A DNA stretch of 64,000 nt. Origin: Bryoerythrophyllum caledonicum (taxonomy: Eukaryota > Streptophyta > Bryopsida > Pottiales > Pottiaceae). A program made the translations under genes and the position numbers. The number at the start of each line of letters is the position of its first letter. Positions within the stretch are counted from its first letter, which is position 1. This document shows positions 1-64,000 of this stretch, in pieces. Where the stretch lies: the NCBI GenBank assembly GCA_963971425.1, contig OZ020524.1, positions 21,319,022-21,383,021 of the forward strand, read 5' to 3'. The notes under the pieces are model-generated. The model had not been told where the DNA came from, made no database searches, and was given only the letters and a program-made list of their open reading frames with translations.

Positions 1-3000
1 GTTGAGGAGTACTGGCGCCAGCGTGTGGAGTTGGTGACTGCGCTCAAGGAGAGTGCAGTTGCCCAACTGCCGACTTCCACCGAGGAGCCTAAGGTGGAAG
101 AGAGTCTCTTCGGGGAGGACTCCAGGGGCAAGGGTGTTGCCATTGTCGGCGAACGGGTTGGCATGGGGGCCATGTCCCGTTTGGCCGTTGCCACACGTGC
201 GGCATTGATGGCGGTTGGCGATCCGCCTGCCTTTGATCCTCTAGCGCAGTTCATGGCGCATTTAGAGGTGGAGTACGGGGGCTTCAGGCGTGATCAGATG
301 CAGCGCAGCCAGGATTTCCGCCGGGAGAAGGAGGATACCCCACGCACCATGTATACCCGGTTGGCACGGTTGTCAGCTGAGGCTGGTGATGTGTTCACGA
401 AGCGCCAACTGGTGAAGATCTTCATCTCCAAGTTGGACAAGAGGATGGTGGAATTGATTAGTCCACATCTTCTTTTTCGGTATCATGGCAACGCCACTTT
501 GGCTCAGGCGTTTGCCGAGGTGGAAGCGCTCGATAGAGCACTGGGCGTGAGCGAGGCCACTGATTTAGTGACGTCCCTATTAGAGGCTCCCAAGTCCAAG
601 AAGCTTGCCACCACCACCGGTAGCTTGGCGGAGGCACAACCTGAAAAGGTTGTGCATTGTTGGGCTTGTGGGGAGGCTGGTCACACCAAGGGGAACCCCA
701 ACTGTTCCAAGAAGAAGGGGGCAGGGGCGGTGAAGGCCAAGCCCAAGACTGAGGCAGCCAAGCCTGCAGAGAAGGCTGGGGGTAAGGGGAACAAGCTTGT
801 GACATGTTCTCACTGTGGCAAGACTGGCCACACTGATGAGAACTGCTTTTCTCTTCATCCAGAGAAGCACCCAGGGTCTTCAGCTGTTGGATCGGATGCG
901 GTGAAGACACTGCAGGCTGAACTCGCGGAGCTGAAGAAGCAGATGAGTGCGATGGCTTCTTTGGGGCAAGTGGCAGAGACACGGCCTCCATCGAGGGGTC
1001 AGGGCTCATCTTCAGCCCTAGACCGCTACTTGTATGGCGCTTCAGGGGAGGTGGTGGCAGCAGTGGCCACTCGTGCTCAGACTATTGCACAAGTAGTGGC
1101 ACCTTCATCCTCTGTGCCGGTTAGTAGTGGCCGTCCACGCCACACGGGTTTGCCGGACCACATTGGTCAGTCCCGGCTACCACTTTCTTTTGGCATCGCG
1201 GATGCGGCTATTTCTACTGCCTCTCCCACTCCGCCCCCGATCCCACCGCTTTCTTCCACTCATGGGGATGCCGCACACACCTTGGCGTATAAGGTGTTGC
1301 AGTTGCCCGTGTTTGCCGGTGTGGATTTTCTGACACCGGATTTTCGACCATCTGGTGTATTCCACTTGGCAGGTAGTATGTTGGAGGGCAAGGTGCCCAT
1401 GCCTTCATTGGAGGTGTCGCAGGCGGTGACGGCTCCACCCACCGAGGAAGATTTGGTGGCATTGCGGGCCAAGTTGGCGGCGGAGGCTATTTCCGTGTTT
1501 GAGGCCAATGCCACTTCCACACCTACGGAGCAGTCCTCCGGGGATCAGTCATTGATCTCTGAAGTGGCTTATTTATCTGACATTGCAGCCCGGTCGGCAC
1601 GAGAGCGCCGTAGTGTGCGTCCAGGGGTTGTACGTTTGGTGAATGACGACGGAGTCATGGTGGTTAGCCGTACGGACGGCAACCCCACTCGAGCTACCCC
1701 CTTGCGTGTTATGTTGAACTCTGGAGCTCAGCCAGTGATGATTAGCAAGCAGCTAGCCCTGGATTTGGGTCTAGGTGCTTCGGACCTCGAGCCTTGCCCA
1801 TTTACGATTGTTACATCGGTTGGAGGCACGGAGAAGGCCATGGGGTACACCCGACATCCGTTACAGTTGATGTTCGGTGTCGGATCTAGTCCATTGTTCT
1901 CCCACGTATCCCTTCAGTGTGCTGTGACTGGTGCCACCAACTATGACATTCTGGTGGGTCAGCAAGCACTTTATCCTCTCGATTTTGGAGTGGATAATTG
2001 GACGGAGGAGGCCTGGATTAGGCCTGGGTGGTCTGCCGGTGATGGCAGAAAGGAGCTCATTCCGGTTGTCTTCGCAGCTAGCGCGGTGACTTCCACGGCG
2101 GACGCTATGTTTGGGTGCAGTGCGTTGGCTTCTGATTTGCCATGTGGTTCTACGCTTTTGGAGGAGACATATGCTTTTATGTCGGGGGTAGCGAAATCAC
2201 GGGAGTACATACCACTACAGATCCCTGCACGTCATTGCAAGGATCCAGTTCTGCCTTGGGGAACTCAGTTGGAGCTTACCCGTTGGAGTCGGGAGATTGT
2301 GGATGCTTTGGATGCTCCACATCTCTTAGTGGACTCTTCTACTCCGTTGTTGGCTCGTACAATTCAGTGGCAACCACCAGATGAGGATATTACCCTCGTG
2401 GAGCTATTTGCCGGTATCGGTACGGGGCTCGCGGCTGTGTTAGAAGCTGGGCTCAAGGTACGCCGGTACATTCACGTCGATAGTGGCTTTGCAGCCAATC
2501 GAGTTGCTCACCACCACATTCAGCGTCTTCTGGCGTTGTACCCGGAGCAGTTACCACCTTCTGCCATTCGGGGATGTTTTGGCAAGCTGCCACGTGATGT
2601 GACGTTGATCAGTGAGGATGATCTGCGCCGGTTAGGTCACGTGGACTTGGTGATTGCCGGATGGCCTTGCCAAGGCCATTCACGGGCGGGAAGTGGACGT
2701 GGCTTGGATGATCCACGGTCGGGTCTCTTTGCGGATTTGCTCAGGCTCGTCCAGTGGTGGATTACCCACCAATCGACACCACCGGGGTACATTTTTGAGA
2801 ATGTACCCCCATTGGGGGATACACGGACGAAAGTGCGTGAGGATGGGGCGTACATCCATCACCTTCTTGGTCCCCCTACGTTTGTTGATGCCGCAGCGTT
2901 GGGATCTTACGCCCATCGGCCACGTTGGATTTGGACCAACATGGCATCATCCACGACGCTCACTTCTGCACTTGCTCAAGTGCAACGGCCCGTGCGCCGT

Positions 3001-3639
3001 GAGGTCGATGACATTTTAGACGACCACCGTGTTTCCACGGAGGTTACGAAGGATGATGAGCCACCATTGGCGGTGGTCAACCGCGTTGGTTTCACTCGGG
3101 GGGCATTTCCCACTTTGATGTGCTATCCAGGCTCTTTTGCCTTCAGGTCACGCGGTCCGGGCATGGTTTGGGATTCTTCTTCCCAAACTTTCGAGGAGCC
3201 TTCTGCCGATGAGAGGGAGCGGGCGATGGGCTTTTTGACAGGCACCACCGCCGCACCGGATATCTCTGAGGGCCAACGCCGTTATTTGTTGGGTCAAGCC
3301 ATTGACCTCAACACCCTTGTTTGGATATGTGGCCTCTGTTTCGCCGCTCAACGCCGTTCGAGTGACCATCCACGCGTGCTGGGGGCAGACTCTGATGGTC
3401 AGGGGGCAGCGGTGCCACATCTCACAGAAATCGAGGAAGCGGAGTTGCTTTTTCGTTTGAAGAGGCATGCAGCTGAAGAGCTTCGTGCTCAGCGTGTCTT
3501 TGCAGCCTTGGCAGAGGACTTTGGCCGTGAGGATGCTCGGGATATATTTTCCCAGTTTTATCATCACGACACGGGATTTTCTATAGATCCTGTGAGTGAG
3601 GGGTGTGGGGGCATTAATGCCCTCTCTGCTACCAAGTAG
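1..3639 (+). CDS. Gag-protease-DNA methyltransferase polyprotein (5' partial)
   Basis: The frame is open to the left edge, so the start is outside the window. Residues are counted from position 25. Gag occupies about 1-200. Zinc knuckles lie near 212-227 (CX2CX4HX6C) and 261-274 (CX2CX4HX4C). A retropepsin-like region covers about 555-660; its active site reads NSG at 565-567 where DSG/DTG is expected. A C5-DNA methyltransferase covers about 789-1105: motif I FAGIG (795-799), motif IV GWPCQGHS with the catalytic Cys at 882, motif VI FENVPP (924-929), motif VIII-like HRPRWIWTN, and motif IX/X-like ERERAMGF and LLGQA. The motif order is not rearranged and the HRPRW block resembles DNMT3. The ORF ends with TAG at 3637-3639 and pol continues in the same frame. 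Confidence is high for the domains and lower for catalytic activity. Confidence 0.93.
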   Translation, partial: VEEYWRQRVELVTALKESAVAQLPTSTEEPKVEESLFGEDSRGKGVAIVGERVGMGAMSRLAVATRAALMAVGDPPAFDPLAQFMAHLEVEYGGFRRDQMQRSQDFRREKEDTPRTMYTRLARLSAEAGDVFTKRQLVKIFISKLDKRMVELISPHLLFRYHGNATLAQAFAEVEALDRALGVSEATDLVTSLLEAPKSKKLATTTGSLAEAQPEKVVHCWACGEAGHTKGNPNCSKKKGAGAVKAKPKTEAAKPAEKAGGKGNKLVTCSHCGKTGHTDENCFSLHPEKHPGSSAVGSDAVKTLQAELAELKKQMSAMASLGQVAETRPPSRGQGSSSALDRYLYGASGEVVAAVATRAQTIAQVVAPSSSVPVSSGRPRHTGLPDHIGQSRLPLSFGIADAAISTASPTPPPIPPLSSTHGDAAHTLAYKVLQLPVFAGVDFLTPDFRPSGVFHLAGSMLEGKVPMPSLEVSQAVTAPPTEEDLVALRAKLAAEAISVFEANATSTPTEQSSGDQSLISEVAYLSDIAARSARERRSVRPGVVRLVNDDGVMVVSRTDGNPTRATPLRVMLNSGAQPVMISKQLALDLGLGASDLEPCPFTIVTSVGGTEKAMGYTRHPLQLMFGVGSSPLFSHVSLQCAVTGATNYDILVGQQALYPLDFGVDNWTEEAWIRPGWSAGDGRKELIPVVFAASAVTSTADAMFGCSALASDLPCGSTLLEETYAFMSGVAKSREYIPLQIPARHCKDPVLPWGTQLELTRWSREIVDALDAPHLLVDSSTPLLARTIQWQPPDEDITLVELFAGIGTGLAAVLEAGLKVRRYIHVDSGFAANRVAHHHIQRLLALYPEQLPPSAIRGCFGKLPRDVTLISEDDLRRLGHVDLVIAGWPCQGHSRAGSGRGLDDPRSGLFADLLRLVQWWITHQSTPPGYIFENVPPLGDTRTKVREDGAYIHHLLGPPTFVDAAALGSYAHRPRWIWTNMASSTTLTSALAQVQRPVRREVDDILDDHRVSTEVTKDDEPPLAVVNRVGFTRGAFPTLMCYPGSFAFRSRGPGMVWDSSSQTFEEPSADERERAMGFLTGTTAAPDISEGQRRYLLGQAIDLNTLVWICGLCFAAQRRSSDHPRVLGADSDGQGAAVPHLTEIEEAELLFRLKRHAAEELRAQRVFAALAEDFGREDARDIFSQFYHHDTGFSIDPVSEGCGGINALSATK
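2389..3330 (+). other. C5-cytosine DNA methyltransferase domain inside the gag ORF
   Basis: The domain holds AdoMet-binding motif I (FAGIG, 2407-2421), the catalytic PCQ loop (TGC for Cys at 2668-2670), the ENV motif (2797-2805), an Arg-rich motif VIII-like block just after 2900, and a C-terminal LLGQA block. It could methylate cytosine using S-adenosylmethionine as donor. It lies in frame between protease and reverse transcriptase with no stop or frameshift, so it is translated as part of the element's polyprotein and is not a host gene caught in an insertion. Whether it acts de novo, and on which sequence context, cannot be read from sequence. Confidence 0.9.
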
Positions 3640-3645
3640 CAATCA
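3637..3645 (+). promoter_or_regulatory. Candidate UAG stop-codon readthrough site between gag-DNMT and pol
   Basis: UAG is followed by CAAUCA, which fits the UAG-CAR-YYA context known from tobamovirus-type leaky stops. Gag and pol are in the same frame and the pol frame stays open straight after the stop. No ATG occurs in pol before the reverse transcriptase core (first Met in VMPSKK, near 3988). Readthrough is therefore the simplest way to make pol. Confidence 0.7.
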
Positions 3646-6600
3646 CCGGCCGTGCCGGTACGCGGTGAGTCTTCTACGGTGGAGAAGGAGACCACGGAGT
3701 TTGATGATTGGCCTTTGGATTTGGGGCCACATCTTACTGGTGCCGAGGCACGAAGGGTACGAGCGTTTATACGTTCGTATCGTAGTTGTTTTGCCTTTAG
3801 TCTCCATGATTTGGAGGGCTATAGAGGCAAACCAATTCACATTCAGTTGGAGGATGACCACCCGATCTTCCGACGATCGTACAAACTTAGTCTCTCTGAG
3901 AAAGTTGGGGTTCAAACTCGTTGTCAGGAGTTGTTGGACGCCAGCTTGATTGAGCTCTCTAACGGCGAGTACGCTTGTGCCACGGTGATGCCATCGAAGA
4001 AGGACATCTTTGGCAACTGGACGGAGAAGCGGATGTGTGGGGATTATAGGCCGGTCAATCGTAAGACCAAGTCGGATCGGTATCCCATGCCCACGCCAGA
4101 GGAGTTGTTTGATGCAGTGGGACACGCCAGAGTATTTAGTACTCTGGATTTGCGGTCCGGTTACCACCAGTTACCATTGATGGTGGAAGACCGGATGAAG
4201 ACCGCGTTCTGGGGAGTTGATCTGGATGGGAGAGATCAGCTCTACCATTGGAAGTTTCTCCCATTTGGCCTCAAGAACGCACCCGCTGAGTTTCAGAGGG
4301 TGATGGACCGGGTGTTGACCGGTTTACCGTTTGCCCGATGCTACATTGATGATGTTATCATTTTTAGTAGCAGCCCACAGGAGCATGTGAGGCATCTTCA
4401 GGCGGTGTTTCAGAGGTTACGGCAGTGGGGATTGCGCTTGCACCATGGCAAATGCAAATTCTTCCATGACCGGTTGCCATACTTGGGACATATGATTGTT
4501 CCAGGAGGTCTTGGCGTGCAGCAGGCGAAGGTTGACGCGCTGCAGAAGATCCCAGCCCCAATCGACGTGTCGCGGCTTAGAGCTTTTCTTGGCCTGGCGA
4601 ATTACTATCGCCGGTTTGTCAAGAACTTCAGCTTGATTGCCAAGCCGTTGACTATTCTCACGGGGAAGGATCAGCCATGGATTTGGGGACGGGAGCAGCA
4701 GCAGGCGTTTGCTACTTTGAAGCTGAAGCTCGGTTCAGCGCCTGTACTGCGGCGTCCAGATGCTACACGGCCTTTCCACTTGCACACAGATTGGAGTGCA
4801 GTAGGATTGGGAGCCGTGTTGACTCAAAAGGATGATGAAAGACGGGAGTACGTTGTGGCGTTCGCTTCTAGGAGCAACAACAACGCGGAGTCCAACTATT
4901 CGTCCTATGAGGGGGAGGCCTTGGCCGCGGTTTGGGCCATAGCTCATTTTAGGCCCTACTTGTATGGGCAGCGTTTTACTTTGGTGACCGACCACCAGCC
5001 TTTGAAGTGGCTCATGGAGTCTGACAAGCTTACTGGCAAGCTTGCCAGGTGGGCTTTGTTGCTCCAGGAGTATGATTTTGAGGTTGTACACCGGGCGGGC
5101 ATCACGAACTTGGATGCGGATGGTCTATCTCGCAATCCAAGTCCATCGGAGGAGGATTTGACTGGTGTCAGGTGGCATGGGGACTGTGACAGGGAGTCAG
5201 TCCCGGGGTGGCATGCAGCAGCCTACCTCACATTGATGTCTGGATCCACATCGACGTTGCCTGATATGGCAGCTGATGAGGAACCAGACAAGGCCCAGGT
5301 TGTTAGCGACGTGTGGGAAGACGTTCCAGTCTTGCACAAGCTGCAACATGGCACACTTCCGCCCGCTCTTTCGGCTATGGAGCGCGATCGAGTTGGACAC
5401 CGGATAGCGAGGTTCCGTTGGGAGAACGGCCTTCTATTTCGGTTGTGGCCGGATGGAACTAGGCGCATAGTTCCCAGACCGGATCAGAGGGCTTCGTTGG
5501 TACGGCAAGTACACGAAGATCTTGGTCATTTTGGTGTGCGGCGGACTCATTCGATGTTGCGCAGTCAATATTGGTGGACCGGCATGTATCAGCAGGTGGC
5601 CATGTACATTTCACGGTGTGAAGTCTGTGATCGGGTCAGATCCAGCTTCAACACATTGTCACCACAGTTGCAGCCTTTGCCCATCATGGATTTGGGCTAC
5701 CGTTGGTCTCTGGATTTTGCCGGGCCACTTGTTGTCACCCCACGTGGAGCCAAGTACGTGTTGGTGATGGTGGAGCACTTCAGCAAGTGGATTGAGCTTG
5801 TGGCATTACCACAGAACTCCTCGGAGTTGGCGGCCATGGCATTCCTTGACCGGGTGCTCGCTCGTTTTGGAGCCCCAGCTGAGGTGTTGACTGACCAAGG
5901 GCGTGAGTTCCTTGGTGCTTTCGAGGCTTTGTGCACCAAGGCTTTGATTGACCACCGTACGACTTCTAGAGATCATCCGGAAGCGGACCGTTTGGCGGAG
6001 CGTGTGGTTCAGACCGTCAAGCGTGGACTACGAAAGTATGGATTACTTCAGGGTGGCCACCGTGATTGGGATCTGATGATACCATGGATCGCCATGGGAT
6101 ACCGGTTTAGCCGGCAGGCCTCTTTGGCCGCTTTCAGTCCGTATCAATTGTTGTACGGACGGGAGCCGATTCTACCCAGTTCTGTATGGGAGAAGTTGGC
6201 CCCAGTTGTGGACTTGGATGATCCAGAGGTTTGGATCCAGTGTCTGCGTGACCGAGCGGAGTTCTTCAAGCGGGCCATGCCAATGGCCATGGAGAATTTA
6301 TCCATCGCTCAGCACCGCGACACATTACGGTACGCTCGCATTCGCAGCGGCGCTTATCGACCTCAGTTGCGGCGTTTCTCCACTGGAGATTACGTTTATT
6401 TGCAACGTGAGGCGCCTACGACGTTAGACGTCAAGGCCGGGCGCACCATTCTTCGTGTGAAGGATGTGTTGCCCAGTGGCATCTTGTTGCTGGAAGGCAA
6501 AGATGGCCGGGAGTGTCGGGAGCACTCCAAGAACTGCGCGCCCTGCCATTTGCCCATTGATGGCTCCGTGCATCCTGAGTTGGCCGTTGTGCCACAGGGT

Positions 6601-6783
6601 CTTCCGTGTTATGTGTGTGGTGAGAAGAAGGATGCGGCTACTATGTTGCTTTGTGACCATTGCCAGCGTGGTTGGCATATGGCTTGCTTGACGCCGCCTC
6701 TCTCTACTCTACCGTCCGGGGATTGGACTTGCCCTCGTTGTCGGAGGTCTTCGAGTCACGTTTCACCCGATGAAACGGCTTGA
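3640..6783 (+). CDS. Pol polyprotein: reverse transcriptase, RNase H, integrase, PHD finger
   Basis: The frame opens directly after the gag stop and ends with TGA at 6781-6783. Reverse transcriptase has a DLRSGYHQ block and the YIDD active site at 4342-4353. RNase H shows TDWSA, EGEALAAVW and TDHQPLKW, then DADGLSR. Integrase has an N-terminal HHCC zinc finger (HEDLGHFG, then CEVC) and a core with LDFAG, LTDQGREF and the Glu in AERVVQTVK, giving D,D,E. The C terminus is a C4HC3 PHD finger (6607-6741) instead of the chromodomain usual in plant chromoviruses. No usable start codon precedes RT, so expression probably needs readthrough. No frameshift was seen. Confidence 0.95.
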   Translation, partial: QSPAVPVRGESSTVEKETTEFDDWPLDLGPHLTGAEARRVRAFIRSYRSCFAFSLHDLEGYRGKPIHIQLEDDHPIFRRSYKLSLSEKVGVQTRCQELLDASLIELSNGEYACATVMPSKKDIFGNWTEKRMCGDYRPVNRKTKSDRYPMPTPEELFDAVGHARVFSTLDLRSGYHQLPLMVEDRMKTAFWGVDLDGRDQLYHWKFLPFGLKNAPAEFQRVMDRVLTGLPFARCYIDDVIIFSSSPQEHVRHLQAVFQRLRQWGLRLHHGKCKFFHDRLPYLGHMIVPGGLGVQQAKVDALQKIPAPIDVSRLRAFLGLANYYRRFVKNFSLIAKPLTILTGKDQPWIWGREQQQAFATLKLKLGSAPVLRRPDATRPFHLHTDWSAVGLGAVLTQKDDERREYVVAFASRSNNNAESNYSSYEGEALAAVWAIAHFRPYLYGQRFTLVTDHQPLKWLMESDKLTGKLARWALLLQEYDFEVVHRAGITNLDADGLSRNPSPSEEDLTGVRWHGDCDRESVPGWHAAAYLTLMSGSTSTLPDMAADEEPDKAQVVSDVWEDVPVLHKLQHGTLPPALSAMERDRVGHRIARFRWENGLLFRLWPDGTRRIVPRPDQRASLVRQVHEDLGHFGVRRTHSMLRSQYWWTGMYQQVAMYISRCEVCDRVRSSFNTLSPQLQPLPIMDLGYRWSLDFAGPLVVTPRGAKYVLVMVEHFSKWIELVALPQNSSELAAMAFLDRVLARFGAPAEVLTDQGREFLGAFEALCTKALIDHRTTSRDHPEADRLAERVVQTVKRGLRKYGLLQGGHRDWDLMIPWIAMGYRFSRQASLAAFSPYQLLYGREPILPSSVWEKLAPVVDLDDPEVWIQCLRDRAEFFKRAMPMAMENLSIAQHRDTLRYARIRSGAYRPQLRRFSTGDYVYLQREAPTTLDVKAGRTILRVKDVLPSGILLLEGKDGRECREHSKNCAPCHLPIDGSVHPELAVVPQGLPCYVCGEKKDAATMLLCDHCQRGWHMACLTPPLSTLPSGDWTCPRCRRSSSHVSPDETA
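6607..6741 (+). other. PHD zinc finger at the C terminus of pol
   Basis: Cys-X2-Cys, Cys-X2-Cys, His-X2-Cys and Cys-X2-Cys fit the C4HC3 order, with the GWHMACL and DWTCPRC blocks typical of PHD fingers. PHD fingers often bind histone H3 tails. Placed after integrase it may steer insertion, as chromodomains do in chromoviruses; this role is inference. Confidence 0.85.
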
Positions 6784-7100
6784 ATTCCTCATAGACTTGT
6801 CATTGTGTGGTGCGTTGCCATCCAGTTGGAGTTCCTGGTTTCGGTTCAGGGATAGGCAACGTGGAGATTGACCAAGGGATTGGCAATAAAATTGCCTAAG
6901 GCGATTAAAGATGGGGCTCACATTGTACCCGGCCTACCATCTCTTTGTTACTTCTTCATATACTTATTGATTCGATGACGGCGACATCTTTGGCTGGATG
7001 CGTACAGTTGTTGCAGCGACATCCCCTTGGCGTTTAGTCTTATTAGTGTTGTTTGGTCCTAGCTGGATAGAGGGTCTCTTTATCCGCTAGGGGGGGCACT
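6784..7100 (+). other. Untranslated internal region and polypurine tract of the retroelement
   Basis: No ORF. The segment ends in a G-rich run (seven G at 7090-7096) directly before the TG that begins the LTR, the expected place for the polypurine tract that primes plus-strand DNA synthesis. Confidence 0.65.
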
Positions 7101-7564
7101 TGAGGGTGTATTACGTATACTTGTTGTAGTGTATGTTTTTCGTTTATTTGATGTTGGTTAGGACTCTCGATCTGTTGTGGTTATCGATCTTTCTTTACAC
7201 GACAGCTGTCACGGGACGTGGCATCGAGGGTCTCTCCGTATCGTAGATTTTAGCGTAGATTAGTTTGTTACTAATCTACGTGTGTTTAGGGACGAACGGC
7301 GGCGCACCGTTTTCATCCGTGGATGATTTTCATCCACTTAGGGTTGTATGCGTGTGCGTATAGTGCCGCACACGTCCTTGACTTGACGTCTTTGTCAAGT
7401 CAAGCTTTGTGAGTGTGTTTAGAGAGTGATTAGTGAGTCCTTGCTTGTTAGTGATGGTTTGTCATTAGTAAAGACTCTACATTCTCTAGTTCCACTCGCA
7501 CTCGTTGATTCTTCCTTCGTGGAGTGCGAGACGCTTGACTACTTGTGATTCATACATCTTTCCT
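7101..7564 (+). repeat. 3' LTR of the DNMT retroelement
   Basis: Starts TGAGGGTGTATTACG right after the polypurine tract. The first 105 bases recur at 7565-7669 with one difference, giving a repeat offset of 464 bases. The true end may be CATACA at 7556, leaving 8 bases before the next copy, or 7564. The 5' LTR is outside the window, so ends and target duplication cannot be checked. Confidence 0.8.
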
Positions 7565-7669
7565 TGAGGGTGTATTACGTATACTTGTTTTAGTGTATGT
7601 TTTTCGTTTATTTGATGTTGGTTAGGACTCTCGATCTGTTGTGGTTATCGATCTTTCTTTACACGACAG
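7565..7669 (+). repeat. Truncated second LTR copy in tandem
   Basis: 105 bases match 7101-7205 except for one base (G versus T in the ttgtNtag stretch). The copy stops at GACAG, where unrelated SWIM-gene sequence begins. It could be a remnant of a neighbouring element or of an LTR-LTR recombination. Confidence 0.85.
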
Positions 7670-9660
7670 GTTCCATGAAAAAACACAACTTGCAAGAGAC
7701 AAACTTCAAAAGCTTAATGGCAGATAGCGCAGGAGCGGATTGGCACGCCGTCCGGCGAGTTTATAGCTGCGGCGATAAGGACAAGCCTATGGAAAACAAA
7801 GAACGGACTTGTTTATTTGATTGGATCAAATGTCTTCAGCGAGCCACCACCAGAAGCATTATACTCGGCTTCAAAGAGCAACACATTGTCCTTTGCAAAA
7901 TCTGGAAGAATGCATCGACTCAAGAGGAGGCTGAAGCGCAGTTCATTGTAATTTATGGGTGGTGGGTGTCATCTGGTGCCACAACCGAAATTGGTTGTCG
8001 TTCTTTGGAGCATTGGATGGCATTCTGGCACTTCCGATATTGACAATGGGGAGGTGCTACGCAACTTGTAAGCACTCTTCACCCTTTACTTTTAATGACT
8101 ATTGTGTTCAATATAAGATAGACCTCTAATCATTTTTATGACATGTCTTATACCTTCTCAGGATCTCACGCTTGACGAGATTGCCGACATGCCTTCTTGC
8201 AACCTTGCGGAAACAGTCAACAATCAGTGGCTGCAACAATCTAGAAATACAATGACATGTTTGTACGTGGCAACCGTTGAAGACCTCATCCGTGCTTTCA
8301 TGCAAATTCCCATGTATCAGCCCTAGTTGAAAGGTGGCACATCTAGAAAGGGTCCGGACAATTATGGTACGCTTTGTTTGCGGTCTACGCAACGCTCAGG
8401 TGACCCTAAACTCATTGCAAAGGTAATTGTTAGTAATTTTTTTAGGGCCAGGATCTACTAACGAGGATGGGCAGCTTAGAAGGTGTAGAATTTTAGGGTC
8501 CATCAAGCGCAAGCTTGACATGCCACTTAGGCCGGCCCATGATTCCGACAAATCTGATATGGTAAATTATTCTATCCTCCATGATGGCCGAAGGGTGACT
8601 CAAGTGCATATTGAAGAGGCCCTCATTGGACAAGACTCGAGAGTCGAGCATACAACATCCATTGTGGAATCGGATTGTGGTCCATCAAAGTGGCACATTG
8701 TCCCCCTCTCAAAAAAGTCTGCTTGAAAATGTCAAGCCTTAAAAGCTTATAGTGGTGAGCAATGCAACAATAAAGTTGGGCGTGGGAGGTACTGGACTCC
8801 AATCCTCACATATGCCAGTATGAAGAAAGATTAGAGATCGCCACAAAATGTCTCAACTGAATTATGGTTCTCTCGTGATGACATTAGTCAAAGAAACCGT
8901 TTGTAGATGATTGGTATGTGTTCCAATGATGTGGCATGTGAAGCTTGAAACTAATTTAACAGTGCAGCAGGTACTAGCCTTGGAAGGAGTAGGTTTCTAG
9001 CTACAACAGGGTAGAGCTCTTTCACCACGAAGACAATTCAAAGTGTCTATGGACATGCCCCTTCTATGGTCTAACTTCCCCGTTTCGGCAAACCCAAACT
9101 CTTACCATACAACCTACGCCCAACCTTAGTGTTGTATTGCTCACCACTTTAAGCTTGCAAGGCTTGGCATTTTCGAGCAGACTTTTTTGAGAGGCGGGCA
9201 ATGTGCCACTTTGATGAACTACAATCCGATTCCACTACCCATTCTGACGAACCCAAATTCTTACCACACCTTTCGAAACGTCTACGCGATTTGTAGAACA
9301 ACAGATGTTTCAACAACTGAGCAACGCAACAAGTGGTCAAACGCCACTCTTGTGAATAATTGTTATGTCTCCAACCTGTATACCATACAGTATCTAGGAT
9401 GGGGATGCGTTATCACTCTTGACATAGGAAAGAACAAGTCCTATTGCATCACCTTCATAGACCTTCCGAGGTGTTTGTGCCTTGAATTTTTGAAAATACA
9501 ATCAGAGGCGTTGGAAAAGAAGGGACAATGGAAGTATTGCAAGCATGTGTATTACATCTTACGTTACCTTTGCTAAATGGATTACAAGGAGAACTTATTT
9601 ATGCATGCTCCAAGCTACAGCTTCAATGAAGTCATGCGGATTTTAGAGCTTGTGAACATT
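7670..9660 (+). pseudogene. Decayed SWIM-zinc-finger, transposase-like gene
   Basis: Three coding-like blocks lie in order. One is open to 8043 and contains LFDWIKCLQ and EAEAQFIVIYGWW. A second at 8160-8420 (LDEIADMPSCNLAET) is broken by a stop after MYQP. A third at 9340-9660 has CLCLEF followed by KYCKHVYYILRYLC, i.e. CxC and CxH as in SWIM zinc fingers, then HAPSYSFNEVM past a stop. SWIM fingers occur in MULE-type transposases and some host proteins. Stops between and within the blocks show that it is not functional. Identity beyond the SWIM motif is uncertain. Confidence 0.5.
8661..9239. repeat. Inverted repeat, arms about 8661-8775 and 9125-9239
   Basis: The arm starting GGAATCGGATTGTGGTCC is found again in reverse complement at about 9125-9239 with scattered differences. 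Both arms contain the CAAAGTGGCACATTG and GGTGAGCAAT blocks. The spacer is about 350 bases. The structure lies inside the decayed SWIM gene and suggests a local inverted duplication. Confidence 0.7.
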
Positions 9661-9908
9661 GGCGAACAAGAGTGAGAAAAGCAATGATGTTGTACTTCTC
9701 AAAAAGATCCACGATCTTAGATTGCATGGCTCCATGAGTTGCAAAGTTGTAGACGTTGACGTGAATTTAGTTTATGTACCTATTGAGTTTGTTATGATAT
9801 GCTAATTGGCGTATTTAACATGCACTACCGTATGCAATGGAGAGTTTTGTACAAATTTAATTCAAACTGGAGACTATCAACCTTTTCCACAAATCCCTTT
9901 GGATTTGT

Positions 9909-10046
9909 GTAAGTGATCCCATCTAAATGCCCATGTGATGTCCCTCTAATACATGGATGATACCCAAGTGATGCCTAGGTCATACTTGTTCAAAAACGAC
10001 ACAATGCCCTTATGACACCTAAGTGATACCATGTAGTACACCTTGT
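9909..10046. repeat. Degenerate minisatellite, period about 11 (locus 1)
   Basis: Successive units such as ATGATACCCAA, GTGATGCCTAG, GTCATACTTGT, ATGACACCTAA and GTGATACCATG line up at 11 bases. The first few units are 12 long. The core GTGATACCC is the reverse complement of the core at other loci in this window. Confidence 0.6.
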
Positions 10047-13000
10047 GTCCAAATCATTGGATATTAATAAATAATAAATTTGTTCAAGCCGAGATCAAAA
10101 ATTTTAATTTTTCGTATAAGATTTGAATGTGATCATTCTGAATTTAAAAATATTAGACGTACATTCTAACCAAAGCACTTGAAGAGAAGAAGGCCCAATA
10201 GTCCAAAAAAATTGTATCAAAAGTGACTACGGCTATAGGATACTTACTTAATTTAGTAATTAAAAAAGGCTCCAAAATTCATAGTTCTGCCCTAATTACC
10301 TACGTTTTGACATTTTTTTTTAAACTGTGATTTTTTTCTAGTTTTTAGAGTTTTTAGGCTCATGGCTCGCCGCTCACAAGATAGCACCGCTGCTCAAAAA
10401 CACACATTTAATCTTTATAGATCATCTCTTGGAATTGAGCCTTGTAACTCTTGTTGGTCCTTGGTTACTGATTATTGGTTATTGATTACTAGTTACATGA
10501 TGTCTACCCTCTAGAGCAGGGAGTAATTTCATACTACTATACCTATGTCCGATGGCCATGGATTTAGTAGTGGAACGAACAAACACTTTATTTTGTATCT
10601 TTCACTTTATTTTATATATCCTTTAGAGACCGGAGTTCTTCTTCTTGGAAAAAATTATGAAAATTAATATTGTTTTGTATTCCACACCAATCCCATCATC
10701 AAAAAAAAATCCCTTGCAATGATATAAATAATTTCTTGGAGTCAATTTAATTGCAACATTATTTACAGATGGTTATATGATTTTTAATTGCTTGTGAATT
10801 CAAATAAGAATTATCAAAGAAAAATTTGTATAATTTTATTTCTTCAAATTTCGGATATCTCTACAAAGGATTTTAATGTCTTTTTCAAGAATTGCACTTC
10901 TCTTGTATAAAATATATAACTTGTATTGCGCTCTTTTAATGTGAGCAATATTTGATTGCAAAAGTCCAAACAGTTCAAATTTGAATTATAAAATCTACTT
11001 CATAAAAAAATATATATATATATATATATTCAAAACTTCAATATATGAGGATTAAAGTAAATTTAATAATATCTTTTTTACATTTTAGTCAATTAATTGA
11101 AATGATTGCAACCATGGGAATGTGCCCGAGATTTGCAAAAGCCCATCTCAGGACTTTTTTCATTTAGGGGTTAAGACTGCAAGCGACTTTTAGGAAGTGA
11201 AAGCTGATTCAATTTTCTATGTTTTCTTAGTTGAAGAAATTTTGAGAAAATATCATCTATTATGTGAAAGGGGGGAGTAGTTCTATTACACTAGCCTATG
11301 TCCCGTGGCCATATGCTTAGTGAAGAGAATGAACAAACACTATATTCACGCCAATCTCCTTCAGAGACCGGAGTTCTTCTTATGAGTTTGAATAGAAGAT
11401 AGGCCTCACTAGATGACTGATTTTTAAAAAGTTGCCATAACAATAACACAAGTTTGTCACAATGTAGGAATCAAAATCGCTATATTTTATACTCAAAATA
11501 TTTTTTACTCATTTATATAATCAAAATGATTGAAATTTGACATAAATGACCATGGTGCTAAATGGTGACTAGGGTCAAACTCGCGAGACTGCACTAGGTG
11601 AATATGGAAAGGTTTTTCTTTAAATTTTGTTTTTCTCTGGAAATCTAGAATTTCAATATTTTGTGCACGATAACCACCAATGAATACAAGAGCATTTCTA
11701 AACTCCAAGGGAATAACTGCTAAATTGTGTCTTTAGAATAAAAGTTATGCTATTCTGAGTTCAATTTGATAGACTTTGAGCAACTCAAATTTTGTTTTAC
11801 ATCCTTATGTAAACATTGAGATTCATTAAAAAAATAATTAGTATCATTTTCTGTAAAATTGTAAAAAAAATCTTCACTTTAGTGTAAAAATTCCAATATA
11901 AATGAAGTAAAATGCTTTCATACATTGTTGGCCAAGGTATCACCAAAATTCTTTGCTTCCACATTAAAAAAATAGAGATTTTAAGAATTTGTAGATTTTC
12001 ATCATACTTTTGCAATAATGGAGTATAAACAATCTTCTTGACTATTTGGGTACTCATTGTGTAACAATTCAATTTACTATAAAAATTCCAATGCAAAATG
12101 GCAATTTTCAAACCATTGCTCCTAGCACCGTTTTTTGGATATCTTACACCTATCATCTTCGCTTAAAATTGGTAAGCAATTCATGTAAAACATGATGGTT
12201 TAAAATTGACACCTCGTGTGATGCCCATGATGTGTCAAAGTGGTTCATTAGCGGACTCAATGACTTCTTAACAATTGTACAATTCAAAATGTATTCTTGT
12301 GTGACACTGAAGTCAATGAAAAAATTTATAGAAAAATGAAAAGATCTGTGATGCTCTTCTTGGAAAATGAAGGTACTGTTTCTCAATGACTCCATAAAAC
12401 TGTTCAAGAATGGAATTGAATCACTTGAAATGCTAAATTTTTGTCTTGAAAGGCATCTGCATTTACCATGTGTGTTCTAGAAACAAACACATGCGCATCA
12501 TTTGTACCTTCTGCACAAACAAATATCTGGCTTTGCTCTTACTTTTATTTATGAGGTAAAAGTACGAAGCAGTCTCGGATGACCTCTTTCATGTGGATGA
12601 TGGATGCCGTGTGAGTATAGGCTTAGCAATGAAACAAATAGTATTATATTCACAATGACTATCATTGGAGACTAGAGTTCATTTTTTTTGGAAAAATTAA
12701 TTGTTTAAAATGTTTGATTGTTTTTCAAACACATGGCAAGTCAAATATCACAAATTTTATCCATTACGTTCGAGGTACATAACAAATTTTTATTTTTATT
12801 TGTATTTTTATCAAGCCTAAATTATCAAGCCATTTTCAAACCTAAAACACTACAAAACTATTTGTCTTAGTGCAATGAGTAAGGAAGAAAGCTAAAGGTT
12901 TATTTCTATTTTTAACCGCAAATTCTCATTTCATTATTTTGTAAGACTTATTAAGTAACATACTCATAAACTTTGACCTCACAGATTGAAAGATAATAGT

Positions 13001-14468
13001 GTTTGAAGTACAGAAGAGGGTTCATTTTCTTCCTTGCCTTTAGTGGATCAAGAGACTTTGACTTTACTTGGTGTCCAATATTTGCGTTATATAAGGTCTA
13101 AATTTATTACCACCATGTTAAGCATGATATTATTTCGTTGTACACCAATTTTTAGAGGTAAAGAAAGGGTGTAGCATATACAAAACAATTGTGCAAGGAC
13201 TGGAGATTCAAAAATTGAAAATTTACATTTTACTTTTTTGTGAACTTAATATGTTTTAGATTGATAACCCAAACGGTCAATAAAAAGATTTACGCCACAT
13301 ATAGGTGTGCGGGAAATAAAAGTAAAAAAATGAATTTCTCTAAGGTTTATGTGGAAAGGAAGAAGATTTTTTGGTACCTTGCCCAACAATATGCGACAAT
13401 GTGTGAAATTGTTTGACTTGGATTAATATGCTATTTTCCACTAAAGACAAGAGATTTTTTTTTTGACAATTTGAAGGGAAATAATATTATTTGTTGTTGT
13501 TGAAAATCTCACCTTCAATAGAGTGTCTTAGCAAAAGTTTTTGGAGTTGCCCGACGGGCCCGCTCTCCTCATTTGAACTTCAGAACCGTATAGTTTTTCC
13601 ATTAAATGTCGGATTGAGGAAAAACTAGACTCACACAAAGATTTTAGTAATTTCCATCTACAATAAAAAATAATTAAAAAATAATGTTATAAATGGATAC
13701 AAGAGGAGCCTGCCCTAACCTTCAAGAGTCCTCCGAGGGGACTTTTGGTAATTTAGGGGTTAAAGTTTGATTATTTTACAAATAAATGGGCAGTCAAATA
13801 TCACAAATGTTCACCGTTACGTTCAAGGTACATAACAAAAATGGAAACATGTTCATCATAATTTATTTTTTGTCTGACCTTGACCCAAGAGCATTGCAAG
13901 GAAGCACAAAAAGTGAATCAAAGAGGTGCTTACGTGATTTATCATTTCACCTTTAGTTTGTAAAGTATTCTTTAACATGCTACCCTTTAACTCAATCTCT
14001 CACTTTGATTCTTAAGTTCATTTTCATGTTTCACTTATTTTCATATAACATAGATTTTGACTTTTGGTTTTAACATACATATTTCTATAATACAAACCAC
14101 GTCGTAGAAATGGAGCCATAAATATATGAATAATAGTCATTGTCTTTTCTTAAGATGAAAGATTGGTGGCCGTTAGGTAAAGATGGGCCTATGGCCGCAA
14201 GCTTAGCCATGACCATTGATCCATAAACTTTTTCTCCTTTCAAAAGTAAATGGCTTGTGGATGGTTATGTTAAGTCAACTTACAATTTAAGTTTAAGTTT
14301 GGTTGAAGTTTTAATTTAAGTATAAGCTTAAGCTAATCTAATTCAAGTTGAGTTTAAGAGAGAGTTTAAGTTAAGTTATTTTCATATAGTAGCTTCTAAT
14401 TTTAACATAAGTTACATGTTTACTTAACTGGAGATTGTCCTGAGCCCGTTGGGCACAAAGGTGATCCA
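10047..14468. other. AT-rich intergenic stretch with old repeats, no gene seen
   Basis: Short ORFs here have no recognisable domain and the composition is strongly AT-rich. Visible structure: a (TA)n run near 11011-11029, three diverged copies of a unit ending GAGACCGGAGTTCTT, and a pair of about 50-base direct repeats (12737-12798 and 13791-13845, sharing AGTCAAATATCACAAA and GGTACATAACAAA). Confidence 0.6.
10514..12686 (+). repeat. Three diverged copies of a dispersed repeat (10514-10660, 11268-11386, 12600-12686)
   Basis: Copies 1 and 2 share a CTATGTCC.GTGGCCAT-type start, GAACAAACACT in the middle and GAGACCGGAGTTCTTCTT at the end. Copy 3 keeps AAACAAATA and GAGACTAGAGTTC. Spacing is irregular, so these look like separate insertions or a worn local amplification. 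Family unknown. Confidence 0.55.
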
Positions 14469-15174
14469 CTACACCAAACACTAAATATAGTGTGGATTCA
14501 TTGGTAATGTGGGTGAAAAATAATGTGGACGACATCAATTTTGGTTTTTGAACACAATTAGAGTTTTCCTGAAAGCGCTTGCCGAAGAGGCAAGCGAGGA
14601 GGAATATGGTGCCAGACTGTATGAGATTTGTTATCAGAAAGAAAGAGAGCATGAGGAATTTCATGTCCTTATTTTTCGCTACAATGAAATGCTTGGCAAT
14701 CAATGCTCTTGGGCCCTACCCCTTACAAGTGAACGCTCCTCCAGAGTACCCTAAGTTCTCAAAGAACTGACTAATAGTTCCCCCACACCTTTCCCAAGCC
14801 AAGTCACCATGTGCATTTGGTCCCAGTTACTAATATAAGACCCTAAGATTTGGGGTCACTATCCAGTGTATTCTAGTGACTTTCAGGAAAACTCTATTAA
14901 TGTGGACACATTTCAACATGTGTCATGCCATTCTTTCTCACTTCACCGCCACTCACTACCAAATATCTTCCATCCCTTGTAGCTTGCCGCCACCTCTTTA
15001 CAATCCACATAAATTTTGTATCAACAATTTTGAAACATCCCACACTATTTTCCAAAAACCTGTATTTTAATGTGGGTTGGGAACACAGGTGGACCACTCT
15101 AATTTGCGTGTACTAGAATTAGTGTAGGTATTTTGAAATAGTCTAGTCCACACTATATGCAATGTTTGGTGTAG
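14469..15174. mobile_element. MITE family copy A (CTACACC TIRs), interrupted by a nested element
   Basis: Left end CTACACCAAACACTAAATA and right end GCAATGTTTGGTGTAG are inverted repeats. TCCA lies on both sides and may be the target duplication. Without the nested insertion it is about 367 bases. The body matches copy B (51509-51858) in reverse orientation and copy C (63275-63842). No transposase is encoded. Confidence 0.75.
14560..14895. mobile_element. Nested small TIR element inside MITE copy A
   Basis: The 16-base ends AGAGTTTTCCTGAAAG and CTTTCAGGAAAACTCT are perfect inverted repeats. ATT flanks both sides (14557-14559 and 14896-14898). Copy B of the host MITE has a single ATT at the matching site, giving a paralogous empty site and confirming a 3-base target duplication. 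The 336-base interior has a short open frame around 14548-14754 with no recognised domain. Confidence 0.85.
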
Positions 15175-17171
15175 TCCATGACACGTTACATTAAAAAAAA
15201 CCACATACTTTTATTTCCATCCAAAGCTCAAACAAGTTCACCGAGTAGATGACAAAAAACACTCCAACTTAAAAGATTTTTCTATTATTACTCATCATGA
15301 GTAAAAATATCAAATATGAGTATCAATAGTACTTCTCGACCACCTTCGGTTACAAAATGACACCAAAAGTAGAAAGTACTCGACGTCGGGGATGGTGGAT
15401 GAAAAGTAAAACACGGATGTAAAGTAAAGCAAGGACGAACAGAAAACTGACAGAGGAATCTAGAAGCACCGAAGAGAATATTCCCATCACGCACTCCCAA
15501 AGCGAAGAAAAACGGAGACGACGATAAAGAAGACAAAGGAAGAAGCCGATCGAGAGAGAAGCTCCGCCGTCGACTCCGCCATCGCCAACTTCGCAGCCTC
15601 GGAGCCACTCGGAACGCCGGGCGCATTGTGTGGAGCGAATCACCTCGGCCCATGCCTTGTGGCGCACAGCCAAACCCGTTTCCACATCCTGTTCTCTCGC
15701 GGAGAGTAGTGTCGTTACGAGCTGAGGATCGCAGCCGGAGCCTCTAGCTTACTCCTGCTTCGTAAGCTTTCAACCTACGACGTTTCCTCCGATGGATGCG
15801 CCTCAATCTGGTTTTTCTTTTTTGTGCTTTTTGGTTTTTTTGTTCCTTGTAGCTAATGCGGTAGAGAATTGGAAGGTGTGCTTGTGGGGTGCGCTCTTAA
15901 GAAGTAGTTTTGGAACTGCGAAGGTTGCCTCTGTTTGCTGTGGATGAGTTGCTTCTTTTGTATACTTAATTTATCTTGATTTAGTTTGGTAAAGCGCCTC
16001 GGCAGTTACTTTTTAGCAATGCGGTTGCAGGGAGTGTTGGAGAGTGTTAGGGAATTGGAAGGTGTCAACTCCGGGGAGGGAGAGTTTGTTCGTTTCTGAG
16101 CTTGGTTCTGGAGAACCTAGACGCGTTGAGCTTGCTAGGATGGATGTGCCTCGTGTCGTCTCTCTGATGAGTAGGGAGTGGCGATCAATTACCTAGGATC
16201 GTAGAGTGCCTGGGCAATGCGGATCATAGAGTGCTTTTAGAGGAGTGGGAAGGTGTGCCGCGGGGAAGGTGTGCGCTTCAAAGCTACTTTTCGCAGAAAC
16301 GATTTCTGAGAAACTCTCAGACGACTCTAGCTTGCCTCTGTTAGTTGTGACGGATGCGCCGCGTCTCTTGCTGCGAGGCACTTTTTGACTGCTTCTTATT
16401 GATATTCTTTTTGGTTGTTAGTTTCGTAGTGCACCTGGTCGTTTGTTGCGGTTGCGGTTGCGGTTGAAAGTTTAAGGCTCTTAGAGAATTGGTAGCTGTC
16501 AACTCCGGGTTAGCAACGTTGTCCGCAGGTGACCCATAGGATTTTCAGCTAATTAGTGATCTCAAACTTGAAAGCTCCGTAACCTACCTTATTTTGTTGT
16601 AAGCCGCTTCCTTGGTCTTAGTCCCTTGGTGGATTAGTCGATTTCTTGCTCTTGATGATCAATTAGCTTTTCAACTAGACGTGTCTTCAGGAACTGGATG
16701 TTTCAGTGCAATATTTTGAGGTTGTTTCTTTGTTCGTTAGTTTGTTCTTCGTTTGCTTGTTCTGTGGCGCTTCTTTTTTCTCGTAATGCTGCGGATAATG
16801 AGAGTGATTATGAATTAACGAAGTTTTCTTTCTTGTTGTGTTCTCAGTTGTCGGACTGCACCTTGTGGGTTGCCTCTGGCCAATGTGGTTGCGGTTGAGA
16901 GCTGTCGACTGTTAGAAAATTGGAACGGTTCAGGGTCGGGTAGGCAGGCAGTACTGGTGTTGCGGAAGTCGTGGCGAAGACTGCGTCTTCGAGTGAGTGC
17001 TTTTGTTTGCGTGAGGGGGTTTGGTCTGGTTGGAGAGTCGCAAGGAATAGTTTGCTGCTGGGGAATGCATAACGAGGTGCATTAGAGGAGTCGAGTTTGT
17101 AAGAGGAGGAGGGTCAGGGGATTATCGACTGAATATTTTGATAGACTGAACGGTTTGCGAGGTTTCCCACG
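15175..17171 (+). other. 5' flank and probable 5' UTR of the PEPC gene
   Basis: No coding exon is supported. GC content rises from about 15550. A donor-like CTTCGTAAGC near 15770 hints at a leader intron, and a (GCGGTT)n run lies near 16446-16468. Transcription start is not determined. Confidence 0.4.
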
Positions 17172-20100
17172 ATGATGTTACAAAAGATGGCGTCTATCGA
17201 CGCCCAAATGCGGCTGCTTGTGCCGAGAAGAGTGTCGGAAGATGATAAGCTGATCGAGTACGACGCGCTTCTGCTGGATCGGTTCCTTAATGTCCTTGAA
17301 GAGCTCCACGGAAGAGAACTCAAGGACAAGGTAAGTAAAGAATTACACGTCATCTCTATTGGCGCTTTTATTTTTTGCTGTTCAGATAAAGGTTTTCTTA
17401 GCGATATCAGTACGTTCAGTGGGGCCGAGACGAACCCTTTTCTTGAATAGCGAAGATGTAGACTCCTAATTGATCAGTCACCATTATCTTTCAAATATGA
17501 AGGAAGTTCGTTATCTAGATGCTGTAATTGGGATCAAGGTTTGTAATTTACGTCTGAGAATCATGGGCGTCTAGTTGCAGATTTTATATATTGCTTTGAA
17601 TTTTAGAAAAAGGTGCTATGAGTGTAGAAGTCTGCACGACAAGTCGTATTTACACGAGGTTTCTGAGCGCTAGCTCTTTGAGATTCATTTTGTAAGCCCT
17701 GAGATGCACTTAAGGCCATAGTTGAAGGCAGTCAAGTTAGCTAATTTAACGCAATGGTTATTCTAGTTTAGTAAGCGTTATGCGCCTACGATAATCGTTT
17801 ATTGTCTGAATGTGACTTGCTCGTGTGATCGCCTCAGATTCAGAATCTGTACGAGTTGTCCGGCCTGTACTCCAAAAATGACGGTCGTGGTGATGTGGAT
17901 AAGCTTCAGCAGCTTGCTGATCTGTTCAACGACCTTGAACCTGGTGACAATATTGTGGTGGCTAGTTCGTTCTCGCACATGCTTAATCTTGGTAACTTGG
18001 CTGAGGAGGTCCAAATTGCGTTCAGGCGGCGTGTCTCGAATGCTAAGAAGGGTGACATTGGAGACGAGAATAGTGCCTTGACTGAATCAGACATGGAGGA
18101 GACATTCCGTCGTCTGATCAAACTGTGCAAGAAGACTCCTCAGGAGATTTTTGAGGCACTTAAAGACCAGACTGTGGACTTGGTCTTAACTGCACATCCT
18201 ACTCAATCTGTACGCCGGTCCCTCCTCCAAAAGCATTCTCGGTAAGCAATTTGATTTCGCTCTGTAGCAGATGATTGTCGTGAGTTTCTTTGTAAGCAAA
18301 CAATTTGGACATCTTTTAGAGTCTGTGCAGTTGAAAAGAGAAAGTGTCGATTATACCCAGCTGTTGAAGCAATACTCTGTAGATGGTAGTAGCTTTGTAA
18401 GCCAAGAATCTTGATAGTACTCTTTACGCGTCGGCCTATTTTGATCTTCGTTAGGCCCGAAGATCACTGAATTGCATTTTGGTACCATGATTTTGGAAAA
18501 TTCATTTGAATTACCTCAGCGGTACCTTAATCCTGATGGGCGGAAATTTGGCAGAATTCGGAACTGTTTGTCGCAGATGTACCAGAAAGATGTTCTTCCC
18601 GATGAGAAGAAGGAACTCGACGAAAGTCTTCAACGAGAGGTGCGTTGATTTGTTGGAGTGTTGAGAACAGACCTTGACTGTTCAAATTGAGTTGTATATC
18701 ATGGCCCTGTTTTAGCTGATCTATGTCCAATAGCGACCTGACAGTAAGCAGTCGATTATTGTACGCATTTGATCTGGTGTCGGTCACTTTCTAAGCGTTT
18801 AGTGGGAAATTTTAAGGTTACTTACACTTTGTCTTTTGGACAGATTCAAGCCGCCTTTCGTACCGATGAGATTAGACGATCACAGCCAACACCTCAGGAT
18901 GAAATGCGTGCGGGCATGAGTTACTTCCATGAAACCATATGGAACGGTCTTCCGAAGTTTTTGCGCCGTGTTGACACCGCTTTGAAGGCAATTGGTGTCA
19001 ATGAGCGTCTACCACACAATAGTACACTTATCCAATTTTCGTCTTGGATGGGTGGTGATCGTGATGGTAAGCCTTGGCTCTTATAACGAGAATAGACTCC
19101 TCTGCACTATAAGCTTCTGTGTATGCACGGCTTTGAGAATAGCAACTTGTGTTTGGTCCTGTTTTACAATCTATTCCTATATCTATGATGTAGGAAGGAG
19201 AAGCGACTCTTGTAGTCTGACCATATCGTTGATACTACATCGAGGGTAACTTTGCACATTTATCTTTGGTCAGTGATGTCCTTGAACGCCAGCTTACCAT
19301 GATTGAGTGCTCCAGTTACACTAAACAGTAACTATAAAGGTAAAGTGTTGGAGATGGTATTATAGGCGTGCAAACCCTTCCATTTGACCGTATCTTTACA
19401 CATGGAAGCAAACAACTGATTGATGACGGCATCCTGTCTCTAAAGCGCTGAGTTTCGTGGTGACTCGACGTTCGTGTAGACGACCACAAAACTTAGAATT
19501 GAACCAAGGGATATTCCAGTTCATGTTGCATAATCAATGTTGTCGGAGCTTGAAAGTTGTCATGTGTGTAGACATTTGTTAAGGATACACCAAAACTGCG
19601 CACGTCCATGACTTACAAGGTTGAGTAGGATGCCAGTTCTATTAGTCTGTTACATGACCTTGTCTCTGTAGGCCAACTGTTTTAGGTGTATTGCAGGTGA
19701 CGTTCGGTTGTTGGGTACTTCGACTTATTTCGTTTGTTTTAAATATGTGCCAGGCAACCCACGGGTGACGCCCGAAGTGACCAGAGATGTCTGCCTATTA
19801 GCTCGTCTGATGGCGACCAACCTTTACTTCACGCAAATTGAGGATCTCATGTTTGAGGTTCTTAAATTCTAGCTTCACCTCGTGGTCTTTCTAGCGTTTG
19901 GAGGAAAGTGATCTGTTATTAGTGCGGAACCATTGGTTTTGAATATTTCAGCATTACTAACTCTTTCTACATCACGTTTGCATATTTAGTTTGAACTTGT
20001 GATGTTTACTTTTGTGAGCTTGTTGCAGCTATCAATGTGGCGTTGTAGTGACGAGCTGAAAGCGAGGGTGATGAAAATTGAGTCTCTGCACCGGAAGGAG

Positions 20101-23100
20101 GCAAAGCATTACATTGGTATCTCCTTGTTCCGATGCCACTTTCTCATGTTGGAATTACATAGTTCTGATTACACCCTGTTATCGCGTGGTTTAGTAGGAT
20201 GGGTAGTCTACTGGATGGATTCTTGCTACAGTTCTGGCGTATATCTCATACTGACGGAGATACTATGTTCTACATGAGTCAGAATTCTGGAAGCACATTC
20301 CACCCAATGAGCCGTTTCGGGTGTTGTTGGGGGACATGCGTGACAAATTATACAACACGCGTGAACGTATGGGGCAGTTGTTGGCCAATGGCAAGACTGA
20401 TATTCCAGTTGAAGATACTTTCACCGACTCTTCACAGGTTTGTACAGATCTTACGAACATATATCAATAAGCCGTCAAGTTGATTGATAGAGAATTTTAA
20501 ACTCAGCGCATTCTAACTTGGTTGCTCTACACTTTTGTTCTAGATCTTGGAGCCGTTGGAGCTGTGCCATCGATCGCTTTGTGAGACTGGAGACAAACCC
20601 ATTGCGGATGGTAGTCTCTTGGACTTCATGCGTCAGGTGTCATGCTTTGGCCTTGGCCTGGTGAAGCTCGACATCCGTCAGGAATCTGATCGGCACACTG
20701 ATGTTATTGATGCCATCACCAATCACCTTGGTATCGGTTCCTACCGCAATTGGTCGGAAGAGCAACGTCAGGTGTGTACTTCCACAGTTCGGATTTGTTA
20801 TTTACAACAAGATCAAAGTATATGAACGGGGAGGATAGATAAATACCCAATTTAGCTTTTTTGTTCAGTGTTCTTTCTAAATCTAACTTCTACATGTGTT
20901 TCTCAAGATTTTTCGTTTCTTAGTAGTTCAAAATAATTCGTGATATGTCCCGAACAGCATCGCAAACGAAATCAGCGTATCGTAGATGAGTCTCGCAGTG
21001 ATGCAGATGATTCTAATCTTCTCACGCTTGCAATGAACGTATGTTGTCTTTAGATTTTGGATTGGTCCAACTGTATTAACCCACAACTCAATTTTTTCTT
21101 CAGGAATGGCTTCTCAATGAACTTCGTGGGAAGCGTCCTCTTTTTGGAGCCGACCTACCCATGACGGAGGAAATTAAGGATGTCTTAGACACCTTCAAAG
21201 TGATTGCTGAGCTGCCATCAGATTGCTTTGGAGCTTATGTCATTTCTATGGCAACCGCACCATCAGATGTTCTAGCAGTTGAGCTTTTACAACGTGAATG
21301 TCGGGTTACGAAACCACTGCGAGTGGTTCCGTTATTTGAGAAGCTGGCTGACTTAGAGGCTGCCCCTGCGGCCCTGTCGCGTCTGTTTTCGATTGATTGG
21401 TATCTGAATCGCATCAATGGGAAGCAGGAGGTATGAGACTGCTCTTAAATGTTATTTCGCTGTTAGTTCCTACTTCGACCCTATCTTGGGCAAGAACTCT
21501 ATCGTCACTGGGATCTTTTAATGTGTAATGATATCAGTCAATTGAGCGTTCAATATCAGTGATAGTAACCATCCCTTTTTCCAAATACTAATTCACCTTG
21601 GTTTCCGTTCACAGGTTATGATAGGCTACTCGGACTCAGGGAAAGATGCAGGGCGCCTGTCAGCAGCGTGGCAAATGTTCAAGGCACAAGAGGACTTGGT
21701 CAAAGTGGCGAAGCAGTATGGAGTTCGTCTCACCATGTTCCATGGTCGGGGAGGTACTGTGGGTAGGGGCGGAGGCCCAACACATCTTGCTATTTTGTCC
21801 CAGCCTCCAGACACGATCAATGGCTCGTTACGAGTGACAATCCAAGGAGAAGTTATTGAGCAGTCGTTCGGAGAGGAGCATCTGTGCTTCAGGACAATGC
21901 AGCGCTTTACAGCGGCTACTCTGGAACATGGAATGCATCCCCCGATCGCCCCCAAACCCGAGTGGAGAGAGATCATGGATGTGATGGCCGTGGCATCCAC
22001 CAAAGAGTACCGCTCCATTGTTTTCCAGAATCCCAAGTTTGTGGAATATTTCCGTGCGGTGAGTCCCCGAGAATTGTGTGTTTCCCGTTTGAGGGCTTTT
22101 ATCGCTGTAAAGTATGCGTGATCCTTTGGTGTGGGTCGTCTTTCTAGCAGTTCCTATTACGGGTTGGTGATTATCGATAGGTCATGCAGATTGTATTCCG
22201 TACGTCTCCGCCTCCTTGATTTCCATTGGCTCTGATGCGGGGCACTTTCTGTACATGTTTGGCAGGCTACACCGGAGCTGGAGTATGGGCGCATGAACAT
22301 TGGAAGCCGCCCATCCAAACGCAAACCCAACGGAGGCATTGAGTCGCTGCGAGCCATCCCCTGGATTTTCGCGTGGACACAGACACGCTTCCATCTTCCA
22401 GTTTGGCTTGGCCTTGGGTCTGCTCTGAGAGAGACGCTGGAGACTAAACCCGGGAACATCGCCATTCTCCGCCGCATGTACAACCAGTGGCCCTTTTTCC
22501 GCGTGACCATCGATTTGGTGGAGATGGTGTTTGCCAAGGGAGATCCCCGCATTGCTGCTCTGTATGATAACCTGCTGGTGTCAGACGAGCTGAAGCCGCT
22601 TGGAGAGGAGCTGAGGCGCAAGTACGACGAAACCAGAAACCACCTCCTCCGGGTCCGTGCTCTCTCCTTCACTAGCTTGTTTTCGTATTTGAAGAACATC
22701 GATTGAATGGTTGTCTACGTTGTGGAGCCTTTATTTGCGACGAAAATTGCTACATGTGATCACTTATCATTGTACACATTTTGCTTTTCAAGACTTCCAG
22801 ACTCACTCGTTTTTTACGATCAAATTCTGCAGGTTGCAGGCCACGAGGACATTTTGCAGGGCAATCCCACACTGAAGCAACGCCTGCGGCTTCGAGAGCC
22901 CTACATTACTGCACTTAATGTTCAGCAGGCCCTGGTGCTGAAGAAAATGCGAGACCAGAGCGCCCAATTCTGCGCGTTTGAGAACGGTCAATCCGATATA
23001 CCCAAATCACCCAAACGCGCTGCAGAGCTGGTGGAGCTGAATCCAACCACTGAATTTCCACCGGGACTGGAGGACACTCTCATCCTCACCATGAAGGGTA

Positions 23101-23129
23101 TCGCCGCCGGCATCCAGAATACAGGATAG
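17172..23129 (+). CDS. PPC: Phosphoenolpyruvate carboxylase, plant type (13 exons, 993 aa)
   Basis: Carboxylates PEP to oxaloacetate in the cytosol. Exons: 17172-17330, 17838-18241, 18555-18639, 18844-19066, 19754-19857, 20029-20116, 20283-20437, 20544-20771, 20958-21038, 21104-21430, 21615-22058, 22266-22652, 22833-23129. Phases close to 994 codons with stop. The N-terminal SIDAQMR block keeps the kinase-target Ser at residue 8. Catalytic LTAHPTQ has His 173; [11 protein letters not shown] and [13 protein letters not shown] follow; the C terminus is QNTG, as in plant-type enzymes. Ala 802 in IFAWTQ is the C3-type residue (C4 maize has Ser there). Exon 9 adds 27 residues (483-509) absent from the Arabidopsis protein as I recall it. 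Without it the length is 966, the usual size. Confidence 0.97.
20958..21038 (+). other. Extra phase 0-0 cassette exon in PEPC
   Basis: 81 bases flanked by AG and GT, open in frame, encoding a charged 27-residue stretch that starts HRKRNQR and includes DESRSDADD. It lies between SEEQRQ and EWLLNEL, which are joined directly in flowering-plant PEPC. Skipping it keeps the frame, so it may be alternatively spliced. Confidence 0.65.
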
Positions 23130-24406
23130 AGTTCAGGTATTCACCGCAGCTTCCTTTGCCTTATCTTACCTGAGCACAACTGCCGTACCAAAATATACAT
23201 ATGCCTGCCTTTAATTCAGCTTTCAGTCTTCAGTTGGCTTCAATCTCAGATCGCTACTCCTGAAATGACGTTGTGAGCGCTGTCCGTGCTGCGCAGGCAC
23301 GATCGGAGGAAGCCCCGAACCTCCTCCGAATGTGAAACTACGTAACAGCAATCAGCGTTGCTGTGATCGCCTTGGTCCCGGCCTTCGTCACCTGATGTGC
23401 GCCAGCCGCCATTTACCGGAAGTGAGATTCCTCACAAGAACGCTTTTGCTGGCCATGTTTTCGTTGTGGTCAGGAAGAGATACAGTACACGCTCCCCAAA
23501 CACTTGTGGTTGATTTGGGTGCTACTGATGTTCGAGTAGCTAGATTGTGTCCAGTAGTCTATAATTCGCAGACAATGTGGATGGTGGCTTGACCACCACC
23601 AAAGCCGAAGTTTTTACTAGGTCTAAATAATCTTCCACAATCATGTAATACAGGGAGGCGGTCTTGACGCCAGTTGTGCCTTCCTGTGCTGTCGTGAATC
23701 AGTAAACCTTTTTCCTAGACGTGTGCCATGTGCTTGCAACTCCAAAATGCTTGCCATGTAATCTAGGGCTTTTTCGGGATGGATCGAGGGCCCAGACACG
23801 GAGATTCGTGTCCACAACTTCTCTGCGCGCCGTGGCTGATCGCTCGTTACGCTGGTGGTGTAGTAGTTCATCTCCACCACGCAGGAGAAGGAGCATACAT
23901 CCGCGGGTAAAGACACACTCTTGGTTTCCAGTGCCTCTACCATACTGACCGTCGCACTATTTATGAGCCCACACTAACCATAAACTTTTCACTCACCCGA
24001 CGACATTTGATTCCTTACTCAATCAGTGCACAACAGGAACAATGCGTCATGGCATCCAACTGAAGCTATCGCTGTCGTCTGATCTCATACCCCAAGTCCC
24101 ATCTCACCTTTCGTCCCTTTCTAACTCCTATTGTTTTCCTCCGAAGATTGTACATACAGGGAAAATAGAGAAAGAGGTCATGTGTGTATGGCAGGAGGTG
24201 GGATGGAATGCATCACTCAGCTGTAGTTTAGGTCTTGGGTCATGTGCTCATTGTGTGAGTAGGGTTTCGGCATCGTGGAATTAGCTAATTCTTAATCTTG
24301 GTGAGGTTTTCATTGTTTGCACGAGTAGGGTTTTGGAGGGCGAGCATCTTGGAGATTTTTCAGCTGTAGTTTTGAGAGGTTGATTGGTCATCACGATGTG
24401 GAGTCG
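23130..24406. other. Spacer between PEPC and GT14 gene
   Basis: The first few hundred bases are probably PEPC 3' UTR, and the last few hundred the promoter and leader of the next gene. Short ORFs here show no known domain. No repeat was noticed. Confidence 0.5.
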
Positions 24407-26401
24407 ATGGATCATCACCACAACGTCGGCCTGGAGCGGATCAAGAGCAGGGCGGCGTCTCTGATCACTCGCGACGTCGCGACAGATGATGCACCTCCGT
24501 CGACGGCGCCACCTCGGATTGATGGATCCTCAGGAGAGAATTCTTCCGTGAGGGTTGAGTTTTGGGACCGGATCAAGCCGCGGAGGAGGCTGTGTGTGCA
24601 AGCGATGAGGAGGAACCAGGATATTGTGATGAGGATGGAGCGCAAGCGTCTGGTTCCGTCCGCTATTGTGTTCGTCTTGCTGCTTCTTCTGGGATCGTTC
24701 AGTTTGTCGCGCCACTCTCGCGTGATCTCCGTCGTGACCCCACTTCAGAGCCTGGAGAGCAGCCACGCAGCTCTCGAGATCGACGTTGACGCTGTAACGG
24801 CCATGGAGGTGTTGCCGCCTCCGCCCAGGCTCGCCTACTTGATCTCCGGCACGAGGGGCGACGGGCGGCGGATGAAGCGGACGCTGCAAGCGCTCTACCA
24901 CCCGCGGAACTACTACTTGCTGCACTTGGACCTGGAGGCGCCGCCGTGGGAGCGCCTCGAGATCGCCCGCTACGTCAAGGGCGAGGAGGTGTTCCAGCAG
25001 AACGCGAACGTGTTCGTGGTGGGGAAGGCCAATCTGGTCACGTACCGGGGCCCGACCATGGTCGCGGCCACGCTGCATGGCGCCGCGATCTTGCTGCGGA
25101 AGGCCAAGGACTGGGACTGGTTCATCAACTTGAGTGCCGCGGATTACCCTCTTGTCACTCAGGATGGTGAGTCGATGTTGAAATAGCTGACATGCTGATT
25201 AGCGTTACATGTTTTGTCAGTGATCTCGAGAGCTGCGTGATCTGTTTGCAGATGTTTCAGAAGTTGCAGATGTGGTGGCTCGTGTTTGCAGATGTTGTAA
25301 TTACCATTTTATGTGGTCTTCATCCTGCTAGGTTGGAGTGCTAGGTTGGCACCTTGGTGACTGATGCATATTGTTGTTCTGGTTGCAGATCTTCTGCACG
25401 TTTTTTCTTACTTGCCGAGGGATTTGAATTTCATCGAGCACACCAGCGACATTGGCTGGAAAGAGTAAGTGTATTTTTCCATTGACCACTTGTGAATTCA
25501 TCATCACCAAGGAGATATGGATTAGGGGTAATCATACATATCAGTCAGAAGCAGGTTGTGTCTTTTGAGCTCCGCTAACTAGATCATGGGAAGGCACGAT
25601 GATAAGAATTGTGGAAAGAATGTGCTGTGGATATATTGATAGCACGGTTTGCGATGTGGCCAGGTTCCAGAGAGCGAAACCTATCATCATCGACCCGGGG
25701 TTGTATCAGAACAAGAAAACCGACATCTTCTGGGCAACTCAAAGGCGAGCTGTGCCAACGGCATTCCGACTGTTCACAGGTCATAAGCAAGCAGCGTTTC
25801 TCTCACATTAACCTAGGGTTTTCCTCATGTTCAGTCCATGAAAGAGTACTTGTGACTGATTCCTGGTCCGTGGATCTGCTCAGGCTCGGCGTGGTTTGCG
25901 CTATCGCGCGCCTTCATGGAGTACTGCAACGTGGGGTGGGAGAATCTGCCGCGCACGCTGCTCATGTACTACACCAACTTCGTGTCGTCCCCGGAGGGCT
26001 ACTTCCACACGGTGCTGTGCAACAGCCAGGAGTTTCGCAACACCACCGTCAACCACGACCTGCACTACATCAAGTGGGACACACCGCCCAAGCAGCACCC
26101 CAACTCGCTCACCCTCGCCGACATGCCCAACATGACCCGGAGCGGCGCGGCATTCGCCCGCAAGTTCGACATCGACGACCCGGTCCTGGACGAGATCGAC
26201 GCCACGCTCCTCAACAGGAAGCGCGGCGCGTTTACGCCCGGCGGGTGGTGCATTGGGAGCCGGAGGAATGATGATCCGTGCGCTTTGAGGGGAGATCATG
26301 GTCTGTTGCGGCCCGGCCCGGGCGCGCGCCGCTTCGAGGATCTCGTCGTGCGCTTGCTGTCACCCGCCGCATTTCGGACGCAACAGTGTGTGAGCGTGTA
26401 A
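24407..26401 (+). CDS. GT14 core-2/I-branching-like glycosyltransferase (4 exons, 489 aa)
   Basis: Exons 24407-25166, 25389-25464, 25664-25779 and 25884-26401 close in phase to 490 codons with stop. A basic N-terminal tail is followed by one membrane anchor (about residues 83-100), typical of a Golgi type II protein. The catalytic region has LAYLISGTRGD, LHLDLEAP, DWDWFINLSAADYPL, FIEHTSDIGW, IIIDPGLY, SSPEGYFHTV and TPGGWCIGSR, the block order of plant GT14 proteins, some of which are arabinogalactan glucuronosyltransferases. The first in-frame ATG was taken as start. The exact donor and acceptor sugars are not readable from sequence. Confidence 0.93.
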
Positions 26402-26900
26402 TCTGGTGGCCTTGTTCTTATCTAAACTCCTAATCCTTTCTTCAAGTTTCTTTGGTTTAGAAGCTGTCTTGAGCACAGGAACATCAGTGTGCATATTACA
26501 AGGTTTTAGTTCACCGACCATGTTCAGAAATTGGATCTGACGGCTCATTGTATACTACCAAACCAGAAAGAGAGATGTTGATCATAATTTATCATAATTT
26601 GGAATGAAAGTCATGTTGAACAATGATCGGTAATTTGATGCCATGAGCACACACACACCCAAGGCTAACTTGGTATTTGCTCAGTCAGGGCTGCACACAC
26701 GCCTCTAAAGTTCAGACTATACAATGGATGATTATATTATTCTTTTAGCAAATCATAATAACATATTGATAAATCAATGACGGAAACAAAAATAGATCCT
26801 GAAAAAAAATAAACAATCAAAGAATAAAAGAAACTCATCAAATCACCCCTTCCTCTTGTGCTCTAACTGTAGCTAAAGATAGTCTACAGCAGAACTGGAA
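26402..26900. other. Spacer after GT14 gene
   Basis: Probably 3' UTR then AT-rich spacer. A short CACACACAC run lies near 26650. No gene seen. Confidence 0.5.
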
Positions 26901-26984
26901 TCATGCCCCATAATTGACGCCATCACAATCATGCCCCATAATTGACGCCATCACAATCATGCCCCGTAATTGACGCCATCACAA
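26901..26984 (+). repeat. 28-bp tandem repeat x3 upstream of metallothionein
   Basis: Three units (26901-26928, 26929-26956, 26957-26984) are identical except for one A-to-G change in the third. Each contains AATTGACGCCATCAC, which includes TGACG, the core of as-1-type bZIP sites. The array lies about 200-280 bases before the TATA box, so it may be a regulatory element. Confidence 0.9.
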
Positions 26985-27182
26985 AAGGAGAAGGTGCAGT
27001 TTCATTCCTCGTATCAAGCATTCGTGAAGGGGCTTCGGGCAGTTACAATCCAATGGCTGCAGCTTCTTCCGTGCATCTCAAGTCCTATCAAGACAAACAA
27101 GTTGTTGAGAGAGATGACTTGGGGTGCAACCAAAAGATTCCAACTGGTTCCGTGACGCACACACAAACTGTCTAGAAAGAGG

Positions 27183-27188
27183 TATAAA
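27183..27188 (+). promoter_or_regulatory. TATA box of the metallothionein gene
   Basis: TATAAA 98 bases before the end of the 5' leader. Transcription would start near 27213, giving a leader of about 70 bases. Confidence 0.7.
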
Positions 27189-27285
27189 GAAGGGCCTGTG
27201 CTGCACTGAACCCTCATAACCTGCACCTTCCTTCCGTGCTCAAGCTCTTCCGTTGTCTAGCTCTCACTTCAAGCTCTTGACAACC

Positions 27286-27641
27286 ATGTCTGGATGTGGA
27301 AGCGCCAACTGCAAATGCGGCAGCGACTGCCGCTGCAGCGCTGGATGCGGGTGCGCCCTCATCGTTTTCTTAGATAATATGATTCCTTGAGGTTTCGGTG
27401 TCAACGTATCTATCCCAGTTGTGTTGACTAGATGTTTGTCGAGTGGATTTTCAGGTGCTGCAGGACTTTGGCTGAGCCGACCTTCAAGTAAGTTGCAGAG
27501 CTCCTGAACTTGCAGCGATCTTTTTATCCATGTAATCTTCTCAGATTAAAAGTTTTGTTTGGTTTTTGCAGCTACAACTCGGAGAATGACTGTAAGTGTG
27601 GACCCAGTTGCAACTGTGCCGACTGCGGTTGCCACAAGTGA
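27286..27641 (+). CDS. Metallothionein, plant type (3 exons, 55 aa)
   Basis: A Cys-rich metal-binding protein of the cytosol for Cu/Zn buffering and metal tolerance. Exons 27286-27350, 27455-27487 and 27572-27641 close in phase to 56 codons with stop. There are 14 Cys in two clusters. The N-terminal one starts MSGCGSANCKCG and ends CGCC; the C-terminal one has CKC, CNC and CGC and ends CHK. The linker between clusters is only about 15 residues (RTLAEPTFNYNSEND), much shorter than in flowering-plant types 1-3, and recalls moss metallothioneins. A good TATA box and a TGACG repeat array lie upstream. Confidence 0.9.
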
Positions 27642-28556
27642 TCGATGAGGTGCCATAGCAGCATGTGACAAACGGCTACTACTACCTAAGAGAATGTTCA
27701 ACAGATGGTGGTGCGGCAACGATGAGAGGTGATCGTATCCCTTGTGAGCAGATGTTGATATTATGAGTTAGACATGGATTATAGCGTAAGGTTACTCATC
27801 TTGCCCACTCTGTTGTGTGGAGGTTGTGTATTACTCAAGTGAATGGATGATTTGTTCCGAAAATCAGTGAAAGTCTTCTGTTGTCATGTATGACAAGTCG
27901 TGGTAATCTTACCCTTCGAGTCACTTCTGCTCCTGAAACCAGAATCTTACAACCAGATTTTGCATATATTTTCTTCACAAAGTCACAATGTTCTGGACAA
28001 AATTTCATGCTCATTCAACCACTTTCGTGTAAGTTTCAACTGTAAAATTAGCTCTATGATGTCTCCGTTAACTAGTCTACTCAAGACCTGTTTACAGTCT
28101 CGTCATCAACTAGTTTTGCTAAAGTAATGTTGCCTTGTCCCTTCAACGTGTAGGAGGTACCTGAGAGAACCAAAGAGAGTGCAGGAGGACCTTGGGAGTT
28201 CTGTGGGTGCAATCTCAATATCCTGCCATTCGTGTGCTGCAATCATGGAAAATTGCGTTTCTCACCTTCATGAGATTTATTAGGGCGCTGAAAATCACAA
28301 TTTGACATGACCGAGTCTTCCATTTGCATCAGAACTTCACTTAGATTGACGGAAGTTCAATCTAAATTGATGACTTCACGGATCCCACACACACACACAC
28401 ACACGTTCACGTTCAGACGCTGTAATCCTTCTAACGTGCAGCAGTGTAACCCTTAGACTAATAAGTAATCCTCTTGGCGATGCGTTGCAGTCATTATGTT
28501 GTGTAATCCTTCTGGTGATGTGTTGCAATCTTGTCAATAGGGATGTTACAATCTTG
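27642..28556. other. Spacer between metallothionein and UGLYAH 3' ends
   Basis: Convergent gene ends, so both 3' UTRs lie here. It holds a (CA)n run (about 28386-28403) and short direct repeats around GTAATCCTTCTGG and TTGTCAATAGGGATGT (28430-28575), the last of which overlaps the UGLYAH stop codon. No gene seen. Confidence 0.5.
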
Positions 28557-31500
28557 TCAATAGGGATGTAGCAATGGATCTCTGGCGGTGTCTTTGTACA
28601 AAATGTAGCGTGACCTCGTCTTCCCCAAAGCTGCATACCTGCCATTTTCACAACCATTCCCAAAAACATCAGCCAGGTACCGGTTTGGGACCCAAGGATT
28701 AGATCTAGGGCATAGTGATATTACAGAATCTGAGGTTAGGGTTTGGTGATATCATGGAGAGGGTTAGGATTTAGTGATGAAATAAAAGAAGACATGGAGT
28801 AGTGGTATTTTAAAAGTGGATAGGGTTCAGTGATATTGTAGACGACGTAAGGATGTACCATTGAGGAACAAATGGAGCCATCCAAATGACGTCTCCAGCT
28901 TGGACAGGGTACCTGCACATGCCACCTTCTTCAGTGCTTTGACATGTGATAACAAGTTTTCTATCAGATATAGAATTGCAACAGAAGAAAATACTTTTAT
29001 TCGGAACTTTGAAGGTGTGAGAAACTATAACCATTTGTCAGCTAGTCGGTAGATGCCACGGCCTTCCAAGAGCAGAAGTCCATGCTGGTTGTAATGCACC
29101 TCCTGCAAAAAAAAAGTTCAAAAATAAATAAATTATGAGGATCTATAACACCAAAACAAAAAGTGTCTGCAGTGATCTTTTTAAGGTATTTATAGCCCAT
29201 TTGCTACTCTCAAATTTTGGTGGCTCTAGCAACTAGTAACCTAGATATCAACAAGTTATCACTGAAGTATCACCTAAATATCAGACTGATATTACATGGG
29301 TATTTGAAAATATCTTGACTAGAAGGAAAATATGTATATTCCCTGGGAATTTCATTATTACCTTCACAATCAAGTACTCCCCAGGTTGAAAATCCATGAC
29401 CTGGACAATGAAGCAACATCCATCAGGATAAGATTCAACACAAAGTGCCCACCTGAGCAATCCTGTAATGACTTTTAGAACAATACACCAGACCCTTCAA
29501 ACATGTATAGATAAAATAGAAACTTCATATGCATATTGAAACTACCCATATTGTAGGGTGATTTTACCTTTTTTTCCACGTTTTAAATTATTTATTTGAG
29601 GTTTAATGAGCTATATTAAACTTCTGGAAAGACGGTAAAGTATGTACATGGATGTTGAAGTCATAGGTTGGAGTTGCAGGCAGCAACTTCCTAAGATCAA
29701 AGACCTGGGCATGCAAAAAGACCATAACTCAATTAGCGCAAACAGTTTTCAGAGCACAATTGCAAGAGCCTTCCATACTGAAATTTTTTGCAGCATCAAC
29801 TGACCATAAGTTTCATTTTAATTTCATAACTTCTACCTCGCCTGGTGTTTCCAAGTTTGGTTGCTCGCTGGTCTGACCAGTGAAAAGCTTTGGTGCTCCA
29901 TCTCCACCCTTGGAGTATCTGAAGGAATAATCAGCACAACATGAAAATTTAGCATCATCCGTTGAGTTGTCTGTAAAGTTTTAATGAGATACCCCTCATT
30001 TTATTTATAATTCTATTATTTGTAAAGTTCCCATAAGGTCCAGCAACTCGATGACAGAGAAATCTACAAGCGTGATAGATTACAAGAAAAGAGGTCAAAA
30101 CTCATGATATATTTTACCTAACCAACAAATAACTTTAGTATGGAGTCAAATACTAAAACATCCACCCTTCGGAAAAGAAATAAGCAACCTGCAGCAGTCT
30201 TACCTGCGCTCAAATACCACCAGCGTTGCAGATTGACTGGCAGAAAACGTGTGCTCTGAATCGGGAGGAATGTATGCAAACTCGTCCACCTGAAAAAGGG
30301 GGAATTCAATAAGGATGGAATGAATTTAGAGCCTATAAGAACAGAACATGAGTTGAAGGTTTGAAGAAGATGGTAACCTTCAAAGTTGCGGTTAAATCTG
30401 CAGTCAGAGTAATTTCGCCTTTCACAACGAACACGAACCTGCAGAAAAGTGAAAATTATGAGAAACACCACTCCATTTGAAATAGTAGTTTTGACACAAA
30501 AATCTGCTGAGCATGAAAACTCACCTCTCAATGCCTGATGGTGGCACAGCAGAGGACGAGTTACCTGCAGAAAAACATCAAAGAGTAGTAACCATTTTGA
30601 TGAAAAATTATTAAATGGATTGATCTATCATCTCAAAATTATGCAAAAAGGGTATTAGATAGTGCACTGGTTCTGAATTACCTGCCATGTGAGCAAGGTA
30701 CATGGTGAAATGAGCACCCATTGCAGGGGTGATCAAGTAGGCCGCCAAGGTGTTGACCCTGAGGAAAAACAATAGAGGTACCATCATTCTAGAATCCAAA
30801 ACAACAAAAAAGAATGCTCCCAGTTCTTATTACTGTGCTCTACAGACAAGGGGAGAATTTACCAGCCAGGAAGAGGGCTGTAGACTTGGCTTTCAGGTGT
30901 GATGAGGGCATGGTCTCTTTCATGAACGCTCCTGGTGAACCCTGGCAGATCTGTTCACACAAATGTCAATCAGAAAAATCATCTCTAGAATACGTGTGAT
31001 TAGCTATGGAAGAAATTATTCTCTAGAATTCATGTGACTGAAGCCGACATTCCGTGCAAGTACAAACTGGTTTTATGTCTGTGCCTTAGGATACCATTTT
31101 TTGAGACCATTTTGTAGGTACCTTGAAGATGAGATGCTGCCAAAGTAGGATCCGTCACCTTGGAATAGATGTCAGATGTGTCCGTGGCTACACCAAACCC
31201 TCCACAAGTAGATGATGCCAACACTGCGAAGAAAATTAGGTCAGTCACTCTCCAGATCAAAACCACAAGGAAATCAAAACCTGCCTCGAGATAGTAAAAT
31301 TTCCTAGTTTCTGATCCCAAAAAACCCTAACTAGGAGACATTGAAGCACAAAGCCACGTTGTGGCATGTGCACACTTCTCAACATAACCTCCGAAACTAG
31401 CTAGCAAAAACCAAGTTCCCAATTCTCAAACCACAGAAGACGAGTTCTTGCAAACATTGAGCACAACCAAAAACGAGACAGAAGTACAAGTTACTAGCAA

Positions 31501-31615
31501 GGTACAAACTTTTGCAAACTTTACCATCTTCACAAAGCGGGGAACCCGCGGCGACAGCGGCGGAGAAGGTGAGGAACAGAAGCGGAAGGAACATCGCCAT
31601 CGCCGTCGCCGTCAT
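28557..31615 (-). CDS. UGLYAH: (S)-ureidoglycine aminohydrolase (13 exons, 306 aa)
   Basis: Converts (S)-ureidoglycine to (S)-ureidoglycolate plus ammonia in ER purine catabolism, with Mn. Exons from the 5' end: 31525-31615, 31122-31223, 30863-30941, 30682-30758, 30525-30564, 30378-30438, 30204-30289, 29837-29918, 29648-29704, 29362-29400, 29032-29102, 28859-28912, 28557-28638. Phases close to 307 codons with stop. An N-terminal hydrophobic signal peptide is followed by the cupin sequence: SRSVH-type block RDHALITPESQVYSP, AAYLITPAMGAHF, ETPGEVFDLRKLLP, EVHYNQHGLLLLEGRG and VIWMAPFVPQW. Metal ligands known in the Arabidopsis enzyme map to Glu 239, His 241, His 245 and Gln 279, all kept. It is divergent to UAH, the next enzyme of the pathway. 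Confidence 0.96.
29231..29318. repeat. Degenerate minisatellite, period 11 (locus 2), in a UGLYAH intron
   Basis: Eight units of 11 bases, e.g. AAGTTATCACT, GAAGTATCACC, TAAATATCAGA, CTGATATTACA, TGGGTATTTGA. It lies in the intron between exons 29032-29102 and 29362-29400. The core GGGTATCAC is shared with other loci. Confidence 0.65.
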
Positions 31616-32421
31616 CTTCGTGTCTGAGGCTCAGGCTGTCCTTATGGAACGTCGACGCGGTGATATCCGCCCTACGACCATGGACTGTCGCAAGGCTTTG
31701 GAGATTCCGCTTTTCTGTGGACGGTTGCTCCCAAAGTGAAGGATAACACGAGGATAATCCTCCGCTACTGTACTAGTTTCATGTGTGGACCGCTGTGAAT
31801 GGATTCGATGTTGTTGTACTTGACTTGGGCCTCGTCAGTGCCACTGTGGAATCTGTGAATCGTTTGTCACCAGACTAGATCAGAGTTTGGGATCCGGGAA
31901 TGCCTTGATCTCCGTCGTCGATTGAGACCAGGTAAAAACAGGAATCATGCTAGAACTATTATGAAATATGATTTTTCACTGTTGTACGAAACTGTAGATG
32001 ATTTGGACCATTATTTGTTATTCGAAATTCTTCGCGTTGGAGCAGAATCGATGTTGTGGTTGACGAATTCCTTGTGGGTGATGATTTCATGCATGTGATG
32101 ACAAGAATGTGACGAGGCTGGCAGACGCATTGCGCTGTGACTTTGCAGTGTTGAATTTCTTGTGCTCTGTGCTCGTCAGAGTTGATGCTACGAACTAGGG
32201 CTCACATGAGACATCTGGCGGAGCCCATGAGTGGCAACTGCAAACTTATCTCTGTCCAGGTACTACTGTTGTAGGAGATGAGCTTTTTACGGTCAGAAAA
32301 AGCTGTTGTGGTGATGCAATTCTAGTGCTTTGGTTTCATGGCAGATGAGGTAGCGTCGCTCGAAATTCAGCATCTTCTCCGAAGTGGGTAGTGCTCACCA
32401 GGTCCTTCTTTTGCGAGAAGA
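31616..32421. promoter_or_regulatory. Shared 806-bp intergenic region of UGLYAH and UAH
   Basis: The start codons of two divergent ureide-pathway genes face away from each other across 806 bases. It must hold both promoters and leaders. A donor-like CAGGTAAAA near 31930 suggests a leader intron on the UAH side. An ATG at 32338 opens a 17-codon upstream ORF ending at 32391. No clear TATA box was identified. Confidence 0.7.
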
Positions 32422-34313
32422 ATGACGCGATGGTGGGGCGCCATGATGTGCGTGATGTGCTTGTTGGTGACGGTGCTTGCGGAGTCGAGTTTGTGCGATA
32501 GCGGCGGTGATGGAATGTGCAGGGGTGGCGCCGGGGAGACGCTGTTCGTGGACGGAGCGCAACTGCAAGCGCAAATCGACGAGCTCGCAGCGTTCTCCGA
32601 CACGCCGGCGCCCACCGTGACGCGCATCCTCTTCACCGAGAACGACGTCGCCGCTCGCAAGTTAGTAGTCTAACAAACTCCTTGAATTGCAATTGAAACT
32701 GTTTACTCCAGTTCCAAGTAGTTGGCCTTTCATGCCAACTATCGTGAATTGCGCTAAATTGCTGCCAAATTCTTCGAGACTTGGCTTCGTGCAATCAAGA
32801 GCTAGTCAAGGACTTGGATAGTCTCAATCTGTATCGTCGTCACCTAATTGTTTGATGTTTCGTGATTGCAGGTACGTGAAGGGTTTGATGAGAGATGCAG
32901 GTCTTTCGATCCGGGAGGACGCCATAGGCAACATCTTCGGGCGGTGGGATGGCGCCGACCCGTCGCTGCCCGCCGTGGGCTCGGGCTCGCACACGGACGC
33001 GATTCCTTACGCGGGCAAGTTCGACGGAGTTTTGGGAGTTCTCGGCGCCATCGAGGCCATTCGCGCGCTCCAGCGCGTCAACTTTCAGCCCAAACGCGCC
33101 ATCGAGGCTGTCATGTTCACCTCCGAGGAGCCCACCCGGTTCGGATTCGGGTGCCTGGGCAGCCGTGCCATGGTCCGCAGCGGCGCCATCTTCGACGTTC
33201 TCCGCAACGTCAAGGACGCCAACAACGTCTCGTTCGCGGATGCGGCCAGGGAGGCGGGGTATGGCGACGTGGAGACAAAGCTGGAGACCGCTCAGCTCGG
33301 CGAGCACGCGCACTCGGCGTTTGTGGAGCTGCATATCGAGCAAGGGCCCATCCTGGAAAAAGAAGGTAAGCAGCACAGTCCCCTTCCTCATCTCTCAAGC
33401 TGCACTGATCACATTCTCACTAACTTGCACGCATCACAGTCTCATCAACCTGCACATCACTCTCATCAATCTGCACATTAGACTTTCAACCTGCACATGA
33501 TGCCATGAATGAAGATTCAGAATCATAATACAGAATGATGTACACGTTAACTCAAGTTACTGAAAAGCTCAGTGCGTTGCATTTTAGGAATTCCAATCGG
33601 TGTCGTGACAGCCATCGCCGCGCCAGCGAGCTTGAAGGTGGAGTTCCAGGGCGATGGAGGCCACGCTGGAGCGCTCCTTATGCCTGACCGGTAAGGTTTC
33701 CTTCATGTTAAATTCCATCTCGCACATGCCAACTCCATCGAATTGCTCAGGCTCAATGACTCCATCCATGTCCAGGAACGACGCGGGGCTTGCCGGGGCG
33801 GAGCTGGCGCTGGCCGTGGAGGAGCACGTCCTGGCCTCCGGGTCCATCGACACGGTGGGCACCACGGGCGTCCTAGAGATCCACCCGGGCGCAGTGAACA
33901 GCGTCCCGCGCGAGGCGCGCTTGGAGATCGACATCCGCGACATCGACGAGGCGCGCCGCGACAAGGTGGTGGCGGGCATCCGCGCATCCGCAGAGTCCAT
34001 AGCGAAGAAGCGGAACGTGCGGATAACGAATTTTGAGGTGGTGAATCAGGACCCGCCTGCGCAGAGCGGGGCGAAGATTGTGGAAGCTGCGAAACAAGCC
34101 GCGGAGTCGCTCGGGTTGGAGTACAAGCTGATGATCAGCAGGGCTTACCATGACTCGCTGTTCATGGCCCGCGTCGCGCCCATGGGCATGATCTTCGTGC
34201 CGTGCTTCAAGGGATACAGCCACCGCCCTGACGAGTTCGCGTCGGTGGAGGACATGACCCGAGGCGTGCAGGTCCTCGCCCTCACCCTGGCGCATCTTTC
34301 AGCCTCTGCTTGA
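32422..34313 (+). CDS. UAH: Ureidoglycolate amidohydrolase (4 exons, 457 aa)
   Basis: Hydrolyses (S)-ureidoglycolate to glyoxylate, CO2 and ammonia in the ER, the last step of purine-ring catabolism. Exons 32422-32660, 32872-33365, 33588-33690 and 33776-34313 close to 458 codons with stop. A signal peptide covers about residues 1-20. An M20-type dinuclear metallohydrolase follows: metal-binding His 120 in GSGSHTDAIPY, Asp 131 in KFDG, Glu in TSEEPTRFG, His in ELHIEQGPIL, and a C-terminal GYSHRPDEF His. FSDTPAPTVTR and SRAYHDSLFMARVAPMGMIF match plant UAH better than allantoate amidohydrolase. The first ATG before the signal peptide was taken as start. Confidence 0.96.
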
Positions 34314-34918
34314 GGCAAAGGATATCTGTGTCGTAGCTGTTGTCCAACTTTCTCACAGTTTAGATAAGATTTTGTACAACCTTTGAATCGTCTGGTAATG
34401 ATAGATCTATCAGCTTTGTTCATTGAATCCAGAGAATGTATTCCGCTCCAACCAGGATATCAAAAAACTGACTCCGATACTACATAGATTGAAGACAGAA
34501 GGCAAGAATATGTCACTCTTTATTGATGAGCCGAAGGAGGTTTGCTGCCTGTGAGTTGGTTGTTCTGTACGTCCCAAAAAAATAAGACTCTTGGTGTAAA
34601 TGTTGACAGTGCCTAGAACATTGTTAAATCTCATCAGATGGAACCATTAAGCATCGAACAAAAATCAATAGCCGAAACTCCGTTGTACTTTGCAACCAAC
34701 TCTAATTGCCTCTTCTAATGACAACTTGCAAAAGAAATAAGACACCTAGGCCCGGTTCAAAAGCAGAAATCAGACAAAGAAATATGTAGCCATACCATAG
34801 ACGAGCAGTAGTGGCACATTCGGATAATATTCTCCAATCACTTGCCTCATCCACACCTTATGAAAGTTTACACAGCTCTCACTGAAGTAGGAGTGAGTTA
34901 AACGCCGGTTGCAGATTT
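34314..34918. other. Spacer between UAH and U2 snRNA
   Basis: UAH 3' UTR, then sequence without recognisable genes or repeats. Confidence 0.5.
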
Positions 34919-34929
34919 GTCCCATAGGC
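34919..34929 (+). promoter_or_regulatory. Upstream sequence element (USE) of the U2 gene
   Basis: GTCCCATAGGC starts 69 bases before the U2 start and partly fits the plant snRNA USE consensus RTCCCACATCG, normally near -70. A good TATA box near -30 was not found; GTACAAG near 34957 is at best weak. Confidence 0.55.
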
Positions 34930-34987
34930 ATTGCCAACGGAAGGCGAAGTTTGGAGTACAAGAGCGGGCGGGTGATAGTACTCAGGT

Positions 34988-35183
34988 ATACCTTTCTCGG
35001 CCTTTTGGCTAAGATCAAGTGTAGTATCTGTTCTTATCAGTTTAATATCTGATACGAGGGACATCGTCCCTCATGATATTAATCTAATTTTTCTCGGGTG
35101 CGGGTCCATCCGGTAGCTTGCTGCCCGGACTCGCGAGCGTCGCCTTGGCCTTGCACTACTTCCTTGGCCGGCGCAGCCCTCCC
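34988..35183 (+). ncRNA. U2: U2 spliceosomal snRNA
   Basis: Starts ATACCTTTCTCGGCC as plant U2 does. The branch-point-pairing GTAGTA is at 35021-35026. The conserved TTCTTATCAGTTTAATATCTG block follows, then stem IIb (GAGGGAC / GTCCCTC), the Sm site AATTTTTC at 35086-35093, and two 3' stem-loops, the last with TTGCACTACTT in the loop. The end is set at 196 nt, the usual plant length, and is approximate. U2 pairs with the intron branch point in the nucleus. The weak TATA leaves a small chance that it is a pseudogene. Confidence 0.88.
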
Positions 35184-35391
35184 CCTCCTTCCGGAGGGAC
35201 CCAATACCAACAGCAAATTGGAGTTCAGCAGATGTTACAATCCTACCCCTCTTCCAGCAACCCCAACCAACAGCAGACTGCGAAAGAAATTATCTCCATC
35301 CCCTCAGTGAGGAATTTAAACCACCACCGACCTGTAAAAGAAAGTTTAAAACACGGAACCAGTCTGGGAACTGTACGAAACTGCCCAGTCT

Positions 35392-35623
35392 CCAAGTGGG
35401 CAATCCTGAAGAAACCCTAGCCAAGTGGGTAATCCAGGAGATACCCTAACCAAGTGCGTCATCCAGGAGAAACCCTAACCAAGTGCGTCATCCAGGTGAA
35501 ACCCTAACCAAGTGCGTCATCCAGGAGAAACCCTAACCAAGTGCGTCATCCAGGTGAAACCCTAACCAAGTGGGTCATCCAAGAGAAACCCTAACCAAGT
35601 GGGTCATCCAGGAGAAACCCTAA
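35392..35623 (+). repeat. 29-bp tandem repeat x8 with telo-box core
   Basis: Eight units of exactly 29 bases, each ending in or near AAACCCTAA, the plant telo-box and telomere-like word. Units 3/5 and 4/6 are identical pairs (AGGAG versus AGGTG), indicating duplication of a 58-base dimer. There are no spacers. It starts about 210 bases after U2. Confidence 0.92.
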
Positions 35624-37046
35624 CCATGATTTATACCGAACTGCACAAAAATAAGTAAGTTGACAACTCAAAGTATAGTAACCCTTTAGCGCCTAGGAGG
35701 CCCTAGCAGGGTCGTTTTTTGTGTTTTTCCCCTTGTAACCCTTTCTACAATAGTCTATTGTCTCTCTCGCATACTTTGAACGCATTTTGAGCTCCTCATT
35801 TGCTTTCCAACGGATCATTCCAATCTCAAATCCATGTACGCATCAACAAACTACAGTGATTTTCATGAAGTGGAGTCGTAGATTTTTTGGGTTGAAATGT
35901 ACCCAATGTATAGATGATGTTTTTCCTAATCTACTACACTCATAGATGTACCCGTGCTTCGTTAGTATGGCGCTGTGGCATACGACACTCACATTGCAAT
36001 TGCGCCCAACATCGCAACTAATCAATTAAGCAATCAAACAATCACTCAAAATGAAGCTCTACAGTTAGAATTGTCTTGAATTCTAGCTCTTAGACTAACT
36101 AGGGTTTGGCGCTCACGGTTATTGGTCTATGACGGTTTACAGTATGGGCAATGGTTATAGGTAATTGAAGATTTACGATATACGTTGCTTGCAAGTATTC
36201 TAAGTTCTAAGTTAAAGAGGGAACTCATTGTTCATCTGTTTTGATAGATTAGTCAATTCTTTTGTTGGAATAATTATTTTTTATGGAATTTGTATTCATA
36301 ATACCCGTTATGAAATGGTATTGTCATGCTACCACCATAGCTTGTCTTTATCTTGGTCATACCATATTCTCACACAAAGTACACCCTCAGGCAATAGCTA
36401 TCAAAAACATAGACGTTAATAAATATATGAAAACTTAAAATCATTGACTTTGTGATGTTACATTGATTTGTCTACTATACACAACTAGGTATCAATTACA
36501 ATACCTATTGGATATATAGTAATTTTGATGTAACACATCTCATGTCCCTTTGTCTTGTGATTGATACCCACTTGACCAATTTGCATCGTGATGCAATGGC
36601 CCTCCCCTAAAGTACATGGCTTATAAACATACACTAATCGAAAAAGCATATTACGTACACTAACAGCCGAACACCAAGATGCAGCATAGAACATGTAAGT
36701 ACAAGATACATATGGATGGAAATGTAGAGAAATGAAAATGGAACACAAGCTTCAACGTCATAGAAATACTTCGAATGAGCCTTAAGATGAGTTTTCACTT
36801 GAAAATTGGTTGCAATGCATGTCATAACACTGATCTATCCTGATATACTACTACTGCATCTCATAAACGTAAGATAACCTTTAATTCATCTCTGTAACGC
36901 AGTATATGATTTTGTTAGGTGAGATCACACCTTAACTCCCATCCGAAGGCAACCAGGATTCCCAAGTGCAGCTGACTATTCGTTGATACTCCTCTGCCTG
37001 GTTGCTCACACAGACACTTTGTCTTTGGTGAGATCGATGCCACCAG
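35624..37046. other. Spacer between satellite and CPSF100 3' end
   Basis: AT-rich, no gene seen. The last hundred or so bases are probably CPSF100 3' UTR. Confidence 0.5.
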
Positions 37047-40000
37047 CTATAGCATGTAGAACTGAGAATACAAAAGATCTCGTAATTTGTAATATTCTTC
37101 TGACAATGGGCCCTCAATGACCAACTGCTGGCTTCCACCACTCTGCTTCCATCAAAATTGCCCTTTCACGATTAGTAAGCAAATCATTTTCATCGTCACG
37201 TCCCCAAAGAATACGAGCCGTTATACATTGTGTAAACAAACTATGCACAACATTTATGGAAATGAAGAGTGTCTGTGAGGATGAATATGGAAACTATCCT
37301 AGGGTAAGAGCTGAAAAGGTATCTCACCTTTCTGACTGCAAAGGCATCACCACATCGGAGCACACCACCAGCGAATTCCGCCTGTGGAAAACGAATTTAC
37401 CAACCATGGCACGGTTATGAATGGTACAGGTCTGGTAGATCAGCTTCTTTCAAGTCATCAGATAGTCCAGCAAGAAAAAGTAGTCTGGGGAACCTCGACA
37501 TACCTGAATGCCTTTAGTGGCCAAAAGTTGCTTGAAATCAGCAAGCCGTAAATCCCCGACGAAAACCGATTTGTGTGGTGGGGGAGTTTCTAAAGGGAGG
37601 AGCGGAAGCATTCCCTCTGACTCTTGACTCCCGATTTCCCCGTCCACCCATGCCACCTCATAGTCTCCTAGCTGTCACCAAAATCGCAAATGCATGTCAA
37701 AATGCGGCTGACAGATGCTTCAGCATAAGGTGAAATCAATACAAGTTTACAAGCGAGATTAATGGTGAAATTCTCTTCAGATGTGCGTCTACAAAGTCTC
37801 ATCATTGCTAACTTCCAATCATCTGAACTAAGATCATTTGCACACTTTGGATTGCTAGCGAAAGCAATAAAAAATGTTCAACTGCCGAGCCTACAAATAT
37901 TACGGACTGGTGCTCACATACATGTGCCTTCAGAAATTGGCGTTGTTTGAAGTAAGGCTACAGTTGTCTTACCTTTCTGAACAACACAGAACTCATAAGC
38001 CGCTCAGTCAGGCGCACCTGCAAAAAAAAACAGAGACTACGTAAGCTCTCAAACGATTCAATAACAATATTACAGCTGTACACTATTAAGAGCAGAAGAA
38101 CTACCTTATATGCACAGAGATCTGAGGTGACATCCTGAGTTTCGCCAATACGAGGGGCATACACGTCTCGACACACGTTTTTGATACAATGCTGTCTCAA
38201 ATGCTCTGTAGCTTCTGCTGATCCATGTACAAGCACCTTCATGGAACAACATTCCAGAGTAAGAAATCTAAATCCTACATTGCTCAGACCATCCGTTTAG
38301 TCGAAATTTCAATAAAAGATAAAGACAAATTACAGTGCCATGAACTTTATCATGGCAAAATTCTAGTCAAAAGAATGAAAAAGCGGAGCAGACAGCGAAA
38401 GGACCATAATAATCTTACAAGTTTGATAGGAGCGACATGAGCAAGAATGTTTTTTATGGAACGGCCATCAGAGCGGCCCTCGAAATCCATATAGTACAGT
38501 GCACACTTCACTTGAACCTGACAACTCAACCCAAAACTGTTTGTGTCAGTACACGGTGTGGATCGTCTGAAGCCATATAACACAAAGATCTCTTTGAAAA
38601 GCACGTCAAGGACACAGCTTGATAGCTACCTAAGTTGAATTGCCTTCCATATATGTATGTAAATGAAAGTGAAAATAAGAGGTGAAAATGCAATATGTTA
38701 CAGAAACTCACTGTATAATCTTTAACAACAACTTTCGAAGGCCTATCGGCAAGAATCGCTTCTGCCTCTGGATCCGGGTTCTCATCGCCATCAGTGGGAG
38801 GAGCCTAAAAATATTGGAGAGCGCAGGTTACAGTCAGGTGGCAAAACCATTAAGTTGCGAGAATTAATTTGTAAGCTTTGTTCAACGAAGTCTACACCAC
38901 TGTATGTTGTTACAAGCCTAATATTGCAATAAATGAGACGGCTCTGCAAGATAGTTTGGAACAAACCGGTTGTGAACTTTGATAATCCATCAGCTCGGTT
39001 TCTTTCACGACATAATCATCAGGATTTATAACTTCCCCATACTCGTCCCAGTCACTTGGGTTCTCGTATAGAGGGAACATAGGAGCAGCGGTCTTGTCTG
39101 ATGCAGTGAAACCATCGATAAGTATCTGACGATGTAACGGAGCTTCGATTGTTGCTAACAAACCTGCGGGAAACATGTCGTAAGAATTGTTATCCAAGTA
39201 GAGGTAAACACAAAAGCACTGAAAATAAAATATGACAATAGCGAGCTATCTAACGAGTGTGAAGTAAAAGTTGTAAATACATGACCCCCTAGTTACAAGA
39301 CCACGCCAAAGCTTGAAGGTCACTTCATACCTTCAACTCCCGTTGGAGCACCACCGCCAGGTTCTGCTACACTTAGAGGTAGAGGACCAGTCACAGCATT
39401 AACTTTTGGCGAAGAATGACCATCTTCTTCCATAGGGATGACCTCTTGCTCAGCTGCTACCTTCAGTCTTTGCTCCTCTTCATAAGCTTGAAGTTCTTCA
39501 CCAGTCAGAGGTATCTTTTGGCTCATTGTAACCTTCACAATCTTTGGGGGTGGCTCTGCTTGCAGTTTCTTTGCGAGAGTTCCCATCTGCAACATGGGTA
39601 TGCAACATGATTACTGTTTGTGATGGGTTCGTTAACAACGTTCATCTGATGCTAGATTCACATGCTGCATCCACAGAATATTCGTGATGTCCATATAATA
39701 TATGTTGGAAGACAAATATTACAAACTCCACCACCATGCTTCAGCATGCATCTTGGAGCAAAGCAGCTTGAGGTGTACCTGACCACGTTCAGTGAAAAGC
39801 ACAAGATTCCGAGAATCTGTGGCCCATTCCACAAACAATTCTCGAGCAAAGCCACTCTCCAAGCTGGCCATTGACGCGAAAACAACCTAGCACGAAGCAA
39901 ATCACGATGTTAAGCGGGACAACTCTCAATAGCTTCAAGACACTCGACTTTTATACTCAGTCCTTGTATACACTTAACTTTCATGCCTTAACAATAAAGT

Positions 40001-42622
40001 CGATCAAGACTACACGCCAGCACACCTCCATAAAACTATTTGGTGATGAGCAAGTTGAAATTAAGAAAATAATCTTGAAGCTATACCTTAGGGCCAGGAG
40101 GTAATTCATCAAATTCCTTCCGATCGTGGCATAATTTGAGGTACCTAGAAAAGTGGGAAAACACAACGTCAGAAGTTATAATCAAGTTTCTCAAAGACTC
40201 TGGCTACTGTTCGAGTACAACCATTCGTGAAGGAGTCAATACTTAATGACCAAAATTTCTTTGCCAAAATCCAAATAGCCAAATAGACAGAGCAAGTAGA
40301 CGAAATCCAAATAGACAGAGCAAGTAGCCATGAATTCTCACTTGAGAAGAAATGAGTTCTCTCGGGAACTTCCGAAGGATCTAGCTATGGTATCACTCAT
40401 CCATTCCAGCAGACTCTTGGCAAACTCCACAGTACTATATGAAACATTGGTAAGAAGAGCAACAGGGTAGCTAAGTCGTTGATGCGCCCAGTTCTGCAGG
40501 GTTCAAACAGAAACGGGTTAGATTCAAGCATAACCAGTTCAAAAATGCCTTCATTGGAACAAAATCGCACCACAATAACCGAACAAATATAATCCTATGT
40601 AAGTAGGAAATCCCATCACTTTGGCGCTTACACTTTCTAAGTGGAGGATAAGTTCAAGCACACGCCCTGCTGTTTCAACAGGCAATAACACATTGCCATC
40701 CGCCCGAAGTACTTTGAGTATCATATCTGTAAGAGAAATAGAGAGAGAAATGTTAAGGCCACCAACAGTCAGCTCAACAAACAAACATCACAAATTTCGA
40801 CCTGTGTGCTAAAGTCTGTCTGAAGCAACCATAGGAGTTGAAAACGGAAATTACCGATGAATTCTTGGTCCCTCTGCTTCCGTTGAGGCTGGTTATTTAA
40901 AGCATTATACGCATCAGTGATAAGCACTGCTGGTCGCACAAAATTCTCCAAAACGGTCTTGTTTAAATGCCTGTAAACAACAGTATATTGGTTTACTGCT
41001 ATTGAACATATATGTGCTCTCACACAGAGATTGATGCAAGAGATTACGAAACGAACCAAAAGGTACACTGAAATAGGATTAGCAACATTTCAAAGTATGG
41101 CTAGCAAACAAAAGAACGCTTACGTACCAACAAGTTTGAAAACCAAAACCAATGACAAACACTGACCTCTCCTTACGGTGATTGAAATCGACAGCATAAA
41201 TAATTTCTTCAGTGTCCTTGGTAATTTTCCAGATAGTTCCTCCCAAAAGATGCCCCGCTGCATAGGGCGTGATAGTCATACCTTCCCCTTTATCTGCACA
41301 TGCACAAGAAAACGTGAAGAGAGTCGGTGTTCCATCACACATGAATGAAAGCATATCCGTTACTTTACAAAGAACACTCTAGATTCAGAGCAAAAGAATC
41401 ATGTATACGATCTACGAACCGGCCAGCTGATAATGCTGCTGATACTTGAGCTGAATCGAGTTCGCAAAGGCAGTGTCCACGTCATCCAGGGTGAAGAGAT
41501 CAAAATTGGAAACAGCCTGTAAATGAGTAACAATGCGTCTTTTAATAACAAAAAATCTGCACCAGCATCATAGAGCAAGGAGAAGAAACAATTCCAAAAA
41601 GCTTCAAAACGTTTCTGAACACAAGAACTTCAAGTACTAGTATCACTGTAGCAAAGGCACGGGACTTCAATTTCTAAAACCCTAAACCTTAAAACAGATA
41701 AACATTGACGCCTCCTGAGAAGCGCTTCACAGAATATCTTAGAAATTCATACCTTCCTTGAAAGAACGTGGTCATACATGTACATTTGTCCCATGTGGTG
41801 TACTGGTAACGTACAATACATAGTGGCTTGCAGCCCGAGCTTGGCAAAGGCATAAGTGTATGCTCCCAGGTGCATGGTGTCCGGGTACGACAACAGCACA
41901 GCATCGATTGTTGGAGCAACACTGCCAAGGGCAAACATTAATCAACACATCAGACCGGGAAAGGAAAATGAAAACTCCACTATATTCTGGTCACGTCCTT
42001 CAAAAAATACTAAGAAGAAAACAAACCAACTCACTTGAGAAAGTCACGAAATAAAATACAATTACATCACTGACGCATATCTATATAGGATTTCATTTAC
42101 ATTTATCTCCAGCTCAATGCTTTTCCGAAACTAATATTAATTTTGCTCGGTTGACCTTAGCAATGAACTGATAAATACTCTGCGTCCACTAGAACCACGC
42201 AGGATCGAAGTCACGAACGTATACAAAATGTCACAGAAACTACTCTCCAAAGCTAAACCTCGAATTTCTCAACAAGCCTCGAACGAAAGAACATTCAATC
42301 ACAACTTCCTCCACCTGAACTCGTCAAAATGCCGCGACCTCAACCAATTTACGAAGACTACGACTCAAATTAATCAACAAACCTTCGAACAGTCACAATA
42401 AAATCCGCAACATAAATCCGATCAAGCGCACTACGACCTCGAAACCGCAACTTAGGTTACAAGAAACGCGGACCTCTTGAGCGGCTCCAGAAGCGCCAGG
42501 TCGAAGCTGTCGGTCCATCCGCAATCGAGTAGGAAGCGGAAGCCGTCCACCTGCAGCAGGTAGCACAGCGGCGCCTCCGAGTGCGCGCCGCTCAGCGGCG
42601 TCACCTGCACGCTCGTCCCCAT
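37047..42622 (-). CDS. CPSF100: Cleavage and polyadenylation specificity factor 100 kDa subunit (18 exons, 736 aa)
   Basis: Nuclear pre-mRNA 3'-end processing, partner of CPSF73. Exons from the 5' end: 42474-42622, 41753-41921, 41420-41516, 41167-41293, 40855-40970, 40632-40726, 40342-40493, 40087-40144, 39779-39886, 39331-39586, 38967-39163, 38712-38804, 38419-38517, 38105-38236, 37973-38017, 37504-37671, 37328-37381, 37047-37142. Phases close to 737 codons with stop, and the Arabidopsis protein has nearly the same length. Metallo-beta-lactamase and beta-CASP folds: start [103 protein letters not shown] and [13 protein letters not shown]. The HxHxDH zinc signature is replaced by [10 protein letters not shown], as in other CPSF100 proteins, so it is not itself the nuclease. 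Confidence 0.97.
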
Positions 42623-45499
42623 GGCGCTCGCTGCCTAAAACCTCCCGACTCCTTCTCCCGCCATAATTGCTGCCTCCGCGAGCTTCATCGCAATCCGGAA
42701 TCCAACAATGCACTCGAAACCACTGCGCCTCGCGGCCTCGCCATCAATGCCGCGCTCGAACCTCCGATGACGACGACCAAGGATTTGCTCTCAGAAGCAG
42801 CCTCGACAGGCTTCAGCGAGGCTTCCAAGTACCATAACATCTACGATGAGTGTGGATTTCCGGCCAACATCTACGAAGAGTGTGGATTTCCGGCCAGAAA
42901 TACACGCGTGATGAAGATAGCGGTGGTTTTAGGTGTGCAATAGGGGAGCCTACGTCAAAGTTCTCTGCATAAAAGTAAAAGGCAACTCCTCTCCGAAAAA
43001 GGCAACTACTCTACGTTAAAGGCAAATACTCTACGTTAAATCCTCTCTCACATTCTTTAGTTGTGGAGCCTAGAAGATAACACATGTCTGGTAGAAAATT
43101 AAAAGAAAATGGTCAAAATGTTCAATATACAAAAAATTACAACACAAGCACCGGCACAAATAATGTTCAGGTAAAAACTTTTCAATAGAAAGTTTGAGTT
43201 AAAATTTTAGATGAAAGATTTAAGATTTGAAAAATTAGGTAAAAACTTGAGGTAAAACATCTTAGGGTAAAAGAAGTTCCTATTTTAATCTAACAATTGA
43301 AATCTTGTCAAATATTGAATATTTTATGAAAAAAATGTTTGGCACCTCGGCAAGAGTTTGGATTTCTATTATCTTTTGGACCAAAGTTTTCTTAAGAGGC
43401 AAAACTCTTGGCTCCAAAACCTCCAAAAACTGGTGTTATGACACCCTCGGCCTCTTGACCCATGGTCCAAATGTGAAATCCCAAACACCCGACCAAGGCT
43501 AATCTTGAGGCTCTAGACCTGTCAAATTGCTAGTAGCACTTGGCAACTTATTTTACCAATGTAAAATCAGTGTAAAACCCCCCTAAGGTCCATCACCAAT
43601 AGAATTCTTTTCACACTACTACCATATGCATTGGTCGGTTTCAGATACTCCCTATTGAAGTATTTATTTTTTTCAATTCATAGTGGTTTGGACATAATGG
43701 GTATCACCTAGGTATTACATGAGTATTTCCTATATATTACATGGATATAACCTTGGCAATACATGGGTATCACCTTAGATAATCCCTTGAGTTTTCCAAA
43801 AAAATTGGACAATCTCCATGTGAATTGATTATGTATAAAAATGACCAATGCATAGGATACTTCAAAGCCACCACCACGATCTTCATTGTCACCTTTTTCT
43901 GAATGGATCTGATGGAGTGCACTTAGGATTTAGTGATGAGACATGCAATTGATCTTGTTTTCACAAAATATTTGAGAGTGTACGAATTTGTCTTTCAACT
44001 ATAAATTTTGTAGCCATTCCAAATGTTTTATTGATTTTTTTTTAAACTATATGAAAATTATAGCATATAGACTATAGCAACAACTCTTTTGCATCCTAAA
44101 TTGATAGGGTTAGTACACAATTTTTTCTTGATAAATTGAAAAATTGACACTATCAAAAATACTACCTTTACCATCACATTGTATACAACATAACGAATTT
44201 GTCCATCATATATTAGGTATAGAAAAGGTGCCTATGATATTCAAAACAATAGACTTGCAATGGGGAGGGGTCTAAAATCAAATAAAATACTTTTTTTGTG
44301 ATTTTATTCATCATAAGATGTTATTCCAAACGGTGGACATGAAGAAATTTCCTTGAACTAAGAGAAAAGAATATCAAAGAAGGAGATTGAAATCTCAAAT
44401 GTTTTTGTCTTTAAATGAAAAAATTGAAAAACATTGCACTATAGGAAGATTTTTTTTTTGGTAAAATCTCAAATGTGGTTATATTGGTTTCTTGTATACA
44501 AAATCTCAAAGTTGATGGAAGAATCAACAGTAATAGTCTAAAGTGCATGCCTTTGCAACTACTTTGAAAAGCAAAAAAAATCAAACATCAAATTGTGCAA
44601 GATAAATAGACTTTCCACAAAGCTCCTCAAAAGCCTACCTATAGAGAAGCCTTCAAGAAATCACACTCAAAATTGATGTCAAAGGTACTTATTTGAGAAC
44701 TCAAAGTACCTTTCTTGGACAACTCGTCCTTCAAAATTTGATAAACTTTAATTGGTTGAATTTAGCTTTTTTCCAATTAGATTCTTTCTTCAATCTTTGT
44801 TTATGTAGAATGTTTTATAAAAAAAAAATTTAGACATGACTATTTAATTAATAAATCCATTAATTTGCATTGTTATTACAAATTGCTGTAAATCTTACAT
44901 AAAATCCAAGCTTCTATGCTATATTAACAAAATAGACACTCAATAGATAAGTCTTTACATTCAACCTCTAAAAAGTTTCAAGAATTCACCCAAAAAAAAA
45001 AAAAATTAAAAAAAATCACCTCCAGCTATAGGATCTTAACCTTTAAACGTGAGAAGGTGCCGCTGGAGGCCACAATATCCTACCGTGTAATGTCGTATTT
45101 GAACATGATAAGGTTGAGATATTGAAATGACCTCCAAATGAAAGATGTTAGTTGAAGAATCTTCAATCCTAAGGTTTAAGTCTTGCTAGAGCTTAGTATT
45201 TTTTTGGTATTCTACAGAGTAAACTACGTCCCTGTAAATATGTTTCCCGATTGACGATTAAGGGTTAAGCTAGACAATTCAAAAAACAAGTTAATTCATC
45301 ATTTTATTTATTTATTATCAAAATTAGCAGTATCACACATGTTGACTTGAATACTTGAAAAAGCCTCACAATTGTATAAAGAATCTGAAAAGAGAAGAAA
45401 AAGATTGATGCCAAACTCCCTTGACGCCCACGCTCCACCCAAAAGCAGAGCCACCGAGCTCACTTTATCCATTAATCCTCGTCCCCAAAACAACCCCAG
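42623..45499. other. Spacer upstream of CPSF100, repeats only
   Basis: The CPSF100 promoter and leader lie at its left end. A 30-base unit containing GAGTGTGGATTTCCGGCCA is duplicated at about 42838-42898, and a CTCTACGTTAAAGGCAA-type unit recurs near 43005-43040. From 43.1 kb the sequence is AT-rich with no recognised gene. Confidence 0.55.
43699..43794. repeat. Degenerate minisatellite, period 11/22 (locus 3)
   Basis: Units alternate as GGGTATCACCT, AGGTATTACAT, GAGTATTTCCT, ATATATTACAT, GGATATAACCT, TGGCAATACAT, GGGTATCACCT, each 11 bases, so pairs repeat at 22. Confidence 0.75.
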
Positions 45500-45650
45500 A
45501 TACCCGCCCAATACTCCCCCAATACCCTCCAAATATACTTCCATACCCTTTAAATACCCGCCCAATACTCCCGAACATACCCTCACAATACCCTCCCATT
45601 ACTCCCCATATACCCGGGCGTACCCGGCCACACCCTTAGGATACCCGCCG
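45500..45650. repeat. Degenerate minisatellite, period about 11 (locus 4)
   Basis: Units such as ATACCCGCCCA, ATACTCCCCCA, ATACCCTCCAA, ATACCCTTTAA and ATACCCTCACA, mostly 11 long. It is C-rich and is the reverse complement of a GGGTAT core. It lies 200-350 bases before the TATA box of the SDR gene. Confidence 0.7.
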
Positions 45651-45845
45651 AATCACCCCACGATATCGACGAGATCGTCGTCACTGCTCTCCGCGCAAAT
45701 CTCGACCTTGAGATTGATCGCTGCGCACAAATGCAGTGCAAAAGTGGTCGGTCCGCAGCTCACCGCATTCCACCAAAGCTTCCGACCTCTTCCAGAAACA
45801 CACCGAAAGCCCTTTTGTACAAGTGGCAATCCTCTTGTCAAGTCC

Positions 45846-45852
45846 TATAAAG
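45846..45852 (+). promoter_or_regulatory. TATA box of the NAD(P)-binding protein gene
   Basis: TATAAAG 141 bases before the ATG. A GA-rich run at about 45931-45958 lies in the predicted leader, as is common in plant 5' UTRs. Confidence 0.6.
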
Positions 45853-45947
45853 CAATCGCCATCTCTCACACTAACCAATTAAGCAAACAACATCAGCTGT
45901 TCTCCCATTGATTCTAGAGTCTATTGATCGCGAGAGAGAGAGAGTGA

Positions 45948-46760
<813 letters not shown>

Positions 46761-47695
46761 GGTTTGTTTCCGGAGTCGCGGTCTGTATCACTATGTGTAG
46801 CAACTTTGTATACTTCTGTGTATTGATCAACATGTAAAGTCGGAATCATTTCTCTGGCATTTTACAACATCTCTGTTTCTTCCACCGTTTGTAGTCTGGA
46901 ATCATGATTTGGAGATGGTGGCAACATTGACGTGATTTTCCTGTTTGATATCTTGTTTTTCCGTCGTGCCGCATTTGTATCATGATGTGTAGGGAGTGTT
47001 CCGGACTTTGTTTACTTGTATTTGATATCGGTATCTTCTGATTGGTCCCAAGATTTCTGCGGTCTTTCTGTTCCTGATTGTCTCCATTTGTAGGAACTTA
47101 GTCTGGAGTGTTGCTTGCAATATGGAATCCGCGTGTGCGGAGAGCAAAAATTGATTCTTCTCTGCGTGTACTTTACGCCTCACACGTCGTCTACTTCCTC
47201 TGTGGCTTGATCTACATGTAGAGCTTGAATCATCTTTTGCACTAAAATGAACAATTTTGAAGTGTTTTCGGTGAGAATTTTAGGGATAAAGCTTCAAGAT
47301 CGATTCTATTGCTGGTGGTATTTACCAATCTTGTGAATGGAACAGAGATGTAAACCTGGGTCAATTTTGTTGAAGTGCTTGGTGGCGATCTTGTCAACCA
47401 ACAGTCTCAAATGATAATATGCTTACATTCCAAGGCAAACCATCTCCTGGAGAAGTTAACCTGAGAAAAATTCATTATCAGAATGTAACCTGAAAAGAAT
47501 CACCACAATCTGCACAACAATTTGTCCTCACCAGAAAGTATCCATGGAACTTTAGACAAAACGCTCGTCTGTTTTACAGCAAGCGTCGTGACTAGCCGAC
47601 TAGATGGCTAGGTGTTATTGCTAGTAATTCTATTCACAACTTGAAGGCCCATTATTCTAGACTGCCAAAACAAAATTGCAGAGAAGCTGAGAATG
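46761..47695. other. Convergent 3' spacer with duplicated UTR-like blocks
   Basis: Lies between two converging genes. TGATCAACATGTAAAGTCGG (from 46825) recurs as a diverged copy from 47207, and TGTATCA..ATGTGTAG occurs near 46787 and 46977. These may be partial duplications of a 3' UTR. No gene seen. Confidence 0.45.
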
Positions 47696-49653
47696 TCAAA
47701 TTAGCGAATCCAGCTCTCCCTTCTTCAGAACGGAGGACACACCCAGAGGCATGTTGAGCAACGGATGATTCTCGTCGTCCCTGGGAGGAAGAATGCAGGA
47801 CTCCGCAAACTCGTTTCCGTTGTAGGTGTAGGCATATGGCAAGGCCGTCAGAATCTGCAGCACCAGGCTAAAGTTTAAAAAAAATGTACACATGACTGAA
47901 AATGATGACTAGTGTCACCCACATTGGCTCTCTGCTCAGGAAAATCATGTGGAAGGATCACTTTCGAAACAATGGAATTTGCTCATGAGTATTCATCAGT
48001 AGTAAACAATTGGTGTAATGAAACTGATTATCGATTTTAGTGAAGCTCTCACTGTACTGTAAGCAAGTTGCACTGATGCAATTAGGAGCTTAAAGAAAGC
48101 GACAACACAAACTAGGCTTAAGGAACGCCTCACACTTGTCATGTGCAACCTCAATCACATAACCAAACAGGGAGGGGTTACCTGCAGACGAAGCATTTCC
48201 AGGTCGGAGTAGCCTCCAAGGTGGGCGATGAGGCACCGCAGGACATTCCCGTGAGCCACAAGGAAGACGCTCCGGCCTTCTTTCAGGCGCGGCTCAATGG
48301 TTGCCATGAAGAAGCCGACGGACCTTGTGTACGTATCCTACAGCCACAACGTCGACAATTTCGTCCGTATCACTCAGTGACCGTGTTCAAAGCAGACTCT
48401 GGAAAAACATGGAAGTGAAGTCTACTCATCCAATCGTGTCGCTCACTTGTAAGCTCTCCCCGTTCGGAGGCCGCGTATCGTAACTGCGTCGCCACTTCGT
48501 CACGGTTTCCTCCCCGAACTCCGCAATCGCTGCTGCTTTATTCAACCCCTGCAACAAATGAAACATCTCTCAAAGCAGTGTAAAAAGACAAGGAATGGAA
48601 GTGGCATCCACTACCGCACACAAAAACATCATTCTCTACAACATAAAACCATCATACCCTACGATTAGATATCTACAATTGGTCTATACATCTCCATCAC
48701 AGTGACGTAGAATGTAAACCTGGAGATCTCCATAGCAACGTTCGTTAAGAGCAGGATCTGCGTAAATAGGCACCATTCGACAAGACGCCGTTTCAAGTGC
48801 TTTAGCAGCTGCGTCACGTAGGCGGATTCGGTTCGCATCCCCTGTCTTGCCCTTTCCATAAAATCCTCCCCTCACTAGCACAGGCACTCGTTTAAACTTG
48901 TTCTGCGAGCACAAAAACCACAAAAATCTATTCATTGACAAACTCGGGGAACAAAGTCTCTGTTATCAGAGCTCGGGAATTGCTTTCACACCTGCGTCAT
49001 TGCAATTAGAGCCGTTTGCTTGGCTCGAACGAGCCGGCTCGTGAAAATGATGTCAAAGTCGATCTCACTCACAGCTCTCCCGCCTGCCAACGCCTCGTTC
49101 ACGCCCTTCTCGGTCAAGGGAATGTCGACATCCCTGCTAACAAAAAATCCGCGAGCTTCACTCTCTCTCACATAACATGATCCTTTTAAAAAAAAACTCC
49201 AGTCTGCTACCCGAATTAGGGTTTCATAGAACTAAAACCGTAACAAATCTCGAGAAAACCTTCCTAAATCATTCTGATTCACTTCCAAATCCACACCCAA
49301 ACCTAATGCACAAGAAGAAAGGAAAATCTTCACGTACCCTGTGAACAGCTTCAAGTCGTTCCACATGCTCTCACCTGGCTCCAACAACAGAACCACGCAA
49401 TTTTCACAACTCCAGAAACAGAACTCCCACCGCAATCCGGGAACAAGAACAGCTAACTCAGGTCATTCAGAAACCTACCGTGGCGCATGAGAACGAGCTG
49501 GGATTGCACGCTGGAGGGCGTGCGCGTGGACACGGCCGGCATGGCGACGCGCTGCTTGTCGGGCGGCACCGCCACGGCTCTGACGGAACGAACGCTCCCA
49601 CCATAGCTGCTGCTGGCCTTCCCCACTGCCAAATGCGCTCGGCAAGCAGCCAT
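47696..49653 (-). CDS. 2,3-bisphosphoglycerate-dependent phosphoglycerate mutase (7 exons, 317 aa)
   Basis: Interconverts 3- and 2-phosphoglycerate in glycolysis. Exons from the 5' end: 49479-49653, 49338-49374, 48992-49133, 48720-48902, 48447-48548, 48182-48337, 47696-47854, closing to 318 codons with stop. Histidine-phosphatase-fold motifs: LMRHGES with the phosphorylated His at 58, [31 protein letters not shown] and [11 protein letters not shown]. The first 50 residues are rich in Ser, Ala, Arg and Val and lack acids, so a plastid transit peptide is likely. Flowering plants mainly use the cofactor-independent enzyme in cytosol; this family also exists in plants. Start is the first ATG in frame. 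Confidence 0.94.
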
Positions 49654-51508
49654 CGCTAAACACACACCTCCAGTCCCTCACACACAATCCCGAATCATAA
49701 ACTCTGCGTCTCCGAAAATGTTGACCGACGTCAATCGGAAGCTCGCTCGGAAATCGGCACTCGAATTCACGAGAAGTCTATCCAGTTCACTCGACACGGT
49801 ATCGCCATAGTATCACAACAGTATCACCCGAGTATCGAACGGGTATCTGATGGAGCGGAAACCGAGACCACAACGTCGTGGAAACTAGTCCGCTTCACGT
49901 GATACCTTCCAGTGTAGTACCATGGTATGAGACAAGTATTAGACGGGTGTCGGCTAGGTATCACGTGGCTTGGAGCGACCGCCTGAGAACATATTTTACT
50001 GGAGGGTATCACGTGAAGCGGTCTGTATGGCACCTTTGTGTACACACGGCACATTAAGGTAAGCCCCCCTAAAACCGACAAGTTAAGGAATGTGCATATA
50101 TGGAGAGAGGAGATAATTACACTGTTATTTTCTAGTGATAGGTAATGGAATTAGGATTCCAACCCAAGTGATTTCATATTTTTTCGATGAAAACTGAAAT
50201 AGTTATGAATTTTCAAACTGTGCAGCCATGTTTAGTGGGTGGCCAACTGTAGGTACCTCCAATAACCAACGACCGAAAGTAAGGGTCTTGACTAATAGCA
50301 AACCTCCATTTGGAAATGAGTTGGTGGTGATGGGATGGAAGAGGGTTGGATATACCCCAATTTTATAGGTGTTGGCTATGGGTTTTTGTTGGTTATGGCG
50401 GGGCTTACCTTGTATGGGCTCTCATTGAAAGATATTAACCTCTAAAGGACCGATTGTACCTCCGGAATACAAAACGATTAGGGCAGGTTGCTAACAATCC
50501 ATTTTTGAAGATAGTTTCTTGGAATTTTCAGTGAGAATAGAAATATGGGTTATCTTTGCAGGGATTTTTATTTTTTTGGAACTTATAGGGGAAAAGTTAT
50601 GGTGCTTCAAACAGAAGAAACATGTTCCCTTTGGCAACTAGGCAAGGTACTATAGAGATGAATAATAATGATGTAGAGTTGACAATTGCGCTTTTTTGAG
50701 GCGGCTAGTAGTTCTTTGCAACCCTAATTGTTTTCACTTTAAACGCATAGAAATTAAGGATTTTACTTTTTTTGAAAAATATTTTTTCTGTTGATATAAT
50801 AAGTCGTGATAATTCTATTCGGCGTTTGGATTTTAGATCCAACAATTATTTCTCTAAATAAAAATAAAATTGCTTTCCAAAGTAAATGACCAGTTTGTAT
50901 ACCTCTAGTTGTTGCAGGTCCATTTTTCTTATCATGAACACTTCCATTACTCGCAATTTTTGGCGTGCTATGACCTAACACAAGGTAAAACATAGATCCA
51001 TTTAGTTTACACAATGTGTAGTGGAAAATTATGCCATTATCTTGAGTCAAAGTACGTTGGCCATGTCCCTGCACAATGGAAAAAAACAATTTTGCACTCT
51101 TCAAATGCATAGATCTAACAATCTGCACGGTCAAAATTTACAAAAAAAATTGGGTGTCTTCTTTTAGTAGTTAGCTTGAAGATCCTATAGTTTTAAATAA
51201 TAAAATGGATGTTTAAATTAGTCTAATAATATCTCATATGAAAGTGGCAGTTATAGAGTGGTTCTGGTGAAGCGCAAGGCCTGGTCCTTTTTGAGTTAAT
51301 TTATTTGGAAGGGATAACTTTGTTTTTTCTGTTCCTTTTGTCAAAGATGGAAATTGTAGACGAGTTGTTGTACTAAGGCAGTGCCAATTTTAATACAGTA
51401 AGCAGGTGCTCTGTAGAAAAAATCTATCAACCTATTACAAAACAATATTATAGTAGTTAGAATACAAATATTTCAAAATTTGACAATTTGAAATCACTCA
51501 GAGACATA
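49654..51508. other. Spacer upstream of phosphoglycerate mutase
   Basis: Holds the promoter of the mutase gene and minisatellite locus 5, then AT-rich sequence without recognised genes. Confidence 0.5.
49798..49970. repeat. Degenerate minisatellite, period 11 (locus 5, two blocks)
   Basis: Block 1 near 49798-49850 has units ATAGTATCACA, ACAGTATCACC, CGAGTATCGAA, CGGGTATCTGA. Block 2 near 49914-49970 has GTAGTACCATG, GTATGAGACAA, GTATTAGACGG, GTGTCGGCTAG, GTATCACGTGG. It lies 150-320 bases before the phosphoglycerate mutase ATG. Confidence 0.7.
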
Positions 51509-51858
51509 CTACACCAAATATTGCATATAGTGTATACCAGATTATATCAAAATACCTACACTAATTCCAGTACACACAAATTATAGTGGTCCATCTCAAT
51601 TCTCAATCCACATCAAATCGTGATCCTTAGAAAATAGTGTGGGATGGCATAAAATTAATGTGGATTATGGAGAGGTGGTGGCAAGCCAGGAGGAGTGGAA
51701 GATATTTGGTAGTAAGTGACGGTGAGGTGACAAAGAGTGGCATGGCACATATTGAAATGTGTCCACATCAATTGTATTCCAAAACCAAAATTGATGTGGT
51801 ACACATTATTTTTTACCCACAATACCGATGAATCCACACTAAATTCAGTGTTTGGTGT
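51509..51858. mobile_element. MITE family copy B (uninterrupted)
   Basis: Left end CTACACCAAATATTGCATA and right end CAGTGTTTGGTGT are inverted repeats. The body is the reverse complement of copy A along its length. It has no insertion at the site where copy A carries the nested element. Confidence 0.75.
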
Positions 51859-52572
51859 CCTTAATATCGACATATACCGAATTGATCAAAATTAAAACCC
51901 CAAAAAATATAATATCCTTTGTATTTCAATGGTATATGAAAAATGTACATAGACTAAGGTTGAGGCACCTAATTCCGATCACTTAAGCTAGTTGGGGATT
52001 CAAATGACATTGTCTGTCCAAAGTATTTATGTAGAAAGATGCGGAATCGGGAATGAAACTCATAAAAAAAAAATCAAATTTTAATATCAAAGATTTGAAT
52101 CTGGGTGTCGATCACACCTCGACGATACTTCTGGAAGGACACGCGGCAGTTTTGGTGTCTAAGTGCGAGCTCGGCTATGAATCTACATCAAAAGCGGGGT
52201 AGGGGATGACATACTCGCCATTTCGTGGTGATAAGTTTTGCTATGGCGAAATCTCAGATCGAGTGCGCAATCTTTGATGATGTTGCCGCATGTAACGTAT
52301 GAGGAAGCGGCGTGGGTGGTTTGGTGGCAGTGGTGAATTAATTGTATTGGCTTTCACGGCTGTCGGTAGTTGGGGTGTTGTGTTCTAGTTGTGAGACCTG
52401 CGGCTACTGACTCTTTGTGGAGGTGGAGTTCTGCTGACGTGAGGTTGCACTGGAATGCTTTATCCTATATTCGGATGCGCAGGCTGAGTGAGGCACGGTC
52501 ATGGACGCGGCTTGGAAGAGGCACTTTGGTAGCAGATGAGGTCGGGATGTTCTTGAGGATGTTGTCTCTCTT
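51859..52572. other. Spacer between MITE B and CACTA element
   Basis: No gene or clear repeat seen. Confidence 0.4.
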
Positions 52573-52983
52573 CACTATAAGAAAACAAGGATTTCTGGGA
52601 CGTCAAAATGAAGGGGCATTTTATCGATATGGACGTCAAAAGGGGCATTAACTAAAATCCGGGGTGTTTAGGTGCCCTGGACATCCAAAAAAATCCGCGC
52701 GATGTCCCAAGAAACGTGTAAAAGTTGTTGGGACATCCAAAACGACGAGGTCTTTTCGAGGGCCTGGAGCGTGCCATTTGGCGTCCAACTTAGCGCCACG
52801 TGGGATTTTTAAAAATGGGCAGGGACACGTCACAATGTTTTTCATCCATGACATGTACGCCGACATGGACCCGAAAAATGACGTGGCACCGCCTGATGTG
52901 GCGCCCATTCTCGGATGCTGTTGGTTGCTGATGATGTCCTCTTGGACATCATACAGAACTATTAAATGTCTACGTAGACGTAC

Positions 52984-53060
52984 GAATAGACGTTTCATGG
53001 GGTGTTTCATGGAGCGTTTCATGGGACGTTTCATGGGATATTTCATATGGTGTTTCCCGG
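52984..53060 (+). repeat. 12-bp tandem repeat x5-6 inside the CACTA element
   Basis: Units TTTCATGGGGTG, TTTCATGGAGCG, TTTCATGGGACG, TTTCATGGGATA and TTTCATATGGTG run in tandem. Confidence 0.8.
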
Positions 53061-53964
53061 GACAATCCTTGTGCACAAGTTTGTTTGTGGGGTTGTAATT
53101 ATAGACATCCACCTCATAAAAACGGCGTCCTACTGAACATTGTTTGTGTTCAAGGAATGCAACGGTGACGTCTACAAGTTTGTGGCGACTGGTTTGCTTT
53201 AGACGTCACCGGAAACGAGAGAACGGATGAGTACTCTAACATGTACATGAACGACTTCACAGACGTCCATATGAACAAGCGTGTGGATTACATGGAACTC
53301 GTTCATGTAAACGTGCATCAGAACGACTGAAGGTATGAAAACCCTGTCCACTTGAGCACTAATCATTTTCACTACAATGTTTAGCCACCTACAAACTAAG
53401 ATTACTGCCTTTCGAGTGACATTACATTGGAAGGAAACCTAACTCGTCCTGACCTCACCTCAATGACACGTCCATTTTGACATCTTCAGTGCACATGTGA
53501 ATGTCCCGGATGACGTCTTCACGAACGTCAAAGCAGGCATCCCCTTCACTTCTTCCGACTTCCATCACCCTTATGCGCACGAATACGAAGGTCAGAATCG
53601 AACTTTGGCATACATTTGCAACCAATTCAACCCCCTCCTAAGCCAAAAGCAAAGGCATCCACGCATTAGGAGGGAAAGCAAGCCCCGAGCATGTCGAACT
53701 GACCTTTGGGATTGGCGGTTTAGAATGTCCCACCGCCTTTGCTGGGGCTGCTTTCTTGGTCGCCGAGGGGGGGGGGAAGTAACGACTCCGTAGACGTCCG
53801 CATGCACTCAACACACATACCGCACACACAACCTCATGCGCACATACACACATCTAAGTCTCACCTACACACCTGAAACTACACAAACACTCCATGCGCA
53901 CACATTCCACACTCACACGCACACACAACGCACATACAACTCACACGCGTACTCACTTCTCACA

Positions 53965-54024
53965 CGCGCACACATAGAAAGAGAGAGAGATACAAACCCT
54001 AGCAAGCTGAAAGAGAGAGAGAGA

Positions 54025-54116
<92 letters not shown>
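53965..54116 (+). repeat. GA microsatellite inside the CACTA element
   Basis: Almost pure (GA)n for about 150 bases with small breaks, preceded by a CA-rich stretch from about 53810. Confidence 0.95.
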
Positions 54117-54381
54117 TTGCCCCCCTGCCCGTCAAGACTAGCGGGAACAGTCCCCAGCGTTGACATGGCAGGGGCGCGTTCTCCGAGACGTCATTTTTGA
54201 CATCTCAAATTTCAGGACGTTTTCGTGGATGTCTACGCGGATTTGGCTACGTCTTCACCTGTTTAGCTTGATGTCCCAAAAAAACAAGGAATCTTGGCCG
54301 GGTCCTCAATCTTTTTTGACGTCCTGTGGGACGTCCAAAAATATGCGGGGGCGTCTCAAAAACCCCTGTTTTCTTATAGTG

Positions 54382-55245
54382 CTTGTCCAATGCTAGTGTT
54401 TGGTCCACTCTCTTTGTGCAGAAGGAGAGGCATATGGCTGACTTACCGACATGTCTTGGCTGGTGTTGATGCTCGCTCTTAGCTAGGGATCGTCTTTCAA
54501 CCAACGGCATAGGAGTGTCAAGCGGTCTTTGGAAGACAACTAGCAAGCGTACATGAGCACCATACGGTGCCGTCAAGTACCAAATACGGCTCATGGGAGG
54601 GCGGGTTTGGTGCCTAACACCCATATCGAGTTGAGGTAAAAAACTAGTTTGGTTGTGAACCAAACCATTTGTTTACCCTCCTTCCACTTTAGAATTTTTA
54701 CTGGATTTGTAACTTATCCGTTCCTAATGAGTTCTCACATTGTTCCCATGTGTTCTCTATTGTTTCCAAGTGCGTTCCCAAGCGGTTACGGTTATTCCCT
54801 AGTATTTCCCAAGTGTTTCCAATGAATAATTTAAAAATGACAGAAAACATAAACTCGCATGAAGTGGGGCCTACCATCTAACGTTGGGGTCCAGATGGGA
54901 GCTCCGTTTGGTTGCATGTGCATGTGCTTAACATTTGGTTGATCAGCTATGGCTTCAGATGAATCTTGGTGTCCTAATGAGGCTTGGTCAATCAACACAC
55001 CACCTCAACACGTTGGTCCAACAGTCCTCTTCAAACTGGCCCAAAACTCCACCACAATCCCTAATCACCACCCCACACCATTGCAACACTTTCCCTCTAA
55101 AAACCTCAACCTTTTAGAGACAAGCGACCAATTTTTGGATTCTTTTGGCATGCTAAACCTTGATAGCAAATACTACATGCCACCTCCACCAAAAGACTTA
55201 AACTATGAAAAAAAGATGGAGGAAGATGGGCATCTATTGAGATAA
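54382..55245. other. Spacer between CACTA element and chromovirus
   Basis: No gene recognised. It contains minisatellite locus 6. Confidence 0.45.
54730..54824. repeat. Degenerate minisatellite, period about 11 (locus 6)
   Basis: Units such as GTTCCCATGTG, GTTCCCAAGCG, TCCCTAGTATT and TCCCAAGTGTT. The core TTCCCAAGTG is close to ATACCCAAGTG of locus 1. Confidence 0.55.
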
Positions 55246-55673
55246 TGTCAGGGACACGGAAAGAGCTAATAAGTGATCTGAGGCTAGAAGAGAGTTCAAG
55301 ACAAGAACTAACAAGAACTTGGATTAGCAAGATGAGTACACGAACAACACCAAGAAAGGTGAGCTAGGACGCCAAGAAGTGGGTTGACGAGACTGAAGAA
55401 CTCTTCAGCCTCGACTCCTATATATACTCCTAGAACTACTACCAATAGAAACTTTGAAAGAAACTTCTGGCCGTTGCCAATAGAAATTTCTTGAGAAGCT
55501 TTCAACGGTTTGTGGATGAAAAATTCCATAGAAGCTTCCAAAGGTTGCTAACAAAAACTTTCAGAGAAGCTTCTAAAGGTTGCTAACGGAAACTTCAAGA
55601 GAAGCTTCCAATGGAAACTTCTAAAAGGTTCTAATAAACTTGCTAGAAGGTTCCAAAGGCAATATCCCTAACA
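55246..55673 (-). repeat. 3' LTR of the chromovirus
   Basis: 428 bases, TG to CA on the plus strand. A purine-rich tract (GAGGCAAGAGG on the minus strand) lies just inside it. A homologous copy is at the other end. Confidence 0.85.
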
Positions 55674-56371
55674 TTACCTCTTGCCTCAACTTTGAGGTCT
55701 TCAAGAAGCATTGTTGTTGCGAGTCAATATCAGCACAAGAAGTTCAAAATATGTTGCATAGTGTAGGCTATATACTCCAACTACCGTTATCGAGGCAAGT
55801 GATTCATTGGCCCTTGTAGCCATCGGTAGTATCCTACGCCTTCGACTTCCGACCACGCACAAACCTCGGTGTCTTCATTGTGAAAGTTTCCTACAAAGAA
55901 TCCTTCTGGAAGGCCATCATACGCAAGCTCTACCTCAAACACGATTGCTAGCGACCTGTTACTTGGTATCTTTTGTCATCTTTGTAGTACAGGCGGCTTT
56001 TTGTTCTCGAAGCCGTCTTCGTGAGTTACTAGGATGGAATGACATAAATGGTATGGTATCTATCTCTTGGTTGTCCATGAGGTGGAAACTGAAAGAGAAC
56101 AAGCTATAGACAAACTGAAAGAGAACAAGCTGTAGACATAGAAGAATGAGTTCAAGCTACCAATTTATACTAGCTAACCATCTCTTCAGAGGTGCCATCC
56201 TCCCCTTCTTCGTCAGACTAAGGATTAGGAGGCTTCAAGGAGAAAGAACTCCTTTGAGAGGCTATAATAAAAGGGCTAAGGTATCTGAGGATAATGGCGA
56301 TGAAACTCTTCTATCTTTTGTGGCGCATTGGTTAGATTTTTCAGTTGGTTCTCACGTCGTTCAATAATGTC

Positions 56372-59300
56372 TCAGCCGCTCCAATGCACTAAATATTCCA
56401 ATTGTCCCCACTTACGCAGTGAATCTTGTATCTTTTCCACCTCATATTCCTCGTGGTTCTCAATTTCAAAACTAGGTGGCGGATTTTGCACTCTTCTAGG
56501 AAAAAACGACTCATAATAAGGTTGCAACAAAGAGACATGAAACATTGGATGTACCTTCATAGCAGCCCGTAATTCCAAACAGTACGTCACTGGATTGATT
56601 TGCTTCTGGCTGACATATGGTCCCAATCTCCGGTAGTCTAACTTATTACATGGCCGCTTGGTCTTGATATTCCGTCAAAGCAACCATAGTTTATCTTGAA
56701 CGTTGAAAGTAGGTGCTTGATTTCAAAATTTATCTGCAAATGCCTTGTAAGCCTCTCGGGCGTTTTGCAGTTGAAGCTTCAACAAAGTTTGCAGCTCCAA
56801 TAGTTGCTTCACAAATCCTTTAGCTGTCAGATTGTTATTTGTTGCCGGACTCAATACATTGAGCTTTCGATGGTAACCATATTTAGAGAAGAATAGTATT
56901 TTTTGAGTCGATGCATGAAGGATGTTGTTATATGCAAACTCAACTAGCGGTAGATATGCAGTCCTATCATCTTGCTGATAGTTGATGCTGCATTGTAAAT
57001 ACTGCTCCAAAACTTGATCCACTCGTTTTGTTTAACCGTCATTTTGAGGATGAAAAGCCAAAGAAAGCTTGAGATCCACCTTCAATATCTCAAAGAGAGA
57101 TCTCCAAAACTTTGATACAAATTGGGTTCCTTGATTTGAAATAATATCATATGGTAGACCATGATATAGATATACATTATCAAGAAAGAGCCTTGATGTG
57201 TCTTTGCTTGACGATGTCTTCTTGCAATGGACAAAATGTGCCATCTAAGTAAGCCGATCTACTACAACAAAGATGCTGTCAAATGAACCTGATTGCGTCA
57301 GGTTCGTAATAGAGTCCATGGAAACAGACGACTATGGTCGTCATAGAATAGGCAGTGGCTGGAGAAGCCCATAGGGGCGATGCCGAGGGTTCTTGGATCT
57401 TGAACAAATGTCACAACAGAGGACAAACTCTTTCACATCTTTCCACATTTGAGGTCACAAAAAATCTAGGGAAATAAGTTCTCAAGTCTTGTTAAATCGA
57501 AAATGTGGGGTCGTTGAAAAGTCATGACAAGATTGTAGAACTCGGAATTGTGTTAGTCCTTTTGGAATATTCAACCGCACCTTAAAGTATAAAAGATCTC
57601 CTTCCACCTTGAACTTGTCATCATTGACACACTGTTTGATATTAAAGGCTATTGAATCTTCCATGGTTGGGGCACGTACCTGGTTGACGAAGTTAGCATC
57701 CATCGCCACAGTAGCGGTGCAAAGCCTAAATTGCTCTGCCTTCAATAATGTCATACAGTGTTGGTCAAATGCTGCTTCTCCAACCATTGGTGCAAGATAT
57801 GATCTCGTTGATAATGCATCGGGTTGCCCTTGCTGCTTTTCATGCCGATAAGTGATATCAAAGTCAAATCTGAATAGCGGCATATTCCAAAAAGCTTCAC
57901 GACGATTCAGAGCTCAAGCCAACATAAAATACTCTAAATTTCTTGTGATCCGTACATGTAGTCACTAGATGTGCAGCTCCTTCGAGAAAGTGACGCCACT
58001 CTTGGAAAGAATCTACTATAGCGAGATGTTCTTTATCGTAGATCTGATAGTTGATCTCGGCAGTAGAGAACTTTCAAGAATAGAACACAACCAGATGAAG
58101 CTTCTCGTCTAAACCCATTTGCAAAAGTATAGCTCCCAAAGCAAAATTTGAAGCGAAGTCTCCAAATAGAAAGCCATTGCAAAATCCGGATGTACCAAGA
58201 TTGGTGCCGTAGTAAATGTTGTCTTAAGATCTTAAAATGTTTTTTTGCTAGAGGTTCCCATTTGAGCTTGTCTTTGCATGTCAATCGAGTGAGCGAGGCA
58301 ACAACTTGAGAATAATTCTTGACAAAGATCCAATAGAAATGAGCAAAATCAAGAAAGCATTCTACATCTCTAACTGTCTTCAGAACCTTTTAGGACACAA
58401 TTGCTTCCACCTTCTTGGGGTCCATCTTCAAGCCTTCCGTGGTCGCAATGAACTCTAAAAACTCCATCTCAGTTTGGTGAAATAAATACTACTCCAACTT
58501 GGCGTATAGTCCTTGCTCGAGTAGTTTTTCAATGACTAGACGATTGTGATTCTGATGCTTTTCTTTGTTCTTAGAAAATACAAATATATCTTCCAAGATA
58601 TTTGACAACATAATCTTTGAGTTGCTCCCAAAAGATATCATTCATCATATGTTGAAAGACTGCTGAAGCATTGGTAAGACCAAAGGGCATGACATTACAC
58701 TCAAAATGGCCATACCTTGTACGGAAAGTTGTCTTCCATTCGTCCCCTTTCTTGATCTGTACGTGGTTGTAAGCTCCCCTTAGATCAATCTTTGTAAGGA
58801 TCCTTGCATGTCCAAGTTGTTCTAAAAGACCAGATATCAAAGGTAACGGATAACGATTCTTCTTTGTCCCCTTGTTGTGACCTCGATAGTCTACGCACAT
58901 TCGCAGCGAGCCATCCTTCTTCTTTACAAATAAGATTGGTGCCCCAACTCGCAACTTCGAGTGATAGATGAAGTTCTTGGCTACATTCTTGTCTATGCAA
59001 TTCCGAAATTCCGCCAACTTTGTTTGCAACATATTGTAGATTGGGCCAAAAAATGGTTGTGCTCCTTCCTGTAAGTCTATGGTACAATTATATGGTTGAT
59101 GCTTTGGTAGCATGTCCGCCATTTTAATTTCAAATAAGTCTCGAAAATCCCTATATTGTAGCGGTACACTCGTTGCCGAATTCTTCTCTCTATTAGTTGG
59201 AGTTGCATAAATGACGAAATGGTGTGCCTTCCTTGGGTGATCTTACAAATGCTTTTGCTCCAATAATTAATGATTTTTTGATTTGAAATCTTCTAACAAG

Positions 59301-60762
59301 TTTTTGGAATGTCCTATGGAAAATGTCATCCTTTGCAACCTCCAATCTATGGATGAATTATGTGTTTCTAACCAAGAAAGATAAAAAAATGACAGGGTTT
59401 GACGGGGTTTTAATAATGTTGAAAACAATAAAACTTCTATGGTCCTTAAACGTAACGTGAGACCTCTATAGATTATGATTCATGGGTGACACTACCGGAC
59501 AATAAAGGTCGTCCGTCTATTACTTCTACATAAACGGGTTTATATTTCCGTACTAGAAGAATCTTGTAACGTTTAGCAAACTCTTCGTCTAAGAAAGAAG
59601 CAAATGCTCTTGAATCTAATAATCTATTAATCTATGAATCTAAGGTTTTCAATTTTTGAAGGCCAAAAGACAAAGGAATGGTAAAGCAGCGGGCAAGAAG
59701 AGCAAAAAAAGAGGAACATGGTTGTTGTTGCGATATTGGACTGTCCAACCGCACGGTCCCTATTGTGGCTAGGCATCTTCGTTTTCCTGCATTATCCCAC
59801 CTCCGGTCTTAATAGGACATCGATTCTATTTCTAAGGACAGTTTCCGGCTTTGTGGCCTCCTTCACCACAATACAAGCATAATTCTTCTTCCATGCGTTG
59901 CTTATATTCTTCCAGAGTAAGGGATTTCACCTGTAACGCTTCAATTTGCATGTCTTCCGCATCCAAATGTGAACCTAGGCTGCTTCCCAACAAATTTGGG
60001 CCGTGGCGAGTCGTATGTTGTCTTGAGCGTTGACCTTGACAACGGTCAAACAGACGACTATTGCACTTTACAGCTTGGCTAATGGCTTCGTTTGAGTGAT
60101 CTCGGATCAGAAAGAGATAATAGTAAATCTTTCACGTCATTGCTTAAATCCCAATAAAATTGACTCATCAATGCTTCTTTGTCCCAATTGATGTCGCATA
60201 CTAATTGCCTTAAGTCTGATGCATAGACCAATGCAGAGCGTGTTCCTTGTCGTAGCAACCAAATCTTTGTTGTAGCCTATTGGACATTGTCATGTTTGCC
60301 AAACGCTTTCGCAAACGCTTCTGAAAAAGTTTTGAAGTTGTTCAGAATTGGCGATCTTTACTTGATCAAAGGAGCAAACCATGATAGAGCTTGTCCCGTA
60401 AGCAAAGTTCCAACTAGTCCAACACGTGACTCCTCCATTAGATAACGTTTGGGCTGTAAAGCTATTATCAACCGGATTTAATTGACAAAACCTCGAAACT
60501 TGGAGCGCGTACCATTGAACTTGTCTAGAAGGCTAATCGGGGGCTCTTTTTGTGGTAATACCGGCGGTTCTTGTCGAATCAAAGGTAACGCTCCTTCTTC
60601 TTGTGCAGAAGCTTGGGTTTGGTGAATCTTAGATTGAGTTGTCCCGGATGCTCCATCGTTGTGAAGTCTTACAATGACTCCTTCAATTTCTGCAGTTCTT
60701 TGTAATGACGCAACAAGAGCATTAATAATGGTGTCCAACTTGGACTCCAAACTTTCAACCAT
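56372..60762 (-). pseudogene. Gag-pol remains of the chromovirus
   Basis: Broken by several stops and frame changes. A gag piece starts at 60762 (MVESLESKLDTIINALV). A zinc knuckle CLYCGEGGHKAGNC lies at about 59837-59880. RT is at 58571-59122 (FVKKKDGSLRMCVDYRG, LTKIDLRGAYNHV, MPFGLTNA). The RNase H end has TYRHEKQQGQPDALS near 57830. The integrase core at 57030-57250 has SNQGTQFVSKFW and LAFHPQNDG, with Asp of the usual DQGTQF changed to Asn. The C terminus has VHPMFHVSLLQPY and a chromodomain-like EVEKI...LEYLVHWSG up to 56372. Confidence 0.9.
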
Positions 60763-61063
60763 ACTAATGTCTTGACCTCGACCACTCTTAGAGAAAGAAA
60801 GAAGTAACTTTACAAGAAGACAATATTGGTTTAGAGGAAGGTACTTTGAAACCTCTAAGATGCTTTAAAACCTCAAGCAATGGGATAATTCACTCTCTGA
60901 AAGAAAAATAAGACTCCAATATTGTAATAGAAGAGATATCAGTTTAGAGGAGGGTAATCCACAACCTCTAAATTGCTAGGATGCCTTCTAGAAGAGGGAT
61001 AATCCACATTCTAACAAGGAGGAACTAACTCTAATATTTGAAATAAGTTCAGTCTCGACAAAC

Positions 61064-61490
61064 TGCTAGGGACACGGAAAGAGCCAACAAGTGATCTGAG
61101 GCTAGAAGAGAGTTCAAGACAAGAACTAACGAGAACTTGGATTAACAAGATGAGTACTCAAACAACACCAAGAAAGGTGAGCTAGAACTTCAAGAAGTGC
61201 GTTGTCAAGACTGAAAAACTTTTTAGCCTTGACTCCTAAATAACTCCTCAAACTACTACCAATAGAAACTTTGAGAGAATCTTCTAACAGCTGCCAATAG
61301 AAATTTCTTGAGAAGATTCTAGTCGATTGCCGACGGAAACTTCCACAGAAGCTTCCAAAGGTTGCTAAAGGAAACTTCTGGACAAGCTTCCAAAGGCTTT
61401 TAATAAAAACATCCTGAAAAACTTCCAATGGAAACTTCTAGAAGGTTCTGATAAACTTGCTAGAAGGATCCAGAGGCTATGTCCTCGACA
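61064..61490 (-). repeat. 5' LTR of the chromovirus
   Basis: 427 bases homologous to 55246-55673. A clear initiator-Met primer-binding site was not found just inside it. Confidence 0.85.
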
Positions 61491-61646
61491 AATAATCGCC
61501 ACAATAATTGCTGCAAGCATCAACAAGCGATAGTGATTTCCATGAATGGATGTTGTAAGGAAATGTACCTCGTGCATAGCGGTTGTTCTCCACGATCTAT
61601 AATACATGTAGATTCTTGCAGGCTAAAAAAAGCTCATTGGCCTTAA

Positions 61647-62906
61647 TCCCTAAAAGCCCAACAAATTATGGGGGGACAATTTGGATTTTGGGCATGTACC
61701 TATGAGTGGAGGAAAAATTTAGTTCTTCTAAAAAATTTAAACTAGATTGTCCCTGATGAACTCTTCATGGAAAACTTTTTAAAAATGTATTCGGACTTTT
61801 AGTTGAAAAGTTAGTAGCTTCCAAAGTTCAAATGGGGAGTTTGGGCAACAAGGTCAGCCACGACAACTAATGCAATACAAGTACAAAAATGGGGCACTAT
61901 GTTGGGGCACAAAGGGCGAGGAAGAGGGGCACATTGAATCATGGATCGGAGGAAAGACAAGAGGAAGTCCACACTTCTCGGTCGAAGTCCAAAGAATTTT
62001 GATTGAACATGAATTTAAAATTTATTTATTCATTTATTAATTAAAAAACGTAATTTAAAATTAAAAAAAAAGCCTTGCAGTCAGCAAGAGGCGGCCAATT
62101 GGATTATGGTTGAGGGTATGGATGAGGATCCTATGTTGCCTGCCATTGTGGCGCCACGGGCCACGCGTAGGCCAAAGTGGGATTTTTTAAAAAATTTGTC
62201 TTTTATTTCATGTTTTGAAGACTTCACTTCCTTTCTAAGTCTGCTCTATAAAGACCCTAACTTCAGGTGGAGTGGATGAATGACGTGGCTCATTGTATTG
62301 TAAAGAGTGCCTAAATTTAAGCATTGCCCTCCCCCACAAAGCTTGAATAATTCAATAAATTCATGAAAATGATAGATATGACTACTTTTTATATACATTT
62401 TTCTAAAATTACTGGAAACTAATTTGAAAATTGAGCCACAGAAATTCTCAAATTTTACAACTTTGTCTGAAACTAAAAATTTCATAAAACTTCTAGAGTA
62501 ATTGTCATCATTATGTACCCCATTTCACTAATGTATTTATTTCTACATCTATTACCTCTCGAAATGACCTTAAATTTTGCAAACATATACCTAACTACAT
62601 ATGTGTCATATTGGTAAAAGTTTTGATCACATTTTAGTGTAGTATTTGGAAGATATGCTAAGCCAAAGTGGGCTGACTTTGTTGGGCAAGGTGAAAAAAA
62701 CTTTTCTTTGCATGTCAATTGTTATAATCTTCATATCCGTACAGTGGATTGCAGACGAAAAAATTGATAACTTTTTTACATGTCTATTTCAAGATCCTTT
62801 GGTTAAAAGTCCAAAATCAAACATATAAATTGGATATTTTTGCTACTAATTGATAGTGGCAGTTTTGAAGTGTTTCATGAGGAAAAATGCCTTGGGCTCT
62901 TAGGGA
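61647..62906. mobile_element. Possible TIR element flanked by TTAA
   Basis: TCCCTAAAAGCCCAA at the left and TTGGGCTCTTAGGGA at the right are inverted repeats with one mismatch. Each is bordered by TTAA (61643-61646, 62907-62910), as with piggyBac-type insertions. The 1260-base interior has no transposase ORF. The TTAA could be part of a longer TIR, and the family is unproven. Confidence 0.45.
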
Positions 62907-62910
62907 TTAA

Positions 62911-63274
62911 AAGGTTAATGTGGGATCCACAACTTGACCCAATTCAAAACCAGGCTCTCCATGAAGGCGGATTAACCCTTTCATGCTGATCAACTGGATT
63001 GTTTTGGGACAAAACCCTTTGCCTAAAGCGCTACATGACACCTCAAAGGAAAAAATAAACCATAATTTAGGGGTGGAGAAAGATGTCAATTTATTGAGAC
63101 CATTGCCACCGCAATCGGTGCAAACATCGGCGAGCTACAATAAATTTTTGAAACAAGTTCGTAGATTTTTGTACTGAAATATGCCCAAATGCAGAATGCA
63201 CAAAAATGACATTAGAATATTTACGTCATGGGAACTTTCTTTATCATCAGTAATTTTCTGCTATTTTGCTTTCA
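62911..63274. other. Spacer before MITE copy C
   Basis: No gene or clear repeat seen. Confidence 0.4.
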
Positions 63275-63842
63275 CTACACGGTTCCCTGAATATAGTATA
63301 GACTAGACTATTTGAAATTTCCTACACTAATTTCATTGAACGCAAATTAAAGTGATCCACTTCAATTTTCCATCCACATCAAATCATGTCCATTAGAAAT
63401 AGTGTGGCTTGTTTCAAAATAAAAGACACGGGAATTGATGTCGATAAGTTTTTACAAGTTGTACCCTAAAACCAAAATTATAATATAATAACATAATAAA
63501 ATAATATAACATAATAATATTATTTTATAACATAAGAATATAAATATAATATTATAATATAATATAACAGAATATAATATTAACATAATAATATAACATA
63601 ATAACATAATAATATAGTAATAACATAATAATAACATATATGAATAACATAATAATATATATTATAATATTAATATTATATACAATAATAACATATATAA
63701 TAATAACATATTAATACTATATTAATAACCAAAATTGATGTGGTCCACATCAATTTTCATCCAAAACTAGAATTGATGTGGTCCACCTCAATTTTCATCC
63801 ACATTACCTATACCTCCACACTATATTCAGTGAACGGTGTAG
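63275..63842. mobile_element. MITE family copy C, expanded by an AT microsatellite
   Basis: Ends CTACACGGTTCCCTGAATA and TATTCAGTGAACGGTGTAG are inverted repeats. The inner sequence (CTACACTAATT, GATCCACTTCAATTTTC) matches copies A and B. The centre is swollen by an AT-rich run. Confidence 0.75.
63478..63731. repeat. ATA/AAT-rich microsatellite inside MITE copy C
   Basis: About 250 bases of TAATATAA, AACATAAT and similar words with almost no G or C. Short ORFs across it are artefacts. Confidence 0.9.
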
Positions 63843-64000
63843 TACGTACTTACTACTCTGTCGTGTTACTATTCTGTAGTCCTCAGAATAGTAGAATCAA
63901 GTAGCACTAATAAAAATAAAAAGAAAAAACCATAATTATTAAAATTAAAACACCTTCGTCTTTTAGAGCTTAAAAAACAGTAGCAATGGGAACTCTGTGC

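Follow-up and report, generated by a model that had tools for sequence, protein, structure and literature searches.

A multicopy Ty3/gypsy-type retroelement of a moss with a predicted DNMT3-type methyltransferase ahead of a conserved UAG

Because cytosine methylation is a host tool against mobile elements, an element that keeps its own de novo-type methylase under selection is a standing puzzle. This question is raised by a stretch of 64,000 nucleotides from the moss Bryoerythrophyllum caledonicum (contig OZ020524.1, positions 21,319,022 to 21,383,021; hereafter the window, whose own forward-strand positions are used below), where the initial annotation had recognized C5-methyltransferase motifs in an open frame of a retroelement. 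The land-plant host presumed there agrees with an uninterrupted 257-aa gene at 45987-46760, for which the best named matches listed are the mosses Ceratodon (84%) and Physcomitrium (79%), with Marchantia at 71%; the Sphagnum row listed stands at 69% and other matches reach 89%. By its sequence, the locus is a member of a Ty3/gypsy-type retroelement family that is present in many copies in the moss. The element had been given the range 1..3639 but is longer, since it starts 2,013 bases ahead of the window, at C12:21317009, and ends at window position 7668.

Positions 1-3639 represent most of ORF1, which is open from the first base of the window through a stop at 3637-3639 and contains, in order, gag, a protease and a C5 methyltransferase (MTase) of predicted DNMT3 type. 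The gag region with its putative zinc knuckles (1..1680) was delimited by the open frame and a weak CCHC match (residues 268-282, under its Pfam cut-off); no CCHC match at E 0.001 was obtained when the gag region was scanned alone. This region starts before the window, and the gag N-terminus is visible in homologues such as P0001. The MTase-bearing frame has 1243 aa in this copy and 1353 aa in several others, so that the gag of the studied copy is interrupted upstream of the window. The aspartic protease (1696..1854, residues 566-618) is indicated by PF13650 (E 0.016) and PF13975 (E 0.057), both under their cut-offs, with the weak match spanning residues 566-613; PF13650 is also assigned to the homologues P0010 and P0013.

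The MTase (2365..3351) was assigned from Pfam, a profile match and the order of its motifs. The Pfam DNA_methylase match covers residues 800-943 (E 1.5e-11), downstream of the protease and CCHC matches, and motifs I, IV (PCQ), VI (ENV), VIII, IX and X are all present in frame, in order and unpermuted, as had been read at first sight. Loss of the Cys and ENV residues in other copies had been proposed as grounds for rejecting the annotation; the catalytic Cys of motif IV (GWPCQG, 2668..2670) is kept in 28 of the 28 copies read, and in motif VI (2797..2805) the Glu is kept in 27/28 and the Asn in 28/28. Among relatives, the motif IV Cys is found in 35 of 37, two Marchantia gene models skipping the motif, and the Glu-Asn pair in 37 of 37. 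A profile of 11 related MTase cores searched against PDB had DNMT3A as its best match (2.3e-23), followed by 4onj (labelled DNA methyltransferase and presumably a plant DRM; 1.4e-12), DRM2 (4.4e-10), HhaI (2e-8) and DNMT1 (0.75). These matches indicate that the catalytic domain is closest to the DNMT3 family; the MTase tree includes one human DNMT3A row (in pieces) and bacterial-type rows, with plant DNMT3 absent. Pfam found no PWWP or ADD regulatory domain in the part of ORF1 inside the window, and a PHD finger sits in ORF2.

The search for further copies that had been suggested revealed at least 116 matches in the moss genome that carry the MTase domain; 63 of 116 are free of in-frame stops and 53 of 116 hold them. 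The substitution pattern, likewise suggested as a check, indicates that the MTase has been under purifying selection. Its dN/dS is 0.06-0.25 across stop-free comparisons: pN/pS is 0.20 over 8 young copies, w is 0.11-0.25 for 8 copies that are more diverged and free of stops, and against the related contig L085 it is 0.06, with 0.04 for RT-RNaseH and 0.02 for IN. A copy with one stop, L037, gave 0.10 at dS 0.97. For the PHD finger, pN/pS is 0.82 over the young copies (few sites) and the value against L085 is 0.17. These counts omit codons that hold a stop or a gap and ignore insertions relative to the studied copy, which makes them blind to frameshifts, and dN/dS was computed for 5 of the 12 older copies holding stops. 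The CpG observed/expected ratio of the element (0.78) falls within that of seven neighbouring 8-kb blocks (0.62-0.86), and by this measure there is thus no mutational trace of heavy self-methylation.

The MTase had been placed between the protease and the reverse transcriptase. The protease does lie upstream, whereas the reverse transcriptase belongs to a separate ORF2 behind an in-frame UAG. This stop is followed by CAA UCA, of the form CAR-YYA (3637..3645, also in L085); TAG occurs in all 26 readable junctions of 28 copies (L038 and L050 lack a readable junction), followed by CAATCA in 25 and CAGTCA in 1. In 12 older copies the UAG-CAR-YYA 9-mer has changed at 1 of 108 sites, compared with 10.4% in the flanks, site counts that are not independent as the copies share ancestry, and in 6 copies of middle age its conservation is not significant (P 0.22). 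The database proteins P0001-P0006 also stop 83-95 residues past the MTase and do not reach an RT. A stop at this point is not universal: a single protein joins MTase and RT in P0024, P0029 and P0030 (the last from its listed domains), and the Marchantia model P0025 passes at its end into RT-like sequence. In the excerpted text of PMC2754532, CAR-YYA after UAG is essential to TMV-type (type I) readthrough in plants, and TMV-TAG readthrough reached 32% in one assay. The moss junction shares with those signals the UAG followed by CAR-YYA and differs from them in that it sits in a retroelement, between MTase and RT, where readthrough is putative.

ORF2 (3640..6783), defined by its open frame and Pfam and in frame with ORF1, encodes a reverse transcriptase (4021..4497; PF00078, E 7.6e-31), RNase H (4759..5073; PF17917, E 9.3e-38), a DDE integrase with H2C2 zinc domain and rve core (5479..5979; PF17921, E 4.5e-17 and PF00665, E 8.6e-14) and, behind the integrase, a C-terminal PHD finger (6607..6741; PF00628, E 1.2e-10) whose matches among solved PHDs include CHD4, PHF12, an MLL3 homologue, KDM5B, UHRF1 and ATXR5. 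The Ty3/gypsy order gag-PR-RT-RNaseH-integrase with rve core is found, the protease and CCHC matches being weak, and no tyrosine recombinase or phage-integrase domain was detected by Pfam in the parts of ORF1 and ORF2 inside the window. The description as a Ty3/gypsy element with an MTase is thus upheld by the Pfam matches to RT, RNase H and rve and by the profile match to DNMT3A.

The inserted unit has the order B-ORFs-A-GC-B-A, with edges TGTC...GACA and a 4-bp target duplication. Repeat comparison placed A1 at 7099..7204 and A2, the 3' end of the element, at 7563..7668, both ending in GACA, with the internal repeat B2 (7207..7562) between them; the partner of B2 opens the element at its 5' end and lies ahead of the window, at C12:21317009-21317364. 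The palindromic A1/B joint GACA-GC-TGTC (7201..7210) is exact in 7 of 8 copies and in L085. Directly 5' of A1 lies the polypurine-tract-like AGGGGGGGCA (7089..7098), which recurs in 6 of 7 further copies and in L085; the seventh, L013, has one G fewer. The 3' copy of the target duplication, GGTT, lies at 7669..7672. Of 23 copies inspected, 6 were dropped (an end unrecognizable in the piece, or no 5' piece in C3_21.8), and exact 4-bp duplications were found in 16 of the 17 copies with both ends (9/10 and 7/7), where TG...CA ends with a short target duplication thus conform to the Ty3/gypsy type. Two complete LTRs, one per end, are absent: the 5' end is B alone and the 3' end is A-B-A. The surprise of this anatomy is that split repeats as in DIRS/Ngaro are combined with a DDE integrase and 4-bp duplications, which poses a clear question on the route of copying and insertion. 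Programs that expect two flanking LTRs with outer target duplications may overlook such a lineage.

The repeats also contain a putative primer. Behind the 5' B repeat come 13 nt that are perfectly complementary to GTCTTTGTCAAGT (7388..7400, B 182-194) in 6 of 6 copies, and the pairing is preserved in L085 through a two-sided change. With a probability of about 0.62, we interpret the locus as a readthrough-limited, self-primed element whose gag-side MTase methylates its own cDNA before integration and whose PHD finger may steer insertion. The UAG would be read through at low frequency, and the MTase would therefore be produced and packaged in gag-like rather than pol-like amounts. Reverse transcription would be primed by the 5' end of the element RNA pairing with the site behind the 5' B repeat. 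The packaged MTase would then methylate the cDNA, the DDE integrase would insert it, and the PHD finger behind the integrase may direct insertion to a chromatin state.

The target of the MTase could be host chromatin instead of cDNA; the enzyme would then hold back new copies or rival elements, or would shut the element down once it is inserted and so keep the host alive. Retrotransposition slowed to the benefit of the host is one option offered in the excerpted text of PMC5890265, the PHD finger, whose solved matches are chromatin proteins, offers a chromatin tether, and many decayed copies persist (53/116 matches with stops). The UAG nevertheless separates the MTase, together with gag, from integrase and PHD, a position that would better fit a role in the particle, and we regard a chromatin target as rather unlikely. 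Still less probable is its retention as a nucleic-acid binding or RNA-methylating module: the domain adjoins gag, and RNA methylation has been proposed, in the same excerpts, for SymbioLINE-Dnmt (PMC5890265), but the conserved motif IV Cys (28/28) and motif VI Glu (27/28) and a greater proximity to DNMT3 than to DNMT2 argue against it.

The repeat order allows, tentatively, insertion through a joined intermediate: a linear cDNA whose LTR is A-GC-B would be closed by a B|A joint, and the DDE integrase would then cut at the palindrome GACAGCTGTC. The 3' B|A joint is the blunt joint of the putative-primer-site end and the purine-tract end in 7 of 8 copies (L014 being judged without sight of its own 5' B, and the eighth, L010, having one extra C); L016, with a differing B end, obeys the same rule. 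At A1/B2, 2 spacer bases separate GACA from TGTC, and L085 closes on itself through 127 identical bases. However, a symmetric two-LTR circle has two such palindromes and should yield two permutations, whereas the distances of one permutation occur in 17 of 17 copies with both ends located, and short-read assembly of a repeat would likewise self-close, so that L085 is no proof of a physical circle. An ordinary LTR element might have lost the A part of its 5' LTR by deletion, as happens in old copies, and acquired the UAG by chance mutation. We consider this extremely improbable, as 16 of 17 copies, at different sites, have B...A2 exactly bordered by target duplications, the 5' and internal B resemble each other more within copies than across them in all 6 rows compared (L013, with a gap in its sequence piece, and L014, with no 5' B, left out), and UAG stands in 26 of 26 readable junctions; these counts refute it unless every copy is mis-assembled.

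Relatives of the element occur, among the matches listed, in Marchantia, Calypogeia, Sphagnum and Closterium, that is, in liverworts, Sphagnum and a streptophyte alga. This spread makes an old streptophyte lineage more likely than a recent capture, with horizontal transfer as a possible alternative. Of the two options first proposed, a new host or a retained ancient lineage, the former holds for the host group and the latter is favoured. A wider proposal, of an old plant lineage from streptophyte algae to mosses that combines a packaged DNMT3 and self-primed cDNA with integrase ends inside the primer-defined repeat unit, on which account the DDE integrase would act on a joined (circular) intermediate, is speculative and rated well below the self-primed, cDNA-methylating element preferred here. 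Bryophytes offer genetics and methylomes, and with at least 116 MTase matches in this moss the puzzle becomes testable in them. DNMT-bearing Gypsy elements are known from Klebsormidium, and the moss is a new host group for a known kind; no Klebsormidium protein is named among the matches in two listings of relatives. The best-ranked open PMC matches, subscription literature lying outside this scope, described no such elements from mosses or liverworts. A 2019 article states, in the excerpted text, that land plants such as tracheophytes lack transposons with DNA methylases (PMC6338049), wording that appears too broad for mosses and liverworts.

The nearest known system, by its description in excerpts of PMC5890265, is KnitGypsy-Dnmt3 of Klebsormidium nitens, which shares with the moss element the Gypsy domains, an unrearranged DNMT3-type MTase under purifying selection and repeats arranged as in DIRS elements. 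Its MTase is said to lie in the Pol polyprotein ORF, whereas in the moss the UAG sets the MTase, with gag, apart from RT. The text of that paper contains none of the words PHD, direct repeat and Marchantia, and the excerpted description holds nothing on readthrough or target duplications. The Klebsormidium MTase was inactive in yeast, a result its authors term inconclusive (PMC5890265, excerpts). The dinoflagellate SymbioDIRS-Dnmt3 and SymbioLINE-Dnmt are likewise retroelements with C5 MTases but belong to other classes (tyrosine recombinase or LINE), and the same paper reports no relationship between them and the Klebsormidium element. The self-priming Gypsy elements Tf1/sushi and Tcn1 resemble the moss element in a putative self-primer site that replaces the tRNA site and, unlike it, are described among LTR elements in the excerpted part of a plant survey (PMC6317226), from whose text the words methyltransferase and PHD are absent. 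Ngaro, PAT and VIPER, of the DIRS order, have similar split direct repeats, with A1 at the 5' end followed by B1, A2 and B2 at the 3' end, but according to excerpts of PMC6681497 they encode a tyrosine recombinase, whereas the moss element has a DDE integrase and is flanked by 4-bp target duplications.

The element copy at the start of the window extends from C12:21317009, upstream of it, to window position 7668 (~9.7 kb). On the plus strand, ORF1 (1-3636) is a single open frame that holds most of gag, with candidate zinc knuckles, an aspartic protease of weak Pfam score and a C5 methyltransferase (MTase; PF00145, E 1.5e-11), and it is closed in frame by a TAG (3637-3639). Beyond this stop, in the same frame and strand, ORF2 continues to 6783 with reverse transcriptase (RT), RNase H, an integrase (H2C2 and rve in Pfam) and a PHD finger. 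The initial annotation had placed the MTase in frame between protease and RT; the position is right, but the RT sits in the next ORF, past the TAG. The MTase-bearing frame has 1243 aa here versus 1353 aa in several other copies, which places an interruption of this copy's gag upstream of the window.

The MTase query matched at least 116 places in the 437-Mb host assembly at 77-100% identity; all were found through this query and the count covers MTase-bearing copies only. In-frame stops, which were scored without frameshifts, are absent from 63 of the 116. We read 28 copies (our own, 7 young and 20 picked to span the identities): all keep the motif IV Cys and the motif VI Asn, and 27 keep the motif VI Glu. 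The further copies sought in the source genome thus exist, and those read retain the catalytic Cys and, apart from that one Glu, the Glu-Asn of ENV. Analysis of dN/dS across copies, also proposed in the initial annotation, gave 0.11-0.25 for the MTase against 8 more diverged stop-free copies and 0.10-0.36 in 5 of 12 older stop-holding copies, the minimum being L037 at dS 0.97. In the 8 young copies, pN/pS was 0.44 for gag, 0.73 for protease, 0.20 for MTase, 0.09 for RT-RNase H, 0.16 for integrase and 0.82 for the PHD finger, which has few sites. A related contig (L085, CADCWO010000201.1), 88.7% identical over 7.4 kb, gave dN/dS of 0.06 (MTase), 0.04 (RT-RNase H), 0.02 (integrase), 0.17 (PHD) and 0.16 (gag). 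This 9.3-kb contig is filed under a cyanobacterial metagenome-assembled genome and is most likely a moss contaminant, since it carries a plant retroelement of the same family; the protein P0158, filed under Candidatus Obscuribacterales, may be a second case.

The TAG is present at all 26 readable junctions of the 28 copies. The next six bases are CAATCA in 25 of these and CAGTCA in one, and L085 reads TAG-CAATCA. In the 12 older copies the nine-base stretch changed at 1/108 positions versus 353/3383 in the flanks (binomial P 0.0001, the copies not being independent); in 6 middle-aged copies the values were 0/54 and 50/1800, a difference that is not significant. The junction matches the TMV-type readthrough signal UAG-CAR-YYA, for which function in plants has been demonstrated (PMC2754532), and is thus a putative readthrough site. 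Readthrough would let gag, protease and MTase outnumber RT and integrase, and we infer that the former are made in excess.

Protein searches returned 37 matches and then 153 (120 listed), each among about 8000 scored candidates, from sources including Marchantia polymorpha, Calypogeia fissa, Sphagnum troendelagicum and Closterium. The proteins P0001-P0006 end 83-95 residues past the MTase, and therefore the ORF break seems to characterise the near family. Not all relatives share it: P0024 and P0029 hold both MTase and RT in one protein, as does P0030 going by listed domains, and the end of P0025, a Marchantia gene model, passes into RT-like sequence. A second MTase-element clade, at 56-59% to the window, consists of P0011-P0014 and P0016; its ORF1 proteins finish with a short tail, e.g. 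GNGASSSN. The tree unites 31 family MTases in a single clade (100/99), within which P0031 and P0034-P0037, all with the PHD finger, are a separate branch (99/95). At least two placements of the MTase occur in this set: it lies between RNase H and integrase in P0031, P0034 and P0037 and ahead of RT, in the same ORF, in P0024. Motif IV of P0031, P0034 and P0037 is PEC or FEC, not PC.

Our copy begins with a 356-bp repeat B, with no A in front, and ends in A (106 bp), GC, B and A; the element termini are TGTC...GACA. Both ends were found in 10 of 13 copies of a first set, 9 with an exact 4-bp target duplication and one (C9_13.29) with none, and in 7 of 10 copies of a second set, all 7 with the duplication. 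The 5' and internal B are 98.6-99.7% identical within copies, above any between-copy value in 6/6 rows; the margin is a single base in L011 (98.8 vs 98.6) and clear in L016 (98.6 vs 93.0 at most). Because of this greater likeness within copies, we infer that every cycle copies the two B from one another. At the internal joint, GACA-GC-TGTC forms a perfect palindrome in 7/8 copies.

The 13 bases directly 3' of the 5' B, ACTTGACAAAGAC, are the same in 6/6 copies, although their neighbours vary in three (downstream in L010 and L015, upstream in L016), and are exactly complementary to B 182-194. In L085 the last C is T and the partner G is A, so the putative self-primer pairing is kept. As read from the sequence, the unit from the purine tract to the putative primer site is A-GC-B, because the polypurine-tract-like AGGGGGGGCA directly precedes A1, the first A of the 3' end, and the putative primer site directly follows the 5' B; the integrase ends fall inside this unit.

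The 3' B|A joint equals the blunt joint of the two outer ends in 7/8 copies (the 5' B of L014 itself was not seen); L010 has an additional C there. This agreement suggests a joined intermediate in insertion. A symmetric two-LTR circle as this intermediate is argued against by the end distances, which fit one permutation in all 17 copies with both ends. L085 has 9,285 bases, shares 127 identical bases between its two ends and contains a single copy of each repeat; it may be circular, or its end identity may just reflect the collapse of a repeat by short reads.

Elsewhere in the window, a degenerate Gypsy-like element lies on the minus strand (55239-61484; RVT_1 at 58571-59242), flanked by direct repeats (55239-55667 and 61057-61484, 81-88% alike). 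A U2 snRNA gene (34988-35181, 173.8 bits) has a tandem array close behind it (35363-35655), whose 29-bp units contain CCCTAA. Host genes are seen in pieces at 17829-34313: the exons of PEP carboxylase start at 17.8 kb and reach at least 22.1 kb, 24.4-26.4 kb belongs to a Core-2/I-branching glycosyltransferase, and 32.9-34.3 kb to an M20-type peptidase/amidohydrolase. For an uninterrupted gene (45987-46760), the matches include Ceratodon purpureus (84%), Physcomitrium (79% and 74%), Marchantia (71%) and, among the 120 matches listed, Sphagnum (69%); from these values we take the host for a moss distinct from the ones in this list.

In the portions of the literature consulted, we found no moss or liverwort case of an MTase-bearing Gypsy element and, for such elements, neither the UAG, PHD finger and self-primer pairing nor target duplications combined with a DDE integrase. 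The element is of a kind already known, with features not found in those portions: Gypsy elements with an MTase and DIRS-like repeats have been described from Klebsormidium (PMC5890265), and our copy, compared by description only, is like them in both respects.
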